Part shown: in pieces, positions 1 through 64,000 of the stretch | Layout: each line of letters begins with the position of its first letter | How positions within the stretch are numbered: the stretch's first letter is position 1 | DNA from: Prosthecobacter sp. | GTDB lineage: Bacteria > Verrucomicrobiota > Verrucomicrobiia > Verrucomicrobiales > Verrucomicrobiaceae | Assembly: GCF_034366625.1 (NCBI RefSeq) | Contig: NZ_JAXMIH010000006.1 | Span: forward strand, 992,001 to 1,056,000 | Reading direction: 5' to 3' | Length of the DNA: 64,000 bases | Program-made: the position numbers and the translations under genes | Notes under the pieces: model-generated | Databases searched by the model: none | Told to the model about the DNA's origin: nothing | The model's input: only the letters and a program-made list of their open reading frames with translations

Positions 1-875
1 CCGACGAGGTCGAAAGCCACATGCTGCCGCTGGCGCTCGTGCCTGATGCCGAGGCGCAGAAAGCCAATCTCACCGCGCTGCAAGCTCTCGCCCAACGTGA
101 GGAAGAACTCCGCCGAGCCGTGGATGCCGCCGGATTCACCGAGGTGGCGTTCGCGCTCACGCAGAACGTCTTCAAACAATGGCGCGAATGGACCACCACC
201 GAACCCACGCTGCCGCTGTGGCCTAAACCCGTCGTGCTGGAAAACCTCGGCGGCATTGTCTCCAAGCACGAGGAACACGGCTGGATGGCATTGGGATCGC
301 TCCGCCTCTCCGCAGGCCGGGAGGTGGAAAAAACCGCCGTGCTGCATGCGCTGGAGAAAATTCCTGGGGCGCATCCCGCAGGCTGGGCCTTCCTGCGCAC
401 CTCGTTGGAGCCGCTGTTGCAGCGCGAGATCCTGCGGGTGTGCGTTCCGACGGCCGTCATCGCCATCCTCCTGTTTTTCCTCGTGTTTCACGGCTGGCGG
501 GAGCGTGGGTTTGCCTTCCTCGTGCTCGCGGCCAGCGGATGGATTTTGCTCGGCGGCATGAGCGCGTTCGGCCTTACCTGGAACCTCATGAGCGTGGGCG
601 CGGTGCCGCTTTGCCTCGGCCTGGGCCTCGATTTCACCATTCATGTGATGCACGCGCTGCGGGAGCCGGACATGACCCGCGAACGCGTCGCCGCGCTGGG
701 CCGTTCGCTCGCTTACTGCGGCCTCAGCACCGGCCTGGCCTTCGGCTCTCTCGCCACCGGCAGCAATCGCGGCCTCATCACCCTCGGCATGACCGCCATG
801 ATCGGCGTGCTCACCGTCCTCATCACCGCTGCCTTCGCGTTGCCCTGGCTTTGGTTCCGTAAGAGTGTTCAATGA
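1..875 (+). CDS. MMPL/RND-family exporter, C-terminal part (5' truncated by window edge)
   Basis: The reading frame is open from the first bases of the window, so the gene begins upstream and only its last ~290 residues are visible. A soluble, charged segment is followed by a block of four to five hydrophobic helices near the C-terminus, including a Gly-rich stretch (LGLGLDFTIHVMHALRE). This Asp-containing segment in a transmembrane helix, preceded by a periplasmic loop, is typical of the second half of MMPL/RND exporters, including the hopanoid/lipid-associated branch. Likely role: proton-driven export of a lipid or hydrophobic compound across the inner membrane. The substrate cannot be read from this fragment. 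The stop overlaps the start of the next gene (ATGA). Confidence 0.75.
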   Translation, partial: DEVESHMLPLALVPDAEAQKANLTALQALAQREEELRRAVDAAGFTEVAFALTQNVFKQWREWTTTEPTLPLWPKPVVLENLGGIVSKHEEHGWMALGSLRLSAGREVEKTAVLHALEKIPGAHPAGWAFLRTSLEPLLQREILRVCVPTAVIAILLFFLVFHGWRERGFAFLVLAASGWILLGGMSAFGLTWNLMSVGAVPLCLGLGLDFTIHVMHALREPDMTRERVAALGRSLAYCGLSTGLAFGSLATGSNRGLITLGMTAMIGVLTVLITAAFALPWLWFRKSVQ

Positions 876-1573
876 AAGGAGACCGTAGAACTGCCGCTTG
901 CCTCCTCACATACCCTATGAACGCGAACCTTGAGCAGATGACAGTCAAACCAAAGCAGGGTGACGAAACGTTTCACTCCGATGGCAAGCAGCTTGGCTTT
1001 ACTCTTCAGGATTTTTGGAGATGGGGCGTCTCCGATTTGGTCAGCAATGCCACTCGGGGTCGCCTTGCCGAGTTCATTGTCGCGAAGGCATTGGGTGTCC
1101 AAACGGAAGCGGTCCGGGACGAGTGGGGGGCATTTGATTTGATGACATCGACAGGATTGAAGATCGAGGTCAAATCAGCAGCATACATCCAAAGCTGGGC
1201 GCAGCGTGACTATTCGACCATTCTGTTTTCCACTCCGAAAACGCGCGTCTGGAATCCAGAAACCAACGAGACAAGCAATGAACCCAGGCGGCAGGCGGAC
1301 GTTTATGTGTTCGCATTGCTGGCACACAAGGACAAGGCGACCCTCGACCCATTGGATGTTCATCAGTGGCGGTTTTTTATTCTACCCACCCGTGTTTTGG
1401 ATCAACGGACACGCAGCCAGCATTCGATCACACTGAAGTCCCTGGAGCCATTGAGCAGTGGAGCCATAAGCTTCGGTGAATTAAAGGAGGCGGTCCAAAA
1501 AGTCATGTTAATGGCTGAGGGGGGAGCGCACCCGGGACCGCCCCCTGAATTTTCGCTGGCGCAACCTCTCTGA
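872..1573 (+). CDS. Orphan PD-(D/E)XK nuclease-like protein
   Basis: 233 residues with no signal peptide or membrane helix. The middle of the protein carries the layout of a PD-(D/E)XK nuclease core: Glu67 in a helix (GRLAEFIVAKAL), Asp89 (GAFDLM), then E99-V-K101 in IEVKSAAYIQ. Many restriction endonucleases and related DNA-cleaving enzymes share this arrangement. No methyltransferase or specificity gene lies beside it. The ATG at 872 overlaps the exporter stop. A second ATG at 917 (MNANLEQ) is also possible and would remove 15 residues unlikely to matter. Base composition is visibly less G+C-rich than the flanking genes, which fits acquisition by transfer. The substrate is unknown. Confidence 0.6.
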   Translation: MKGDRRTAACLLTYPMNANLEQMTVKPKQGDETFHSDGKQLGFTLQDFWRWGVSDLVSNATRGRLAEFIVAKALGVQTEAVRDEWGAFDLMTSTGLKIEVKSAAYIQSWAQRDYSTILFSTPKTRVWNPETNETSNEPRRQADVYVFALLAHKDKATLDPLDVHQWRFFILPTRVLDQRTRSQHSITLKSLEPLSSGAISFGELKEAVQKVMLMAEGGAHPGPPPEFSLAQPL

Positions 1574-1605
1574 CCGGTTAGTATCCGCGCACTCTCGATT
1601 GAGAT

Positions 1606-1681
1606 GGTGGCCGTAGTTCAACGGTAGAGCCCCAGATTGTGATTCTGGTTGTTGCGGGTTCGAATCCCGTCGGTCACCCCA
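1606..1681 (+). tRNA. tRNA-His (GTG anticodon)
   Basis: A full cloverleaf can be drawn. The acceptor stem 1607-1613 pairs with 1671-1677. G at 1606 is the extra G-1 facing C73 at 1678, the hallmark of tRNA-His. The anticodon stem is CCAGA/TCTGG with loop TTGTGAT, giving anticodon GTG at 1639-1641. The T arm has the usual TTCGAAT loop, and CCA is encoded at 1679-1681. It lies between the nuclease-like gene and RNase III. Confidence 0.97.
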
Positions 1682-1688
1682 CTTTTCA

Positions 1689-1708
1689 CTGGAGCACAGG
1701 TGTTCCAG
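1689..1708 (+). terminator. Possible stem-loop after tRNA-His
   Basis: A 7-bp stem (CTGGAGC with GTTCCAG, one G-T pair) encloses a 6-base loop just 3' of the tRNA. It is followed by only a short T run, so it may act as a processing or termination signal rather than a strong intrinsic terminator. Confidence 0.35.
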
Positions 1709-1729
1709 CGGCTTTGATCGCCGCCACGC

Positions 1730-2461
1730 ATGGACACGCTGGAAACCATCATCGGACACACCTTTCGCGATCCCGCGCTGCTCCAGCTCGCGCTCACGCA
1801 CGGCAGCGTCGGCTATGAGGCGCAACGCGCTCACGCCGACAACCAGCGCCTCGAATTCTTGGGCGACGCCGTGTTGCAGCTCACCCTTTCCCATCTGCTG
1901 TTCCAACGGCTGCCACAGGCCGATGAAGGCGTCCTCACGAAGGCACGTGCGCAACTGGTCTCCACCAAGGCACTCGCCCGCATCGCCCGCCGCATCGGGC
2001 TCGGCTCCCATTTGCGCATGGGCCGAGGCGAAGAAGCCAATGGCGGCCGCGATCGTGAGTCCACGCTCGCGGATGCCCTGGAAGCCATTGCTGGTGCCGT
2101 CCATCTCGATGCGGGCAACGACGCAGCACAGCGATTTGCCACACGTCTCTTTGCCGAGGATCTATTGGCCCTGCATCACGGTCCGCTGGACATCAATCCC
2201 AAAGGCCAGCTTCAAGAGATGATACAATCCGTCGGCACTGCGCCACCCCTCTACGAGATCATTGCTGAGGATGGACCCGATCACGCCAAGAATTTCCTTG
2301 CCACCGTCTCCTGGCAAGGAACCCAGCTTGGGCGTGGCAGCGGCCGCAGCAAAAAAGACGCCGAGGTGCAAGCAGCCCAAGCCGCGCTCGACCAGCCCAC
2401 CCTTCACGAACTCCTGCGAACAACTCGTGAAAAGGTGGGCGAACAAACCCTCCCAAGTTGA
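1730..2461 (+). CDS. rnc: Ribonuclease III
   Basis: 243 residues, the usual length. The N-terminal endonuclease domain has the family signature NQRLEFLGDA (residues 38-47) with the catalytic Glu and Asp, and a second acidic cluster in the DALEAIAGAVHLD segment. The C-terminal ~70 residues form a double-stranded RNA-binding domain ending in the AxxAA type helix (KKDAEVQAAQAAL). It cleaves double-stranded RNA in rRNA and mRNA maturation. The gene follows tRNA-His by about 50 bases and stands alone. It is convergent with the permease gene at 2697-4460. The 235 bases between them hold no gene or clear hairpin that I can see. Confidence 0.95.
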   Translation: MDTLETIIGHTFRDPALLQLALTHGSVGYEAQRAHADNQRLEFLGDAVLQLTLSHLLFQRLPQADEGVLTKARAQLVSTKALARIARRIGLGSHLRMGRGEEANGGRDRESTLADALEAIAGAVHLDAGNDAAQRFATRLFAEDLLALHHGPLDINPKGQLQEMIQSVGTAPPLYEIIAEDGPDHAKNFLATVSWQGTQLGRGSGRSKKDAEVQAAQAALDQPTLHELLRTTREKVGEQTLPS

Positions 2462-2696
2462 GAGCAAACACGAACAACCCGAGTTGTTCCTGCCCGCTCA
2501 CAATTCGTGCCGGAACCATTCACAGCCCAACTGCCTGTGGAACCCTTGCCGTTGCAAGGCGGAACGTGGTTGTTAGGCTTGTTCGCAGTCCTTACGGATA
2601 TGAGTATTCAGCCAAATAGATTTACACCAGTCATAAGAGCTGGGAACAACTCCGGTTTTCCCTGACTTGAAGGCTGTTTTGAGCCTTGGAGAACGG

Positions 2697-4460
2697 TCAC
2701 TTCAACGGCCAGAACAGCGGTACCATGGTCAGCACCACGATGAGCATGACAAAGGTGAGGCCGCCACCCACCTTGATGAAGTCCGAGAAGCGATACTTGC
2801 CGGGGCCATAGACGAGGATGCAGGACGGCTCGAAAGGGGTCAACACGGAGGCGGAGGCGCTGAGCATGACACCGATGGCAAAAGCACGCGGACTGGCTCC
2901 CATTGAGGTGGCGGCCTGCATGGCAACAGGCAGGACGACGAGCGCTGCCGCCGCGTTCGACATCGGTTGCGTGAGCAGGATGGTAAGCACGCAGAATCCT
3001 GCAAAGACGGCAAAGACACCCCACGGCTGCAACCACCCGGTGATGGCATTGGCGATCATGGCTGCGGCACCAGAGCTTTGCATCGCCTCGCCAAAGGCCA
3101 TCATACCGCCAATGAGGATCAGCAGCCGCCAGTCGATGTTGGCGTACGCGTTCTCCAACTTGATGCAACGCGTGAATACCGCCAGCAGCGCCACGATGAC
3201 AAAGGCAATGGTCGCAGGCACCCACTCAAGACTGCTGACAAGCACGGCGAGCATGAATGAACCGAGCAGCATGAAGCCGCGTTTCCGCGTCTCCGCACTG
3301 AACTGATGCTGGGTGATGACGATCATCTCGCTGCCTTCCTCGAAAGCGCGGAAGCGTTCGCTGGGTCCTTGGAGCAGCAGCACGTCGCCGGCATGAAGTT
3401 TTTCGTCCGCCATGTGGTGCATCAGCCTGCGATCACCACGCATGAGAGCGAGCACGGAGAGGCCTGTGCGCTGGCGGAAGTTGTTTTCGCGCAGGGAGCG
3501 GCCAACGAAGCCGGAGCGCGGTGTGAGCACGACCTCAGCGACCTGCGCATCACGCATGTCGATGCCGGAGCTGCGCAGCGTGACATCTTCGAGAATGTCG
3601 ATGCCTTCAATTTTCTTCACCTTGATCAAGTTCTCGACTTTGCCGGCGACCAGCACGACATCGCCTTCCTCGAAGTGGAGGTTTGGCCCCGCATCGAGCG
3701 GTTGGTCATCACGCTGGATCTTGATCACCTGAAACTCCAGGGCGGAGAAATCCGAATCGAAGGCTGCCTGACCGATGAGCGGAGAGTTCGGCAGAACAAC
3801 CACTTCAGCGAGGTACTCGCGCATTGAATCACCGCTGGCAGCAGTGGCGGCGTCACGTTCCGGCACCAGGCGCGTGCCGATGAAAACCATGTAGAGGATG
3901 CCGGTGAGCAGGATCACCAGGCCAACCAGGGTGAACTCAAACATCCGAAACGGTGGCAGGCCCATTTTGATAATGGCGCCACTTACTGCCACATTCGTGG
4001 AGGTGCCGATCAGCGTGCAGGTGCCGCCCAGCAGCGAGGCAAAGGCCAGTGGCATGAGCAGACGTGACGGCGGGATGCGCAGCTTGCGTGCGAGACCCAT
4101 GATCGGCCCCACGAACACTGCGGTGACGGTGGTGTTGTTCATGAAGGCAGACACACCGCCCACCACCGCCATCATGAAGGCCATCAGCCGTTTCGGTTGC
4201 GTGCCGAAAGTCTGTGCCAGCACCCCTCCCATCAGGTCCAGCACGCCGGTCTCACGCAACGCGGCACCGATCACAAAAATCGCCGCCAGCAGGATGATCA
4301 CGCGATTCCCAAAGCCGGCAAAGGCCTGCTCCGCCGTCAGGATGCCGCACAACACCAGCACGCACAGCATCGCCAGCGTCACCAGATCCACGGAAATTTT
4401 CTCGGTGGAGAAGGCGATGACGGCGATGACGAGCAGTCCGATGACGATCCAAGGATCCAT
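2697..4460 (-). CDS. SLC13-family permease with two RCK-C (TrkA-C) domains
   Basis: 587 residues from the ATG at 4460. This start is preferred because the protein then begins directly in a membrane helix (MDPWIVIGLLVIAV); an upstream start would add 29 residues that read like untranslated sequence. Membrane helices fill the N-terminal third, including FMNNTTVTAVFVGP of the divalent anion:Na+ symporter family. Two soluble TrkA-C-like domains follow (around residues 200-370, with VVLPNSPLIGQ and VVLTPRSGFVG starts), then a second set of helices. Members import sulfate, dicarboxylates or similar anions; the cytosolic RCK-C domains probably sense a ligand. The substrate cannot be assigned. Confidence 0.88.
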   Translation of the reverse strand: MDPWIVIGLLVIAVIAFSTEKISVDLVTLAMLCVLVLCGILTAEQAFAGFGNRVIILLAAIFVIGAALRETGVLDLMGGVLAQTFGTQPKRLMAFMMAVVGGVSAFMNNTTVTAVFVGPIMGLARKLRIPPSRLLMPLAFASLLGGTCTLIGTSTNVAVSGAIIKMGLPPFRMFEFTLVGLVILLTGILYMVFIGTRLVPERDAATAASGDSMREYLAEVVVLPNSPLIGQAAFDSDFSALEFQVIKIQRDDQPLDAGPNLHFEEGDVVLVAGKVENLIKVKKIEGIDILEDVTLRSSGIDMRDAQVAEVVLTPRSGFVGRSLRENNFRQRTGLSVLALMRGDRRLMHHMADEKLHAGDVLLLQGPSERFRAFEEGSEMIVITQHQFSAETRKRGFMLLGSFMLAVLVSSLEWVPATIAFVIVALLAVFTRCIKLENAYANIDWRLLILIGGMMAFGEAMQSSGAAAMIANAITGWLQPWGVFAVFAGFCVLTILLTQPMSNAAAALVVLPVAMQAATSMGASPRAFAIGVMLSASASVLTPFEPSCILVYGPGKYRFSDFIKVGGGLTFVMLIVVLTMVPLFWPLK

Positions 4461-4577
4461 TTCATCATCTGTGGCGCAGGGAAATGCGCGGCTCAAGGAA
4501 CAAGCCACGACAAAAAAGATTGGCGCAATGTTTTGGAAGCATCTCACAGCGGAGTGCGTTATTTCGCGCCCTTCATC

Positions 4578-5492
4578 ATGCGTTTCATTTCCCGTCTCCT
4601 CATTGCCGCTGTCACACTCAGTTCATGCGCCTTTGCGGCACCCCGTGCGGAGCATGTCTTCATCATTAGCATCGACGGCGGCAAACCGCTGGTTATCGCG
4701 ACTGGCGAAGCTCCCACGCTCAAAAGAATCGCCGCCCAAGGCGCGGTGACGTGGCAGGCGAGCACGATTTTCCCCTCGATCACGCTGCCCTCGCACACCT
4801 CCATGCTCACTGGCGTCGGGCCGGACAAGCATCAGGTGTTGTGGAACGGCTTCACGCCAATCAAGGGCTTCGTGAAGGTGCCGACGGTGTTTTCTCTGCT
4901 TAAAGCCGCTGATCCGCAGGCAGTGACCGCCATGTTCGTGGGCAAGATCAAGTTTCGTCACCTGTGGCTGAAGGATTCGCTCGACGTCTTCGACTTCGGC
5001 GGCCCGCAGTCATCCGCTCCCATCGCCGGCTCACCAGAGGTCGAGAAGGACAAGAAGCCCTCGCAACTGGTGGCGAAACAGACTGCGACCTGGCTCAAGG
5101 AGCATCAGCCGCGTCTTGCTTTCATCCACTTCGCCGATGTCGATACCGCTGGCCATAAGAGCGGCTGGGGATCGCCCGAGCAGAAAGAAGCGCTCCGAGT
5201 CACGGACCAGGCGCTGTGGCAGGTCTGGCAGGCGATCAAGGACGCGGGCATCGCCGATTCCAGCGTCATGCTCATCAGCGCCGATCACGGCGGCCATGAC
5301 AAAACCCACGGCCTCGACATTCCCGACGACATGCTCATCCCTTGGGTAGCTTGGGGCAAAGGCGTGAGGAAGAACTTCAGCATCACCGACAAGGTCACCA
5401 CCTACGACACCGCTGCAACGGCTCTCTGGCTGCTTGATGTGCCGGTACCGGCCGAATTCGACGGCAAGCCGGTGACGAGTGCGTTTGAGTGA
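4578..5492 (+). CDS. Secreted type I phosphodiesterase / nucleotide pyrophosphatase-like enzyme
   Basis: 304 residues from ATG 4578, chosen because it starts a clean signal peptide (MRFISRLLIAAVTLSSCAFA). Alkaline-phosphatase-superfamily metal sites are visible in order: IISIDGG (Asp), the nucleophile region FPSITLPSHTSMLTG (Thr/Ser), FADVDTAGHKSG (Asp and His), ISADHGGH (Asp, His) and a late His-poor loop near TTYDTAATALW. This matches the phosphodiesterase/nucleotide pyrophosphatase branch, about 100 residues shorter than many NPPs. It probably hydrolyses phosphodiesters or pyrophosphates in the periplasm. It is divergent from the SLC13 permease. Confidence 0.85.
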   Translation: MRFISRLLIAAVTLSSCAFAAPRAEHVFIISIDGGKPLVIATGEAPTLKRIAAQGAVTWQASTIFPSITLPSHTSMLTGVGPDKHQVLWNGFTPIKGFVKVPTVFSLLKAADPQAVTAMFVGKIKFRHLWLKDSLDVFDFGGPQSSAPIAGSPEVEKDKKPSQLVAKQTATWLKEHQPRLAFIHFADVDTAGHKSGWGSPEQKEALRVTDQALWQVWQAIKDAGIADSSVMLISADHGGHDKTHGLDIPDDMLIPWVAWGKGVRKNFSITDKVTTYDTAATALWLLDVPVPAEFDGKPVTSAFE

Positions 5493-5577
5493 TGGATCAC
5501 GGCTGTGGAAGAATTCCCGACCGTTTGGACGCTAGGTCTTGCCAAACCGAACCTGACTTCCTAACCTCGCGCCCACT

Positions 5578-5883
5578 ATGAGCGAAAAATCACCTGTGAA
5601 CTGGGCACAACTGGAGGCGAAGCCCGAATTCCGTGCCCTCCTCGCCCGCAAGTCGCGTTTCATCATCGGCTCCACGATCTTCTTCGTGATCTATTACTTC
5701 GCGCTGCCGGTGCTGGTGGGCTACTTCCCGGAGATGATGAAAAAGGAAGTCCTCGGACGCCTAAACTGGGCCTACCTCTTCGCCTTGTCGCAATTCTTCA
5801 TGGCTTGGGCCATGGCTTTCATCTATACCCGCAAAGCCGCCCAGTGGGACAAAGAAGCCGCCGCCGTTGTCCACGGCCATTGA
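5578..5883 (+). CDS. DUF485 membrane protein paired with solute symporter
   Basis: 101 residues with two membrane helices (FIIGSTIFFVIYYFALPVLVGY and the one centred on LFALSQFFMAWAMAFIY), the layout of DUF485/YjcH. These small proteins are routinely encoded immediately upstream of acetate-type sodium:solute symporters and are thought to assist them. Here the symporter starts 50 bases downstream, supporting the pairing. Confidence 0.9.
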   Translation: MSEKSPVNWAQLEAKPEFRALLARKSRFIIGSTIFFVIYYFALPVLVGYFPEMMKKEVLGRLNWAYLFALSQFFMAWAMAFIYTRKAAQWDKEAAAVVHGH

Positions 5884-5932
5884 TGACCTTCTTGACCACT
5901 CCTTGACTCTTTGACCTGATCTTCTCCCGCTT

Positions 5933-7543
5933 ATGACCATTGCTGTTTGGATGTTTCTCGCCTTCGTCGTCGCGACGCTGGGCATCACTGTTTGGGCCGC
6001 CAAAAAGAACACGGGAGCCAGCGCCTATTTCGCTGCGGGCCGCAGCATCACCGGCTGGCAGAACGGTCTCGCCGTGGCGGGCGACTACATGAGCGCGGCG
6101 AGTTTCCTCGGCATCTCGGGAATGATCGCCTTTTTTGGTTACGATGGGTTCATGTATTCCGTCGGCTGGCTCGTCGCTTACCTGACGGTGCTCATCGTGG
6201 TCGCTGAACCGCTGCGCAATGCGGGCAAATACACCATGGCAGACTTGCTGGCCTACCGCCTCACGCCGCGTCCGGTGCGGGCGATGGCCTCGCTGAGCAC
6301 GATCACCGTTTCCACTCTCTACATGGTCGCGCAGATGATCGGCGCGGGCACCTTGGTGAAACTGCTGCTCAAAGATTTGCCGTGGATCAGCACCGAGTGG
6401 GCCATCATCGGCGTCGGCGTGCTGATGGTCGTGTATGTCGTCTTCGGCGGCATGCTGGCGACGACGTGGGTGCAGATCATCAAAGCCATCCTGCTCATGA
6501 CAGGCACAATCTTCCTGAGCATCCTGGTGATGAAGCACTTCGGCTACAGCTTCACCAAGTTCTTCGATGCCATCGCCCACCTCACCTACACCGACAAAAG
6601 CGGCGTCGAAGTGACCAAGAACTTCCTCGAACCCGGCATGAAATTCGGGGCCGATGTCACCAACGGCTGGGGACCGCTCGATTTGATCTCCCTAGGCCTC
6701 GCACTCGTGTTCGGCACCGCCGGACTGCCACACATCCTGGTGCGCTTTTACACCGTGCCAGATGCCAAAACCGCGCGTGTGTCTGTCGTGTGGGCGATGG
6801 TCATCATCGGCACGTTTTACATCCTCACCACCTTCCTCGGTTTCGGCGCAGCGACCATTTTGAAGCCGCACAACATCGTCACCGACAACATGGCCGCCCC
6901 GCAGCTCGCTGAATTCCTCGGCGGGCCGATTTTCTTCGCCTTCATCAGCGCCGTGGCCTTTGCCACCATCCTCGCCGTCGTTGCCGGTCTCACCATCAGC
7001 GCCAGCGCCTCCTTCGCGCATGATTTCTATTCCAACGTGCTTCATCACGGCAAAGAGAACCGTCCCGGCATGGAAGTCCGCGTTGCCCGCATCACCGCCT
7101 TCGTCGTTGGCGCCATCTCGATCTTCCTCGCGATCAAACTGCAAAACGTCAACGTCGCCTTCCTCGTCGGCCTCGCGTTTGCCGTCGCGGCAAGCGCAAA
7201 CCTGCCCGTCATCGTGCTGAGCATCTTCTGGAAGAAATTCAGCACCACCGGAGCCGTGCTCGGTCTCGCTGTCGGCCTCGTGAGCAGCATCGTGCTGATC
7301 ATCCTCAGCCCCAGCATCATGGGCATCGACGGCCCCGAGATCGTCGCCGCCAAGCGCCACCTCATTCAGGCCAACGCCATCTTCCCGCTCACCAATCCCG
7401 GCATTCTCAGCATCCCCCTCGGCTTCTTTGCCGCCATCATCGGTTCATTAATGAAGCGTGAGCCCGAAGCCGAAGCCAAATTCGCCGAACTCAAAGTCCG
7501 CGCCCACACCGGCCTCGGCTCCGAGAAGGCCACAGCGCATTGA
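5933..7543 (+). CDS. actP: Sodium:solute symporter, acetate permease (ActP) type
   Basis: 536 residues with about 13 membrane helices. The SSS-family hallmarks are clear: AAGRSITGWQNGLAVAGDYMSAASFLGISG near residues 34-63, GGMLATTWVQIIKA, and LGLALVFGTAGLPHILVRFYTV. Together with the upstream DUF485 gene this is the acetate/short-chain carboxylate branch, importing substrate with a cation. Glycolate, pyruvate or propionate are alternatives. It is convergent with the peptide ABC transporter operon, with only 12 bases between the stop codons. Confidence 0.9.
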   Translation: MTIAVWMFLAFVVATLGITVWAAKKNTGASAYFAAGRSITGWQNGLAVAGDYMSAASFLGISGMIAFFGYDGFMYSVGWLVAYLTVLIVVAEPLRNAGKYTMADLLAYRLTPRPVRAMASLSTITVSTLYMVAQMIGAGTLVKLLLKDLPWISTEWAIIGVGVLMVVYVVFGGMLATTWVQIIKAILLMTGTIFLSILVMKHFGYSFTKFFDAIAHLTYTDKSGVEVTKNFLEPGMKFGADVTNGWGPLDLISLGLALVFGTAGLPHILVRFYTVPDAKTARVSVVWAMVIIGTFYILTTFLGFGAATILKPHNIVTDNMAAPQLAEFLGGPIFFAFISAVAFATILAVVAGLTISASASFAHDFYSNVLHHGKENRPGMEVRVARITAFVVGAISIFLAIKLQNVNVAFLVGLAFAVAASANLPVIVLSIFWKKFSTTGAVLGLAVGLVSSIVLIILSPSIMGIDGPEIVAAKRHLIQANAIFPLTNPGILSIPLGFFAAIIGSLMKREPEAEAKFAELKVRAHTGLGSEKATAH

Positions 7544-7555
7544 GGTTTTCGACCA

Positions 7556-8524
7556 CTACGTGCAGCACGGACACGGCTGCACGAAATGACCCGGCGCGAT
7601 TTCTTTGAGCGTGAGATCCAGGCTCACGCTCTGTTCCCATTTGGGATGTCTCATGCGGTGCCCAAAGGCGCAGCCGGCGGGCGGATTGATCGGCGAAGGG
7701 ACATCCCCTTGCAGGAGCTGGCGTTTGCGGCGTTTGGCCGGATCAGGCACGGGGATGGCATCCAACAGGGCCTTGGTGTAGGCGTGGCGGGGGTTGTGAT
7801 AAAGCTCCTCCGCTGGGGCGAGTTCGACGATCTTGCCGAGATACATCACGGCGACGCGGTCACTCATGTGCTTCACCACGCTGAGGCCATGGGCGATGAA
7901 GAGGTAGCTCAGGCCCATCTCACGCTGGAGGTCGAGCAGGAGATTCAGCACCTGACTTTGCACGGAGACATCGAGGGCTGAGACAGGTTCATCGCAGATG
8001 ATGAGCTTGGGCTTCAAAGCGATGGCCCGCGCAATGCCAATGCGCTGACGCTGGCCGCCGCTGAACTCGAAGGGGAAACGATCTGTCGCGCTCGCGGACA
8101 GGCCGACTTTGTCGAGCAGGTCGAGCACCCACTTCCGCCGCTCCTCCTTGGTGCCGAGCTTTTGCACGATGAAGGGCTCCTCCAAAATGTCGCGCACGGT
8201 GTGTCGAGGGTTCAGCGATTCGGCAGGATCTTGGAAGATCATCTGCACATGACGGCGCATCGGGCGCAGCGCACCGATACCGGCGTGCGTGATGTCCTGA
8301 CCATCGAACTCGATTTTGCCGCTGGTGGGTTTGAGCAGACGCACGATGGCTTTGCCAAGCGTGGTCTTGCCGCAGCCGGACTCGCCCACGAGGCCAAGGG
8401 TTTCGCCTTCACCGAGCGTGAAGCTCACACCATCGACCGCTTTGCACGAAGCCACAGAGCGCCGAAGCACGCCGCCGCGAACGGGGAAGTGCTGCTGGAG
8501 GTTTTGGACGGTAAGGAGGCTCAT
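7556..8524 (-). CDS. Peptide ABC importer, ATP-binding protein 2 (OppF/YejF C-half type)
   Basis: 322 residues, last gene of a five-gene minus-strand operon. Walker A is [11 protein letters not shown], signature [14 protein letters not shown], Walker [14 protein letters not shown], followed by the oligopeptide/dipeptide transporter C-terminal region. Its start overlaps the stop of the preceding ATPase gene (ATGA). It forms a heterodimer with that ATPase to power peptide import. In the C-terminal region the usual Cys-rich pattern is altered and the protein ends in CPCCT; whether this holds a metal cluster is unknown. Confidence 0.93.
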
Positions 8525-9501
8525 GCGACGCAGATGGGGCAGTTCTCGACGAAATGGTTCGGTGCGATCTCGATGAAGGGCGGGCGATGGGTCAGATGCG
8601 CTGATGTGTGGTCACGACCCGAGCGTTCAGCGAAACGGCAGCCGGGTTTGAAGTCGGCGATGCCGGGGACATTGCCTGGGATGGCTCTGAGCAAGGTCTT
8701 GGGCTTGCTGTCGAGACGCGGGATGCTTTCCAGCAGGCCTTGCGTGTAAGCATGGCGCGGTTTGGCGAAGAGATCGAAGACACTGGCCTGTTCGACGATG
8801 CGTCCGGCATACATGACGGCGACTTCATCGCACACTTCGGCGATGACGCCGAGGTCGTGGGTGATGAGGATGACGCTCATGCCCATCTCCTTTTGCAGAT
8901 CGGCGATGAGCTCCAGGATCTGCGCCTGCACGGTGACATCCAGCGCGGTGGTCGGCTCGTCGGCGATGAGGAGCTTGGGTTTGTTGATCAGCGCCATGGC
9001 GATCATCATGCGCTGCCTCATGCCGCCGCTGAGCTGATGCGGATACTCGTTGAGCCGTTGCGCTGGCTCCGGGATGCGCACCTTGATCATCATGTCAATG
9101 CTGCGGGAGAGCACCTCGGCCTTGCTGCATTCGGTGTGCAGCAGGATGGCCTCCGCGAGCTGTCTGCCGACGGTCTGCACGGGGTTCAGCGCCGTCATCG
9201 GCTCCTGGAAGATCATGGAGATGTCGTTCCCGCGAATCTTCTGCATCTCATCGAGCGGCAGCGTCACCAGATCACGCCCTTCAAAGCGGATGCTGCCGCC
9301 GAGAATCTTCCCGTGAGGCTGCGGAAGCAGGCGCGTGATGGAGAAAGCAGTGACGCTCTTGCCGCAACCTGACTCGCCGACAATGCCGAGCGTTTTGCCG
9401 CTAGGCACATCGAAGCTGATGCCATCGACCGCCGTCATGCGCCCCGCGTCCGTGTCGAACGCGGTGACGAGATTTTCGACCTGGAGGATGGGGCTGCTCA
9501 T
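8521..9501 (-). CDS. Peptide ABC importer, ATP-binding protein 1 (OppD type)
   Basis: 326 residues. Walker [12 protein letters not shown], signature [15 protein letters not shown], Walker [14 protein letters not shown] and the H-loop ILITHDLGV are all intact. The C-terminal tail has the OppD-type [10 protein letters not shown] segment and ends ENCPICVA. In enteric YejF the two ATPase domains are fused; here they are separate genes overlapping by four bases. The start also overlaps the stop of the solute-binding protein gene. Confidence 0.94.
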
Positions 9502-11432
9502 TTCGCTTTGTTGGCGTCAAAGACGCGCAGGGTTTCGCCAAAGTCGCGCCCGGTGCGGATGGCTTCCTTGGTTTCACGTTTCACATCTTCATCGATCCAG
9601 AACATGTGGGCATCCATCGGCTCGCGGCTTTTGCGCGCATTGCCTTTCTCAGGCCACCGCACCCAGCGCCAGGTCATGTAGCGATAAAACGGTGATTCCC
9701 AGGCCGGGATGGTGCAGGCACGGTCTTCGATGAGCTTGGCGAGCTGCCAGGAGAGACGCTGCACTTCTTCCTCGGTCTTCGCCTTGCGATGCTGGTCGAT
9801 GAGCGGATCAAGCGCAGGATCGGCAGTCTGCGTCATGTTGTTGGTGTCGGTGACGATCTCGCGCTTGCCGTCCTTGCCGATTTTGAAGGCGTTGGCGCTG
9901 TGATAGTCGTCCCAGAAGCGCGGATAAGGCGGCTGCGCTCCGAATCCGGCAAAACCCATTTCGTGGTTCTTCTGGTCGAGCTTCTTGTACATCTGCGTGG
10001 AGTCGAGCCCCTCGACATTGATCTCCAATCCCGCCTTTTTGGCCTCTTCCTTCAGGCGCAGCATGATCGGCGTGATGGTGCCGGAGTTGAAGGTGGTAAG
10101 CGTGAAGGAAAGTTTTTTGCCCTCCGCGTTTTGCAAGATGCCATTGGGTCCAGCCTTGGTGAAGCCGGCCTTGGCGAAGTGCTCACGAGCTTTCACCGGA
10201 TCGTAGGGCCGGGCGCGGAGATCAGGATTGGTGAACTTGCCGAAGCCTGACACCGTGCTGTTCATGCGCGTCTTGTCGCCACGGAAATCCACATCGATCA
10301 CCTTCTGGAAGTTCATTGCGTAGTTGATGCCGAGGCGCACATCGAGGTTGTCGAGCGGCGGTTTGCTTTCGTTGATGCGGATGCCCCAAGTGACCTGCGG
10401 GTACTCGTTGTAAAACATGTGCCGCTCAATGTAGCCGTTGTAGATCTCGGGGACTTCCGCCTTGTCATACCAGTAGCGTGGCAGGCCGGCGAGATAGTAG
10501 TCAAACTGGCCCTGGCGGAACATCTCGAAGGCTTTGTCCTGGCTGGCGATGATCTTGTACTCCAGGAAGTCGCAATTGAAGATGTAACGATAGTGCTTCA
10601 AATCGCGCGCCCACCAGTCTTTGACCCGGCTCAGCGTGATGGAGCGACCACGCTTCATCAAAGCGGGGTCGATCACATAAGCCCCGGTCACCGGACAGAT
10701 GCGCCACTGATAGCGTGCTGGGAAGTCAGGTCCGAGTTCACGGTAGAAGTGTTGCGGGCTGGGTGGAATCATCGCATACCAGATGGGGTCTGGTTTGGGC
10801 TCCGGAATCGTGATCGAGAAGGTGCGATCGTCGAACTTGGTGATCCCAGCATACTCCTTCGTGTACCAGTCATTGTACCAAGGGTCCTTCAGGTGCGTGC
10901 TGGTCATGACGAAGAAGGTCATGAAGAAGTCCTCCACCTCGACAGGCTGCCCGTCGGAATAGGTCAGCTTGTCCTGGAGGCGGAAATACACCGTCTTGCG
11001 GTCTTCGGAGACGGCCCATTCCTTCGCCAAGCCGGGAATCCAGACGTCCTCATCAGGATGACGCGTGATGAGGCTGATCTCGATGTTGTCATGATGCTCG
11101 CCACGGAAGGTGTTGCTCGCATCTGGGCCGACTTTGCGGAACGTCGGTGGGAAGGTCGGGTGCCAGTCGTGGAAGGTGCCGCCTTTCTTTGCGCGCGGAT
11201 CGCCAAACTCCGGCACATCGGCGGCGTTTTCCCATTTCAGACTCGCTGGAAGATCAGCAGGCGTCTTCCACTGGAAGAAGTCCGGCTTCGATTTCCAGTA
11301 AGCGGTCACTTCCTCGGTGTTGTCGTAAGGCGGGAAGCGCGTGTCGTCTGAGTCAGAGCAAGAAACAACAAGTGCGGCACAGCTGATGAGAGCAGCTTTG
11401 CGAGCGAATGAAATCATGTGCCCAGTGCTCAT
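9498..11432 (-). CDS. Peptide-binding lipoprotein of the Yej/Opp importer (SBP family 5)
   Basis: 644 residues. The N-terminus is a lipoprotein signal ([10 protein letters not shown], lipidated Cys near residue 25). A second ATG six codons in would fit equally well. The mature part is a class C extracellular solute-binding protein, with a typical [27 protein letters not shown]-type opening region and a family-5 hinge around [17 protein letters not shown]. The length and combination with long permeases resemble YejA rather than OppA. It captures peptides or peptide-like compounds in the periplasm. The start overlaps the upstream permease stop (ATGA), so expression is coupled. Confidence 0.9.
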
Positions 11433-12940
11433 CGGTAAGTCGTGAATTTCTTCGGATCAAAGGCCTCGCGCACGGCTTCACCGACGAAGGTGACGAGCAC
11501 GAGCACGGTGGTCATCGCCACGAAGGCGCTGCTGACAATCCAGGGGTAATTGAAGTCCTCGGTGCCTTCATGCAGCAGGCGGCCCCAGCTTGGTTCTTCC
11601 GGCGGCAGACCGAAGCCGAGGTAATCCAATGCGGCCAGCGAGGTGATGATGGCCGACACTTCAAAGGGCGCGAGCGTCACAAGGATGGCGATGCTGTTTG
11701 GCAGGATGTGTTTGAAGATGATGCGACCCGTGCTGGCACCGAGAAGCCGTGCGGAGGCGACATAATCACGCGCTTTCTCCTTCATGGCCGCCGTGCGGAT
11801 GTAGATCGTGGTGCCCATCCAACTGAACAGCGAGATGATGACCACCAGCAGAAACAGATTCGGACTGATGATCGAGCTGACGATCATCACGATGAACAGG
11901 AACGGCAGCACCGACCAGATCTCGATCAATCTCATGCCCACGAGGTCCAGCACGCCGCCGAAGTAGCCGAGCAAACCACCCGCCGCGACACCCACAACGA
12001 AAACGAAGGTCACAAACAGGATCGAAGCGATGATCGCCTGCTGCCAGCCGCCATAAAGGATGGCGAGCACATCTCCACCCATCGAAGTCGTGCCGAGGAA
12101 ATGCCGATGCGCCCACGAGGGTGGTGAAGGCGGATAAACCACGGTTCGCATGGTTTCAGAGGCTTGCGACGCCAGCGCACCTGCTTTGCCATCGGTGAAG
12201 TCGGTGTAGGTGACGCGGGTGCCCTTGTCGAAGGTGGCTTTCTCCACCTGCTCGTTGTTCACATCCCAGCCAAGCATCTCACCCTGCTTCAAACCATGAC
12301 GGAAGACCCACTCCTGGCGCTTCTGCTGCGGCTTGTCGCGAAACAGCGTGTAAGCGCGGCCATCGAAAGGTTTGGTTTCACTCGCCCGATAAGCCACACC
12401 CTCACGCAAAACGACCTCCTCGATGGTCTCCGGCGTGTCGAGCTTCGGATCATACGGCACGATGGGCATCAGCACCCAGTTCGCTGATTTGGACTCGTGG
12501 AACTGGCGCTGCAGCTCGCGATAATCCGTCTCCGACTCGTCTTTGAGGCCAAACGTGGTCGCAGGCTTCACGTCGGTGACGAACGGGAAGTAAAACTTGC
12601 CCTCATAGCGGACGACGAGCGCACGCTTGCCCACGATCAGGCTGTCGAGTGATCCCACCCCTACCAGAGCGAGTAGAACCAGGAAGGAGGCATGCCCGCG
12701 CTTGATCTCACGGAAGCGACGAAGTTGTTTCAAGGTCAGTGGACTCCAATGCCACTGCGTTTGACCGAGCCAGAGCAACCAGCCGCCTGTCAGCGCGAAG
12801 ACTGCGAGCAAAATCCATCCCAGCCACGAACCGCCAAGAAATGGCACCTTGAACACCGGCACAGACAACGACAGCCCGCGAAACAACGCGCCAAGTGCCG
12901 CATAAGCAATAAAGGTGATGCCGGTGGTGCGGGGAGACAT
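11429..12940 (-). CDS. Peptide ABC importer permease (OppC/YejE type) with long periplasmic insertion
   Basis: 503 residues, well above the ~300 of OppC and ~340 of YejE. N-terminal helices are followed by a large soluble segment (about residues 130-285, rich in charged residues). Then comes the conserved permease core, with the EAA loop around VASARLLGASTGRIIFKHILPNS, and a C-terminal Val/Phe-rich helix. It forms the membrane channel with the OppB/YejB partner encoded three bases upstream. The insertion may contact the binding protein. Confidence 0.9.
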   Translation of the reverse strand: MSPRTTGITFIAYAALGALFRGLSLSVPVFKVPFLGGSWLGWILLAVFALTGGWLLWLGQTQWHWSPLTLKQLRRFREIKRGHASFLVLLALVGVGSLDSLIVGKRALVVRYEGKFYFPFVTDVKPATTFGLKDESETDYRELQRQFHESKSANWVLMPIVPYDPKLDTPETIEEVVLREGVAYRASETKPFDGRAYTLFRDKPQQKRQEWVFRHGLKQGEMLGWDVNNEQVEKATFDKGTRVTYTDFTDGKAGALASQASETMRTVVYPPSPPSWAHRHFLGTTSMGGDVLAILYGGWQQAIIASILFVTFVFVVGVAAGGLLGYFGGVLDLVGMRLIEIWSVLPFLFIVMIVSSIISPNLFLLVVIISLFSWMGTTIYIRTAAMKEKARDYVASARLLGASTGRIIFKHILPNSIAILVTLAPFEVSAIITSLAALDYLGFGLPPEEPSWGRLLHEGTEDFNYPWIVSSAFVAMTTVLVLVTFVGEAVREAFDPKKFTTYR

Positions 12941-12943
12941 GAG

Positions 12944-14200
12944 TTAGTCAAAGCGAACGCGTGGATCAGTGAGCGCGACGAAGTAATCGGAGAGGATGTT
13001 GCCCAGCATGAGCAACACGACATCCACGACCAGGATGCCCATCACCAAGGGGTAGTCTCGATCCAGCAAGCTGTAATAGCCGAGCAGGCCGAAGCCGTTG
13101 ATCTCGAAGATAAGTTCAATGAGCGTCGAGCCAGCCACAAAGATCGAGACGATGTGTCCCAGCGTCGTCGCCAGCGGGATGAGCGAGTTCCGCAGCGCAT
13201 GAACGAGCACCGCGCGCTTGAAGCCCGCGCCCTTCGCCACCGCCGTGCGGACGTAATCGGCGGCGAGGTTGTCCATGAGGTTGTTTTTCACCAGCATCGT
13301 CATGAAGGCGAAGCTGCCGACCATGTAGCAGATCAGTGGCAGCACCGCGTGATGCATCACATCCCAGGCTTTGCCGCCGACCGTGAGCGAGGCGAAATTT
13401 TCACTGACAAAGCCGCCCGTGGGGAACCAGTTCAGCCGCGCGGCAAGATACACCACGAGCACGCTCGCCAGCACGAAGCCGGGGATAGAGTAGCCCACGA
13501 AGATGAGGATCGAGCTCGCATTGTCGATCACCGTACGGTGCTTGATGGCCTTCAAAATACCCAGCGGAATGCAGACGAGATAGCTGATGATGAAGGTGAC
13601 CAGCCCGTAGAAAATCGAGATCGGCATGCGCTCGCGGATCATGTCCCAGACATACTCGTTGTAGCGCGTCGAGATGCCCAGGTTGCCTTGTAGCAGGCCG
13701 TCAAACTTCGGGCGGAAAACCTGTACACGTTCTTTTTCTTTCTCGGCACGAGTTTGCCACTCTTTTAGGCCGCTGGCGTCATCGGCGGACAGCTTGCCAT
13801 CACGAGTCACCTTGGCCTGCGTGGTCCGGTAGGCGTTGTTCGGCTTCCATTGGTCACGCGGCAGCAACTCTTGAAGAGTCACAGGCATCTCCTGCTTGTC
13901 TTTGGCGAACTTGATGAACTGCTTGTCACCTTCCTTTGGCAGAATGCCCAGCCAGGCGAGGTAGGCGGGAAAGAACGACCGGTCGAAGCCATAATAGGCC
14001 GCCATCTCCTCCTTTTGCTCCTCACTGAGCGAGGCCCCCGCGTCCTTCATGCCGCGATCCCCCTGCTGCGCCGCCGCCTGTCGCAGCGCGGCTTCCAGCG
14101 GTCCGCCCGGAGTCACCCGCGTGATAAAAAACACCACCATCGTCGCTCCGATCAACGTCGGAATGATCAGCAGGAAGCGGCGGATGAAGTAATCGCGCAT
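12944..14200 (-). CDS. Peptide ABC importer permease (OppB/YejB type), first gene of operon
   Basis: 418 residues. Starts with the family's YFIRRFLLIIPTLIGATMVVF helix, then a soluble insertion of about 130 residues (roughly 45-180) before the conserved core (LGISTRYNEYVWDMI..., EAA loop YVRTAVAKGAGFKRAVLVHALRNS). OppB/YejB proteins are usually 310-365 residues. The promoter should lie in the ~100 bases between this start and the divergent lipoprotein gene at 14301. Confidence 0.92.
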   Translation of the reverse strand: MRDYFIRRFLLIIPTLIGATMVVFFITRVTPGGPLEAALRQAAAQQGDRGMKDAGASLSEEQKEEMAAYYGFDRSFFPAYLAWLGILPKEGDKQFIKFAKDKQEMPVTLQELLPRDQWKPNNAYRTTQAKVTRDGKLSADDASGLKEWQTRAEKEKERVQVFRPKFDGLLQGNLGISTRYNEYVWDMIRERMPISIFYGLVTFIISYLVCIPLGILKAIKHRTVIDNASSILIFVGYSIPGFVLASVLVVYLAARLNWFPTGGFVSENFASLTVGGKAWDVMHHAVLPLICYMVGSFAFMTMLVKNNLMDNLAADYVRTAVAKGAGFKRAVLVHALRNSLIPLATTLGHIVSIFVAGSTLIELIFEINGFGLLGYYSLLDRDYPLVMGILVVDVVLLMLGNILSDYFVALTDPRVRFD

Positions 14201-14300
14201 GCGGTGGTCGGAAGGGAGAGAATGGAAATCTCAAGCAGTACGGCGGTGGGCACAAGGATTTGTGTGCGAATTGCGGCGTGTTGACAGGATTAACGGCACG

Positions 14301-15362
14301 ATGGATGGCTTGCACCGCATGAATTATCCGTATCTCCTCATGGGTCTGCGCTTGGCGCAGGCAGTTTGCCTGATGGTGTGCGTGATGGGGTGCGCGGAGT
14401 CGTTTGCGATCAAGAACGAGGCGGTGCCGGTGGAGATGGAGCGGCAGCTTCAGGCACAGGCAGTGCCTGCCTCCGAGATCAATGTGACCAAAGGTGGGCT
14501 GAGTGTGCGCACCCACAGCGTGCCGCCGCCGGAGGGTGTGCTGAAGGTGCCGATGTACTACGAAAACGGGATTCCACACATCAAGGTCAGTCTTAACGGG
14601 CGCAAACCGAAGAAGTTTATGCTCGATACCGGGGCGACCTTCAGCGTGTTCGATGCGGAGCAGGCGGTGGAGTATGGGCTGCGGACGGTGCCACAGGTGC
14701 GTCCGACCATGGCCGGCGTGCTGGGCCGTGAACCTGGCATGGCAGCGTTGATTCCCACAGTGCAGATCGGCCCTTGGAGGCTGGAAAACCTGCCATGCAT
14801 CGTGCGCATGCAGCGCACGGCGTGGGGAACCGGCATTTTGAAGGAGCACCTGGGCATCTCTGTGCTCGGCGTGCATCTGGCGGCGAACCACTGCAAATAC
14901 CTGACGCTCGATTTTTTGAAGGAGGAGGTCGAGTTTGGCTTTACCCGCAGTTATCCGGGCCAGCAGCGCAGGCATCTGCACAAGACGAGCTTCAGCATGA
15001 AAAACGGCGTGCCGACGACGGTGTTGAAGTATGGCAAGGTTGCCTGGGAAGCTGTGGTCGATTCCGGCTCTGTCTTTGGCGTGCAGCTTGATCAACGGGT
15101 GGCCCAAGTGCTCGGGTACAAGGATGGTGGCTGGCATGTGGGTGGAAACTACCTGATCACTGGCGTTGGCGGTGCGCAGACGCCGGATCAAGCGAAGGTG
15201 CGGGTGCTGGAGTTCATGGCACTCGGCTTGTTCGGATCGTACTACCCATTTGCCGAGGTGGACGTGATGCCGGGGCCGTCGCGTCTCGGAACCTACCTGT
15301 TGGAGGACTACCGCGTGACGTTGGACTTTGAGCGCAAACTGCTGTGGATCGAGTGGGGTTGA
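14301..15362 (+). CDS. Retropepsin-like aspartyl protease lipoprotein
   Basis: 353 residues from ATG 14301 (ATG 14319 is an alternative). A hydrophobic N-terminus ending VCVMGC looks like a lipoprotein signal (Cys31). Two aspartyl-protease half-sites are visible: FMLDTGATFSVFD (Asp109) and AVVDSGSVFGVQL (Asp254). So both lobes sit in one chain, unlike dimeric retroviral proteases but like the bacterial PF13650-type proteins. It is predicted to act on proteins in the periplasm or at the outer membrane. Being divergent from the peptide importer, it could supply peptides to it, but that is inference. A T8 tract at 15391-15398 follows the gene. Confidence 0.8.
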   Translation: MDGLHRMNYPYLLMGLRLAQAVCLMVCVMGCAESFAIKNEAVPVEMERQLQAQAVPASEINVTKGGLSVRTHSVPPPEGVLKVPMYYENGIPHIKVSLNGRKPKKFMLDTGATFSVFDAEQAVEYGLRTVPQVRPTMAGVLGREPGMAALIPTVQIGPWRLENLPCIVRMQRTAWGTGILKEHLGISVLGVHLAANHCKYLTLDFLKEEVEFGFTRSYPGQQRRHLHKTSFSMKNGVPTTVLKYGKVAWEAVVDSGSVFGVQLDQRVAQVLGYKDGGWHVGGNYLITGVGGAQTPDQAKVRVLEFMALGLFGSYYPFAEVDVMPGPSRLGTYLLEDYRVTLDFERKLLWIEWG

Positions 15363-15459
15363 AGGCGTGCCGTTCCCGGACTGAAAGGCGTTTTTTTTGC
15401 GACGGAATCGCAACAGGACAAGCCATGCATACAAAAGTTCAAAAAAAACAAGATGACGG

Positions 15460-15488
15460 TTGCAAACCTGTTATCGCTTACCTATTCT
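15460..15488 (+). promoter_or_regulatory. Sigma70-like promoter of the act-cox respiratory operon
   Basis: A TTGCAA -35 hexamer (15460-15465), a 17-base spacer and a TATTCT -10 hexamer (15483-15488) precede actA. A transcript would start near 15495, giving a leader of about 40 bases. The spacing is ideal and both hexamers differ from consensus by one or two bases. Confidence 0.6.
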
Positions 15489-15495
15489 GGAAATC

Positions 15496-15515
15496 CTTGT
15501 GAAATTTTTCACAAG
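15496..15515. promoter_or_regulatory. Rex-like (or CRP-like) palindromic operator upstream of actA
   Basis: CTTGTGAAATTTTTCACAAG is a perfect 9-bp inverted repeat around two central bases. It matches the Rex form TTGTGAA-N4-TTCACAA exactly, and also the CRP form TGTGA-N6-TCACA. It sits directly at the predicted transcription start, 21 bases before the actA ATG. That position blocks polymerase, so a repressor such as the NADH/NAD+-sensing Rex fits better than an activator. No rex gene is visible in this window. Confidence 0.65.
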
Positions 15516-15536
15516 CTCATCTGACGACATTTTTCT

Positions 15537-16343
15537 ATGGGTAACTTTTTTCCGCGTTGGACCAACTGGCTGCCGCTCAAGGTAGCCATTGCCGTCGTGT
15601 TCATTGCCTTTGGCGTGAGTGTCGGCGTCGCCTATTACTTCACACCGAAATACACGCGCGTGGGTTATGAACCGACGCAGCCGGTGCCCTTCTCGCACAA
15701 GATTCACGCCAGCCAGCTCGGCCTCGACTGTCGCTACTGTCATTCGTTCGCAGAAAGCTCCAGCCACGCGAACGTGCCGACCAACCAGACCTGCTTCAAC
15801 TGCCACGGTCCGGGCAAGGGCAACATCCGCAGCAACTCACCCAACCTCGCGCTCGTCGTGAAGGCCAACGAAACCGGCAAGTCCATCCCGTGGGTAAAAG
15901 TTCACAAGGCACCTGATTACGTTTACTTCAATCACAGCGCGCACCTCAACCGCGGCATCTCCTGCGTCTCCTGCCACGGCAAGATCAATGAGATGGAAGT
16001 CGTCCGCCACGACCAGCCGCAGTCCATGGGCTGGTGCCTTGACTGCCACCGCAATCCTGAGAAGAACCTGCGTCCGCTCGAATTCGTCACCAATCTGAAC
16101 TACAAGGCCGGCGATCTGAAGCGCGCCGACTTTTATAAAGGCCTGCTCGACAAAAAGATCCCGGCTGGCGAGATCGCCACCGTGATCGCTGGCGAGAGCG
16201 GCAAGGCAGACAGCCTTGAGCAACTCCTCGCACTCGCCGAGAAAACTTACGGCAAAGAAGTGACCCAGACTGAAGTGGGCACCCAGATCAAGAAGCACTG
16301 GCAGATTCAGCCGCCGGAATCCTGCACCGCCTGCCACCGCTAA
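15537..16343 (+). CDS. actA: Alternative Complex III pentaheme cytochrome c subunit ActA
   Basis: 268 residues. An N-terminal membrane helix (LKVAIAVVFIAFGVSVGVAYYF) anchors a periplasmic domain with five CxxCH heme sites: CRYCH, CFNCH, CVSCH, CLDCH and, at the extreme C-terminus, CTACH. Five hemes with this spacing is the ActA pattern. It passes electrons from the quinol site of ACIII toward the soluble or ActE cytochrome c. First gene of the respiratory operon; no strong ribosome-binding site precedes the ATG. Confidence 0.96.
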   Translation: MGNFFPRWTNWLPLKVAIAVVFIAFGVSVGVAYYFTPKYTRVGYEPTQPVPFSHKIHASQLGLDCRYCHSFAESSSHANVPTNQTCFNCHGPGKGNIRSNSPNLALVVKANETGKSIPWVKVHKAPDYVYFNHSAHLNRGISCVSCHGKINEMEVVRHDQPQSMGWCLDCHRNPEKNLRPLEFVTNLNYKAGDLKRADFYKGLLDKKIPAGEIATVIAGESGKADSLEQLLALAEKTYGKEVTQTEVGTQIKKHWQIQPPESCTACHR

Positions 16344-16367
16344 CCCCGCGACCCTTTTTCCTGACAC

Positions 16368-19300
16368 ATGAAACGCATTTGGAAGCATCCCGAGGAGCCG
16401 CAGAACGCCAAGCGCTACGTGCGCAGTGTCGCCGAACTGGATCGTCGTGAAGATTTCCTCAAAAACCTGGGTCGCGAGTTTCCCGCTGGCGACACTCTGA
16501 CCGAAGAAGAACGCGAAAACGGTCGCCGTGAGTTTTTGAAAATCATGGGTGCCAGCGTGGGCATGATGGGTCTGGCAAGCTGCCGCCGTCCGCTGACCAC
16601 AATCCTGCCGTACACCCAGCATGTGGAGTGGATGATTCCGGGCAAGCCGCTCCTCTACGCCACCACGATGCCGCGCAGCGGTGGTGCCACGCCTCTGGTT
16701 GTCGCTACGCACGAAGGCCGTCCGACGCACGTCACGGGCAATCCGCTCCACCCACTCGGTGGTGGTGTGGACAGCTTCGCCCAAGCTTCCGTGCTCGATC
16801 TTTACGATCCTGAGCGCTCCCAGAAGCCTCTTGGTGCTGGCAAGGAACTCTCCTGGGCCAAGGCGAACGACTTGATTGCTGCTGCGATCGCGGACGCCAA
16901 AAAAACCTCCGGTGCCAGCTTGGGCATCGTCGCGGGTGCCACGACTTCGCCGACTTATGTGCGTCTGCTTGCTGAAGTGAAGGCCGCTTACCCACAGGTG
17001 AAGCTGTTTCAATACGAAGCCGTCGGTGGCGAAGGTTTGGCCGCAGCGAACAAGGAAATCCTTGGCGCGGGTGTGAAGCCCTTCGTGAAGCTCGGCTCTG
17101 CGATGCGCATCCTCTCGTTGGACTGCGATTTCCTCGGTGTTGACCCGGTTGCAGGCGAACCGATCGCCGCCTTCACGAAGCATCGTGCCAAGGACGCCAA
17201 AACGGCGGACATGAACCGCCTCTACGTTCTTGAAAATCGTTACACTCTTACTGGCGGCATGGCCGATCATCGCAAGCCGCTCGCGGCCAGCTTGATCCCG
17301 GTTGCTGCGGCATTGATCGCCTCGGAATTGGGAGACGCCTCCGCCAAAGCGCTCGCCGACACGGCTCCTGCCGGTCTTAAAGAATGGATCGCTCCGGCGG
17401 TTCGCGATTTGATCGACAACAAGGGCAGGGCTGTTGTTCTCGCGGGTTCCCGCTATGGTGCCGAAGTTCACGCGTTCGTCGCTTCGATCAACAATGCTCT
17501 CGGTGCCTACGGTTCGACGATCGAACTGCTCCAAGACAGCCCGGCTCCCGAAATGGGTGGCTTCGCCGAGCTTCAGGCCGCCGTTTCCGGCGGTCAGATC
17601 AAGACTCTCGTTTCCCTCACTCCTGCCAGCCTTTACTACGACGCACCGGACGCCGAGGCGTTCGCGAAGCTCATCACTGAAAAAGGCGTGAAGCTTGTTC
17701 ACGTCGGCATGCTCAAGAACCACACGGCACGCCACGCGGCGCTGCACATCCCGTCGGCGCATTATCTGGAAACATGGGGCGATGCTCGTGCCGCTGATGG
17801 CACCTACTCCATCGTTCAGCCGATGATTGCTCCACTGTTTGATGGTGCGAGCAAGATTGAAGTTCTCCTCGCTCTGCTGGGCCGCAAAAAACTGGGTCCA
17901 GTCGAAGTTGCAGCCCCCGCCGCTGCTCCTGCGGCAGGTGCGGCTCCGGTCCCGGCGGCAGTTCCCGCCGCTCCGGTCGAAGACGCTGCTTACACGGCAG
18001 TTCGCGACACCTTTGCCGTAGTTTCCGGTGGTCTTGACGAAACGAAGTGGAATTTCACCCTGCGTGACGGCTTCCTCAAAGGCTCCGTCTTCGCCAAAGC
18101 CAGCGCTGCGCCGAATGTCGCCGCCGTTGCCGGAATCGTTGCCAAGGCTGCGCCTGCTGCGGCTCCGACCGATGATTCGCTCGAAGTGGTGCTCGTCGCT
18201 GACTCCAGCGTGTTTGATGGCCGTTACACCAACAACGCCTGGCTCCAGGAAGCTCCCGATCCCGTGACGAAACTCACTTGGGATAACGCGGCGTGGATCG
18301 GTTCCGTCACGTTCCGCCGTCTGGGCCTCAAGGAAGGCCAGAACGTCAAGATTTCCGTCGGTGGCGCTGAAATCGAAATCCCGGCCATTGAAGCGCCGGG
18401 CCATGTTTCCAATTCTATCACGCTGCCCCTTGGCTACGGTCAGAAGGGCGTCGGCACTGTCGGCAGCAAGCGTGGTGTGAACGCGTATGTGCTGCGCAAG
18501 CAGCCCGGCACGTTTGTCTTGGGCGGTGCGAAGATCGAAGTGCTTCCTACCGTCGCTGAACTCGCCATCACGCAGGATCAGAACACGATGGAAGGCCGCG
18601 CGGTGTATCGCGAAGGCACGCTCGACACTTTCAACAAGGACGCGGCGTTTGCGCAGAAGACCGGCATGGACGGGCACATCCCGGAAAACATTTCCTTCTA
18701 CAAAGGCCAGGTCGGCGTGCGTTCTGAGGAGAACCCCGCCGGTTTCGACTACGAGACCAAGCATCAGTGGGGCATGACCATCGATCTCAGCAAGTGCATC
18801 GGTTGCACGGCGTGCATCGTTGCCTGCCAGAGCGAAAACAACATTCCAGTCGTTGGCAAAGACCAGGTTCGCAAAGGCCGCGTGATGCAGTGGATCCGCA
18901 TGGACCGCTATTTCGCCGTGCCGAAGTGGGGCAAGAACGAAGTCGCCCAGGAAAGCACGTATGCCGTTGATGATCCGACGCCTGAGCAGCTCGAGAACGC
19001 TGAGATGGTGCACCAGCCTCTCGCCTGTCAGCAGTGTGAATCCGCGCCGTGCGAAACCGTTTGTCCGGTGAACGCCACCGTTCACACCGACGACGGTCTC
19101 AACGCGATGGCCTACAATCGCTGCATCGGCACGCGCTACTGCGCGAACAACTGCCCCTACACCGCCCGTCGCTTCAACTGGTTCGACTATAACAAGCGCA
19201 ACCCGCTGATCGATACAACCGTGCTCGGCATGAAAGTCGGCAATCTTTACGCCGGACCTCTGGGCGAGAAGAAGGAAGACGAAAGCCTCCGCCTCCAGCG

Positions 19301-19664
19301 CAACCCGAACGTCACCGTCCGGATGCGTGGTGTCATCGAGAAGTGTACGTATTGCGTGCAGCGCATCGAGACCGCCAAGATCCTGCAGAAGCAGGTGCAG
19401 CGCGATTCGAAGAACTTCCGCGTGCCCACCGACAGTGTCAAAACCGCCTGCCAGCAGTCCTGCCCGGCCGACGCCATCGTCTTTGGTGACCTGGCCGATC
19501 CGAAATCCGCCGTCGTCAAATCGAAGGCATCGCCGCGTGATTACCAGTTGCTCAAATACATCGGCACACGCCCGCGCACGAGCTACCTCGCCCGGCTGCG
19601 CAATCCGAACAAGAACATGCCCGGCGCGGAAAACATCGCCGTGTGGAGCAACAATCAATTCTAA
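16368..19664 (+). CDS. actB: Alternative Complex III iron-sulfur / molybdopterin-oxidoreductase-like subunit ActB
   Basis: 1098 residues. A twin-arginine-like motif RREFLKIMG (residues 53-61) is followed by GLASC (Cys72), which could be lipidated. The first ~700 residues resemble molybdopterin oxidoreductases; in characterised ACIII this part carries no molybdenum. An Ala/Pro-rich linker lies near residues 505-535. The C-terminal ferredoxin-like part has the clusters CIGCTACIVACQ, CQQCESAPCETVCP, CIGTRYCANNCP, CTYC and CQQSCPADA, enough for the three [4Fe-4S] plus one [3Fe-4S] known for ActB. It sits on the periplasmic face against ActA and ActC. Confidence 0.95.
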   Translation: MKRIWKHPEEPQNAKRYVRSVAELDRREDFLKNLGREFPAGDTLTEEERENGRREFLKIMGASVGMMGLASCRRPLTTILPYTQHVEWMIPGKPLLYATTMPRSGGATPLVVATHEGRPTHVTGNPLHPLGGGVDSFAQASVLDLYDPERSQKPLGAGKELSWAKANDLIAAAIADAKKTSGASLGIVAGATTSPTYVRLLAEVKAAYPQVKLFQYEAVGGEGLAAANKEILGAGVKPFVKLGSAMRILSLDCDFLGVDPVAGEPIAAFTKHRAKDAKTADMNRLYVLENRYTLTGGMADHRKPLAASLIPVAAALIASELGDASAKALADTAPAGLKEWIAPAVRDLIDNKGRAVVLAGSRYGAEVHAFVASINNALGAYGSTIELLQDSPAPEMGGFAELQAAVSGGQIKTLVSLTPASLYYDAPDAEAFAKLITEKGVKLVHVGMLKNHTARHAALHIPSAHYLETWGDARAADGTYSIVQPMIAPLFDGASKIEVLLALLGRKKLGPVEVAAPAAAPAAGAAPVPAAVPAAPVEDAAYTAVRDTFAVVSGGLDETKWNFTLRDGFLKGSVFAKASAAPNVAAVAGIVAKAAPAAAPTDDSLEVVLVADSSVFDGRYTNNAWLQEAPDPVTKLTWDNAAWIGSVTFRRLGLKEGQNVKISVGGAEIEIPAIEAPGHVSNSITLPLGYGQKGVGTVGSKRGVNAYVLRKQPGTFVLGGAKIEVLPTVAELAITQDQNTMEGRAVYREGTLDTFNKDAAFAQKTGMDGHIPENISFYKGQVGVRSEENPAGFDYETKHQWGMTIDLSKCIGCTACIVACQSENNIPVVGKDQVRKGRVMQWIRMDRYFAVPKWGKNEVAQESTYAVDDPTPEQLENAEMVHQPLACQQCESAPCETVCPVNATVHTDDGLNAMAYNRCIGTRYCANNCPYTARRFNWFDYNKRNPLIDTTVLGMKVGNLYAGPLGEKKEDESLRLQRNPNVTVRMRGVIEKCTYCVQRIETAKILQKQVQRDSKNFRVPTDSVKTACQQSCPADAIVFGDLADPKSAVVKSKASPRDYQLLKYIGTRPRTSYLARLRNPNKNMPGAENIAVWSNNQF

Positions 19665-19673
19665 ACCGGACAC

Positions 19674-21131
19674 ATGGACGCCTCAGCCTCAAACACACCG
19701 CGAATTCTGGACCGCGAACCGCTGGTTCTGAACCAACGTTCCTATTCGTGGATCACGAACCGCATTTGCGGCATCGTGGAAAACAAACAGCCCGCCCTCT
19801 GGTGGCTGCTGTTCATTCCGAGCGTGATCCTCACCGGCATCATGGTGTTCTGCTTCACCTACCTCATTTCCACCGGCGTCGGTGTCTGGGGGCAGAAGCA
19901 GCCGGTCGCCTGGGCCTGGGACATCACGAACTTCGTGTTCTGGATCGGTATCGGCCACGCCGGCACGCTCATTTCCGCCATTCTCTTCCTCACCCGTCAG
20001 AAGTGGCGTACGTCCGTCAATCGCGCTGCTGAAGCCATGACGATCTTCGCCGTGATGTGCGCGGGCTTGTTCCCGGCCTTCCACGTCGGTCGTGTGTGGA
20101 TGGTGTGGTTCCTCGCACCGATCCCGAACGCCAATGCCATCTGGCAGAACTTCAAATCGCCGTTGCTGTGGGACGTGTTTGCCGTTTCGACGTATTTCTC
20201 GGTCTCGCTGGTGTTCTGGTTCCTCGGTCTTGTGCCTGACCTTGCCACGCTGCGTGACCGTTGCCGTCCCGGCTTGAAAAAATTCCTCTACGGCCTGTTC
20301 GCCCTCGGCTGGCGCGGTGGCAACCGCCATTGGAGCCACTATGAGACGGGTTACATGCTGTTGGCCGCTCTTTCGACGCCGCTGGTGCTTTCCGTGCATT
20401 CCGTCGTGTCCTTCGACTTCGCCACCTCCATCGTTCCCGGCTGGCATACCACGATCTTCCCGCCCTACTTCGTTGCTGGCGCCATCTTCGGTGGCTTCGC
20501 GATGGTGCTCACGCTGATGATCCCCTGCCGCCGTATCTACGGTTTGGACGACCTCATCACGCCGAAGCACATCGACAACATGGCCAAGATCATCCTGCTC
20601 ACGGGCACGATTGTCGGTTACGCCTACTGCATGGAGTTGTTCATGGCCTACTACAGCGCCAATCCGTATGAAGGCGCTGCCTTCACGCTGCGTGGCCTCA
20701 CCGGTCCATCCACCTGGGCCTACTATTGGATGTTTAGCTGCAACGTCTTCGCACCGCAGCTCTTCTGGTTCCGCTGGTGCCGCCACAACGTGTGGATCGT
20801 CATGCTCGTCTGCATGTTTGTGAACGCCGGCATGTGGTTCGAGCGCTACGTCATCATCGCCACCACGCTGGAGCGTCACATGATCCCCGGCTCTTGGGGT
20901 GTTTATGAGGCCACCTGGGTCGATAAGTACACCTTCCTCGGCACCTTCGGCTTCTTCATGATGCTGTTCCTGCTGTTCCTGCGCTTCCTGCCCGTCATCG
21001 CCATCGGTGAAGTGAAGGGCGTCCTGCCGCAGTCGAACCCGCACCGTGACGATCATGCCGAGCCCGGCATTCAGGAGGAAGACCTCATGGACTACTCCGA
21101 CCGTCACGTCCCCAAACCCGTTGCCGCCTAA
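19674..21131 (+). CDS. actC: Alternative Complex III quinol-binding membrane subunit ActC (NrfD/PsrC family)
   Basis: 485 residues with about ten membrane helices. NrfD-family features include [21 protein letters not shown] and [24 protein letters not shown], the region that forms the quinol site in ActC. Starts 9 bases after actB. It oxidises menaquinol or another quinol and hands electrons to the ActB clusters. The highly conserved HAGTLIS helix and the final soluble tail (ending HVPKPVAA) match family length. Confidence 0.95.
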
Positions 21132-21152
21132 CCTTTCAACTGCACTTCGACT

Positions 21153-21752
21153 GTGAGCACCACCCTCAAACGAGTCCACGGATACCTCGCTGAATTTGAC
21201 AGCGTGAAGGAGCTGTACCATGCCGCCGAGCATGTGCGTGACGCTGGCTATCAGCGCTGGGATGTGCATTCGCCCTTCCCGATCCACGGCATGGACCACG
21301 CCATGGGTGTGTCCCGTTCCAAGCTGCCCATTCTTGTCTTCTGCGGCGGCATCACCGGCACGATCGTCGCCTTCACCCTGCAAACCATCACTCAGACCAA
21401 CTTCTGGAGCAGCATCGGACTCGGCTTCCTCGAAAAAATCGTCGAAACCTATCCAACGGTCGTTCAAGGCAAGCCCACGGACATCTGGACGCTGCCAGCA
21501 TTCTTCCCTGTGATGTTCGAGCTGACGATTCTGTTCAGCGCCTTCACCACTCTGTTTGGACTGCTCGCCTTGATCGGCCTGCCGCGCTGGAACCATCCGC
21601 TGTTCGCCTCCAAGCGCTTCCCGAAATTCTCCGACGACGGTTTCTTTGTCTGCATCGAAGCCCGCGACCCGAAATTCTCCCAGGAAGGCACCAAGTCCCT
21701 TCTCGAAAAAGCCGGCGGCAAAAACATCGAACTCGTGGAGGACGAAGTCTAA
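21153..21752 (+). CDS. actD: Alternative Complex III subunit ActD (DUF3341)
   Basis: 199 residues starting at GTG 21153; no ATG in this frame fits the conserved N-terminus (VHGYLAEFDSVKELYHAAEHVRDAGY). A cytoplasmic ferredoxin-fold-like N-terminal part carries the hallmark WDVHSPFPIHGMDHAMG, followed by two membrane helices (LPILVFCGGITGTIVAF and the one near ELTILFSAFTTLFGLLALIG). ActD packs against ActC and ActF. Confidence 0.94.
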   Translation: MSTTLKRVHGYLAEFDSVKELYHAAEHVRDAGYQRWDVHSPFPIHGMDHAMGVSRSKLPILVFCGGITGTIVAFTLQTITQTNFWSSIGLGFLEKIVETYPTVVQGKPTDIWTLPAFFPVMFELTILFSAFTTLFGLLALIGLPRWNHPLFASKRFPKFSDDGFFVCIEARDPKFSQEGTKSLLEKAGGKNIELVEDEV

Positions 21753-21773
21753 GCCTCGCGCACCGCACGAACC

Positions 21774-22457
21774 ATGAAGTACTACTTCCTCAGCTTTCTC
21801 TTTGTCGGCGCGATCCTTGTGAGCGCGTTCGGATTCCGTGGCAGCAAGTCCGAATTGCCGCCGCTCGAAGTGTTCCCGGACATGGATCATCAGGCCAAGA
21901 TCAAATACCAGGCCGTGAGCGAATTTTTCGCCGATGGCCGCGGTGCGCGCATGCCCGTCAAAGGCACGGTGCCGATGGGTTTCGAGATCCCCGCCAAGCC
22001 GGCTGCCAACGGAGCCAAGCCCGCCCGCGTGGCGTTTAGCAACGGCAGCAGCTACTACGACACTGGCAAGATGGGCGATTTCTACGGCGACGGCCTGCCG
22101 ACTGAGATCACCGGTGACAGCACTGTCTTTAACGACGCCTTCATCAAGCGTGGTGAGCAACGTTACGCCATCCATTGCGCGATCTGCCACGGTGCTTCCG
22201 GCAACGGCAAGGGCGTGACCTCCAAATACGGCATTCTGACCGCTTTCAACTTTCAGCAGCCTGGCAACACCAACCCTGCCAATGCCGCCGCCTATCGCGC
22301 GGATGGTGCCATCTATGATGCCATCACCAACGGCAAAGGTTTGATGGGTGGTTACGGCGGCAACATCACCGTGCGCGACCGCTGGGCCATCGTGGCCTAC
22401 ATCCGCTCCCTGCAACTCGCCGCCAAAGAGTCCGGCGTCACCCTTCCCCTCCAGTAA
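21774..22457 (+). CDS. actE: Alternative Complex III monoheme cytochrome c subunit ActE
   Basis: 227 residues. N-terminal hydrophobic anchor (YYFLSFLFVGAILVSAFGF), the ActE-type ELPPLEVFPDMDHQ and FFADGRGAR...GTVPMG segments, then a class I cytochrome c domain with CAICHG and a likely Met ligand in GKGLMGGYGG. It takes electrons from ActA and delivers them to the oxidase side of the chain. Confidence 0.94.
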   Translation: MKYYFLSFLFVGAILVSAFGFRGSKSELPPLEVFPDMDHQAKIKYQAVSEFFADGRGARMPVKGTVPMGFEIPAKPAANGAKPARVAFSNGSSYYDTGKMGDFYGDGLPTEITGDSTVFNDAFIKRGEQRYAIHCAICHGASGNGKGVTSKYGILTAFNFQQPGNTNPANAAAYRADGAIYDAITNGKGLMGGYGGNITVRDRWAIVAYIRSLQLAAKESGVTLPLQ

Positions 22458-22481
22458 CGGCACGATCACGCGAATCCCGGC

Positions 22482-23828
22482 ATGAGTCACCACGTCACCT
22501 TCAACGATCTGCCCCAGGGCGGAGAAAAATTCGAACCGGCCAAGGGCGGCAAGCTCATCGGCTCGCTGGGCCTCGTCGGCCTGCTCGGCCTCATCGCCTC
22601 CGGCTATTTCTTCTTCGCCAGAACGGACACCTTTGCCTACTCCTGGCTGTTCGCCGTTTTCTTCACCTTCACCTTCGTGGTTGGCGGCTGCTTCTGGATT
22701 CTGCTCCACAGCGCGTCAAACTCGAGCTGGGGCGTCGCCGTGCGCCGTATCTGGGAAAATCTGGCCAACATGATCCTCGCCATGGGCATTATGGCCACAC
22801 CGCTGCTCATTCCGGCGGTGCAGAAGCCGCTCTATGAGTGGATGAATCATCATCGTGCCGCCGCTGAACACGCGCATCACGATCACAGCACCGTCAAAGA
22901 AGCTCTTCACCACATGACCGTGGGTGACGAAGCCAAAAAAATCGAGGCCAACCCACATCTGCACATCTTGGTCGAGAAGTTCGGCTACCTGAACATCAGC
23001 AACCACTTCCTGCCGCCGTTTAGCTGGCAGGTGCGCTTCGTGCTCTACTTCCTCATCCTCTGGCACATCGCCCGCACACTGCGCGGCAAGTCGCTCAAGC
23101 AGGAGCAGGATGGCGACATCAAGCACACCATCGCCGCACGCGCTTTCTCCTGCCGCTGGCTGCTCTTCTACGCGTTGACCGTGACCTTCGCGTCGGTCGA
23201 TTGGCTCATGTCGCTCGACTACAACTGGTTCTCCACGATGTGGGGCGTGTACATCTTCGCTGGCTGTGCTTGGGCCTCGATGGCGCTCTCCATTCTCGTT
23301 CTCACCTGGCTGCGCGGCCTTGGTTACCTGAACAAGGTCGTCACCGACGAGCATTACCATCTGATGGGCAAGCTGCTCTTCGCCTTCACGGTGTTCTGGG
23401 GCTACATCGCCTTCAGCCAGTATTTCCTCATCTGGTACGCCAACATCACGGAAGAAACCCGCTTCTACCTCACGCGTAACACCGAAGCCTGGCGCGGTGT
23501 GTCGATCTTCATCGTCGTCGGCCACTTCGTCGGCCCGTTCCTGCTGCTGCTGTCCCAGCCGCGCAAGAAAAACCCCGTCGTCGTCAGTCTCGTCTGTATC
23601 TGGATTCTGTTCATGCACCTGGTGGACATCTATTGGAACGTCATCCCTGAACGCGGCCCGTCCTTGGGCCTTGGCTACTGGGTTCCGGGTGCCTGGGTGC
23701 AGGATCTGGCCGCCTTGTGCGCCGTGTTCGGCACCATGGGCTTCCTTTACCTGCGCGGCCTTGCCAAATACAGCCTGTATCCTTGGCGTGATCCGCGCCT
23801 CATCGAGTCCGTGAACGTCGTCAACTGA
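22482..23828 (+). CDS. actF: Alternative Complex III membrane subunit ActF
   Basis: 448 residues with about ten membrane helices in the ActF fold, a distant NrfD relative without its own cofactor in known structures. Family segments include FVVGGCFWILLHSASNSSWGVAVRR and the SVDWLMSLDYNWFSTMWGVYIFAG helix. A loop near residues 125-150 is unusually His-rich (NHHRAAAEHAHHDHS). Last of the six canonical act genes. Confidence 0.94.
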   Translation: MSHHVTFNDLPQGGEKFEPAKGGKLIGSLGLVGLLGLIASGYFFFARTDTFAYSWLFAVFFTFTFVVGGCFWILLHSASNSSWGVAVRRIWENLANMILAMGIMATPLLIPAVQKPLYEWMNHHRAAAEHAHHDHSTVKEALHHMTVGDEAKKIEANPHLHILVEKFGYLNISNHFLPPFSWQVRFVLYFLILWHIARTLRGKSLKQEQDGDIKHTIAARAFSCRWLLFYALTVTFASVDWLMSLDYNWFSTMWGVYIFAGCAWASMALSILVLTWLRGLGYLNKVVTDEHYHLMGKLLFAFTVFWGYIAFSQYFLIWYANITEETRFYLTRNTEAWRGVSIFIVVGHFVGPFLLLLSQPRKKNPVVVSLVCIWILFMHLVDIYWNVIPERGPSLGLGYWVPGAWVQDLAALCAVFGTMGFLYLRGLAKYSLYPWRDPRLIESVNVVN

Positions 23829-23843
23829 TCCCCCCGCTTTTCC

Positions 23844-24359
23844 ATGTCGCAGTCCGATCAACCTCAAAAAGCCGGAGCCACCTTCCTGTGGGTGCTTGGA
23901 GCCTTCGCAGGCTTCGCCGTGCTGTTCACCATCATCCAGGCCGTGAATGATTCGAAGCAGGGTTTCGACCCGCGCGAGTCGGAACGCACGGCCTACACCG
24001 CTGAAATCCTCAAGGCGCAGAGCGATAACCTCGCCAAGCTGGGTTTGACCGACGCCGCGAAGAAGAAGTCCGTGTTTGAAAAGACGCTCGCTGATCTCGG
24101 CGCGAAAAAGCCTGCGGTGAGCACCCAGGTCGTCCCCGGCTCACCTACTCAGCTCAAACAAGCCGCCGCCGCGATGCCTGCCGCCGCCGTTCCGGCCCCA
24201 GTTTCCCCCGCACCTGCTGCTGGAACACCACCCACTGCTCCCGCCGCACCTGTACCGGTTCCGGCCGCCGCGCCCGCGCCCATTACACCCGCTTCCCCTG
24301 CTCCTGCGGTTCCCGCAGTTCCTGCACCGGCTCCTGCCGCACCCGCTCCGCCCAAGTAA
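23844..24359 (+). CDS. Single-helix protein with Ala/Pro-rich tail, between ACIII and oxidase genes
   Basis: 171 residues. One N-terminal membrane helix (FLWVLGAFAGFAVLFTIIQAV), a ~70-residue soluble part (FDPRESERTAYTAEIL...), then about 60 residues of Ala/Pro/Val repeats to the end. I do not recognise a family. Its place right after actF and its single helix suggest an accessory subunit comparable to the small one-helix ActG subunit found in some ACIII complexes, or a tether between ACIII and the oxidase; both are inference. Confidence 0.65.
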   Translation: MSQSDQPQKAGATFLWVLGAFAGFAVLFTIIQAVNDSKQGFDPRESERTAYTAEILKAQSDNLAKLGLTDAAKKKSVFEKTLADLGAKKPAVSTQVVPGSPTQLKQAAAAMPAAAVPAPVSPAPAAGTPPTAPAAPVPVPAAAPAPITPASPAPAVPAVPAPAPAAPAPPK

Positions 24360-24362
24360 GTC

Positions 24363-25844
24363 ATGCAGACCATTCCCTCCACTCCTGACACGGACCTTCA
24401 GGCCGACAATCTTCGCCGTGCGGCGATCGACAAGTCGGTGCGAGGCCCTGTGCTGTTCCTGTTCACCAACGGAGCCTTCTGGCTCATGCTCTCCACGCTG
24501 CTCGGCGTTCTCGCCGCGATCAAGCTGGTGGAGCCCGAGTTCCTTGGCGACTGCCAATACATCACCTACGGCCGTCTTCAGCCTGCGCACATCAACGCGC
24601 TTGTCTATGGTTGGGGCGTGCAGGCCGCGCTCGGTGTCATGCTTTGGATCATGGCCCGTCGCTCCGGCCAGGAATTGAAGAGCGGCAAGAGCGTTCTCAT
24701 CACCGCAGGCGTCTTTTGGAACATCACCATCACCGTGGGCATCCTTGCCGTCCTGATGGGCAAGAGCACCTCGATCGAGTGGCTCGAAATGCCGAAATTT
24801 GTCTGGCCGGTGCTGCTGATCTGCTTCCTCTGCTTCGCCTGGCCAATTGCCCGCATGTTTGGCCGCGCCATCCGTCCTGAAGGCTTCATGGTCAGCACTT
24901 GGTACATCCTGGGTGCCTGCTTCTGGTTCCCCTGGATTTTCATCACCGCCAACGTCGCGCTGCATTGCCTGCCAGGCCTCGGTGCTCTCGGTGCTGGCAT
25001 TGACGCTTGGTACATCCACGGTGTGATCCTGCTGTTCTTCGTTCCCGTGGGCATTGGTGCCGCTTATTACTTCATCCCGAAGATCACCGGCCAGCCCATC
25101 GCCAGCGCGCAGCTCGCTTCCGCAGGTTTCTGGACCCTCGCCATCCTCGGCGGCTGGACTGGCATGCAGAAATACATGGGTGGTCCCCTTCCCGCCTGGA
25201 TGTCTGCCATTGGCGCTGCCACCGGCGTGCTTCTGCTCATTCCGGTCGGTCTTGTGGGTCTCAATCATCACCTCACCACGCTCGGCAAGCACAGCGCTGT
25301 CGCTGCCAGTCCGACGCTGCGTTTCGTTTTCTTCGGGGCGCTGTTCTATCCCGTCTCGGGTCTGATTCTGGCGCTGAATTCCGCCTTCTGGACTGGTGCC
25401 GGGCTGCAGTTCACCCAATCGTGGTATTCGTTCCAGGTGGTCAGCGTGTATGGCTTCTTCAGCATGTGTGTGTTCGGAGCGATCTACTACATCGTCCCGC
25501 GTCTCTCCGGCTGTGAATGGCTCAGCGTGCGCCTGATCCGCAATCACTTCTGGTTCTCCGTCTATGGAGTCAGCACCATCGTCATCATGAGCCTCGTCGC
25601 CGGCTGGCAGCAGGGCGCGGACCTGAACAATCCGGAGCACTGGGACCAGACCTTCATGAATCACGTCGTTAACTCCCGCGCCTACGTCGTCTCGCGCGCG
25701 GTGGCTTGGGCGCTCATCAGTTTCTCGAACTTCATGTTCCTTATTCACCTCCTGCTCATGGTCGCAGGTCTGGGCCGCCGCAGTTCGGCACCCACGCTGC
25801 TGCATCACGAGCATGACGATCACGCTCTTCCCGCCCACGCATGA
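24363..25844 (+). CDS. CcoN-like heme-copper oxidase subunit I homologue lacking most active-site ligands
   Basis: 493 residues, 12 or so helices. The alignment to cbb3 subunit I is clear in PAHINALVYGW (residues 75-84, the low-spin heme His is His76), AWYIHGVILLFF...AYYFIPK (His219 = first CuB ligand), YYIVPRLSG and the general helix order. But the GPHH CuB pair reads G267-M-Q269-K270, the cross-linked Tyr position is Gly263, and the helix X GHVHSG heme ligands read SFQVVS (Phe357, Val359). So heme b3, CuB and bis-His heme b cannot be bound in the normal way. The frame is open, followed at once by an overlapping ccoO-like gene, so this is not a decayed pseudogene. Function unknown; a structural or electron-transfer scaffold is plausible. 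Confidence 0.85.
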   Translation: MQTIPSTPDTDLQADNLRRAAIDKSVRGPVLFLFTNGAFWLMLSTLLGVLAAIKLVEPEFLGDCQYITYGRLQPAHINALVYGWGVQAALGVMLWIMARRSGQELKSGKSVLITAGVFWNITITVGILAVLMGKSTSIEWLEMPKFVWPVLLICFLCFAWPIARMFGRAIRPEGFMVSTWYILGACFWFPWIFITANVALHCLPGLGALGAGIDAWYIHGVILLFFVPVGIGAAYYFIPKITGQPIASAQLASAGFWTLAILGGWTGMQKYMGGPLPAWMSAIGAATGVLLLIPVGLVGLNHHLTTLGKHSAVAASPTLRFVFFGALFYPVSGLILALNSAFWTGAGLQFTQSWYSFQVVSVYGFFSMCVFGAIYYIVPRLSGCEWLSVRLIRNHFWFSVYGVSTIVIMSLVAGWQQGADLNNPEHWDQTFMNHVVNSRAYVVSRAVAWALISFSNFMFLIHLLLMVAGLGRRSSAPTLLHHEHDDHALPAHA

Positions 25845-26527
25845 TGAACTTTCGCACCTTCATACTCGGCCTCGTTGCTTCCTTCGGTCTACCTTGGCTG
25901 TGCCTCATCGTCATTCCGGCGATGAAGTACCAGCAGCTCACGCCCGTCGCCTATGACAAGGAGAAAGATGGCGTCGAAGGATTCTATCCCCCCGCTCCCA
26001 TCAATGGGCAGGGCCAGCTCATTTACATTCGTGAAGGTTGCAATCAGTGCCACACACAGATGATTCGCCCTGCCCAGCTCGGCCTTGATGGCTGGTACAA
26101 AGGCTGGGGCCAGGACCAGGAAGCCCGCCCAACCACTCCTGCCCGCCCGAACGAACTGCGTGACTACCTTGGCGAAAAATATGCGCTGCTCGGCATTCAA
26201 CGTGTCGGCCCTGATCTCGCCAACTTCGGCTGGCGTGCCCCAGAAGCCGCGAAGCTCCACGTTCATCTGTTCGCTCCGCGTTCCGTGCATGACTGGAGCA
26301 CGATGCCAGCCTACACCAAGCTCTACAAAGTGCAGAAGATCCAGGGTCCGTCTTCGGATCGCGCGTTGAAGCTGCCGAAGAAGTTCGCCGTGCCCGCAGG
26401 CTATGAAGTCGTTCCAACCGAGGAAGCCGACCGTCTCGTCGAATATCTTCTCTCATTGAAAAAGGACTATCCCGTCCCCGGACAGGCCGCAGCCGTCGCC
26501 GCTGCTGCCGCTCCCGCTAAAAAATAG
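25841..26527 (+). CDS. CcoO-like monoheme cytochrome c
   Basis: 228 residues. N-terminal membrane helix (ILGLVASFGLPWLCLIVIPAM), heme site EGCNQCHTQMIRP, then VGPDLANFGWR and PRSVHDWSTMPAY, whose Met is the probable axial ligand. All are CcoO signatures, and the length is close to cbb3 CcoO. Its start (ATG 25841, or 25844) overlaps the stop of the CcoN-like gene, so the two are translationally coupled and probably form one complex. Unlike its partner, this subunit looks fully competent for heme binding. An Ala-rich tail ends the protein. Confidence 0.88.
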   Translation: MMNFRTFILGLVASFGLPWLCLIVIPAMKYQQLTPVAYDKEKDGVEGFYPPAPINGQGQLIYIREGCNQCHTQMIRPAQLGLDGWYKGWGQDQEARPTTPARPNELRDYLGEKYALLGIQRVGPDLANFGWRAPEAAKLHVHLFAPRSVHDWSTMPAYTKLYKVQKIQGPSSDRALKLPKKFAVPAGYEVVPTEEADRLVEYLLSLKKDYPVPGQAAAVAAAAAPAKK

Positions 26528-26551
26528 CCCCTCTCGCGACCCGCACGCCCC

Positions 26552-27286
26552 ATGAGCGCCCCCGCCCATCCTGACAGCACCGATCTCGATCGCCTCCACG
26601 CCGCCGTGAAGCGCGAGAAGGAAGATCTCGCTCCCGAAAGCAAGCCCGCACCGCTGTGGGCCATGTTTTTGCTCATGCTCATCGCCATCATTGCCGGTGG
26701 CCAGCTTGGACCTATGACGGGCGGCTGGAGCTTCGACGTCAGCAATCCTTTCGCCATCGCCGGTGGCGGTGATCCGCGTCCCGGTGGAGCCGGAGCCGGA
26801 GCCGCCATGGACCCCTTCCAAATGGCCATGAAAAAAGGTGCCAGCGGCTATTCTGTCTGTGGTGGCTGCCATCAGGGCAACGGCGGCGGCCTTCCCGGCC
26901 AGTTCCCGCCCCTCGCTGGTTCAGATTACGTCACTGGCGGCACCGAGCGTCTGATCCGCATCGTGCAGCACGGTCTCACGGGTCCGATCACCGTCAAAGG
27001 CCAAGGCTTCAACACTCCTGGCGGCATGCAGCCCTTCGGCGGCGCCATGTCCTCTCAAGATCTCGCCAACGTGCTGACATTCGTGCGCAACTCCTGGGGC
27101 AATGAAGCCAGCATGATCACCAAGGAAATGGTGCAGAAGGTGCGCGATGAGGAAAAGCGCGCCACGCAGTGGACCGATGCTGACCTGAAGCCGTTCGCTG
27201 ACAAAAACGTTCCCGGTGAAATTCCCGCCGGTCCTGGAGCCACCGCGGCACCAGCAGCGGCTGCTGCCGCGCCTGCAGCCAAGTAA
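26552..27286 (+). CDS. Membrane-anchored monoheme cytochrome c (CcoP-like position)
   Basis: 244 residues. Hydrophobic anchor near residues 30-50 (PLWAMFLLMLIAIIAGG), Gly-rich linker, then a class I cytochrome c domain with CGGCHQ and a Met in GGMQPFGGAM followed by SSQDLANVLTFVRNSWG. It sits where ccoP would be in a cbb3 operon but has one heme rather than two. An Ala-rich tail closes it. It probably shuttles electrons from ACIII or the CcoO-like protein onward. Confidence 0.85.
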   Translation: MSAPAHPDSTDLDRLHAAVKREKEDLAPESKPAPLWAMFLLMLIAIIAGGQLGPMTGGWSFDVSNPFAIAGGGDPRPGGAGAGAAMDPFQMAMKKGASGYSVCGGCHQGNGGGLPGQFPPLAGSDYVTGGTERLIRIVQHGLTGPITVKGQGFNTPGGMQPFGGAMSSQDLANVLTFVRNSWGNEASMITKEMVQKVRDEEKRATQWTDADLKPFADKNVPGEIPAGPGATAAPAAAAAAPAAK

Positions 27287-27297
27287 TTTCAACGACA

Positions 27298-28110
27298 ATG
27301 ACCCGTGTGAAGCAAACCGTCTCCCGCCAGGCACCTTGGGCTGCCTTCGGAGCCGTCATGCTGATCGCGAACGTGAGCTGCGGCAAGATGCCCGAGGCCG
27401 CGAACGAGGTGAAACTCACACCTGCGGCCGAAATCGCCGAAACGCCCAGCATCACCGGCAAAGTGATGCTCCAAGGCGCAGACGCTGCAAAATTGCGTAA
27501 GCTCGTCGATGTCGGCGGCAATCCTTTCTGCACCGGTCACGGCGACATCATTGACCCGACCTGGCGCGTCGCCGCCGATGGTGCGCTTGCGGATGCGGTA
27601 ATCACGGTGCGTGGCAGCCAGCGTGCCAGCAATCTGCCTTTGGTCGCTCCGCTCATTGATCAGACGAAGTGCGAGTTCCTGCCGCATACGGTTGCGATCC
27701 AGCCCGGCCAAAACGTTCGCTTTCACAACAGTGATCTTACCTTCCACAACATCCGCATCGCCCGTCAGGAAGCTGGAACGCATGGCAAAGGCGAGAACAT
27801 CGACAACATCGGCCAGCCCTCACGCGGCGATGAAAACGTGAAGGCTTTCCAGGTTCCCGGCATCTACCGCCTCGAATGCGATGTGCATCGCTGGATGAGC
27901 GCCTGGGTGTTTGTCCACGAAGGTGTCCACAATGCGGTATCCGCCACTGATGGTTGTTTTACCATCACGCGAGCGCTCATGGACGGCGAATACGTCGTCG
28001 AGGCCTGGCACCCGCAGTTTCCGCAAAAACTTTCGCAAACCGTCACCATCCGTGGCGGCAAAGCCACCGCCGATTTCACCTTCGATTTCGCGAAAGCCTT
28101 TCAACTTTGA
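27298..28110 (+). CDS. Cupredoxin-like lipoprotein with C-terminal Ig/transthyretin-like domain
   Basis: 270 residues. Possible lipoprotein signal (cysteine in LIANVSCGK, not a perfect lipobox). A central cupredoxin-like domain has HTVAIQPGQNVRFHNSD, FHNIRI, and the copper loop ECDVHRWM giving His, Cys, His and Met ligands of a type 1 copper site. The last ~70 residues (GCFTITRALMDGEYVVEAWHPQF) look like a carboxypeptidase-regulatory/transthyretin-like domain. Its location between cytochromes and subunit I of the aa3 oxidase suggests a copper electron carrier or copper donor for the oxidase. Confidence 0.75.
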   Translation: MTRVKQTVSRQAPWAAFGAVMLIANVSCGKMPEAANEVKLTPAAEIAETPSITGKVMLQGADAAKLRKLVDVGGNPFCTGHGDIIDPTWRVAADGALADAVITVRGSQRASNLPLVAPLIDQTKCEFLPHTVAIQPGQNVRFHNSDLTFHNIRIARQEAGTHGKGENIDNIGQPSRGDENVKAFQVPGIYRLECDVHRWMSAWVFVHEGVHNAVSATDGCFTITRALMDGEYVVEAWHPQFPQKLSQTVTIRGGKATADFTFDFAKAFQL

Positions 28111-28128
28111 CCTTTTGACCCCCAGCCT

Positions 28129-30090
28129 ATGAGCGCCGCCGCCACCTCTCACGATCACGCCCACGATCACTCGCATGATGACCATGCGCACGGGCACCAT
28201 GAACAGAGCTTCGTGTGGAAGTACATTTTCTCCAGCGATCACAAGACCATCGGCATCCAGTATGGCCTCTCCGGCTTGATCTTCCTGCTGTTCGGCTTCT
28301 TCCTCATGCTGCTCATGCGCTGGAGCATCGCTTATCCGGGCGTCCCGGTGCCGGCGATCGAGTTGATTCGTGATATCCCCCTCATTAAGGACCTCTTCGA
28401 GGCCATGTTCGGCCGCTGGCTGAACGCAGACGGCTCGCTCAACGGCGAGATCTACAACATGCTCGGCGCCATGCACGGCACGATCATGGTGTTCTTCGGC
28501 ATCGTGCCGCTGGGCTTCGCCGCTTTCGGCAATTTTGTCATGCCGCTGCAAATCGGCACCATCGACATGGCGTTCCCCCGCCTGAACATGCTCAGCTACT
28601 GGTTCTTCTTCATCAGTTGTGTGTTGATGATGTACAGCTTCTTTGTCGGCACCGGTCCGGTGCAGACTGGCTGGACGATGTATTCGCCGCTGGCATCGAC
28701 GACGGCCCTCGGCGTGACGAGCGTCTGGTCGCATGGCCACACCTGGTGGCTCACGGCGATGGTGTTCAACATCTCCGCGTCACTTCTCGGCTCCGTCAAC
28801 TTCATCGCCACCCTCATCAACCTGCGCACCAAAGGCATGGCCTGGATGAAGATGCCCTTCTTCTGCTGGGCGATGTTTGTGATCGGTTTCCTGCTCCTGC
28901 TGGCCTTCCCGCCGCTTGAAGTGGCCGCCATCCTGCAGCTCTCCGACCGCGTGTTCGGCTCCTCCTTCTATTTGCCGACCGGTTTGATGGAAGGCGGCAA
29001 GCACCTCGACATTTCCGGCGGCGGTAATCCCCTGCTCTACCAGCATCTGTTCTGGTTCCTCGCCCATCCTGAGGTTTACGTGCTCATCCTGCCTGCGTTC
29101 GCCATTCTCACAGAAGTCATTCCCTGCAATGCCCGCCGTCCGCTGTGGGGCTACAAGTCGATGGTGTACTCCGTGCTGACGCTCGGTTTCCTCAGTTTCC
29201 TCGTCTGGGCGCACCACATGTATCTCACCGGCATGGGCACGATGATGTCCACCTACTTCCAGATCACCACGGTGCTCATCTCAGTGCCGTCCGTGGTTCT
29301 CCTGACCTGCCTCATGATCTCGCTGTGGGGTGGCTCCATCCGCTTCAACACGCAGATGCTCTTCGCATGTGCTTTCCTGCCCATGTTCGGCATCGGCGGT
29401 CTCACCGGTCTGCCGCTGGCCTTCTCGTTCATCGATCTCGCACTGCACGACACCTACTACGTGATCGGCCATTTCCACTACGTTGTCGCCCCCGGCACCA
29501 TCTTCGCCCTGTTTGCTGGCATCTATCACTGGTTCCCGAAGATCACCGGTCGTTTCATGAGTGACCGGCTCGGCAAATGGCACTTCTGGCCGTCGCTCAT
29601 CGGCATGAACCTCGTGTTTATGCCCATGATGATCCAGGGCATGGCCGGCTTCCACCGCCGCTGGTATGACGGCGGCAAATACTTCGAAAACACCGCCGGT
29701 TTCTCCCACTGGACCACGACTCTGACGCACAAGATCGGCGCCGTCTTCGGCCTCGATATTCCGGACAATATGCTTTCCCTCAACATCGTCATGTCCGTCG
29801 GCGCTTTCATTCTCGCCCTCGGCCAGGTGCCCTTCATCTTCAACTTCTGGTTCAGCATCAAAGGCGGCAAAAAAGTTGAAAGCGACAATCCCTGGGATGC
29901 CACCACGCTGGACTGGGCCACACCCACGCCGCCGCCGCATGGCAACTTCCTGTTTGATCCGGTCGCTCATCGCGGACCGTACGAGTACAGCCTCCCCGGC
30001 CACGTCACCGACTTCTATCCGCAGTGGGAATCTGAACCCGGCAAACCCGAAACCAAACCTGCCGCCGACAAGGTGCTGGCGCATCACTAA
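28129..30090 (+). CDS. ctaD: aa3-type cytochrome c oxidase subunit I
   Basis: 653 residues, 12 core helices plus an extended C-terminal part. All ligands are present: MHGTIMVFF (low-spin heme a His), AHPEVYVLILP (CuB His and cross-linked Tyr, with the A1-family Glu), WAHHMYLTG (CuB His pair) and GHFHYVV (heme a3 and heme a). The D-channel entrance Asp is kept in IDMAFPRLNMLSYW, though one of the two usual Asn is Met. The N-terminal 25 residues are strongly His-rich. It reduces oxygen to water and pumps protons. This is the only catalytic oxidase subunit in the window. Confidence 0.96.
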   Translation: MSAAATSHDHAHDHSHDDHAHGHHEQSFVWKYIFSSDHKTIGIQYGLSGLIFLLFGFFLMLLMRWSIAYPGVPVPAIELIRDIPLIKDLFEAMFGRWLNADGSLNGEIYNMLGAMHGTIMVFFGIVPLGFAAFGNFVMPLQIGTIDMAFPRLNMLSYWFFFISCVLMMYSFFVGTGPVQTGWTMYSPLASTTALGVTSVWSHGHTWWLTAMVFNISASLLGSVNFIATLINLRTKGMAWMKMPFFCWAMFVIGFLLLLAFPPLEVAAILQLSDRVFGSSFYLPTGLMEGGKHLDISGGGNPLLYQHLFWFLAHPEVYVLILPAFAILTEVIPCNARRPLWGYKSMVYSVLTLGFLSFLVWAHHMYLTGMGTMMSTYFQITTVLISVPSVVLLTCLMISLWGGSIRFNTQMLFACAFLPMFGIGGLTGLPLAFSFIDLALHDTYYVIGHFHYVVAPGTIFALFAGIYHWFPKITGRFMSDRLGKWHFWPSLIGMNLVFMPMMIQGMAGFHRRWYDGGKYFENTAGFSHWTTTLTHKIGAVFGLDIPDNMLSLNIVMSVGAFILALGQVPFIFNFWFSIKGGKKVESDNPWDATTLDWATPTPPPHGNFLFDPVAHRGPYEYSLPGHVTDFYPQWESEPGKPETKPAADKVLAHH

Positions 30091-30125
30091 CCGCGAACTG
30101 AGAACCGCGAACCGCGACTACTTCA

Positions 30126-31493
30126 ATGGAAATCCCGTACACAGTCCACGCCCGCCCGGACACCGGCCTCTTCAACGCCAAGATCGGCATCTGGCTCTTC
30201 CTCGCCTCGGAAGTCATGCTCTTCGGCGGTTTGTTCTCCGCTTACATCTTCCTCCGCCTCGGTGCGGACTATCCTTGGCCGGTGCATGACCTCGACGTCA
30301 CCCTCGGCTTCTGGAACACCATCGTTCTGATCGCCTCCTCCGTCACAGTGGTCATGGCTTGGGCCTGCTTGAAGTTGCGCAAGTTCGGCTGGTATCGCAT
30401 CAACATGGCCATCACGGTGATTTGCGCCGGTGTCTTCATGTTCAACAAGAGCCTCGAATATAGCGCGAAGTTCAAGCACTACGCCGTGAAGCTCACCGAC
30501 GGCACCATCCTCACCGGCCACATGCCGGAGGATGAGCATGGCCACACTATTCCCTACACCGTGAAGTTCGGCGACGTGACCGAACTTTCCCTCGGCATTC
30601 CGGTGAGGCAAAGCGCTGTCACGGCTGATCCGGTGGATCATGTGCTGCCATACGTCGAAGGCGAGGCACCCAAGTTTAAAACTGAGGACGGCAAGGAAAT
30701 CACCCTCGACAAGGCCGCGTTCGCCGAACTCCGCGCCGCAGCGATTGCCAAGGCCAAAGCTGACAAGAAAGACACCGCCACGGTGAAGCTCACCGCCACG
30801 GCTCCGTTCAAAGTCGCCGCCAGACCCTCGGAAATCTTCGGCTACACCGCCACCACCATCACTTTCCGTGACGGCACCACAGCCACCGGCAAGCTCATCG
30901 ACGACAAGATGACCCTCGAAGTCGATGGCATCGACACACGCGGAGTCGCGCAGCCTGAGAAGTCACTGGCCTTCGATCACCGCTATCTCGCCAACTGGCA
31001 GAAGGCTTTCGTCGCCAACCGTGACCATCACGTCTCCGAGTTCGAGCACAAGTACCCCACGCGTGACAAGGCCAGATCCGCCACGCTTCAGAAAGAGTCG
31101 CTGTACTTCAAGCTCCACTCCGCCACTCCGCCTGCCGAAGGTGCGGCTCATGGTGACAAGCATGGTGCTGAAGCCCACGCTCCTGCCGGATCTCACGGCC
31201 ACGGCGAGGCGCATCACCCCACGGTCATCATCGAGAAGAAAGACATCACCTTCTTCTCCAACTTCACGCCCAAGCTCAACACCTACTACGCCATCTACTT
31301 CACGCTCACTGGTCTGCATGGCGCACACGTCGTCGCCGGGGCGCTGGTGCTGTTGTACTTCCTCGTGTTCGACAACAAGCGTCTGAAGAAAGACCCCGAG
31401 CATCTGGCCAACCGCGTCGAAGTCGGCGGCCTGTTCTGGCACTTCGTCGATCTGGTCTGGATCTTCCTCTTCCCGCTGCTGTATCTCCTCTAA
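30126..31493 (+). CDS. ctaE: Cytochrome c oxidase subunit III with ~265-residue soluble insertion
   Basis: 455 residues against ~190-210 for a bacterial five-helix subunit III. Residues 1-115 carry the first three helices (KIGIWLFLASEVMLFGGLFSAYIF, FWNTIVLIASSVTVVMAW, INMAITVICAGVFMF). Residues ~383-455 carry the last two (TLTGLHGAHVVAGALVLLYF and GGLFWHFVDLVWIFLFPLLYLL) with the conserved HGAHV and WHFVDLVW motifs. Between them lies a hydrophilic insertion with two DGT-x-x-TG stretches and a His-rich run near residues 345-365. The reading frame is continuous and the insertion's codon use resembles the rest, so it is a genuine part of the protein. Confidence 0.92.
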   Translation: MEIPYTVHARPDTGLFNAKIGIWLFLASEVMLFGGLFSAYIFLRLGADYPWPVHDLDVTLGFWNTIVLIASSVTVVMAWACLKLRKFGWYRINMAITVICAGVFMFNKSLEYSAKFKHYAVKLTDGTILTGHMPEDEHGHTIPYTVKFGDVTELSLGIPVRQSAVTADPVDHVLPYVEGEAPKFKTEDGKEITLDKAAFAELRAAAIAKAKADKKDTATVKLTATAPFKVAARPSEIFGYTATTITFRDGTTATGKLIDDKMTLEVDGIDTRGVAQPEKSLAFDHRYLANWQKAFVANRDHHVSEFEHKYPTRDKARSATLQKESLYFKLHSATPPAEGAAHGDKHGAEAHAPAGSHGHGEAHHPTVIIEKKDITFFSNFTPKLNTYYAIYFTLTGLHGAHVVAGALVLLYFLVFDNKRLKKDPEHLANRVEVGGLFWHFVDLVWIFLFPLLYLL

Positions 31494-31513
31494 TCACCTC
31501 CATTTTCACCGTC

Positions 31514-31843
31514 ATGGCTGACAACCTCGAAGAAATCCAGAAATCGGTCAAAAAATACCTCATCATCGGGGCCACGCTGATCGTCTTCACCGGCATCACT
31601 GTGTGGCTCTCTTATGTTGAGCTGCCCACACACAGTCTGAACATCCTGGTCGGTATGATCGTGGCCACCTTCAAGGCCGCTCTCGTCGCGCTGATCTTCA
31701 TGCATCTCAATCACGAGCGCAGCGTGATCTACAAGATCCTGGCCTTCACTGTCGTCTTCGCCATCGTTCTCTTTACGCTCTTTATCCTGTCCCACGGCGA
31801 TCCCCTCACCTTCGAAGGCTTCTACGATCGTAACGAAGAATAG
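31514..31843 (+). CDS. ctaF: Cytochrome c oxidase subunit IV (prokaryotic, CtaF-like)
   Basis: 109 residues, three membrane helices: YLIIGATLIVFTGITVWLSYV, LNILVGMIVATFKAALVALIFMHL and the one in LAFTVVFAIVLFTLFILS. The KAALVALIFMHL helix is the hallmark of this small subunit. Starts 20 bases after subunit III. Confidence 0.9.
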   Translation: MADNLEEIQKSVKKYLIIGATLIVFTGITVWLSYVELPTHSLNILVGMIVATFKAALVALIFMHLNHERSVIYKILAFTVVFAIVLFTLFILSHGDPLTFEGFYDRNEE

Positions 31844-31862
31844 AGCAAACCCGCCCGTCGCC

Positions 31863-32069
31863 ATGTCCCTCAAGCACTTCCACGTCGTCTTCCTCGTCTT
31901 CGCCATTCTGTGCGATGCCGGGTTCTGGATGTGGATGCATTTCATGCCTGAGGATGCCGCTCGCGCCGGAGCCATCGCCCTCAAGCCTTACGCCGGATTG
32001 CTCTGCCTCGTCCTGCTGGCCTACGGCATGTGGTATCTCGTCAAAAAAATGCGCACCATCATCGTCTGA
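31863..32069 (+). CDS. Small two-helix membrane protein of the oxidase operon
   Basis: 68 residues with two hydrophobic helices (HVVFLVFAILCDAGFWMWMHF and GLLCLVLLAYGMWYLVKKM) and a basic C-terminus. No family recognised. Tight spacing inside the operon (19 bases after subunit IV, 2 bases before the next start) supports it as real. It is probably an accessory or assembly protein of the oxidase. Confidence 0.65.
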   Translation: MSLKHFHVVFLVFAILCDAGFWMWMHFMPEDAARAGAIALKPYAGLLCLVLLAYGMWYLVKKMRTIIV

Positions 32070-32071
32070 GC

Positions 32072-32272
32072 ATGATTTCCGCGTTTCCATCGACATTTCT
32101 CGCCTGCGCCACCTGCATGGCTGACAAAGGCAGCCTCGTCGGTCAGGCGCAGGGTTTTGCCATTCTCTTCATGCTCGGCCTGCTCGCCTTCATGTTCATT
32201 TGCGCCGCCGGCATCGTCTTCTCCTTCGTCCGTCGTCAGCGCAAATTTACCAGCATGAACCCTGCCGCCTGA
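32072..32272 (+). CDS. Small CxxC membrane protein of the oxidase operon
   Basis: 66 residues from ATG 32072. A short N-terminal segment carries ACATCMADKGS (a CxxC pair), followed by one long membrane helix (FAILFMLGLLAFMFICAAGIVFSFV) and a basic tail. Small CxxC-plus-helix proteins occur beside oxidase genes in other phyla and could handle copper or thiols during CuA assembly; for this one that is inference. It lies just upstream of subunit II, the CuA subunit. Confidence 0.6.
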   Translation: MISAFPSTFLACATCMADKGSLVGQAQGFAILFMLGLLAFMFICAAGIVFSFVRRQRKFTSMNPAA

Positions 32273-32297
32273 AACTTTTCATTTCACTCTCCCCGCT

Positions 32298-33104
32298 ATG
32301 AACCTCTCTTGGATTAATGAATTTATCGGCCAAACTCCAAACGCCTCCGAACACGGCGGCCTCGTGGATCACATGCTTGGCTTCGTCCACTGGTTCATGC
32401 TGGTTCTTGGTCTTGGCTGGAGCATTTATCTCTGCATCGCCTTCTACCGCTTCCGTCAGAAGAAGACCGCCGCTGCCGATTATCATGGCTTCCGTGGCCA
32501 TGCCACGACCCACATCGAGATTGGGGTTGTCATCGTTGAGGCCATCTTGCTCCTTGGCTTCGCCTTCCCGCTCTGGGCACGTCAGGCGGATGAATATCCC
32601 ACCTCTCCCGACACCATTCGTTTGCGCGCACTCGGCGAGAAGTTCCTCTGGAACTTCCAGTATCCAGGCACCGACATGATGCTCAGCACCTGGGATCTGC
32701 GCAATGTCGATGGTGCCACCAACACGACCGGCAAAGACCTGCACGATCCGAACGGCAAGGATGACTTCGTCAATCCCGGCACCATGAAACTCCCGGTGGG
32801 CCGCCCCGTCATCGTCGATGTCGCCAGCAAGGACGTGATCCACAACCTCGCCCTCGTTCCGATGCGTGCCGCCCAGGATGCCACCCCTGGCGTGAAGAGC
32901 CACATGTGGTTCAAGCCGACCAAGGAAGGCACTTGGGACATCATCTGCGGCCAGCTTTGCGGCCCAGGCCACGCGCAGATGAAGGCCATTCTCGAAGTCA
33001 TCCCCGCTGTTGAATACGACGCCTGGGCGAAAGAACAGTCCACCGCGGCCCAAAAGAAAACCGATGAAGCTGCCGCCGCGGCTCCAAAGACTGCCGCACA
33101 GTAA
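32298..33104 (+). CDS. ctaC: Cytochrome c oxidase subunit II (CuA subunit)
   Basis: 268 residues. Two N-terminal helices (FVHWFMLVLGLGWSIYLCIAF and HIEIGVVIVEAILLLGFAFPL) and a periplasmic cupredoxin domain. CuA ligands are complete: DVIHNLALVPMR (His) and CGQLCGPGHAQM (two Cys, His, Met). No cytochrome c domain is fused, so the enzyme is aa3 rather than caa3. It ends in an Ala/Lys-rich tail. It is unusual for this subunit to be encoded last in the operon. Confidence 0.95.
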   Translation: MNLSWINEFIGQTPNASEHGGLVDHMLGFVHWFMLVLGLGWSIYLCIAFYRFRQKKTAAADYHGFRGHATTHIEIGVVIVEAILLLGFAFPLWARQADEYPTSPDTIRLRALGEKFLWNFQYPGTDMMLSTWDLRNVDGATNTTGKDLHDPNGKDDFVNPGTMKLPVGRPVIVDVASKDVIHNLALVPMRAAQDATPGVKSHMWFKPTKEGTWDIICGQLCGPGHAQMKAILEVIPAVEYDAWAKEQSTAAQKKTDEAAAAAPKTAAQ

Positions 33105-33131
33105 ATTTCCATCCTCAAGGATGGCGGAACC

Positions 33132-33167
33132 GAAGGGCAAAATAATGATCTCATTATTTTGCCCTTC
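33132..33167. terminator. Strong inverted repeat ending the respiratory operon
   Basis: Two perfectly complementary 17-base arms (33132-33148 and 33151-33167, starting GAAGGGCAAAATAATGA) with two bases between them lie 27 bases after the subunit II stop. The sequence after it is pyrimidine-rich but not a clean T run. It probably terminates the operon or limits read-through into heme A synthase. Confidence 0.7.
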
Positions 33168-33199
33168 TGCTTTTGCCTCTCGTTCATGATCTGACCGAC

Positions 33200-34270
33200 A
33201 TGCCATCCCGCGCCTTTCATCGCTATTCACTCCTCACGCTCGCAGTCGGCGTGGTGTTGATCTGGTGGGGCGCTGCGGTGACCACGGAGGATGTCGGGCT
33301 CGCCGTGCCCGACTGGCCGCTGTGCTACGGCAAAATCAATCCTGAAGGCTGGTACAAAGTTCCCGCGCTGTTGCTCGAGCACGGCCATCGCTGGATCGCC
33401 ATGACCATTGGCTGGCTGGTACTCGGGATGTATTACTGGCAGTTCTCCAAATTCAAACCCGGTCTCGTCGAGGGCGTGGGCATCGTGCTCTGCTCTCTCG
33501 GTTTTCTCGTGCTGATCTATATGGGATCGCTCGTTACCGCCGCGTTCATCGCGGTTCTTGGTTTTTCCTGGCTCACTTTGAAATGGTACAGCCAGCGCTG
33601 GCCTTTGCTGCGCGGATTGACCACGCTCGCTTTGCTATTGGTCGTGCTCCAAGCGTCGCTCGGTGGCCTGCGGGTGCTCAAGATGTCCGATCCGCTCGGC
33701 ATCACCCATGGCACGCTTGGTCAGGTGTTCTACTGCCTGCTCGTTTTCATTGCCTTCGCCTCATCACGCACGTGGACCGAAGGCCATCTGGTGCTCAGGG
33801 CCAAAGAAGCTGCCCAGGCCCGTTTCTGGTCGCTCGTCTTGTTTCTCTGCATTTTCGGTCAGCTCATTCTGGGGGCCACCCTGCGCCATACCCAGCGTAC
33901 GCATCTGGCTGCCAGCGACATCCTGACCACCAAGGGCCAATGGGTGCCGCCGCCGTCGCCGCCAGACGTGTTTCTGCTCTTCGCTCACAAATACTGGGGC
34001 TTCAGTGTCGCTATTCTCATCCTCTTCGTTGCCGTGCGCGCACGGCGCTGGCTCGCCACGTTGCCGCAACTGCGTCTTGTGGCCACGCTGCTGCTATTCA
34101 TGCCCACGATTCAGGTCGCGCTCGGCATCTTCGTCATCCTGACCGGCAAAAGCTTCTGGGTCACGAACTTCCACGTCCTCAACGGCCTCGCTCTCCTCGC
34201 TCTCAGCAGCCTGCTCGTCGCCACCTTCTGGGGCGACAAGCTCTGTCGTCGTGAAGAAGTTGAGGCGTAA
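33200..34270 (+). CDS. ctaA: Heme A synthase (COX15/CtaA family)
   Basis: 356 residues from ATG 33200, eight helices in two four-helix halves. Conserved heme-ligand histidines are visible: LLEHGHRWIAM (EHxHR motif), GITHGTLGQVF, LLFAHKYWGF and VTNFHVLNGLALLAL. It converts heme O to heme A for the aa3 oxidase encoded just upstream. The heme O synthase gene (ctaB) is not in this window. Convergent with the kinase gene, 12 bases apart. Confidence 0.92.
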   Translation: MPSRAFHRYSLLTLAVGVVLIWWGAAVTTEDVGLAVPDWPLCYGKINPEGWYKVPALLLEHGHRWIAMTIGWLVLGMYYWQFSKFKPGLVEGVGIVLCSLGFLVLIYMGSLVTAAFIAVLGFSWLTLKWYSQRWPLLRGLTTLALLLVVLQASLGGLRVLKMSDPLGITHGTLGQVFYCLLVFIAFASSRTWTEGHLVLRAKEAAQARFWSLVLFLCIFGQLILGATLRHTQRTHLAASDILTTKGQWVPPPSPPDVFLLFAHKYWGFSVAILILFVAVRARRWLATLPQLRLVATLLLFMPTIQVALGIFVILTGKSFWVTNFHVLNGLALLALSSLLVATFWGDKLCRREEVEA

Positions 34271-34282
34271 AAGGCGTCTGCT

Positions 34283-37200
34283 TCAGCGGCCGGCAATCTG
34301 CCGTGGTTGATCAAACTCCACCATCTTCTGCTTCCACACGGCGGCTTGTGCCACACTGCCGGTGACTTCGGTGAATTGTGCCAGACGTGCGAGTGCGTCA
34401 CGAAGATGTTGCCGTGCGTCCTCGGGAAGAGTGCCAAGACGCGCATTCAATCCCTCATAGCCGGAGCGCAGCAGAATGCCTGCCTCGGCGAATTTTTTCT
34501 GGCCCAGCAGAGCGGCGCCCAGCAGGCTCTCGGCATCGAAGCGCAGCCAGTGATCAGGTCCGTGCTTGCTTCTCAGATCAAGACAATCGCGCAAGACCGC
34601 CTCGGCTTCGGCAAACTTGCCGGTCTGCAGCCAGAAGCTGCCCAGATGGGCGGCCGCGGCGGCAACTGCGTGAGGATCTTGGACGGTGCGCTTGCGCTGA
34701 ATCTCCAGCACTTGCTGATGCAGCTTTTCGGCGTCTGGGAGCCTGCCTTGAAGCTGGCAGGTTTCGGCCAGCCCGCTCATCGTGTCGAGGGTCTCGGAGT
34801 GATCCATCCCAAGCGCGCGCTGCTGGATCTGCAGCATCTGGAGATACATCTTTTCCGCATCTGCGTGCTTGCCGTGGTCTCCATGCATGACCGCCACAGC
34901 ACGCATTTGAGCGAGCACATCGGGATCTCCCAGCCCATAGGCCGTTTTCATCGTCTCGAGGGTTTGAAGCAGAAGCGCTTCAGCCTCGGCCTGCCTGCCA
35001 TCAGCATCGTACGACGACGCCAGCATCTGCATGGAGTGGAGTGTTTGTGGATGGCTTGTGCCCAGCGTGCGTTGTCTCACCTCCAGCGTTTGCCGACGTA
35101 GAGTCACAGCGTCCGCATGTTTGGTGTGGCGGTCATAGACTTGGGCGACGTTGTCCATTTGCGCGAGAATTTCAGGATGCTCCGGTGGGAAGGCGGTTTT
35201 CAAAGTCTCCAAAACATGCAGATGGGTGCTTTCCGCCTCGGTCTGCTTTCCTTGGGCCTCATAGGCATCCGCCAGGCCTTTCATCGAGAGCAGCGTCTGC
35301 GGGTGCTGGGCTCCGAACACACGTTGTTTAGCATCCACACTCTGCTGGTGCAGTCTCACAGACTCGACATGCCGCCCGTGACGGCCGAGCATCAGTGCCA
35401 CCCGGTCCACTTGGGCCAGTGTGTCCGGGTGTTCTAGCCCGAGCGTCTGCTTCATGATCTCCAGCGCCCCGAAATACAGCTTCTCCGCCTCGGAGGGCAT
35501 CCCACCTGCCTCATAGGCTGCGGCGGTGATGTTCATGGTCACCAGCGTTTGTGGATCGCGATTGCCTCGCGCACGTTGCGTCGCCTCCAGTTGCTCGCCG
35601 CGCAGTTTCATTGCCTCGGCAAGCCTGCCTTGGGTGGTGTATGACGACGCCAGATGGCCGATGGTCGCGAGCGTTTCGAGATGATCCGGGCCGAGCAGGC
35701 GTTTCTGCACCTGCCAGAGGTTCAGAAACAACGATTCAGCCTCCAGGTGCTTCTCCTGCTCGTCACACACCGCCGCCAGCAGGGTGATCGTGACAAACGT
35801 GTCGGGATGATCCGGGCCGAGCGCCCGTTGCTGGGCGCTGAGGGTCTGGCGCAGCAGGACTTCCGCGTCCGCATGCCGTCCTTGTTCCTTCAACGCGGTC
35901 GCCAGATCCTTCATCGAGCGCAGCGTGTCACGATGCCCGCCGCCGAGCGCGAGCTTGCGTTTGTCCACGGCGCCTTGCAGTTGCTTTTGCGCGCTGGCAG
36001 GCTGCGACAGCGCCAGATAGGTCAGCCCGATCGTTTCCTGCGTCCGTGCGCCGGCCTCGGGGTTGTCCACGAGTGTGTCCATGCGTTCTGAGGCCTCATC
36101 CAGCATGTTCTTCAGCAGCGTGGTGTCATGCCCTTTCACCTTTTCCGGGGTCAGACCGGCGAACATCTCCTGCAAAAACCGAGCGGTCATGGAATGCGAT
36201 TCCGCCTTCTTCTTGGAGGCAACCCGGACTTCTTCCTGCTTATTCTTCAACAACAGCCAGCCCGTGATCGCCATCACGCCCACCAGAGTTAGCACCAGCA
36301 CGGCTGCCACGGCGAACAGGCCCCGGTGCTCGCTGATGAAGGTTCCCACACTTGAATCCTTTATGGCGGGCTGTTCCTCCATCATCTCTGCTTCCGTCAG
36401 GTAACGCTGGAAGTCATTCGCGAGGGCGCTGGCTGTCGCATAGCGACCCGCGGGCTTCTTTTCCAGCGTGGGCATCACGATCCAGTCAAAATGCTCCTCG
36501 ACGAGCGCGGTGAATTTCGCTGCACCCACTTTGCGGTTGAGCGCAAGACCAATGAGCTGAGCCTTGGGCAGCGCACTCAGGCAGGCGGAGGGCTTCGGTG
36601 GCAGTGTTTCGCAAACGAGTCGTTTCACTTCATCCAGATGATCCGACGTCTCTTTGGGTGCGGCAAAGGGCAGACGGCCCGTGATCAGTTCGTAAAGCAG
36701 CATTCCTAGCGAGTAGATGTCACTGCGCGCCTCGATCGTGCCGACGCCCACATGCTCCGGGGACAAATAGGCGGCGGGTGTTCGCAGCCACCCGTCGGGA
36801 GTGGCGAGGGCGTGGTTCATCGCTTTCGCGATGCCAAAGTCCGTGATCTTCAGCACCGGCTGCCCATTCTCTCCCCAGTTGACCAGCAGATTGGTGGGTT
36901 TGAGATCGCCATGCACCACGCCTTTTTGATGCGCGTGATGGATGGCATCACACGCCTGCACAAACAGCCGGATGCGTACCAGCAGCGACAACTTTTGATC
37001 ATCGCAGAACTGCGTGATGGGCACTCCGTGCAGGAGTTCCGTGACAAGATACGGGCAGCCGCCAGACGTCATGCCACAGGCGTGCGGCTTGGCGATGCTG
37101 GGATGGTCCAGCAGCGCCAGCGCGTGCTTCTGCGCCTCGTAGCGGATCAAAAAGTCATTGGCGGCCACAGGCACGATCTTGATCGCCACAAAATCCGCCA

Positions 37201-37519
37201 CGCGTTGGTTTCGCTCCGCCATCCACATCACACTGCACACGCTTTCGTCGATGATCTGCAGCAACCGGTAGGGGCCTATCATGTCGCCAGGCTTCTCAGG
37301 GACGGCACTGCGAGAAGGAGACTTCGGCACCTTGATCCCCTTGGTTTTGCGCTGTTTGCCGCTGGTATCGGGCTGACTGCGCAGACGGTCCCAGACCTCA
37401 TTCCACAACATGGTATCGTTCCCACAGGCTCCTGTGAGAAAGACATGGCGTTCAATGTGGTTGGCACGCTGCAGCGCTTCTTTGAAAAGCGGCTCTATGC
37501 GGGCGGGGTCATAACTCAT
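34283..37519 (-). CDS. Membrane Ser/Thr protein kinase with ~12 kinesin-light-chain-type TPRs
   Basis: 1078 residues from ATG 37519 (GTG 37534 also in frame). Kinase domain about residues 82-375: Lys114 in VAIKIVP, catalytic loop HGDLKPTN (203-210, Gly where RD kinases have Arg), DFG at 227-229, and APE-like YLSPEHVG. The Gly-rich loop is degenerate (IIDESVCSVMW). One membrane helix near residues 405-430 is followed by tandem 42-residue TPRs with the recurring LGPDHPDTL-type turn up to residue ~1040. The kinase is cytosolic and the TPRs probably periplasmic. It resembles large signalling kinases common in Verrucomicrobia and Planctomycetes. Confidence 0.9.
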   Translation of the reverse strand: MSYDPARIEPLFKEALQRANHIERHVFLTGACGNDTMLWNEVWDRLRSQPDTSGKQRKTKGIKVPKSPSRSAVPEKPGDMIGPYRLLQIIDESVCSVMWMAERNQRVADFVAIKIVPVAANDFLIRYEAQKHALALLDHPSIAKPHACGMTSGGCPYLVTELLHGVPITQFCDDQKLSLLVRIRLFVQACDAIHHAHQKGVVHGDLKPTNLLVNWGENGQPVLKITDFGIAKAMNHALATPDGWLRTPAAYLSPEHVGVGTIEARSDIYSLGMLLYELITGRLPFAAPKETSDHLDEVKRLVCETLPPKPSACLSALPKAQLIGLALNRKVGAAKFTALVEEHFDWIVMPTLEKKPAGRYATASALANDFQRYLTEAEMMEEQPAIKDSSVGTFISEHRGLFAVAAVLVLTLVGVMAITGWLLLKNKQEEVRVASKKKAESHSMTARFLQEMFAGLTPEKVKGHDTTLLKNMLDEASERMDTLVDNPEAGARTQETIGLTYLALSQPASAQKQLQGAVDKRKLALGGGHRDTLRSMKDLATALKEQGRHADAEVLLRQTLSAQQRALGPDHPDTFVTITLLAAVCDEQEKHLEAESLFLNLWQVQKRLLGPDHLETLATIGHLASSYTTQGRLAEAMKLRGEQLEATQRARGNRDPQTLVTMNITAAAYEAGGMPSEAEKLYFGALEIMKQTLGLEHPDTLAQVDRVALMLGRHGRHVESVRLHQQSVDAKQRVFGAQHPQTLLSMKGLADAYEAQGKQTEAESTHLHVLETLKTAFPPEHPEILAQMDNVAQVYDRHTKHADAVTLRRQTLEVRQRTLGTSHPQTLHSMQMLASSYDADGRQAEAEALLLQTLETMKTAYGLGDPDVLAQMRAVAVMHGDHGKHADAEKMYLQMLQIQQRALGMDHSETLDTMSGLAETCQLQGRLPDAEKLHQQVLEIQRKRTVQDPHAVAAAAAHLGSFWLQTGKFAEAEAVLRDCLDLRSKHGPDHWLRFDAESLLGAALLGQKKFAEAGILLRSGYEGLNARLGTLPEDARQHLRDALARLAQFTEVTGSVAQAAVWKQKMVEFDQPRQIAGR

Positions 37520-37533
37520 AGAAGAAAAGAGCA

Positions 37534-37559
37534 CATATTATAATTTCCACAATAATATG
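37534..37559. promoter_or_regulatory. AT-rich dyad with TATAAT on both strands, upstream of the kinase
   Basis: CATATTAT at 37534-37541 is repeated inverted at 37552-37559. A TATAAT hexamer can be read on both strands around 37537-37544. On the minus strand it would start transcription about 10 bases before the kinase ATG, giving an almost leaderless message. No convincing -35 was found. Confidence 0.35.
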
Positions 37560-37613
37560 CCCTTCCGCTCCAAACGAAATTGAATCAGGCTTTAAACCAC
37601 CCCCAATACCGCT

Positions 37614-38897
37614 TCACTTGATTATCTCGCCTACCAAAAGAACTGCGCCGGGATAAAACGCGGTAGCATCGAAGCGCTCCGGTTTGTCGATCTTGTTGCC
37701 GTTCTTCGCCAAGATCGCCGCCTTGTCGGGTTGATCGGGATGAATTTCGATTTTCACCGTGTGAACCTTCTCTTCGAGGTCATTGCCGATCACGAACGCA
37801 CCGAGGCGGTGATAGGTGCAGTAAGCGTCAAAACGCGGCACGATCTTCGACGGCTGATCATCGAGCGTGATGATCAACTGGCCACAATCCGGCCCCACGA
37901 TGTCGTAAATCGAGCATCGCACACCTTTGAAATTGAAGGTGATCGTCTCACCCGGTTGCGAACCCTTGTGCAGCGCTGTCATGCGGTTCGCCCAACGTTT
38001 GCCGAACTCATCCGTCTTCGGATCGAGCAGCGTGAAGCCCTTCGACAGCGTTGCTGCCGTGATCGGCAGCAGTTTGGCCTGTTCGTAATTCGTGGCGATG
38101 AATGATGCGCCAAGCGCATGCGCGGCTGGCGATTTCGTGGCCGCCTTGATCGGCTCCAACGAGCGCACAATCGCCTGAAGATACAGTTCGTGACCGGTTT
38201 CGACGTGCGGATGCACGCTGTCCGGAGCGAAGACGAATTGATCACCGAGCGCCTTCTTTTCCTCGTCCGTCTTGGGCAGCTTGGCCTTCCACACCAGCTT
38301 GCCGGCCTTCGCCAACTTCGCGACTTCCATCGCCATGTGAATCGTCGGGATGCCGTAGTGATCGGCAACTTTCTCCATCGCGCTCGCCGAGCGCTGGAAT
38401 TTGCCCTCCAGCATCGCCGGAGCCAACGCTTCAGTCAGCGTATAGACAAAGCAGATGTCGCATTCCGGTAGTGCCTTCCACGTCTGCCGCACGATACCTT
38501 CCATGCAGCGGAAAATCTGCTCTGGCGATGCGCCGCCGTCATTCACGGCGAACTCAACGAACATGAGGTCAGGTTTGTGATCCAGCACGTCCTGCTTCAA
38601 ACGAAACACGCCGAGGTCTGATCCCGTGCCGCCGATCGCCGCATTGATCTCGCTGAACTTCGTCTGCGGCCAGGTCTTTTGAAAATGTGCCAGCGTCTTC
38701 GGCCTCCAGCCATTCTGCGCCGTGATCGAACCGCCGAGGTAACCGATCTTGATCTCCGCGCCCGCCGTGTTCGCCTTCGCGAGAAAATTCGGCAGCCCGT
38801 TGCGTGGATGACATTCCTTTGCCTCGACGAGCGGAAACTCATCGGCGGCGCTGAGAATCGAACAAGAGCAGAGCAGGGCGGAAAGGAGGTATTTCAT
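37614..38897 (-). CDS. Secreted SGNH/GDSL-type hydrolase
   Basis: 427 residues from ATG 38897, chosen because it begins a signal peptide (MKYLLSALLCSCSILSAADE). SGNH blocks: GYLGGSITAQNGW (Ser57), GGTGSD, FVEFAVND (Asn) and the terminal DSVHPH dyad (Asp and His). A ~170-residue C-terminal beta-rich part follows the catalytic domain. Probably an esterase acting on acylated polysaccharide or similar substrates outside the cytoplasm. It is divergent from the isomerase/aldolase pair. Confidence 0.85.
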   Translation of the reverse strand: MKYLLSALLCSCSILSAADEFPLVEAKECHPRNGLPNFLAKANTAGAEIKIGYLGGSITAQNGWRPKTLAHFQKTWPQTKFSEINAAIGGTGSDLGVFRLKQDVLDHKPDLMFVEFAVNDGGASPEQIFRCMEGIVRQTWKALPECDICFVYTLTEALAPAMLEGKFQRSASAMEKVADHYGIPTIHMAMEVAKLAKAGKLVWKAKLPKTDEEKKALGDQFVFAPDSVHPHVETGHELYLQAIVRSLEPIKAATKSPAAHALGASFIATNYEQAKLLPITAATLSKGFTLLDPKTDEFGKRWANRMTALHKGSQPGETITFNFKGVRCSIYDIVGPDCGQLIITLDDQPSKIVPRFDAYCTYHRLGAFVIGNDLEEKVHTVKIEIHPDQPDKAAILAKNGNKIDKPERFDATAFYPGAVLLVGEIIK

Positions 38898-38958
38898 GGC
38901 GGGAACCCATTCTGGCCCGTGTGTGAATCCGGGCAATGATTTCGTTGTGTCAGCCAAC

Positions 38959-39822
38959 ATGAAACGCCGACGCTTTCTTCAGGCGCTGCCGCTGACTTTA
39001 ACAGCGGCTCCGGTTCCCGCGCTGCAACGCGAACTTGGCATCACCACCGGTTCATTCATGAGGCATCTCTCGGAAACGGCCCAGCCCGGCAAACTGCACC
39101 TCCTCGACCTGCCGCGCATCATGCGTGACGAACTGGGCATGCACGTGATTGATCTGATGACGGCCACGCTCGTCTCGCTGGAGCCAAAATACCTCGAACA
39201 ACTGCGTCAGGCCGCAACGGACGCCGGTTGTGTGCTCACGAACCTCAAGATGAACCAGAAGGGCCTCGACATGGCGAATGCGGATGAAGCCGTGCGACGT
39301 CAGGCGCTCGACACGTATCGCAAGACCATCGATGCCGCCGCATTGCTCGGCGTGCGTTGGGTGCGACCGCTGCCGGGCCCGAAACCGCCCGATTTGAAAC
39401 TTCTGGCGCAATCGTATCGCGACTTGATCGACTACGCGGGTGAAAAAGGCACCGGCGTACTCATCGAAAACTTCGGCTGGATGCAAGGTGATGCCAACGC
39501 AATCCCGCAAGTCATCCAGGCCGTCGGTTCCGGCCTCAAAGCCCAGCCCGACACCGGCAACTGGACCGATGCGGCGCGTTATGACGGCCTCGCGAAGGCG
39601 TTTCCCTTCGCTGTGTCATGCGATTTCAAAGCACGTGATCTCGCCGCAGATGGAACACACGCGGCCTACGATTTGAAACGTTGCTTCGACATCGGCTGGC
39701 AGGCCGGATTTCGCGGCCCGTGGTGCTTCGAGCATTTTCACAACGATATGGCGCAGCTTTTCCGTGAAATGGGGATGTTGCGCGACATGCTGCGCCTCTG
39801 GATGAAACAAGGCGCACCATGA
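38959..39822 (+). CDS. Sugar phosphate isomerase/epimerase-like TIM barrel protein with Tat-like signal
   Basis: 287 residues from ATG 38959. The N-terminus KRRRFLQALPLTLTAAPVPA looks like a Tat-type export signal. The body is an AP-endonuclease-2-type TIM barrel with likely metal ligands Glu in VLIENFGWMQGD, Asp in PDTGNW, Asp in SCDFKARD and Glu in CFEHFHND. Such proteins are abundant in Verrucomicrobia and Planctomycetes. The exact sugar substrate is unknown. The next gene starts in its stop codon (ATGA), so the two act together. Confidence 0.8.
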   Translation: MKRRRFLQALPLTLTAAPVPALQRELGITTGSFMRHLSETAQPGKLHLLDLPRIMRDELGMHVIDLMTATLVSLEPKYLEQLRQAATDAGCVLTNLKMNQKGLDMANADEAVRRQALDTYRKTIDAAALLGVRWVRPLPGPKPPDLKLLAQSYRDLIDYAGEKGTGVLIENFGWMQGDANAIPQVIQAVGSGLKAQPDTGNWTDAARYDGLAKAFPFAVSCDFKARDLAADGTHAAYDLKRCFDIGWQAGFRGPWCFEHFHNDMAQLFREMGMLRDMLRLWMKQGAP

Positions 39823-40829
39823 ATTTCCGGCAGCAGCTTCAACACGGCATCGCCATTCCCGCGCATCCGCTCGTGCTCGATGCACAGCGCAAACTCGACG
39901 AACGGCGGCAGCGGGTGCTCTCACGTTATTACATCGCCGCAGGCGTCGGTGGCCTCGCGGTGGGCGTGCACACGACGCAGTTCGCGATTCGTGATCCGAA
40001 GGTCGGTTTGTTCCGACCGGTGCTCGAACTGGCGAAGGAAGAAATGGATCGCGCTGCTACACCGCTCGTGCGCATTGGTGGCATCTGCGGCGTGACCAAT
40101 CAGGCTCTCGCTGAAGCGAAGTTGCTGCATGAACTCGGTTACCACGCCGGTTTGCTCAGCCTCGGGGCGATGCGAGATGCCACCGAAGATGAAATGATCG
40201 CACATTGCCGCGCTGTGGCTGAAATCATCCCAATCGTCGGCTTTTATCTTCAGCCCAGCGTCGGCGGCCGCGTGCTGCGTCATTCGTTCTGGCGTCGCTT
40301 CGCTGAAATCGAAAACGTCGTCGCCATCAAGATCGCTCCGTTCAACCGCTACCAGACGATTGATGTGGTTCGTGCCGTGATCGAGGCCGGACGCGATGAC
40401 ATCACGCTCTACACTGGCAACGATGACAGCATCGTGGCCGATTTCCTCACGCCGTTCCGCTTTGCGGGCAAGGAACGGCGCATTGTCGGCGGACTGCTCG
40501 GCCATTGGTCCGTCTGGACGCAACGTGCCGTCGAACTGCTGGAACAATGTCGCAACGCCGATGCCACGCCCGATTTGCTGCGCCTCGGCATCGAAGTGAC
40601 TGACAGCAACGCTGCGTTCTTCGACTCGGCCAATGGTTTCCGCGGCTGCATCGCTGGTCTGCATGAAATCCTGCGCCGCCAGGGGCTGCTCGAAGGCATC
40701 TGGTGCCTCGACGAACACGAAACACTCAGCCCTGGCCAGCTTGAAGAGATCGACCGCGTCCACGCTGCTTATCCGCATCTGAACGACGACGACTTCGTCG
40801 CCGCGCATCGCGATGAGTGGATGCGCTGA
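39819..40829 (+). CDS. Dihydrodipicolinate synthase/N-acetylneuraminate lyase-family aldolase
   Basis: 336 residues. The family's Schiff-base lysine is Lys171 in VVAIKIAPFNR, and the catalytic Tyr is Tyr143 in GFYLQPSVGG. Enzymes of this family make or break pyruvate-type aldol bonds. The context (isomerase overlapping upstream, GDSL hydrolase divergent, sulfatase nearby) points to catabolism of a sugar acid rather than lysine synthesis, and the length exceeds the ~295 of DapA. Substrate not assignable. Confidence 0.82.
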   Translation: MNFRQQLQHGIAIPAHPLVLDAQRKLDERRQRVLSRYYIAAGVGGLAVGVHTTQFAIRDPKVGLFRPVLELAKEEMDRAATPLVRIGGICGVTNQALAEAKLLHELGYHAGLLSLGAMRDATEDEMIAHCRAVAEIIPIVGFYLQPSVGGRVLRHSFWRRFAEIENVVAIKIAPFNRYQTIDVVRAVIEAGRDDITLYTGNDDSIVADFLTPFRFAGKERRIVGGLLGHWSVWTQRAVELLEQCRNADATPDLLRLGIEVTDSNAAFFDSANGFRGCIAGLHEILRRQGLLEGIWCLDEHETLSPGQLEEIDRVHAAYPHLNDDDFVAAHRDEWMR

Positions 40830-42029
40830 TCACTGGCGGAAGAAACGACGCACGGAACCGACGGCATTGTCGATTGTTCGCTCAAAGCTGCTCTTCGGGG
40901 GTGTGGGCGGAGTTTTGCGCTTTGTCGTGGTTGAAGCGGACGTGGTTTTTTTCTTGGGCGCCGTTGTCTTGGATTTCGCTGTCGTGGTTGATTTGGGCGT
41001 GGCATCGGCAACGGCGGTTTTCTTGATCTCCGGTTTCACTTCGGGCTTCGACTCGGTGGATTTGACCTCTGCTTTGCCCGGAGGCAGTGTTTTGGGTGCG
41101 GGCACAACGACGATCACCTTTTTCGAATCGGGTTTGATTTCAGGCTCCGCTTTGGCCTCGCTTACGATAGCAACGGCCTTGCGCACTTCTTCCTTCGGCT
41201 GGGCCGGCTTCAGCACGGCTTTTTCGACCACGGGAGTTTTTTCAACGGGTTTGGAGACGGCTGCGATGACGACGAGTGGTGGTTCCACCGGCAACAGGCC
41301 CGGGGCTCTGCCGTAGCCATGGAAATGCGTGGGGCTCTCCGCCCGCGGCAGACGGAAATCGAACACGCTCACGCCGCTGCGGCGCTGGCCTTCAAAGCTG
41401 CGGCCATCGCTGGAGCCGAAGGCGATGCGCTGGCCGGTTTTCTTGTGCTTGCCGAGGTAGATCATGACGTGCGTCACGGGCAGCTTGCGCTTCGTTTCGG
41501 TCGTGTTGGTCCAGAACAGCAGATCACCGGGCTTCAGGTCAGCGAACTCGGGGCTGTCCAAACTCGTGGCAGTGGGTGTGAGATGCAGCTGCGTTTTTTC
41601 CTGCACCCACTCAGCCATCTCGTTCGACTGCCGTGGCACGTTCTTCAATCCCTGGAAATGAAGCACGTGATAAACGGTGCCGGAGCAGTCCATGCCGCCC
41701 TTGTTTGGCTCATGGGAGCCATAGAGATAGCCGAGTTCCAGGTGCGTGAGCGCCAAGGCGCTCTGCACGAGGCTTTGCACCTGCTTGGGATATTTGGTGA
41801 AACCGCTGATGTCCTCGATGCTGATGGTCGAGACGGCGGCGGGCCGCGGCGCTTCGGGTTTGTCCTCTGCTTTCGCCGGAGTGTCTGTCTTGGCTTTGGT
41901 GGATGCTTCTGGTTTGGCCGGCGCTTTGGCCGATGTTTTCTCTTTGGACTTGGAGGGGACTGCCGCAGAGGCATGACCGGTCCATGCCGCGAAGCAGAAG
42001 AGCACAAAAAATCGTAGAAGGGGGTTCAT
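40830..42029 (-). CDS. Secreted NlpC/P60 cysteine peptidase with long basic C-terminal tail
   Basis: 399 residues from ATG 42029. Signal peptide (LLRFFVLFCFAAWTGHASA), then a Lys/Ala/Pro-rich linker to ~residue 65. The NlpC/P60 domain has Cys115 in GGMDCSGTVYHV and His187 in LPVTHVMIYLG. The last ~150 residues are a low-complexity Lys/Pro/Val/Thr tail. It probably cleaves peptidoglycan stem peptides; the basic tail could bind the wall or another polyanion. Its stop abuts the stop of the aldolase gene on the other strand. Confidence 0.88.
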   Translation of the reverse strand: MNPLLRFFVLFCFAAWTGHASAAVPSKSKEKTSAKAPAKPEASTKAKTDTPAKAEDKPEAPRPAAVSTISIEDISGFTKYPKQVQSLVQSALALTHLELGYLYGSHEPNKGGMDCSGTVYHVLHFQGLKNVPRQSNEMAEWVQEKTQLHLTPTATSLDSPEFADLKPGDLLFWTNTTETKRKLPVTHVMIYLGKHKKTGQRIAFGSSDGRSFEGQRRSGVSVFDFRLPRAESPTHFHGYGRAPGLLPVEPPLVVIAAVSKPVEKTPVVEKAVLKPAQPKEEVRKAVAIVSEAKAEPEIKPDSKKVIVVVPAPKTLPPGKAEVKSTESKPEVKPEIKKTAVADATPKSTTTAKSKTTAPKKKTTSASTTTKRKTPPTPPKSSFERTIDNAVGSVRRFFRQ

Positions 42030-42135
42030 AAGGCTCGGGGGTGAGGGGTGATGGCCCTTGTTTGGACGCATTGGCCGCGGATTTGATCAATTCATGAACG
42101 ATTCACGGCTTTGTTTCGTTCGCAGCGGCACAGCC

Positions 42136-43497
42136 ATGAAAGCCGTTTTTCTCCTGCTTTTTCTGACCGTGGCGCTGCAGGCCGCCACAAAACCGAACAT
42201 TCTAGTCATCGTGGGCGACGACATGGGTTACGCCGATGTGGGCTTCCACAGTTGCAAAGATATTCCGACGCCGAACCTCGATGCGCTCGCGGCCTCGGGC
42301 GTGCGTTTCACGAACGGCTACGTTACGGGGCCGTACTGCTCACCAACACGCGCAGGTTTGCTGGCGGGGCGTTATCAGCAGCGTTTCGGGCATGAATTCA
42401 ATCCCGGACCCAGTGACGCCGGCCTTCCGGTGACGGAGAAGACGCTGGCGAACCGGCTGAAAGACGCGGGCTATGCGACGGGCCTCGTCGGCAAGTGGCA
42501 TCTCGGTTCGCTGGAGTCGATGCATCCACAGGCGCGTGGCTTTGACGAGTTCTTCGGCTTTCTCGGCGGCGCGCACAGTTATTTCGACGCGGGAGCGATT
42601 CTGCGCGGCAAGGAGCCGGTGAAGGAGATGGATTACACCACGAATGCGTTTGGGCGCGAAGCGGCGGCCTTCGTCGAAAAGCACAAAGCCGAGCCGTGGT
42701 TTCTTTATCTGGCCTTCAACGCGGTTCACACGCCGATGCACGCCACCGATGCGCGACTGGCGAAATTTGCCGACATCGAAGACAAAACACGCCGCACCTA
42801 CGCGGCGATGATGCTGGCGATGGACGATGCGATCGGCGTGGTGCGGAAAAAACTCGCGGAAACCGGCCAGGAGCAGAATACGCTTGTCACTTTCATCAGC
42901 GACAATGGCGGGCCCACGATGAAAGGCGTGACGGTGAACGGCTCGATCAATGCACCGCTGCGCGGATCGAAACGCACGACGCTGGAGGGTGGCATTCGCG
43001 TGCCGTTCGTCGTGTCATGGCCGGGCACGGTCAAGCCGGGCGTGTATGAAAAGCCGGTGATCCAGCTCGATTTGCACGCAACGGCGCTGGCTGTCGCTGG
43101 AGCGGAGGCCAAAGTCGATGGCGTGAATCTGCTCCCTTATCTCAGCGGTGAAATCACCGCCGCACCGCATGACGCGCTCTACTGGCGCCTCGGCGAGCAG
43201 ATGGCGATCCGCATAGGCGATTTCAAGCTCGTGCGCTACGACGGCAATGTGGACGCGAACGACGGCGGTCGTCATCCTGTGACGGCGGCGAAACTTTACA
43301 ACCTCGTCACCGACATCGGTGAGATGAAGGACTTGTCTGCCGAAATGCCGGACAAAGTGAAAGAACTGCAAGCAAAGTGGGATGCGTGGAATCACACGAA
43401 CGTGTCGCCGCTGTGGGGATCCAAAGGCAAGGGAGACGGTGCTGAGCCCGGCAAGCCGATGAAGAAGAAAAAGAAGAAGGCCGCGGCCGCGGAGTGA
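42136..43497 (+). CDS. Secreted sulfatase (formylglycine-dependent)
   Basis: 453 residues from ATG 42136, which begins a signal peptide (MKAVFLLLFLTVALQAA). Sulfatase metal site NILVIVGDDMGYADVG, and the activation motif GPYCSPTRAGLLAGR with Cys68 (C-S-P-T-R), the residue turned into formylglycine by a maturase not encoded here. Further core motifs: LVGKWHLG and TFISDNGGP. It ends in a Lys/Ala tail (KKKKKKAAAAE). Probably removes sulfate from polysaccharides, as verrucomicrobial sulfatases often do. Confidence 0.92.
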   Translation: MKAVFLLLFLTVALQAATKPNILVIVGDDMGYADVGFHSCKDIPTPNLDALAASGVRFTNGYVTGPYCSPTRAGLLAGRYQQRFGHEFNPGPSDAGLPVTEKTLANRLKDAGYATGLVGKWHLGSLESMHPQARGFDEFFGFLGGAHSYFDAGAILRGKEPVKEMDYTTNAFGREAAAFVEKHKAEPWFLYLAFNAVHTPMHATDARLAKFADIEDKTRRTYAAMMLAMDDAIGVVRKKLAETGQEQNTLVTFISDNGGPTMKGVTVNGSINAPLRGSKRTTLEGGIRVPFVVSWPGTVKPGVYEKPVIQLDLHATALAVAGAEAKVDGVNLLPYLSGEITAAPHDALYWRLGEQMAIRIGDFKLVRYDGNVDANDGGRHPVTAAKLYNLVTDIGEMKDLSAEMPDKVKELQAKWDAWNHTNVSPLWGSKGKGDGAEPGKPMKKKKKKAAAAE

Positions 43498-43501
43498 TGC
43501 C

Positions 43502-44401
43502 TCACCCCATGCGGGCGATTACCGCGCAGGTCACGCCTGCCATGAGCAGCGTGGCGGCCACGATGCGGATGCCGTAAGCGCGGCCCGATTCGTGGCGTTC
43601 GCGATTTCCCAGCAGCGGCCCTAGCAATGCCACGACGACGAGGCTCCATATGCCGCGCGTGGCATAGACGACGTTCACGCCGATGGCGTCATGGTAGAAG
43701 GCGAGCGCGAGGGACAGGATGATCGCCTGCGCGGCGATCAAGACGCTGCCGCCGATGGACCACTGCGTGGCACGATTCCACGGAATCGGCGGTGCTTTGG
43801 GCAGCAAGGTGATGGCGAGGAAAGAAAGGCCGCCTGTGGTGCCGGCCAGCAGCGCCAGGAAGGTCTTCGGGCCAAAGGCGGGCGCCCACATTTGCAGCAG
43901 CACGTCCGCCAGCGCGAAAAACGCCGCGCTGATGAGCGCCATGACCACTGGCCCCGCGAGACGCGCGCCTTTCGGTGTTTTGAAATCCGTCGCGCTCATG
44001 AGAAAGATGCCCGCCGTGGTGATGATGGCCGCGATCCACATCAGCGGCTTCATGCTGCCGGAGATGAGGAAACTCGCGCTGAGGGCGACGAACACGACCT
44101 TTGATCCCATGACCGGCGTCACGAGCGAAACATCGCCGCGCTGCATCGCGATGAAGGTGAACCAGCTTCCGGTGAAGAACAGCACTCCGAGTCCGACGGG
44201 AATGTACCACAGATGCCAGGTTACCGGCTGCGTCTCAAACAACGCGAGCGGCAGAAACGCGAGCGAACTGGTCCAGTTGTTGATGTGAAAGCAGGCCATT
44301 GGATGCGCCCCCTCGTTGAGTGCTTTTTTCAGCAGCAACGACGCAATCGCATAACCGATGGCGGCGACGAGCGGCAGCAGCAGATACCAGGGCAGGCTCA
44401 T
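43502..44401 (-). CDS. EamA/DMT-family transporter
   Basis: 299 residues from ATG 44401, chosen because it starts the first membrane helix (SLPWYLLLPLVAAIGYAIASLLLKKAL). About ten helices in two EamA halves, each with the typical terminal GDVSLVTPVMGSKVV-like and IGVNVVYATRGIWSLVVV segments. Likely an exporter or importer of small metabolites; substrate unknown. The start overlaps the stop of the AEC transporter gene (ATGA). Confidence 0.85.
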   Translation of the reverse strand: MSLPWYLLLPLVAAIGYAIASLLLKKALNEGAHPMACFHINNWTSSLAFLPLALFETQPVTWHLWYIPVGLGVLFFTGSWFTFIAMQRGDVSLVTPVMGSKVVFVALSASFLISGSMKPLMWIAAIITTAGIFLMSATDFKTPKGARLAGPVVMALISAAFFALADVLLQMWAPAFGPKTFLALLAGTTGGLSFLAITLLPKAPPIPWNRATQWSIGGSVLIAAQAIILSLALAFYHDAIGVNVVYATRGIWSLVVVALLGPLLGNRERHESGRAYGIRIVAATLLMAGVTCAVIARMG

Positions 44402-45339
44402 ACGCCGACCAGTTTGAGGCCCCATGCGATGACCAGCGGCGTGGTGATGCAGCTCACGACCGTGGTCGCGATCACCACCTGCACCGCCGTGGGCGCATGA
44501 CCGCCGTAAAGCCGCGCGATCATGATGTTGAACACGGCGGAGGGCATCGCGGCCTGCACGACGATGACGCGTTTCAATTCCGTCGTGATGGGAAGGAAGT
44601 ACGCGGTGGCAAGAAAAGCGATGGGAATGATGCCCAGCCGCAGCACCGGGCTGAGCACGGCCACTTTCCACTGCATCGCCCCCTGGCCCCAGATGTCCGC
44701 GATGGACGCTCCGATGAGCAGCACGGCCAGCGGCACCGCGCAGGCACCGAGCATGGTGAAGGTGTTGTGTGCGAACAGCGGCACATGGACATGCAGGCCG
44801 GTGAAGTTCAGCAGCAGGGAAATCAAAATGGTGATGACGGGCGCATTAAGTGCAAGCCGCCAAGGTGCCTTGCCCAAACCCGTGAGCAGGCCGACTCCGG
44901 CCGTCCAGCAGGCCAGCTCGACGCCGAGTGTGAAGGTGAAGAGCACGCCTAGTGTGCCTTTGTCAGGAAAGAGCGCGGTGACGAGCGGAATGGCCACGAA
45001 ACCGTAGTTTTGCAGCCCGCAGGCCACGCTGAACGTGCGTCGGCCCTCGCCTTTCTTCAGACCGATCAGCGGAGACACGAAATAGGTCAGCGCGATGCCG
45101 GTCACGACCAGCGTGTAGCCCAAACCGGCCGCAATCAGCACGGGTGCGAGTTTCATCACCGCCGGGTTGCCCACCACGCGCTCGATGATCAGCGCCGGCG
45201 TCAGCATCATCACCGAGAGCTTCATCAGGCTCGTGTCCGCCTCCGGCTTCAGCAGCCCGGTGCGCCGCGCTAGTGCTCCCGCGGCCATCGTGAGATACAC
45301 GGGCACGGCCACGGAGAGAATGCTGAGATAATCGAGCAT
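44398..45339 (-). CDS. AEC-family (auxin efflux carrier-like) transporter
   Basis: 313 residues from ATG 45339. Ten predicted helices with the AEC-type LSVMMLTPALIIERVV segment, GLQNYGFVAIPLVTALFP in the first crossover region and VVQAAMPSAVFNIMIARLYGG near the C-terminus. Bacterial members carry malate, malonate or other carboxylates or amino acids. It forms a two-gene unit with the EamA gene. Confidence 0.86.
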   Translation of the reverse strand: MLDYLSILSVAVPVYLTMAAGALARRTGLLKPEADTSLMKLSVMMLTPALIIERVVGNPAVMKLAPVLIAAGLGYTLVVTGIALTYFVSPLIGLKKGEGRRTFSVACGLQNYGFVAIPLVTALFPDKGTLGVLFTFTLGVELACWTAGVGLLTGLGKAPWRLALNAPVITILISLLLNFTGLHVHVPLFAHNTFTMLGACAVPLAVLLIGASIADIWGQGAMQWKVAVLSPVLRLGIIPIAFLATAYFLPITTELKRVIVVQAAMPSAVFNIMIARLYGGHAPTAVQVVIATTVVSCITTPLVIAWGLKLVGV

Positions 45340-45388
45340 GGAAGCTCTCTCGCTAGGCCCTGAAAGCCCGCCGCGCAAGTGGCGCTGC

Positions 45389-45985
45389 TCAGCCGCGTTT
45401 CCACACCACCCACAGCTCCGGCGGGGCGGCAGCGCGATTGATCGGGCGCAGGTGCTGTACCTCAAAACGCCGCGAATCGAGTGTCACGGCCCATTCGGCA
45501 ATGCTGCGCCCTTCCTCCGCTCCACCTTCATGCCCCGGATAAACCGCAATGGTGAGCAGCCCGCCTGGCTTCAACAGCTCCAGCGCCTCCCGCACCGCGA
45601 TCATCGTCGTCTCGGTGCGCGTGATCAGTGATTTGTCCGTGCCGGGCAGGTAGCCGAGGTTGAACATGATCGCGCTGATCTTCCCGTGCAGCTCCGCCGG
45701 CACATGCGCACGCATGGTTTCGTGCCCGGAGTGAATCAACGTCGTCATCTCCGCCGGGACACGCTTCCGCGTCTCCACCAAAGCCGCTGCCTGCACATCG
45801 AACGCAAACACATGCCCGCCCGGACTCACGCACTGCGTCAAAAATAGCGTGTCATGCCCGTTCCCCATCGTCGCATCAATCACGGTGTCACCTGGCCGCA
45901 GCCGATCCTTCAACATCAACTGCGCCCACAGCACGGAGGACGGCAGGCCGCCATTGGGGCTGGCGAGATGGGGTTTGGGCGACAT
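45389..45985 (-). CDS. mnmM: tRNA 5-(aminomethyl)uridine methyltransferase-like protein (MnmM/YtqB family)
   Basis: 198 residues. SAM-binding motif DATMGNGHDTLFL, catalytic-region motif FNLGYLPGTDKS and YPGHEGGAEEGRSI are all diagnostic of the YtqB/rRNA_methylase-like family, shown to methylate the tRNA wobble uridine as MnmM. Single-domain, usual length. Upstream lies a 280-base palindrome-rich segment. Confidence 0.85.
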   Translation of the reverse strand: MSPKPHLASPNGGLPSSVLWAQLMLKDRLRPGDTVIDATMGNGHDTLFLTQCVSPGGHVFAFDVQAAALVETRKRVPAEMTTLIHSGHETMRAHVPAELHGKISAIMFNLGYLPGTDKSLITRTETTMIAVREALELLKPGGLLTIAVYPGHEGGAEEGRSIAEWAVTLDSRRFEVQHLRPINRAAAPPELWVVWKRG

Positions 45986-46265
45986 GAGAAATCATCATAG
46001 CGACGGCACCGCCAGAATAAAGACTTCAACGCAGGAGAGGGATCGGAGAGTACTCCCGGACTTCAGTCCGTTTGGCCGTCGCCTTCGAACCAGGAGAGGG
46101 ATCATCCTGATCCCTCAAGAGCTGCGGCCAGGTTTGGTTGGGGGAGAGGCTGCGGTGAGGCGGGTCCCCAAAGGGCGGCGGCGGTGTTTCAGGTCGCCAT
46201 TCAGGAGAAACAATGTGCCTGTCGTCCATCAGAACCATGCACGCTGTGGCGCACCGTTCCGATCT
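45986..46265. repeat. Palindrome-rich intergenic segment
   Basis: No gene seen. It contains the hairpin CGGACT-TC-AGTCCG (46058-46071), the 9-bp inverted repeat GAGGGATCA/TGATCCCTC (46096-46116), an 8-base GAGTACTC palindrome just before the first, and the motif CAGGAGAGGGATC twice (around 46032 and 46091). This resembles extragenic repetitive (REP-like) elements. Whether copies exist elsewhere in the genome cannot be seen here. Confidence 0.5.
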
Positions 46266-47111
46266 TTAATGTGTCTCTAACCATTCGTCGACAGCGACGA
46301 TCAAAGCGTGGCTGGCAAGCATCGCAGGATCCACGATGGACAAAACAATCTCGCCGTCGAGGTTCACGGGATCAGTCAGGCGCAAACTGTGAAATGGTGC
46401 CAGAAGTGAGTGCTTTTTTGCTTCAGTCAGGAACTCTTGATCAGCACGTCCTCCTTTGTGGACTAAAAGGTTGCGCAACAATGCCAGGGCATCAATAGCC
46501 TCGTTATCGAGTGCGGTAGTGACTGAGGCGTTATCCAAAGGAAATGCTTTGCGGTAGCAATCACGAATTGCGGCCCTGCTCCGAAAACGCCACTTTTCAT
46601 TCCCCTTCAGGAAACCAAATGAAGGTTGATTTTGAGTGACTGATTCAACAAGCAAATCTTCTGCGAGCACTTCGAACGCGCCCCACGCTTGCACAATAAT
46701 GCTCCGCAAAATTCCTTCCACAACACCATGCAGGTAGGCAGAATATGAAATGAAATCCTCGAAAGTGGATGTGCATTCCACCAAATGCTCCACCTGAGCG
46801 TCTCGCCCTATGTTCATCTTTTGCTCAATCAACTTCCGCGACAGCATGCCGATCTTTTGGATCGTGGCCGGATTTTTCGGCATTGGATGATTGCCAACAA
46901 CTTGCCGCTTGGCCTCGTCTCCGGCTCCGATCCATGTCATTGCGGTCCAGTACGTATAACCAGGGAGCACTCCCAGTCCGGCGACCAATGCAAAATTTGC
47001 CTCAAAATTATCAGCCACATCCCGACAACACTTCTTTTTGAAGATGGCTCGTGGGGGCTTCGCAAGAAGGCCCACCTTTAGGAATTTAAGCGCATGCTTC
47101 AGCTGGGGCAT
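46266..47111 (-). CDS. HEPN-type protein (predicted RNase-like)
   Basis: 281 residues, no signal peptide or membrane helix. The C-terminal half is helical and contains ALLRNLLVHKGG, with R213-N214-x3-H218 matching the Rx4-6H catalytic motif of HEPN domains. Those domains often act as RNases in defence or toxin-antitoxin systems. No nucleotidyltransferase (MNT) partner lies next to it. Base composition is visibly more A+T-rich than the neighbours, suggesting acquisition. The N-terminal ~130 residues are not recognised. Confidence 0.6.
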   Translation of the reverse strand: MPQLKHALKFLKVGLLAKPPRAIFKKKCCRDVADNFEANFALVAGLGVLPGYTYWTAMTWIGAGDEAKRQVVGNHPMPKNPATIQKIGMLSRKLIEQKMNIGRDAQVEHLVECTSTFEDFISYSAYLHGVVEGILRSIIVQAWGAFEVLAEDLLVESVTQNQPSFGFLKGNEKWRFRSRAAIRDCYRKAFPLDNASVTTALDNEAIDALALLRNLLVHKGGRADQEFLTEAKKHSLLAPFHSLRLTDPVNLDGEIVLSIVDPAMLASHALIVAVDEWLETH

Positions 47112-47299
47112 TCCCTCGTCTAGTCGTGCCGCTGACGATCTTCAACCTTAACGTCATATGGTAGGCTTGCCTTCGACCTTGAGCTGAATGGTGGCGGAGA
47201 AGACGGCGAGGGAGATGGTTTTTGCGTTCGAGGTCGAAGAAGATGTGGCCGTCTTCGCCGGTTAAGAACCTGACTCCGGCCATGGCCGAGCACGAAATT

Positions 47300-48349
47300 T
47301 CAGACCCCATTCTGCTGCAAATCCATTTCCGCATCAAGGGCTGTGCCATCAAGCAGATGCTCGATGAGATGACGGGCGAGCCAAGGAGAGCGGAGGGAGC
47401 CTTTGGAGCCGAGGCCGTTCAAGAACGCGACGCGGGGATGGGTGGGATGCGTGCCCATGAGGGCCTGGCGGTTCTTGATGATGGGGCGCACGGCGGTTTG
47501 CGTGGCGGTGATTTCGGCGGGGACTTTGAGCAGGCTTTGCAGTGTGCTTTTGAGTGTCTGCACTTGATCGGCGGAAGGTGTGTTGGGATCGTCGAACTGC
47601 CATTCGTAGGTGGAGCCGGCACGCAGGGTGTCGTCATGACGAGGCAGGAGCCAGCAGCCGCGGTTGAGGATGCGTGTTTCGCCCCGGAGATCGGCCTGCA
47701 CGGTGAGGATGGTGCCGAGGGCGGACTGAAACGGCACCCAGTGGAAGAGCGGATGCTTTTCCGCGCTCCAACCCTGCGCCCAGATGACATGGGAGAAGTG
47801 CTGGCCGTGCCATTCGACGCCCTCGGCATCGTCACGCACGTCGACGGGTTTTACGTCGGCTGTGGTGTATGAATCGAGGGACTCGAAGAAGCGGCGGCTG
47901 GATTCAAGGTAAGCCGTTGTGTCGAGCCAGGCGGCGTGGCGTTGCTGGAAGGCGTTTTCGGGCTGCTGAATGACCTCGGCGTTCAATTGCGGCGCTTTGC
48001 GATGCAGAAACGGCTGCATGTCGGGATCGCGGCGGCGTTTGTGCCATTTGGTGAGCTCTGGCTCGTTTTTCAGCAGGCGCACATAGCCGCGGGGGAAGAA
48101 GAAGCGCTGGTTCATGCGCTTGCCACAGGCGCGATAGAAGCGCAGGGCCTCGCGGTAAAACACATCGTAGCGCCAGCTCATGGTGAGGCGCATGCCGGTG
48201 ATGGGAGTGATCAAACCAGCGGCCACTTTGGAACTGGTGAGCGGCTCATCGCGATCGACGATCAGAAACGGCACGCCACGCTCCCACAAACGCCACGCGA
48301 GCGCTGTGCCGGCGAGTCCCTGGCCGATGATGAGGATGCGGGGAGGCAT
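47300..48349 (-). CDS. FAD-dependent oxidoreductase (DAO/glycine oxidase-like)
   Basis: 349 residues. N-terminal Rossmann motif ILIIGQGLAGTALAWRL followed by the acidic VDRDEP that binds the ADP ribose. Further DAO-family features are the middle substrate domain with SALGTILTVQADL and a C-terminal VRPIIKNRQALMGTHP...LGSKGSLRSPWLA. It resembles glycine oxidase or the MnmC oxidase domain. No thiamine or tRNA-modification genes flank it directly, so the amine substrate stays open. Confidence 0.85.
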   Translation of the reverse strand: MPPRILIIGQGLAGTALAWRLWERGVPFLIVDRDEPLTSSKVAAGLITPITGMRLTMSWRYDVFYREALRFYRACGKRMNQRFFFPRGYVRLLKNEPELTKWHKRRRDPDMQPFLHRKAPQLNAEVIQQPENAFQQRHAAWLDTTAYLESSRRFFESLDSYTTADVKPVDVRDDAEGVEWHGQHFSHVIWAQGWSAEKHPLFHWVPFQSALGTILTVQADLRGETRILNRGCWLLPRHDDTLRAGSTYEWQFDDPNTPSADQVQTLKSTLQSLLKVPAEITATQTAVRPIIKNRQALMGTHPTHPRVAFLNGLGSKGSLRSPWLARHLIEHLLDGTALDAEMDLQQNGV

Positions 48350-48408
48350 GGTTCTGCGCTTTAGCGCGGATTCACGCGTTCGTCACGCATCCCAAGCAAA
48401 GAACGGGA

Positions 48409-49203
48409 CTACTTGTCCATGAGCGCCTGCATCAGCCCCGTGAACATTTCCTGAGTGGTGACGACCTGAATCTGTGTCGGCGGGACTTTGTCCGCGTCTT
48501 TCCAGAGGGTGCTGATCTCATGAATGGAGATGCCGATGCGCTTGAGGATGGCTTCTTCACGTTTCGAGGCGCTGAGGCGGCTGAAGTCGTCACGCATTTC
48601 CTGCAGGATCGCGGGTGAGCCGATGCAGAGCGGACGGAGTTCCACGGCGGCGGTTTCGGCCACGATGGCGGAGGTGATCTCCAGAATGCGGAGCCAGAGA
48701 CCCAGATCGATCATGAGGGCGAGATCCTCATCTCTCTGCTCGCGCAACAAGCGCACGAGTTCTTGATGGCCATCGACGATCTCGTGACGCAGATCCTTCC
48801 ACTCGCTGTCTTCGGCCATTTTTCCCTGCGCCATGAGGCGGGGCATGAGCTTCTCGCCAAGGCCGAGCATGCGGCAGTAGGTGAGCACGTCCTGATTGTT
48901 GTTGCGGAACTGCTGGGAGTCCGCCGCCTGCCAGACGAGGAGGCTGTCACCCAGCAGACTGCCGAGAATCAAGGCGGCGCGTCCGCGATCCGTGGGCGGT
49001 GTGGGCGGTGGCGGGCGGAACAGAAGGCGCCAGCGGGCCTTGGCACGCTGACCCACGAGATCGAGAAAATCCGCCGGCGTTTGATCGGCGTTGCTGACGG
49101 ACGGACTGACAATGGCAGGCGGATCGGCCAGCGCCTGCCCGAGGCACAATCCGAGAGCAGCGATGCAGATCGTGCGGCTCAGACGGGACGGGTTGGCAGG
49201 CAT
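48409..49203 (-). CDS. Secreted protein of unknown function
   Basis: 264 residues with a signal peptide (LSRTICIAALGLCLGQALA). The mature part is mostly helical with many charged residues (SEWKDLRHEIVDGHQELVRLLREQRDEDL) and has no motif I recognise. It lies 32 bases downstream of glmS on the same strand and may be cotranscribed with it. Confidence 0.7.
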   Translation of the reverse strand: MPANPSRLSRTICIAALGLCLGQALADPPAIVSPSVSNADQTPADFLDLVGQRAKARWRLLFRPPPPTPPTDRGRAALILGSLLGDSLLVWQAADSQQFRNNNQDVLTYCRMLGLGEKLMPRLMAQGKMAEDSEWKDLRHEIVDGHQELVRLLREQRDEDLALMIDLGLWLRILEITSAIVAETAAVELRPLCIGSPAILQEMRDDFSRLSASKREEAILKRIGISIHEISTLWKDADKVPPTQIQVVTTQEMFTGLMQALMDK

Positions 49204-49235
49204 GGTGGGTCGGCTGGACTTCCAGACGGGCTAGC

Positions 49236-51089
49236 TTACTCCACCGTGACGCTTTTCGCGAGATTTCTTGGTTTATCCACGTCGCAGCCACGCGCCACTG
49301 CGGTGTAGTAGGACAAGAGCTGAAGCGGGATGACGTTGAGGATCGGCGTGAGGTAGGACGGGCAGTCAGGAACGTAGATCACATCCTTGGTAAGGCGCTC
49401 CAGCTCCGTGCGGCCCTCGGTGGTCACGGCGATGACGGGGCCTTTGCGGGCGAGGACTTCCTCGATGTTGCTCACGTTCTTGTCGAACACCGCGTCACCA
49501 GGAGCGATGAAAACGGACGGCATGTCCGGTTTGACCAAAGCGATGACGCCGTGCTTCAGTTCCGCGCTCGGATGTCCGCTGGCGTAGATATAGCTGATTT
49601 CCTTCATCTTCAGCGCCCCTTCGAGTGCGACGGGGTAGTTCATCTGGCGGCCCATGAACAGCATGCCCTCGGCGTGCGCATGTTTTTCGGCGATGGCCTT
49701 GATCTTGTCGGTCTGCTTGAGGATCTGCGCGATTTTGTCCGGTAGGGCTTCGAGTTCGTCGATCATCTCCAGGCCATCGACGCTGGAGAGGTGATGGATG
49801 CGGCCTAGAAGCAGGCTGAGCAGCGTGAGGATGGCGACTTGAGACGTGAATGTCTTCGTCGCTGCCACACCGATTTCCGGTCCGGCATGGATGTAAACAC
49901 CACCGTCACTCTCGCGGGCGATGGTACTGCCGACTGTGTTGACGATGCCGAGGCAGCGAATGCCTTTGCGCTGGCCTTCACGCATCGCCGCGAGCGTGTC
50001 GATGGTCTCACCGCTCTGACTCATGACGAACTGCAGCGTGTTCTTGTTCGTGGGAACGTTGCGGTAGCGGAACTCGCTGGCGATCTCGACTTCCGTGGGC
50101 ACACGGGCGAGGGATTCAATGAGATACTCGCCCACCATCGCGGCGTGATAAGCGGTGCCGCAGCCGGCAAGGATGATGCGGTCGATCTGCACCAGCTCCT
50201 TTGGTGTCATGTTCAAGCCGCCGAGCACGGCGGTGCATTCATCCCGGGAAAGACGGCCGCGCATCGCGTTGCGCAGGGAATTCGGCTGCTCGAAGATTTC
50301 TTTGAGCATGAAGTGCGGGAAGTCACCCTTCTCGGCATCGTCGGCGTTGAATTCGACACGGCTGACTTTGACCTCGGCGGGGATTCCTTGATGCGACTGC
50401 ACGCTGTAACGATCCTTGGTGATCGTGACGATGTCGTAGTCGTTGAGATAAACCACGTCACGCGTGTGGGCGACGACCGCCGACACATCGCTGGCAAGGA
50501 AATGCTCGTGGTCACCGAGACCGACGATCAAGGGACTGCCCAGGCGTGCGCCGACGATCACGCCGGGCAGATCGCCATGCATCACGGCGATGCCGTAGGT
50601 GCCTTTCACGCGGGCGAGTGCTGATTTCACCGCATTCACGAGTCGCTGTGTGCCATCCTTCTCCTTTGATTCATCAAAGTAGGTGCCGACGAGATGCGAG
50701 AGGACTTCGGTGTCCGTTTGCGACAGGAAGGTGTGACCTTTGGCGATGAGCTGATCGCGCAGCGTCTGGTAGTTCTCGATCACGCCGTTATGGACGAGCA
50801 CGAGCTTGCCGGATTGATCGGGATGCGGGTGCGCATTCACATCCGTGGCCGGGCCGTGCGTGGCCCAGCGGGTGTGGGAGATGCCCATCGTGCCTTGCGG
50901 GTTCGCCTCGGTCACGGCAATGCGCAGATTGTCGATACGACCAGCACGCTTCACGATGCGGAGGTCTTCGCCGCCACCATTGAGCGCCATGCCTGCGGAA
51001 TCATAGCCGCGATATTCCAGACGACGCAGCCCGTCCAAAAGGATCGGGCTGGCCTGACGATTGCCGATGTATCCAACGATTCCGCACAT
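49236..51089 (-). CDS. glmS: Glutamine--fructose-6-phosphate aminotransferase (isomerizing)
   Basis: 617 residues, full length. Starts MCGIVGYIGN with the Cys2 nucleophile of the glutaminase domain. Other glutaminase motifs are GISHTRWATHG and HNGVIENY. Two SIS domains follow (AGCGTAYHAAMVGEYLIE, SQSGETIDTLAAMREG), ending DVDKPRNLAKSVTVE. It makes glucosamine-6-phosphate for peptidoglycan and lipopolysaccharide. No glmS ribozyme leader is evident; the upstream 125 bases hold only a short hairpin. Confidence 0.97.
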   Translation of the reverse strand: MCGIVGYIGNRQASPILLDGLRRLEYRGYDSAGMALNGGGEDLRIVKRAGRIDNLRIAVTEANPQGTMGISHTRWATHGPATDVNAHPHPDQSGKLVLVHNGVIENYQTLRDQLIAKGHTFLSQTDTEVLSHLVGTYFDESKEKDGTQRLVNAVKSALARVKGTYGIAVMHGDLPGVIVGARLGSPLIVGLGDHEHFLASDVSAVVAHTRDVVYLNDYDIVTITKDRYSVQSHQGIPAEVKVSRVEFNADDAEKGDFPHFMLKEIFEQPNSLRNAMRGRLSRDECTAVLGGLNMTPKELVQIDRIILAGCGTAYHAAMVGEYLIESLARVPTEVEIASEFRYRNVPTNKNTLQFVMSQSGETIDTLAAMREGQRKGIRCLGIVNTVGSTIARESDGGVYIHAGPEIGVAATKTFTSQVAILTLLSLLLGRIHHLSSVDGLEMIDELEALPDKIAQILKQTDKIKAIAEKHAHAEGMLFMGRQMNYPVALEGALKMKEISYIYASGHPSAELKHGVIALVKPDMPSVFIAPGDAVFDKNVSNIEEVLARKGPVIAVTTEGRTELERLTKDVIYVPDCPSYLTPILNVIPLQLLSYYTAVARGCDVDKPRNLAKSVTVE

Positions 51090-51113
51090 GTGAAAAATAA
51101 AGGGGTAAAAGGA

Positions 51114-51131
51114 GCCTGTCGAATGACAGGC
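51114..51131 (-). terminator. Hairpin between DUF1501 gene and glmS
   Basis: Perfect 7-bp stem GCCTGTC/GACAGGC with a 4-base loop. Read on the minus strand it is followed by TCCTTTTACCCCTTT, so it could end the DUF1501 transcript or act in the glmS leader. Confidence 0.45.
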
Positions 51132-51215
51132 CGGTACGATACCGCCACGCAGAATCCACGCCAGCAGTTCGTGTCACTGGCCTTTTTCTTTATTGGGAGG
51201 AAGTCCGCCCTCTCC

Positions 51216-52625
51216 TCAGGTCATGATCCCGCTGACCAGCTCCCCATGCACGTCCGTGAGGCGGAAATCGCGGCCTTGGTAGCGGAAGGTGAGGCGTTCG
51301 TGGTCGAGGCCCAGCAGGTTCAGCACCGTGGCGTTCAGATCATGGGTGTGGACCGGATTTTCAGCGATGTTGAAGCCGAAATCGTCGGTTTTGCCGTGAA
51401 CGATGCCCGGTTTGATGCCCCCGCCCGCCATCCACATCGTATAGGCGTCCTTGTGGTGGTCACGACCCGGCGAGGTTTTGGTGCCATCGCCATTGATGCC
51501 CTGGCGCAGCGGGGTGCGGCCGAATTCGCCGCCCCAAACCACCAGTGTTTCGTCGAGCAGGCCGCGTTGCTTCAAATCGCGCACGAGAGCGGCCATGGGA
51601 CGGTCCACATCTTTCGCTTTGGCCGTCAGGCGCTGCTTGAGACCGCCGTGGTGGTCCCAGTCGGAATCAAAGAGCTGCACCATGCGAACGCCGCGTTCAA
51701 TCAAACGGCGGGCGAGCAGGCAGTTGTTGGCAAAGGACGCCTTGCCCGGCAGGGCGCCGTACATGTCGAGCGTGGCCTTTTTCTCCTGCGTGATGTCCAT
51801 CAGCTCCGGCACGCTCGTTTGCATGCGGTAGGCCATCTCATACTGGCTGATGCGCGTGGCGATCTCTGGATCGCCCACGATGCCGAGCTGCTGCTCATTG
51901 AGCGCTTTTACCGCGTCTAGCACGCGGCGGCGGTCTTTCGTGCTGTGACCCGCAGGATTGCCGAGGAAGAGCACCGGCTCGCCGCTGCCACGAAATTGAA
52001 TGCCTTGATATACGCTGGGCAGAAAGCCCGTGCTCCACAGCGTCGATCCCGCCCCACCGGCAGGGCCGGACAGCATCACGACGTAAGCCGGCAGATCGCG
52101 ATTCTCAGCGCCCAAGCCATACGTGACCCACGCACCGAGGCTCGGGCGTCCGCCCTGGCCGAAGCCGGTGTGCAGAAACATCTGCGCCGGGGCGTGATTG
52201 ATCTCGTTGGTGTGCAGGGACTTCACCACACAGATGTCATCTGCCACCGTGCCGAGGTTCGGCAAAAGCTCGCTCAATTCGAGGCCGCTCTGTCCATGGC
52301 GCTGGAATTTGAATTCGGTGCCAGCCAGCTTCAACTCGCCACCGATGAAGGCGAAGCGCTTGCCCTTCGTGAGCTCCTCCGGGCATTTTTGACCGTCCAT
52401 CTTCTGCAACAGCGGCTTGTAATCAAACAGATCGAGCTGCGAGGGCGCCCCGATCATGTGCAGGTAGATGATGTTCTTCGCCTTCGGCGCAAAATGCGGC
52501 CGTGGAGCGGCTGCCGCTGGCAAATCCCGGGCCAGCAACGATCCCAGCGCCGCCGAGCCAAGCCCCAGGCCGGATTGCCGGAAGAACTGACGGCGGGAGA
52601 CGTGGAGGAAGTCGGGCGTGGTCAT
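51216..52625 (-). CDS. DUF1501 domain protein, Tat-exported
   Basis: 469 residues from ATG 52625. The Tat motif [19 protein letters not shown] (residues ~10-28) marks export of a folded protein. The body has DUF1501 hallmarks: [44 protein letters not shown] and [21 protein letters not shown], in an alkaline-phosphatase-like fold. In Planctomycetes and Verrucomicrobia these are usually paired with DUF1549/DUF1553 cytochrome-like proteins; here the gene stands alone. Function of the family is not established. Confidence 0.9.
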
Positions 52626-52695
52626 GCGCCTTAGAACGTCGCTAAAACCCGTGAGATTGCGTGACTTCAGCCCGAGTCCGCACGATGCATGCGGC

Positions 52696-52932
52696 ATGGC
52701 TCTAGGAACCAAAAATCGACTTCACGAGACGGGCGTCGCCTGCAAGGCACATCTGCGCGAGCAACACGGCGACAAGCTGGACTTGGTCACGGAGTTCATC
52801 GCCGAGATCGAAGGCTCAGGCTCCAAGCAAGACCTGACGGCATGGAACCAGTTCAGCGACCTCCGGCGCAATCAGGCCGAGATGCTGCAACGTGCGGAGG
52901 CAGCGTTTCAAACCTGGCTCGCAGGCGGTTGA
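52696..52932 (+). CDS. Small hypothetical protein
   Basis: 78 residues from ATG 52696 ([20 protein letters not shown]). Soluble, charged and probably helical. It lies divergent from the DUF1501 gene and its last 25 bases overlap the 3' end of the opposite-strand membrane protein. Nothing else supports function; it may be real because amino-acid use looks normal and no other gene occupies the space. Confidence 0.45.
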
Positions 52933-53330
52933 TTCCTGGCAAAACAGCGCACCAGAAACACCAGCGCCAGCGTCGTCAGCGCACCGGTGGCATCGGCGAC
53001 GAGATCGCGCATGGTTTCGCGGATGCTGTGCTGGATGTGCGAGCCATACACGACATCGGAATAGAGTTCGGCGAACTCCCAGAACAGACCGATGGTGCAG
53101 GCCAGCGTGAAGGTGAAGAGGTAACGGGCAAAAACGGTGAGCTGGCCGAACCAAGACGCAAAGCAATCGAGTGCATGCCAAGAGAAGAAGGCGATGGCCA
53201 CCCCACCACTGTAATGCATCACAAAATCGAGCTGCTGGCGATACGGCGTGCGCATGATGGCCTGGTGGAACAGGAGCACCAGCAGCGGTGCCCAACCGGC
53301 ACGAAGAAGAAGGCGCAGCAGCGGCGTCAT
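52908..53330 (-). CDS. Small membrane protein, DUF2238/YjdF-like
   Basis: 140 residues from ATG 53330. Four hydrophobic segments. The stretch LFWEFAELYSDVVYG...QHSIRETMRDLVADATGAL is similar in pattern to DUF2238 and related integral membrane proteins (FWE..E..D...G..IQ....DTM.DL..D..GA). The start overlaps the stop of the exonuclease gene (ATGA). Function unknown. Confidence 0.65.
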   Translation of the reverse strand: MTPLLRLLLRAGWAPLLVLLFHQAIMRTPYRQQLDFVMHYSGGVAIAFFSWHALDCFASWFGQLTVFARYLFTFTLACTIGLFWEFAELYSDVVYGSHIQHSIRETMRDLVADATGALTTLALVFLVRCFARNQPPASQV

Positions 53331-53875
53331 GCCTTCCAGTCCACCTTCACGCTTTGCTCCCGGCCGTTGCGGTCGTGGTATTTCACATGGCCGTGCTTCG
53401 CGCCGTATTCGTGGACGCATTTGGTCACCTTCACGTCGTAGCAGCAGTACTCGGCGATCTTGGCGACCTCTCCCTGCTGCCACCACTTCAACGCATCGAG
53501 GCCATCGGCGGTTTTGCCCATGCCGAGCGTGGCGGCGGCCACGGCGTCGAGCTTGATGCGATGGCCGAGGGCTTTTTCCAAATCAATGAGCAGGTCGAGG
53601 CTGTGGGGAAGATCGGCCGAATCAAACATGATGTCGTGCCCTTTGAGCACCTCGTAGTCGAAGCCGATATGGTTGAAACCCACGACCAAATCGGCCGCCT
53701 TGAGCTGCTTGATGAGCGCGGGAGCCTCGTCCTGTGTGTAGATCGCGTATTCGTTCTGCTTCGTGCTGAACGTGCAGGCCACCGAAATGCCCATCATGTG
53801 CTTGTTGCCCCAGCCGCCGACGTCGTTGGCGGTACGGCGTGTTTCGAGGTCGAAATAGACGATGTCTCCGGCCAT
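53327..53875 (-). CDS. DEDD-type 3'-5' exonuclease (RNase H-like fold)
   Basis: 182 residues from ATG 53875. Exonuclease motifs in order: VYFDLET (Asp, Glu), GFNHIGFDYEVL (Asp) and YCCYDVKVTKCVHEYG (Asp in the YDVxxT motif). This is the RNase_H_2/YprB-like group of predicted DNA or RNA exonucleases. It is not a DNA polymerase subunit by length. Translationally coupled to the downstream membrane protein gene. Confidence 0.8.
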   Translation of the reverse strand: MAGDIVYFDLETRRTANDVGGWGNKHMMGISVACTFSTKQNEYAIYTQDEAPALIKQLKAADLVVGFNHIGFDYEVLKGHDIMFDSADLPHSLDLLIDLEKALGHRIKLDAVAAATLGMGKTADGLDALKWWQQGEVAKIAEYCCYDVKVTKCVHEYGAKHGHVKYHDRNGREQSVKVDWKA

Positions 53876-53897
53876 GATCGCGTAGCGTGGCGGAAAC

Positions 53898-54257
53898 TCA
53901 GCCGATGCGATAAACGATGCGCGCCTTGTCCATGTCGTAGGGCGACATTTCAATCTTCACGGCGTCGCCGATGACGAGACGGATGAATTTTTTGCGCATC
54001 TTGCCGGAGATATGAGCCAGCACTTCGTGACCATTGCGCAGTCTCACGCGGAACATGGTGCCGGCGAGCACGGCAGCGATGGTGCCTTCGAGTTCGATGG
54101 CTTCTTCCTTTTGCTTGGCCTCATCCTCAGGCTCCACCGGGCGTGGTGGTGGAGCGTAACGTGGCGGCGGAGGGCCGTTGCGTTTGGGTGGGCCGCCGCG
54201 GGAAGGACCGCGATTGGGGCCGCTGCGTGATGGGCCTTTGCGTTTGGGAGGAGGCAT
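53898..54257 (-). CDS. infA: Translation initiation factor IF-1 with Pro/Arg-rich N-terminal extension
   Basis: 119 residues against the normal ~72. Residues ~52-119 are a complete IF-1 S1/OB domain ([53 protein letters not shown]). The first ~50 residues are a Pro/Arg/Lys/Gly-rich extension ([17 protein letters not shown]...). There is no ATG closer to the domain, but an in-frame GTG at 54137 would give a 79-residue protein of near-normal size. IF-1 binds the 30S A site during initiation; the basic extension could bind RNA. Confidence 0.92.
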
Positions 54258-54398
54258 AGTTGAAAAAGTTGGGCGTGAGGATGCTGCCGCGCGAAGGGAT
54301 TACAAGAGTAATTTTGCAGGGGGAAAACGCCTGTTTGGCCAGTTCAGGCAGACAAAAATCTCGCCGCCGTGCGTCCTGTCCGTGAAACTGCCACCCGC

Positions 54399-54908
54399 AT
54401 GCCTGCCACGCCGACCTTGCCCGAACTCTACGATGCCCACGCGGCGGGGCTGTTTCATTACTTTGCCAGTTTTACCGGCGAGGAGGCGGATGCGAAGGAC
54501 CTGCTGCAGGAATTGTTCATCAAACTGGCCCGGCAGAAGATTCCACAGGATGTAGCGAACATGCGGGCCTGGCTGCTGCGTCTGGCGCATCATCACTCCA
54601 TCGACTGGCTGCGGCGGCATCGCGTGCGGAGGCGCGCAGAGGATGATGCGAGGCCGGTGGAAATATTTGCGACGTGCGAAGACCCGGACCAGGCGGAACT
54701 TGCCAGACGCCTCACGCAGGCGCTGGCCCTGCTGCCGCTGGAGCAGCGCAGCGTGGCGCAGTTGAAGCTGTGGGACGGGCTGACTTTTGAAGAGATCGCG
54801 GAAGTGCAGTGTATTCCGCTGAATACCGCCGCCAGCCGCTACCGCTACGCGCTGGAGAAACTGCGGAGCGAATTGAAACCGCTGTACGATGAACTGAAAC
54901 CGTCATGA
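54399..54908 (+). CDS. ECF-type RNA polymerase sigma factor
   Basis: 169 residues from ATG 54399 (GTG 54369 is an alternative). Region 2: LYDAHAAGLFHYFASFTGEEADAKDLLQELF and RAWLLRLAHHHSIDWLRR. Region 4: LPLEQRSVAQLKLWDGLTFEEIAEVQCIPLNTAASRYRYALEKLR. An alternative sigma factor of the extracytoplasmic-function group. The next gene starts in its stop codon and encodes a small membrane protein that may be its regulator. Confidence 0.9.
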   Translation: MPATPTLPELYDAHAAGLFHYFASFTGEEADAKDLLQELFIKLARQKIPQDVANMRAWLLRLAHHHSIDWLRRHRVRRRAEDDARPVEIFATCEDPDQAELARRLTQALALLPLEQRSVAQLKLWDGLTFEEIAEVQCIPLNTAASRYRYALEKLRSELKPLYDELKPS

Positions 54909-55186
54909 ACACGAATCCCGATGCTTTGGAAAACGATCTGCGCGCCTTGCAACGCCGCGAGTTGCCGCCGGAGTGGCACCGCGAGATCCTGCGCATCACC
55001 AAACTCCCGCCGCGCACACCGCGCTGGCTTGTCGCGGGCTGGAGCATGGCCTGGGCGGCGATTTTGCTGATGTACTTCACCACGCCGGCGGAACCGGACA
55101 TGCAGCCAAGTTCGGCCCATGCCACGCCTGCCATGTTGTGGCAGGAGCGTGCCGCCCTCATCGAAGACCTGCTGGCCGTCAACTGA
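54905..55186 (+). CDS. Small single-helix protein, possible anti-sigma factor
   Basis: 93 residues. A soluble N-terminus (ALENDLRALQRRELPPEWHREIL) precedes one membrane helix (WLVAGWSMAWAAILLMYFT) and a short periplasmic end. Overlap with the ECF sigma gene (ATGA) and this topology fit an anti-sigma partner, though no zinc-binding HxxxCxxC motif is present. Confidence 0.65.
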   Translation: MNTNPDALENDLRALQRRELPPEWHREILRITKLPPRTPRWLVAGWSMAWAAILLMYFTTPAEPDMQPSSAHATPAMLWQERAALIEDLLAVN

Positions 55187-55212
55187 CCATTCACCTCCAA
55201 CCTCGCCCTCTT

Positions 55213-56763
55213 ATGCTTCGTCGCATCACCTCCAAACGTGTCACACGTGTCCTGCTGTGGATTTTCATCACCCTCGTCACCCTCATCGTGCTGTTGTTCG
55301 TCTGGACGAACTGGAGCGGCAAACGCCGCTGGGCCGCAGTGCAGGCGATGATCGAGCGCGAGGGTGAAACGCTCGACTTCCGCAAGCTGCTGCCCGCCAC
55401 ACCGCCAGAGGCGGAAAATCTGCTCGCGATCGAGCCACTGCGCGGAATTGCGATGGTCATTGATGGCGACGAGAGCAGAGGCGATCCTGGCGCGAAGCGG
55501 AAAGCGCTGGAGGCGATGAAATGGGATGCGAAGGGCAAGTTGCCAGCGGCCAGCGGAGTCACCCTGGGTCAGGCCGCAGGCATGGCGAGCTGGGTGAAAT
55601 TTCTGCGCGAAGCGAAGTTTCTCAACCTGCCTGTGGACTCCTCCACTCCTGGTCGTGATGTTTTGAATGCGCTGGATGTGAAGTTTCCGCTGCTCAAACA
55701 GCTCACGGATGAATTGCCGAAGCGTTCACAGGCGATGTTCACCCCCGGACTGCGGGAGAGAGAGCTGCCGGAGCTGCTGTTCAGCTTGCGAGTGCCGCAT
55801 TATGCCCCGGCGCAAACATTGGCGCGGATGCTAGGCCTGCGCGCACGAGCAGCACTGGAAGCCAAAGAAAGCCATGAGGCCACGCGGAGCATTCTCGTGG
55901 CCCGAAGCCTTGGCGCGGCCTGTGAGTCCGAGCCGCTGCTGATCGGATTCCTCGTGGGTCTTACGGCGGACGCCAACGCCACCGAGGCGGTATGGCAAGG
56001 CCTGCGTGAACGTGCCTTTGCCGCCGACAATTTGCGCCTGTTGCAAGATGCCTTCGCCACACATGACATCGACAAGGCGCTGCTGCTGGCCATGCGCGGT
56101 GAGATGGCCGCAGGGCTGAGTTCGCTGGCCTATCTCCAGGACGCTGCCGCTGGAAGGAAAAAAGCCAGTGAGGATATGGCGGACGCCCTTTCAGGTGATG
56201 GCACTGGCTTGACGTTGAATGCGTATCGAGCCGTGCCCGGCGGCTTGTTTGACCACTGGAAGAGCGTGGTCGCGGAAATGGAATTGCGACATTTGATCCA
56301 ACCGCTCAAGAAGGGGGAAATCGCGGGGGCTGTGAGTGCTGGAGAGGCGCTGGATCGTGAAATCATGGAGAAACGGAATTTTCTACTGCATGCGGATCAC
56401 ATCATGGCCCGGCTCATGGTCCCCGCCGTGAAACAGGTCAGCGCGCACGCTTTGCTGGCACAGGTTCGTGCACGTCAGGCCATGACGGCGATCGCCTTGG
56501 AGCGATTTTATCTCAAGCATTCGAGGTATCCCGCGCTGCTAGATGAACTCGTGCCGGAGTTTCTCCCCGCAGTGCCGCTGGATCCGTGTGATGGCAAAGC
56601 ACTGCGTTACCGTGTGAACAACAACGGGCGCTACACGCTCTGGTCCGTGGCTTTTGATGGCAAAGATGACGCTGGCAAAGTGAACCCGACGGCAGACCTC
56701 AGTGCCATGAAAAAGGCTGGTTATCTCGGCGATTGGGCCTGGCAGTATGAGCCGGTGAAATGA
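55213..56763 (+). CDS. Membrane-anchored protein with pseudopilin-like C-terminal domain
   Basis: 516 residues from ATG 55213. N-terminal basic stretch and one helix (VLLWIFITLVTLIVLLFVW), a long helical periplasmic region, then a C-terminal segment AMTAIALERFYLKHSRYPALLDELVPEFLPAVPLDP...LRYRVNNNGRYTLWSVAFDGKDD. That tail closely resembles the type II secretion pseudopilin C-terminal pattern often attached to otherwise unknown planctomycete and verrucomicrobial proteins. Third gene after the ECF sigma factor, 26 bases downstream; it may belong to that operon or regulon. Confidence 0.7.
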   Translation: MLRRITSKRVTRVLLWIFITLVTLIVLLFVWTNWSGKRRWAAVQAMIEREGETLDFRKLLPATPPEAENLLAIEPLRGIAMVIDGDESRGDPGAKRKALEAMKWDAKGKLPAASGVTLGQAAGMASWVKFLREAKFLNLPVDSSTPGRDVLNALDVKFPLLKQLTDELPKRSQAMFTPGLRERELPELLFSLRVPHYAPAQTLARMLGLRARAALEAKESHEATRSILVARSLGAACESEPLLIGFLVGLTADANATEAVWQGLRERAFAADNLRLLQDAFATHDIDKALLLAMRGEMAAGLSSLAYLQDAAAGRKKASEDMADALSGDGTGLTLNAYRAVPGGLFDHWKSVVAEMELRHLIQPLKKGEIAGAVSAGEALDREIMEKRNFLLHADHIMARLMVPAVKQVSAHALLAQVRARQAMTAIALERFYLKHSRYPALLDELVPEFLPAVPLDPCDGKALRYRVNNNGRYTLWSVAFDGKDDAGKVNPTADLSAMKKAGYLGDWAWQYEPVK

Positions 56764-57600
56764 TCAGTACAAATCCAGCGCCAGATCAAGCGCACGGGCG
56801 GAGTGCGTGAGTGCGCCTACGGAGATGGCGTTCACGCCGGTGGCGGCCACGTCTTTGATCGTGTCGAGGGTGATGCCACCGCTGGCTTCGAGCCAGAGCC
56901 TGCCGTTCACGAGCTTCACGGCCTCACGCTGCTGATCGGTGGTCATGTTGTCGAGCAGGAGCATGTCCACTCCATCGAGGGTGAGGAAATCGGCGACTTG
57001 TTGCAAAGTAGCGGCTTCGAGCTGGACGCGGACGCCAGCGCGTTCGGTGTGCAGCTTATGAATGGCGGTTTGGAGGGATTTTAAATCGCTGTTGGCGGCG
57101 AGGTGGTTGTCTTTGACCATGGCGTGGTCGTAGAGACCCATGCGGTGGTTGGTGCCGCCACCGTGTTTGACGGCGGCTTTTTCGAGCAAACGCCAACCAG
57201 GGGTGGTTTTACGGGTGTCCCAGACTTGGACGGGATGCGGTTGGACGGCATCGACGTATCGTTTTGTCTGCGTGGCGACGCCACAGAGGCGCTGGAGGAA
57301 GTTCAGAGCCGTGCGCTCGGCGGTGAGCAGGGAGCGTGTGCTGCCAGCGGCTTTAAGGAGGACGCTGCCGCGTTCAAAAGGACTGCCGTCAGAGATGCAG
57401 ATCTCGACTTCGAGCGCCGGGTCGATTTCCTTGAAGACCGCGACGGCGATTTCGGCCCCGGAGACGATGCCAGGCTCGCGGGCGACGATTTCGGCCTTGG
57501 AACGTGAGTTTTTGGGGATGAAGTAGAGGGAGGTGACATCACCAGAGCCGACATCTTCAGCGATGGCGGCGCGGATCAGGGCAGAAACGGAGGATTCCAT
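56764..57600 (-). CDS. nadC: Nicotinate-nucleotide pyrophosphorylase (carboxylating)
   Basis: 278 residues from ATG 57600. NadC motifs: EDVGSGDVTS, TAERTALNFLQRLCGVAT, DTRKTTPGWRLLEKAAVKHGGG, HRMGLYDHAMVKDNH and LEASGGITLDTI. It makes nicotinate mononucleotide from quinolinate and PRPP in NAD synthesis. Convergent with the pseudopilin-tail gene with no gap; nadA and nadB are not in the window. Confidence 0.95.
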   Translation of the reverse strand: MESSVSALIRAAIAEDVGSGDVTSLYFIPKNSRSKAEIVAREPGIVSGAEIAVAVFKEIDPALEVEICISDGSPFERGSVLLKAAGSTRSLLTAERTALNFLQRLCGVATQTKRYVDAVQPHPVQVWDTRKTTPGWRLLEKAAVKHGGGTNHRMGLYDHAMVKDNHLAANSDLKSLQTAIHKLHTERAGVRVQLEAATLQQVADFLTLDGVDMLLLDNMTTDQQREAVKLVNGRLWLEASGGITLDTIKDVAATGVNAISVGALTHSARALDLALDLY

Positions 57601-57747
57601 GGGTGAGGGGAGTTTAGGGCGCAATCCGGCGGTTTCCAGCCTGGGGGAAAAACAGGTTGCCAAATGAGGTGAACTGTCCATCTTCCCCGCCCCTCGCCCC
57701 CGGCCTGACTGATTCACGGCCTGCGATGCGAGGTTGAGGAGCGTGTT

Positions 57748-58119
57748 ATGAGCAAAATCATCGAAAAGATCAATCAAGAGCAATTGAAAAAGGAAGTCTC
57801 CGCTTTCACCGTGGGTGACAGCGTCAAAGTCCACACCCGCGTGGTGGAAGGCGACAAGGAACGTATCCAGATTTTCGCGGGCATCGTCATCGCCCGCAAG
57901 GGCTGCGGCATCAACGAGGCCTTTACTGTCCGCAAGATTTCCTATGGCGAGGGCGTGGAACGTGTGTTCCCTCTGCACAGCCCGAAAGTCGCGAAAGTGG
58001 AGGTCACCAAGACTGGTCGCGTGCGTCGTGCCCGTCTGCATTACCTGCGTAAACGCCAGGGCAAGGAGGCGATGTCTGTGAAGGATCAGAGCCAGCAGCA
58101 GAACGCCGAGGCGGCTTGA
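57748..58119 (+). CDS. rplS: 50S ribosomal protein bL19
   Basis: 123 residues. Typical bL19 core: [64 protein letters not shown] and [17 protein letters not shown] good ribosome-binding site GAGGAG precedes the ATG by six bases, rare in this window. It stands alone rather than behind rpsP-rimM-trmD. It ends at a strong terminator. Confidence 0.96.
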
Positions 58120-58150
58120 TGCGTCCATTGGAGCGTGTGTGTTTCAAAAG

Positions 58151-58183
58151 AAAAAGGCAGCGCCGTGAGGCGCTGCCTTTTTT
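58151..58183. terminator. Rho-independent terminator shared by rplS and the convergent gene
   Basis: A 14-base stem (AAAAAGGCAGCGCC pairing with GGCGCTGCCTTTTT) with GTGA loop is flanked by A and T runs, so it works on both strands. It ends rplS on the plus strand and the gene at 58241-59848 on the minus strand. Confidence 0.93.
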
Positions 58184-58240
58184 GTGAATGATCGAAATGC
58201 TGTCGGGTAGGTTCGCGGGAGTAACTCACCTGCAGGCCGG

Positions 58241-59848
58241 CTATTTCTTCTTCTTGCCGCCTGACATTGCGGCAACGAGGACAATAACTACCACGCCAAC
58301 ACCGATGAGCAGAAGGGTGTTGGTGCTGAGGCCGCCTTCCGCCTCCGCTGGGACAACCGGGGCAGCCATTGGAGGGGCGGTGGGAACGGGCTGCGCGTAG
58401 GCTGCCTGCGGTGGCTGGGTGGGATAACCAGCAGGAGGAGCGGCGGCACCTGGGGCGGGGACTCCTGGAGTGACACCAGGCTGCTGGACGGGATAGCCTG
58501 TGGTCGGCGCTGTCCCCGGTACGGGGACGGTTCCTGGCGCAGGCATTACTGCTGGTGCTGCTGTGCCTGGAGCAACCGTGCCCGGGGCAAGAGCGGTGGG
58601 GGTGCCACCAGCGGCTGCGGCGAGGGCGGCGGCCACTTTATCATCCATTCCTGGCGTACCTGTGCCGCCAATGGCACTGGATCCGCTTGCGGCCCCGGTG
58701 GCGGATTGCACCTGCCGTTGCGCCGGTAGCATGGCGAGCTGCTGCTGGGCATAGGCATAGCGCTGGCGGTACGCTTGGAAAACGTTCTGATAGAATTGTT
58801 TGCTGGTGGCGTCGGCGCTTGCTGCGGCGGTTTCGCCTTCAAGAATGGCCTCTCCCATCTTTTTCAACTCCCCGGCATCCTGGCCTGCCTTGAGATCCGC
58901 CTGCATGAGGCGTGCGATGGCCTCGTTGACTTTGGTTATGGTGGCGATGTCAATCTCCTTCAAGCGGGTTTTTTCGGTAATGATGTTCTTGGAAAGCACT
59001 TTCAGGCTCGGCAGATCATACTTATTGGGGGTGAACCATTTGCTGGACTTGCGCTCCATATCATAGGCGGTCTTCCACTGCTCCTTTTCTCGACTAATGG
59101 CGTCCTTAAAACGTGTGAGATCCGGTTCGATGAGCTTTTTGATGCTCTCATCACGCATCTTCTGCAAGGTGGGCTGGTCCTTGATCATCTGCTCGATCTG
59201 AGCTTCTTGTTTCGTCAAAATGGCAAGAATCTCTTCGACCGCCTTGGGGTAATACACGGAGGCGATATAGCCGCTGGTCGGGTTGGCGAGTTTTTCGAAC
59301 TCCTTGAGCGCTCCGTTGAAGTCCTTCGCCTCAGCTTTTTCCATGATCGCAGCACGTAAGGCATACGCCTTGATGTTGTAGCTGTCCGCCTTGGCTTCGT
59401 CGGGACTGAGCCAGCGCCCTTCAAGCTTGATTCCGCCGCCGACGACTTTCTCCTTCTCCTCCTGCACGTCGGTGACCAATTTCTCGACTTCAGCGGCCTC
59501 TTTGGTGCCGGGATAGCGGTTCACAAAGGGGCGCAGCCGGTCCTGAATGAGCTGCTCGTATTTCTCTGCCGTCATGAGGTCGGGCGTGGGCAGCAGCTTC
59601 TTCAGCTCGATGAGTTCTACTTCCTCTGGCTTCTGCTTGAGAATTTCGGTGATTTCCGACCGCGGAATGTCCTTCTCGTCCCAGATCTTCGGCGTCAGCT
59701 TGTAGCGCATGCGGATCGCCGTTGGGGTTTCGGAGAGGATGTTGCCCTCCAGTCTTTTGCCGTCTTTGAGGGTCACAATGTCAGCATGCAGAAACCCGGC
59801 GCTGCAGACAAGGGCAAGCAAGACAGATCGGAAACAGCTCAATTTCAT
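58241..59848 (-). CDS. Secreted/membrane-anchored verrucomicrobial protein with PTPDL motif
   Basis: 535 residues. Signal peptide (SVLLALVCSAGFLHA), then a short ADIVTLKDGKRLEGNIL segment that resembles the N-terminal part of other verrucomicrobial exported proteins. It is followed by LLPTPDLMTAEKYEQLI and a long helical region up to ~residue 375. A ~130-residue Ala/Pro/Gly/Thr-rich linker leads to a C-terminal membrane helix (TNTLLLIGVGVVVIVLVAAM) and a GGKKKK end. The layout (periplasmic helical domain on a flexible stalk anchored by a C-terminal helix) is unusual. I recall a family named after the PTPDL motif in annotation databases but cannot confirm it here. Confidence 0.7.
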   Translation of the reverse strand: MKLSCFRSVLLALVCSAGFLHADIVTLKDGKRLEGNILSETPTAIRMRYKLTPKIWDEKDIPRSEITEILKQKPEEVELIELKKLLPTPDLMTAEKYEQLIQDRLRPFVNRYPGTKEAAEVEKLVTDVQEEKEKVVGGGIKLEGRWLSPDEAKADSYNIKAYALRAAIMEKAEAKDFNGALKEFEKLANPTSGYIASVYYPKAVEEILAILTKQEAQIEQMIKDQPTLQKMRDESIKKLIEPDLTRFKDAISREKEQWKTAYDMERKSSKWFTPNKYDLPSLKVLSKNIITEKTRLKEIDIATITKVNEAIARLMQADLKAGQDAGELKKMGEAILEGETAAASADATSKQFYQNVFQAYRQRYAYAQQQLAMLPAQRQVQSATGAASGSSAIGGTGTPGMDDKVAAALAAAAGGTPTALAPGTVAPGTAAPAVMPAPGTVPVPGTAPTTGYPVQQPGVTPGVPAPGAAAPPAGYPTQPPQAAYAQPVPTAPPMAAPVVPAEAEGGLSTNTLLLIGVGVVVIVLVAAMSGGKKKK

Positions 59849-59985
59849 GGTGTGAAGCGGGTTTTTTTTGGATTGAATGGTCAGAGAAGGCTACGCGCAT
59901 GGATATGCGCGGGTTTTGAGAAATAACTCAAAACCACACCACGAGTAAAGAACGAACCTGATTTTCCTCTGTTCCGGGCTGCAAC

Positions 59986-60441
59986 TCAGTTCGTGCGGCG
60001 CTTGAGCACGATGCGCTTGAAACGGGCGGTTCCGTCCTGGCTCACGCTCATGACCTCCGGGTCGTTGACGAAGACGTTGTGGATGAGGCGGCGGTAGTAA
60101 CTGTTCATCGGCGGCAGGTCGGCATTCTGGCCGGTGGCGCGCACGCGCTCGCCCAATTCCTTGGCCCGGGCGACCATCTTGTCCTCACGCATGGAGCGGT
60201 AGAACTCCACATCGACACGGATGCGCGGGGCGTCCTTGATGTGGCGCTGGAGAATGCGGTTCACGAGATACTGGATGTCATCCAGCGTCTCGCCCCGGCG
60301 TCCGATGAGCGCGTCGGAGTCATCGGTGAGCACCTGCAACGTGGGGCCGTCGGGACCGCTGTCCTCCTCAATCTGGACGACAAAGCCCAGATACCCAAGC
60401 ATGGCATCGAGAATGTGACGTGCGTGTTCGAGGGGAGTCAT
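59986..60441 (-). CDS. KH-R3H RNA-binding protein (Jag/KhpB family, no Jag-N domain)
   Basis: 151 residues. KH domain with LIGRRGETLDDIQYLVNRIL (GxxG loop), then an R3H domain with YYRRLIHNVFVNDPEVMSVS. The N-terminal Jag_N domain of Firmicutes is absent, giving a short form. It lies next to yidC as in most genomes and probably binds RNA in regulation of cell division or envelope genes. Confidence 0.9.
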   Translation of the reverse strand: MTPLEHARHILDAMLGYLGFVVQIEEDSGPDGPTLQVLTDDSDALIGRRGETLDDIQYLVNRILQRHIKDAPRIRVDVEFYRSMREDKMVARAKELGERVRATGQNADLPPMNSYYRRLIHNVFVNDPEVMSVSQDGTARFKRIVLKRRTN

Positions 60442-60447
60442 GGGCGG

Positions 60448-62241
60448 CTAGCCTCCTAGGCGGGGCGGTTTCGGTCCTTTCTTCTTCTCCTTGTGGCCCA
60501 TCGGGTTGAAGAACGGATTCTGCGGCGGCGGTCCCTTGGGCACCGGTTTTTGCGTCACTTTTTCGAGTTTAGGCTCGGGGACGTAGAGCTTCATGATCCA
60601 GGTCTGGGCGATGCTGAAAATATTCTGGGTGGACCAGTAAAGCGCGAGCGCGGCGGCAAAGGTGTAGCAAATGAACAGGAAGAAGATGGGCATCAGCATG
60701 AAGATGCGCTGCTGCATCTTGTCCATGCTCTGCGGCTGGGGTGTGAGCTTCATTTGCGCCACCATCGTCAGGCCCATGATGAGCGGCAGGGGATTGACGT
60801 CGAAACCCATGAACTGTGTCACGGTGTCGGCGGCGGAAAGATCCTGCACCCACAGCCAGCTCTGGCCGCGCAGCTCGGCGGCGTATTCCAGCACGCGATA
60901 AAGACCGAAGAAGATGGGAATCTGCAAAAACAGCGGCAGGCAGCCGCCCAAGGGATTCACGCCATACTCTTTGTAGAGCTTCATCACCTCCATCTGCTGC
61001 TGCTGCGGATTGTCCTTGTACTTTTCCTGAAGCTCCTTCATCAGCGGGCCCAGCAGGCCCATGCGCTTCATCGTGCCGGTGGATTTCGCATGGATCGGCC
61101 ACAGGCAGAGCCGCACAAAAATCGTCAGCAAGATGACCGCCGCGCCCCAGTTGCCGGTCATGTCATGCGTCCAGCGCATCACCCAGGAGAGGAAGATGCT
61201 GATCGGCTTGAACCAGCCGTAGAACATCGCAAAGCTGCGCTGCTTGCCGATCTTGCTCAGGCGGTCATACTCTTTCGGGCCAAGGTAGATCTGATAATTT
61301 TCCGTGACGGAGGCTCCTGGTGCCAGATCAATCGTCGGCAGACCCAGCGAGGCGTCGTAGGCATGGTCTTCGATGTCGGTCTTGCCCGCATGTGCCGCAT
61401 CAATCGGCTGTGCCAGTTTGCGACGTGACGACCAGAATTTTGCCGGAGCGTCCTTCTCCGCCGTGCGCGTGACGATGTGCGTGTAGAAGCGCCCCATCAC
61501 GCCGGCGTAGCGCAGCGCTTCGAAGGACTGCCGAAACTCCGTCTTCAGCTCGCTGAACCACGGCTTCGCGAAGAAGTCCGACTGGTAGTAGTCCGCGTCA
61601 CCCGCGTCATTCCAGAAGAAACCTTCGTAGCGCGCGTCATCGTGCTTCAAGGCGCTCGAAGCCCCGGCGTAGAGATAATATTCCTCGGAGCGATGCTGCG
61701 CCGCGCCGGTGTTTTTCAGCGTGATGGCAAGGTCGATCAGATGCTCGTCGCTCTCCTTGCCTTCCGTCAGCGTGTAAGTCTTCGTCACCACGATGCCCTC
61801 GGCACTGGTGCCTTCAAAAGTGGCGCTCTTTTCACTTTTCGCCGTCAGCTTGTAAACGATCGCATCCAGCCCCGCAGGCTCACGACGCAGCGCCCCGATC
61901 GGCTCCACCGCATTCTTGTTCAGTGTCACACGATCCGTTCCCGCGAGCACCGCCCGTGCAATACCGCCACCTTTCGAGGTCAGTTCGAACGTCACACTGC
62001 CTGCGGTCAGGGAATGAGTTTCTTCCGGCACCACGGGAGCAACTGGCGCCACAGGCGTCGTGGCAACAGGAGCCGTTGCAGATGGAACTGCGGGTGTTTC
62101 CGCGGTCTTTTTGGCAGCTTCCTCCTGTTGTTTGCGAGCGGCCTCAGCCTGCGCGGCCTTCTGGTTTTCCTGCATGTAGTGCCAGTTCACCCCCATGAGG
62201 ATGACGCACAGCGTAACGATGATCCAACTTTTACGGTCCAT
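60448..62241 (-). CDS. yidC: Membrane protein insertase YidC
   Basis: 597 residues, the Gram-negative long form. First helix near the N-terminus (SWIIVTLCVILMGVNWHYM), an Ala/Pro/Thr linker, a large periplasmic beta domain (~80-330), then the five-helix insertase core from GNWGAAVILLTIFVRLCLWPIHAKST with the conserved Arg, VNPLGGCLPLFLQIPIFFGLYRVL and a basic C-terminal tail. It inserts and folds inner-membrane proteins, including oxidase subunits. Six bases separate its stop from the jag start. Confidence 0.96.
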   Translation of the reverse strand: MDRKSWIIVTLCVILMGVNWHYMQENQKAAQAEAARKQQEEAAKKTAETPAVPSATAPVATTPVAPVAPVVPEETHSLTAGSVTFELTSKGGGIARAVLAGTDRVTLNKNAVEPIGALRREPAGLDAIVYKLTAKSEKSATFEGTSAEGIVVTKTYTLTEGKESDEHLIDLAITLKNTGAAQHRSEEYYLYAGASSALKHDDARYEGFFWNDAGDADYYQSDFFAKPWFSELKTEFRQSFEALRYAGVMGRFYTHIVTRTAEKDAPAKFWSSRRKLAQPIDAAHAGKTDIEDHAYDASLGLPTIDLAPGASVTENYQIYLGPKEYDRLSKIGKQRSFAMFYGWFKPISIFLSWVMRWTHDMTGNWGAAVILLTIFVRLCLWPIHAKSTGTMKRMGLLGPLMKELQEKYKDNPQQQQMEVMKLYKEYGVNPLGGCLPLFLQIPIFFGLYRVLEYAAELRGQSWLWVQDLSAADTVTQFMGFDVNPLPLIMGLTMVAQMKLTPQPQSMDKMQQRIFMLMPIFFLFICYTFAAALALYWSTQNIFSIAQTWIMKLYVPEPKLEKVTQKPVPKGPPPQNPFFNPMGHKEKKKGPKPPRLGG

Positions 62242-62332
62242 GAAAATGAGAGGGGGGTGAGAGAAAACTTAAAGGGGAGAGATCGACACCGCCGCCAATG
62301 ACAAATGGCTTGCGGGATCGTAATTCGGTTTG

Positions 62333-62581
62333 CTAGTGGGATTCGTTTTGCCTGCCAGGCACCGGGTCATGCCCGTGTCCGCCCCACGGATGGCAGCGGC
62401 CGATGCGGCACAGGCCCATCCAGCTTCCACGCAGGGCTCCATGCGTTTCGACTGCCTGAAGAAAATACTCGGAGCAGGTCGGCGTGAAACGACACCCCGA
62501 GCCTGGGCCACCGAAGACATGAATGACAGGAGAAATGAAAATTTGGTAGCCACGGATGAAGATTCGGATGAGCCATTTCAT
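62333..62581 (-). CDS. yidD: Membrane protein insertion efficiency factor YidD
   Basis: 82 residues. Hallmarks: [42 protein letters not shown] and [14 protein letters not shown]. The start overlaps the rnpA stop (ATGA). A short membrane-associated protein that aids YidC-dependent insertion. Confidence 0.94.
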
Positions 62582-62943
62582 GGGGCGGGGACGGCAGGCT
62601 GTTTCAGCAGATTCATGCGCCTTGCCAGTCGCAGCCAGTCTTTTTCCAGCTCCTCCAGCGTGGCCTGGGGCGCACGCCAGCGGGCGATGATCACCATCTG
62701 CCAGCCGGGAACGACTTCCGCTCGATGCGCACGAACAATCTCGCGCAGCAGACGGCGGATGCGGTTCCGCATCACGGCATTTCCCAGCCTACCCCCGGTG
62801 ATGAGGCCAAACTGAAACTCCTCCAGCGTTTCCACACGCAAAACGCCCAAAACCAGAAATTTTCCGGCCTGACTGCTGCCCTGCGTCTTCACCCGCGCGA
62901 AATCACGCGCGAGTTTCATCCGCAGGTTTGAAGGAAGGCGCAT
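62578..62943 (-). CDS. rnpA: Ribonuclease P protein component
   Basis: 121 residues from ATG 62943. Conserved RNR motif in [17 protein letters not shown] and the phenylalanine-rich start ([13 protein letters not shown]) of RnpA. It partners the RNase P RNA in tRNA 5' processing; the RNA gene is not in this window. The order rpmH-rnpA-yidD-yidC-jag is the classical cluster. Confidence 0.94.
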
Positions 62944-62968
62944 GGGGAAGGGAAGCGCCGCAGCAGGA

Positions 62969-63157
62969 TCAGGTGTGCTGCTGGGTGTGGCGCTTGAAGT
63001 GAATTTCCACGCCCTTCGGCAGGAGGCGCTTGCGTCCGGCGGCACGGCGGCGGCGCAGGATGTCACGGCCGTTTGCCGTCTTCGTGCGGGCACGGAAGCC
63101 AAACTGCTGTTTGCGCGTGCGTTTGGAGGGTTGGTAGGTCCTGAATGTCTTGGGCAT
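62969..63157 (-). CDS. rpmH: 50S ribosomal protein bL34 with C-terminal extension
   Basis: 62 residues; bL34 is usually 44-50. The core [20 protein letters not shown]...[17 protein letters not shown] is unmistakable. The final ~16 residues ([16 protein letters not shown]) extend beyond the normal end. First gene of the rnpA-yidC cluster. No dnaA gene or DnaA-box cluster lies in the 157 bases upstream, so this copy does not mark the replication origin within the window. Confidence 0.93.
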
Positions 63158-63314
63158 GGGCGTGTGGGGTGGTGAAAGTCAGAATGGCAGCTCAGACCGG
63201 ACAAATCACGGCCTCCCCTCGAAAAGGGGGCGCGAAACTAGCGGGAGTCGTCCATTTGTCAATCAGGTCATCAAATCGGGCAAAGTTCCCGGTTTATACC
63301 GTTACATCCCGCTC

Positions 63315-64000
63315 ATGAAATCCATCCTCCTCGCCACCCTTTCCCTGCCTGCCTTTGCCCTGGCCGCCGAAACACCCGCAGCCCTCCCTCTTTGGCCCCA
63401 CGGTGCCCCCGGCTCCGAATCCCGCGCCGCTGAGCCGGAAAAAGCCGAAGGCAGCAACGTCGTCAACATTCACAACCCCAGCATCACCCCTTTCGTCCCC
63501 GCTGCGGACAAATCCACTGGCACCGCCGTCATCATCTGCCCCGGCGGCGGCCACTCGAAGCTCTGCCTCGGCCATGAAGGCTACGCCCTCGCCGAATGGT
63601 TCCGCGACCGTGGCATCGCCGCCTTCGTGCTGAAATACCGCCTCGCTCGCGAAAAAGGCAGCACCTACACCATTCAAGACCATGCCATGGCCGATGCCCG
63701 CCGTGCCATTCGCACGGTCCGCAGCCGCGCCGCCGAATGGCACATCCAGCCCGACCGCCTTGGCATCCTCGGCTTCTCCGCCGGGGGCGAACTCGCCGCC
63801 TTCGCCGCCATGAAGAACGATCCTGGCAAAAAAGACGCCACCGACCCCATTGAGCAACAAAGCAACCGCCCCGACTTCCAAGCCCTCATCTACCCCGGCA
63901 CCTCCGGCCTCTTCAACGCCGAAAAAGGCATGCCCCCGCTCTTCATCGCCGCCGGTTACAGCGACCGCCCCGACATCGCCGAAGGCATGGCCACGCTTTA
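63315..64000 (+). CDS. Secreted alpha/beta hydrolase, esterase-like (3' truncated by window edge)
   Basis: At least 228 residues, open at the window end. Signal peptide MKSILLATLSLPAFALA. Alpha/beta-hydrolase features: AVIICPGGGHSKLCLGHEGY (oxyanion loop), DARRAIRTVRSRAAEW and the nucleophile elbow ILGFSAGGELAAFAA with the Ser in GFSAGG. This is the BD-FAE/acetyl-xylan-esterase-like branch, common among verrucomicrobial polysaccharide-degrading enzymes. The remaining catalytic Asp and His lie beyond the visible end. Confidence 0.88.
   Translation, partial: MKSILLATLSLPAFALAAETPAALPLWPHGAPGSESRAAEPEKAEGSNVVNIHNPSITPFVPAADKSTGTAVIICPGGGHSKLCLGHEGYALAEWFRDRGIAAFVLKYRLAREKGSTYTIQDHAMADARRAIRTVRSRAAEWHIQPDRLGILGFSAGGELAAFAAMKNDPGKKDATDPIEQQSNRPDFQALIYPGTSGLFNAEKGMPPLFIAAGYSDRPDIAEGMATL

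Follow-up and report, generated by a model that had tools for sequence, protein, structure and literature searches.

Loss of the metal ligands in a CcoN-like subunit encoded beside ACIII in Verrucomicrobiota and its probable retention as a relay scaffold

Introduction

The association of ACIII with C-type oxidases is already known: a passage in PMC8498564 cites Refojo (2010) for the observation that ACIII can adjoin an oxidase of this type. In verrucomicrobial methanotrophs, a cbb3 oxidase has been placed beside ACIII and aa3 genes or counted among the oxidases (PMC6688271, PMC8498564, PMC11102522, PMC10205796), and the “cbb3” next to ACIII was taken to agree with the high affinity of Methylacidiphilum for O2 (PMC6688271). 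A direct connection between ACIII and an A-family oxidase is represented by the supercomplex of Flavobacterium johnsoniae, in which, according to the review PMC8361435, the contact is made via oxidase subunit III. A heme-copper oxidase core is usually taken to be characterized by its metal ligands, and in genome annotation the presence of ccoN-like genes is used to infer O2 affinity. A text search of the open-access literature found no pseudo-enzyme heme-copper oxidase.

Here, we describe a ccoN-like gene in a 64,000-nucleotide stretch of a Prosthecobacter sp. genome (the window; NCBI RefSeq assembly GCF_034366625.1, contig NZ_JAXMIH010000006.1, positions 992,001–1,056,000). A survey of 289 genomes of the phylum revealed relatives in 90 of them.

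Organization of the locus

A complete actABCDEF set (15537–23828) lies upstream of the CcoN-like gene in the window, and genes of an A-family aa3 oxidase lie downstream. All of the genes are on the forward strand:

15537–16343 (+): actA, multiheme c-type cytochrome of ACIII with five CxxCH motifs
16368–19664 (+): actB, molybdopterin-family/iron-sulfur fusion subunit of ACIII
19674–21131 (+): actC, integral membrane subunit of ACIII
21153–21752 (+): actD of ACIII
21774–22457 (+): actE, monoheme cytochrome c of ACIII
22482–23828 (+): actF, integral membrane subunit of ACIII
23844–24359 (+): small Pro/Ala-rich ORF with an N-terminal membrane anchor
24363–25844 (+): CcoN-like pseudo-oxidase subunit with a CcoN fold; H60 and H207 kept, Y251, H257, H258, H345 and H347 lost
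25841–26527 (+): CcoO/FixO-like monoheme cytochrome c, CxxCH kept
26552–27286 (+): monoheme cytochrome c (Cytochrom_C) with a weak CcoP match
27298–28110 (+): cupredoxin with a carboxypeptidase-regulatory-like tail
28129–30090 (+): coxA, A-family oxidase subunit I with the catalytic histidines present
30126–31493 (+): coxC-like subunit III with a large insertion
31514–31843 (+): coxD-like subunit IV
32298–33104 (+): coxB, subunit II with the CuA motif CxxxCxxxHxxM and no fused cytochrome c
33173–34270 (+): ctaA, heme A synthase

The same module occurs across the class in a constant order (actA–F, in some cases the small ORF, CcoN-like, CcoO-like, cytochrome c), and the window gene holds the corresponding position, directly after actA–F and before the CcoO-like and cytochrome c genes. 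A short transmembrane ORF like that at 23844–24359 precedes the CcoN-like gene in many genomes of the class. The end of the CcoN-like gene overlaps the start of the CcoO-like gene by 4 bases, and the product of the latter, with its FixO match and CxxCH motif, corresponds to the monoheme CcoO subunit of cbb3 oxidases. In the genus-mates G188, G191, and G200, actB and the CcoN-like gene are on separate contigs, so that actA–D and actE–F/CcoN-like appear to be split there.

The motifs HPEVY, HH, and HFH of CoxA and the CuA motif of CoxB were recognized by eye in the translations; judging by these motifs, the neighboring aa3 oxidase is probably functional. Since CoxB carries no fused cytochrome c, an external donor is needed. 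The cupredoxin encoded between cytochrome c and coxA is a possible extra electron carrier. Only some of the window-like loci have it at this position; among those from named genomes, it follows the cytochrome c gene in 15 of 78.

Identity, fold, and ligands of the CcoN-like protein

The ORF at 24363–25844 begins with ATG, encodes 493 amino acids, and contains no internal stop codons. Its product matches COX1 (PF00115) at 1.7e-42 in Pfam; the best NCBIfam match is ccoN (TIGR00780), whose cut-off of 583 bits far exceeds the 123.7 bits obtained. The only sequence matches in the PDB are subunit I chains of cbb3 oxidases, the nearest being 9g6b_A and 3mk7_A. The AlphaFold model, obtained with a 58-row alignment as input, had a pLDDT of 92 and a pTM of 0.92, and the top Foldseek matches of the model were cbb3 CcoN chains (3mk7_A, TM 0.85/0.90, rmsd 2.4). 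The confidence of the model and these matches indicate that the whole fold is predicted for the window protein. Thus, by homology and by its COX1/CcoN fold the protein belongs with the cbb3 (C-type) oxygen reductases, and the gene is a homologue and descendant of cbb3 subunit I. An assignment to NorB was not obtained, as the TM values were 0.76–0.78 compared with 0.85 for cbb3 and the metal ligands were absent.

A protein 95% identical to that of the window was found at locus L095. Another, at 99% identity, was encoded on a contig titled Akkermansia muciniphila (L094); the name of this MAG is probably wrong, given the Prosthecobacter-like protein of the window. The window genome also encodes a canonical fused CcoNO of 849 aa with every ligand present on contig C16 (L002, G000:C16:8274-12563). 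The CcoN-like gene is therefore an addition to the canonical oxidase and not its replacement, and the idea that the genome contains no other cbb3 was rejected.

The residues of the metal sites were checked by index and by multiple alignment with 3mk7 and are given here with Pseudomonas stutzeri numbering first and window numbering second. Two histidines are kept, His60 (His76) and His207 (His219). The cross-linked Tyr251 is replaced by Gly263 and the CuB pair His257-His258 by Gln269-Lys270, which leaves His207 as the sole CuB ligand; the heme b3 ligand His345 is replaced by Phe357. For the low-spin heme b, His60 remains and His347 is changed to Val359. Additional cofactor and channel positions are also altered: Arg57 to Gln73, Trp203 to Ala215, His337 to Gln349, Tyr237 to Ala249, and Ser240 to Ala252. 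Neither chance nor sequencing error accounts for the loss of ligands, because the genus-mates and all 78 relatives from named genomes lack the full set as well; these genomes are mostly labeled Verrucomicrobiaceae, Akkermansiaceae, and Verrucomicrobiales. A search for replacement ligands at the metal sites of 94 window-like sequences found no conserved His, Met, or Cys, and a misalignment that hides other histidines was thereby rejected. His60 is retained in 83 of 93 window-like sequences, and nine close sequences have Phe at this position, whereas Arg57 and His347 are lost in the window lineage, Glu122 is not conserved there, and His347 has no conserved His, Met, or Cys in its place.

The catalytic core of the oxidase has thus very probably been silenced. 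The first-pass annotation had named the same two retained histidines and the same five substitutions and had concluded that heme b3, CuB, and a bis-His heme b could not be bound in the usual way, although the frame was intact, the fold preserved, and the gene coupled to a heme-competent CcoO-like gene. All of these statements withstood the analysis, including its proviso that no other histidines should occupy the active site.

Distribution and phylogeny of intact and lost copies

Intact and lost CcoN-like members occupy the same position in the operon. All seven ligand-column residues (H H Y H H H H) are present in 20 of 63 class genomes, whereas most of them are lost in the other, degenerate 43. 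The first-pass annotation had asked whether the same ligand positions are always lost in ACIII operons and had treated intact homologues beside the same genes as evidence against its interpretation. Such homologues do exist, so “always lost” does not hold; they point instead to an ACIII-linked C-type oxidase that at first looked active and was silenced at least three times. The residues found in lost copies vary among lineages: close to the window they are G/Q/K/F/V, part of f5 has R-H/Q/Q and others have S-R/R/W, and f4 has S/E/S/S/H/F/V at the seven columns. In family f6 (L063 and L064), both axial histidines of heme b, 60 and 347, are kept and the heme b3/CuB ligands are lost; from these residues, the f6 copies may be heme-b-only electron carriers.

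The 20 intact ACIII-linked copies all retain the K-channel residues Tyr223, Tyr237, and Ser240. The Glu323 of the canonical CcoN rows does not occur in any of these 20 (the column mostly holds I, L, Q, A, or T), which suggests that even the active-looking ACIII-linked form is a divergent C-type oxidase. In two f5 genomes (L041 and L042), a further CcoN-like gene is intact and accompanied by a long CcoO (334–340 aa); it is sister to the ACIII-linked clade. Outside the class, the ACIII genes of genome G178 (L045) lie next to a canonical fused CcoNO but on the other strand; this arrangement suggests that the link between ACIII and cbb3 may predate the class.

On a tree built with the ligand columns removed, the ACIII-linked CcoN-like sequences formed one clade (61 rows, support 100/100) on a long stem, apart from canonical CcoN. 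The outgroups are intact, and the starred branches of the tree force at least three separate losses. Lost clade A comprises the window, f2, f4, f6, f11, and f15; lost clade B comprises many f5 genera, f9, and f3 g41; the third loss is that of L072, which is nested among intact f3 copies. A topology with all lost rows in a single clade was rejected (p-AU 0.0006), and together with the tree this rules out a single ancient loss. The exact number of losses is uncertain owing to the long branches in both lost clades.

We also compared 72 positions conserved in intact ACIII-linked and canonical CcoN, divided into 60 others and 12 that we take, from general knowledge of cbb3 oxidases, to be cofactor or channel positions. 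The median retention in lost copies was 0.16 at the 12 positions and 0.78 at the 60 others (p = 2.7e-6), a contrast that is partly built in, since seven of the 12 define the lost set. The five remaining cofactor/channel positions (57, 122, 203, 240, and 337) followed the same trend as the seven defining ones.

Among the families with lost copies, only f1, f2, f4, and f15 have cox genes beside the operon, and the lost copies of clade B have none adjacent. The intact f14 copy (L071) also has adjacent aa3 genes. The capture of aa3 genes and the loss of ligands are therefore not strictly linked, and a strict tie between them was rejected.

Selection, heme partners, and oxidase complement

The window CcoN-like gene is under strong purifying selection: its dN/dS was 0.057–0.063 against the three closest relatives compared, at or below the values for coxA, actF, actB, and actC. 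The CxxCH motif is kept in 146/146 CcoO-like proteins and the heme motif in 156/157 of the neighboring cytochrome c proteins.

An A-family COX1 is encoded in every genome with a lost copy (43/43) and is absent from 4 of the 20 with an intact copy; the contrast gave p~0.01 in a Fisher test that ignores shared ancestry. The genomes G001 and G146 are 99% and 98% complete, respectively; in both, the intact copy is the sole COX1/heme-copper oxidase, and a search for bd oxidase found none. Consequently, the intact form probably serves as a functional terminal oxidase.

Five of five tested genomes of family f4 contain pmoA, and from this gene and their class we infer that f4 represents verrucomicrobial methanotrophs. 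Their CcoN-like copies keep only the His at position 258 out of the seven residues, and the predicted fold is still that of CcoN (pLDDT 86.6, TM about 0.80–0.85). A search for canonical ccoN in the f4 genomes found none, the best other protein scoring 34 bits. The sequences do not support O2 reduction by the CcoN-like subunit of these methanotrophs.

In the f4 genome G008 (L174), the CcoN-like, CcoO-like, cytochrome c, and coxA genes are missing from the interval between actF/small ORF and coxC, and a search of the whole genome yielded no FixO gene. Since both are absent, the N and O subunits appear to have been lost together, and ACIII does not depend on the pair in all lineages. The ACIII operon of this likely methanotroph retains the small ORF, coxC, coxD, and coxB, and coxA is on another contig. 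The gene content of G008 agrees with a published account (PMC8170126) in which “Ca. Methylacidithermus pantelleriae” has no cbb3-type genes.

Proposed role of the CcoN-like subunit and alternative explanations

We consider it probable that the window gene encodes a dead cbb3 subunit I kept as a membrane anchor and relay scaffold between ACIII and aa3. The ancestor of the class would have had ACIII in one unit with a divergent C-type oxidase consisting of CcoN, CcoO, and cytochrome c. In the window lineage and at least two others, the ligands of heme b, heme b3, and CuB would then have disappeared, along with further residues of the cofactor sites and channels. The multi-helix CcoN body would have been retained to anchor the CcoO-like heme c subunit in the membrane and to serve as its docking partner. 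Electrons may pass from menaquinol to ACIII, from there to the CcoO-like protein and cytochrome c (and the cupredoxin), and finally to CuA of the A-family aa3 oxidase. The CcoN/CcoO pair would thus form the relay scaffold between ACIII and the aa3 oxidase, which is encoded next door in the window. The relay role is suggested by gene order, by the heme motifs, and by the co-occurrence of an A-family oxidase; in clade B, where the operon has no adjacent oxidase genes, the partner oxidase is putative. For the phylum, we lean with some reserve toward the view that a heme-copper oxidase core subunit was converted several times in parallel into a metal-free membrane adaptor, on which a cytochrome c relay runs from ACIII to aa3.

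Of the other explanations, a purely structural or assembly function deserves the most attention, although we regard it as unlikely. The CcoN-like body would stabilize ACIII, or it would face the lipid or belong to an ion path, and the disappearance of its redox cofactors would be unrelated to aa3. Strong selection and the conservation of the module beside actF even where no cox genes follow agree with such a function. However, the CcoO-like protein and cytochrome c with intact heme motifs are always present, which argues for a continuing role in electron transfer, and an A-family oxidase occurs in every genome with a lost copy. The frequent retention of His60 could also mean that the former heme b site still has some function, where a single five-coordinate or oddly ligated heme might sense or buffer O2, NO, or CO. 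The f6 copies, with His60 and His347 but no heme b3/CuB, indicate that heme b can persist once the active site is gone. Against this stand the loss of Arg57 and His347 in the window lineage, the variable Glu122, the Phe at position 60 in nine close sequences, and the failure of any conserved His, Met, or Cys to take the place of His347 in the window-like set, and we judge a bound heme to be quite improbable.

An active oxidase in which the altered residues still hold a working heme-copper center is very improbable. The predicted fold is intact, and odd active-site residues are known in cbb3 oxidases, such as Trp203Gly of Nitrospina (PMC3578206); but the three CuB histidines are kept in Nitrospina, whereas nearly all members of the lost set have lost His257, Tyr251, and His345, their replacements are lineage-specific and chemically different, and channel and propionate residues are gone too. 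Finally, the loss of catalytic residues might be read as the decay of a pseudogene carried along in the operon. This is scarcely credible, since the frames are open in nearly all relatives and structural residues have been kept through at least three loss events, and for the window lineage it is ruled out by the dN/dS of about 0.06.

The scaffold interpretation leads to the prediction that ACIII in this class bears two extra subunits. Intact, half-lost (f6), and fully lost versions of one operon exist within the class, which makes the change from enzyme to scaffold directly testable.

Comparison with known systems

Compared with CcoN of P. stutzeri (3mk7; TIGR00780), the window protein has the same fold, many of the same structural residues, and the same gene order from N to O to a c-type cytochrome; it differs in having no heme b3/CuB set and no bis-His heme b, in its changed channel, and in its location in an ACIII operon. 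The cbb3 oxidase of Nitrospina gracilis with Trp203Gly (PMC3578206) is similar in that active-site residues of subunit I are altered; however, it keeps all three CuB histidines, whereas the CuB set is lost in CcoN-like proteins of the window type. The ACIII-aa3 supercomplex of F. johnsoniae (Sun, 2018; PMC8361435) resembles the proposed arrangement in that ACIII feeds an A-family oxidase directly, whereas gene adjacency is what links the two here; the account of the supercomplex in PMC8361435 describes no CcoN/CcoO-like intermediary.

The closest counterparts are the ACIII/C-type oxidase loci of verrucomicrobial methanotrophs and Opitutaceae (PMC8498564, PMC6688271, PMC11102522), in which ACIII likewise lies beside cbb3-like and aa3 genes. 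The first-pass annotation had proposed a scaffold that does not reduce oxygen in a new type of respiratory assembly. The loss of the core was borne out and the scaffold role is the one favored above, whereas the association of ACIII with a C-type oxidase had already been described; what is new is the loss of the catalytic core in the ACIII-linked C-type oxidase. In most of the cases surveyed here, the ccoN-like gene would, from its residues, be unable to encode an O2-reducing subunit. The cited studies count the locus as a functional cbb3, whereas the methanotroph copies examined here (f4) keep His258 only; if the adaptor interpretation is true, the “cbb3 oxidase” of the methanotrophs would be no oxidase at all.
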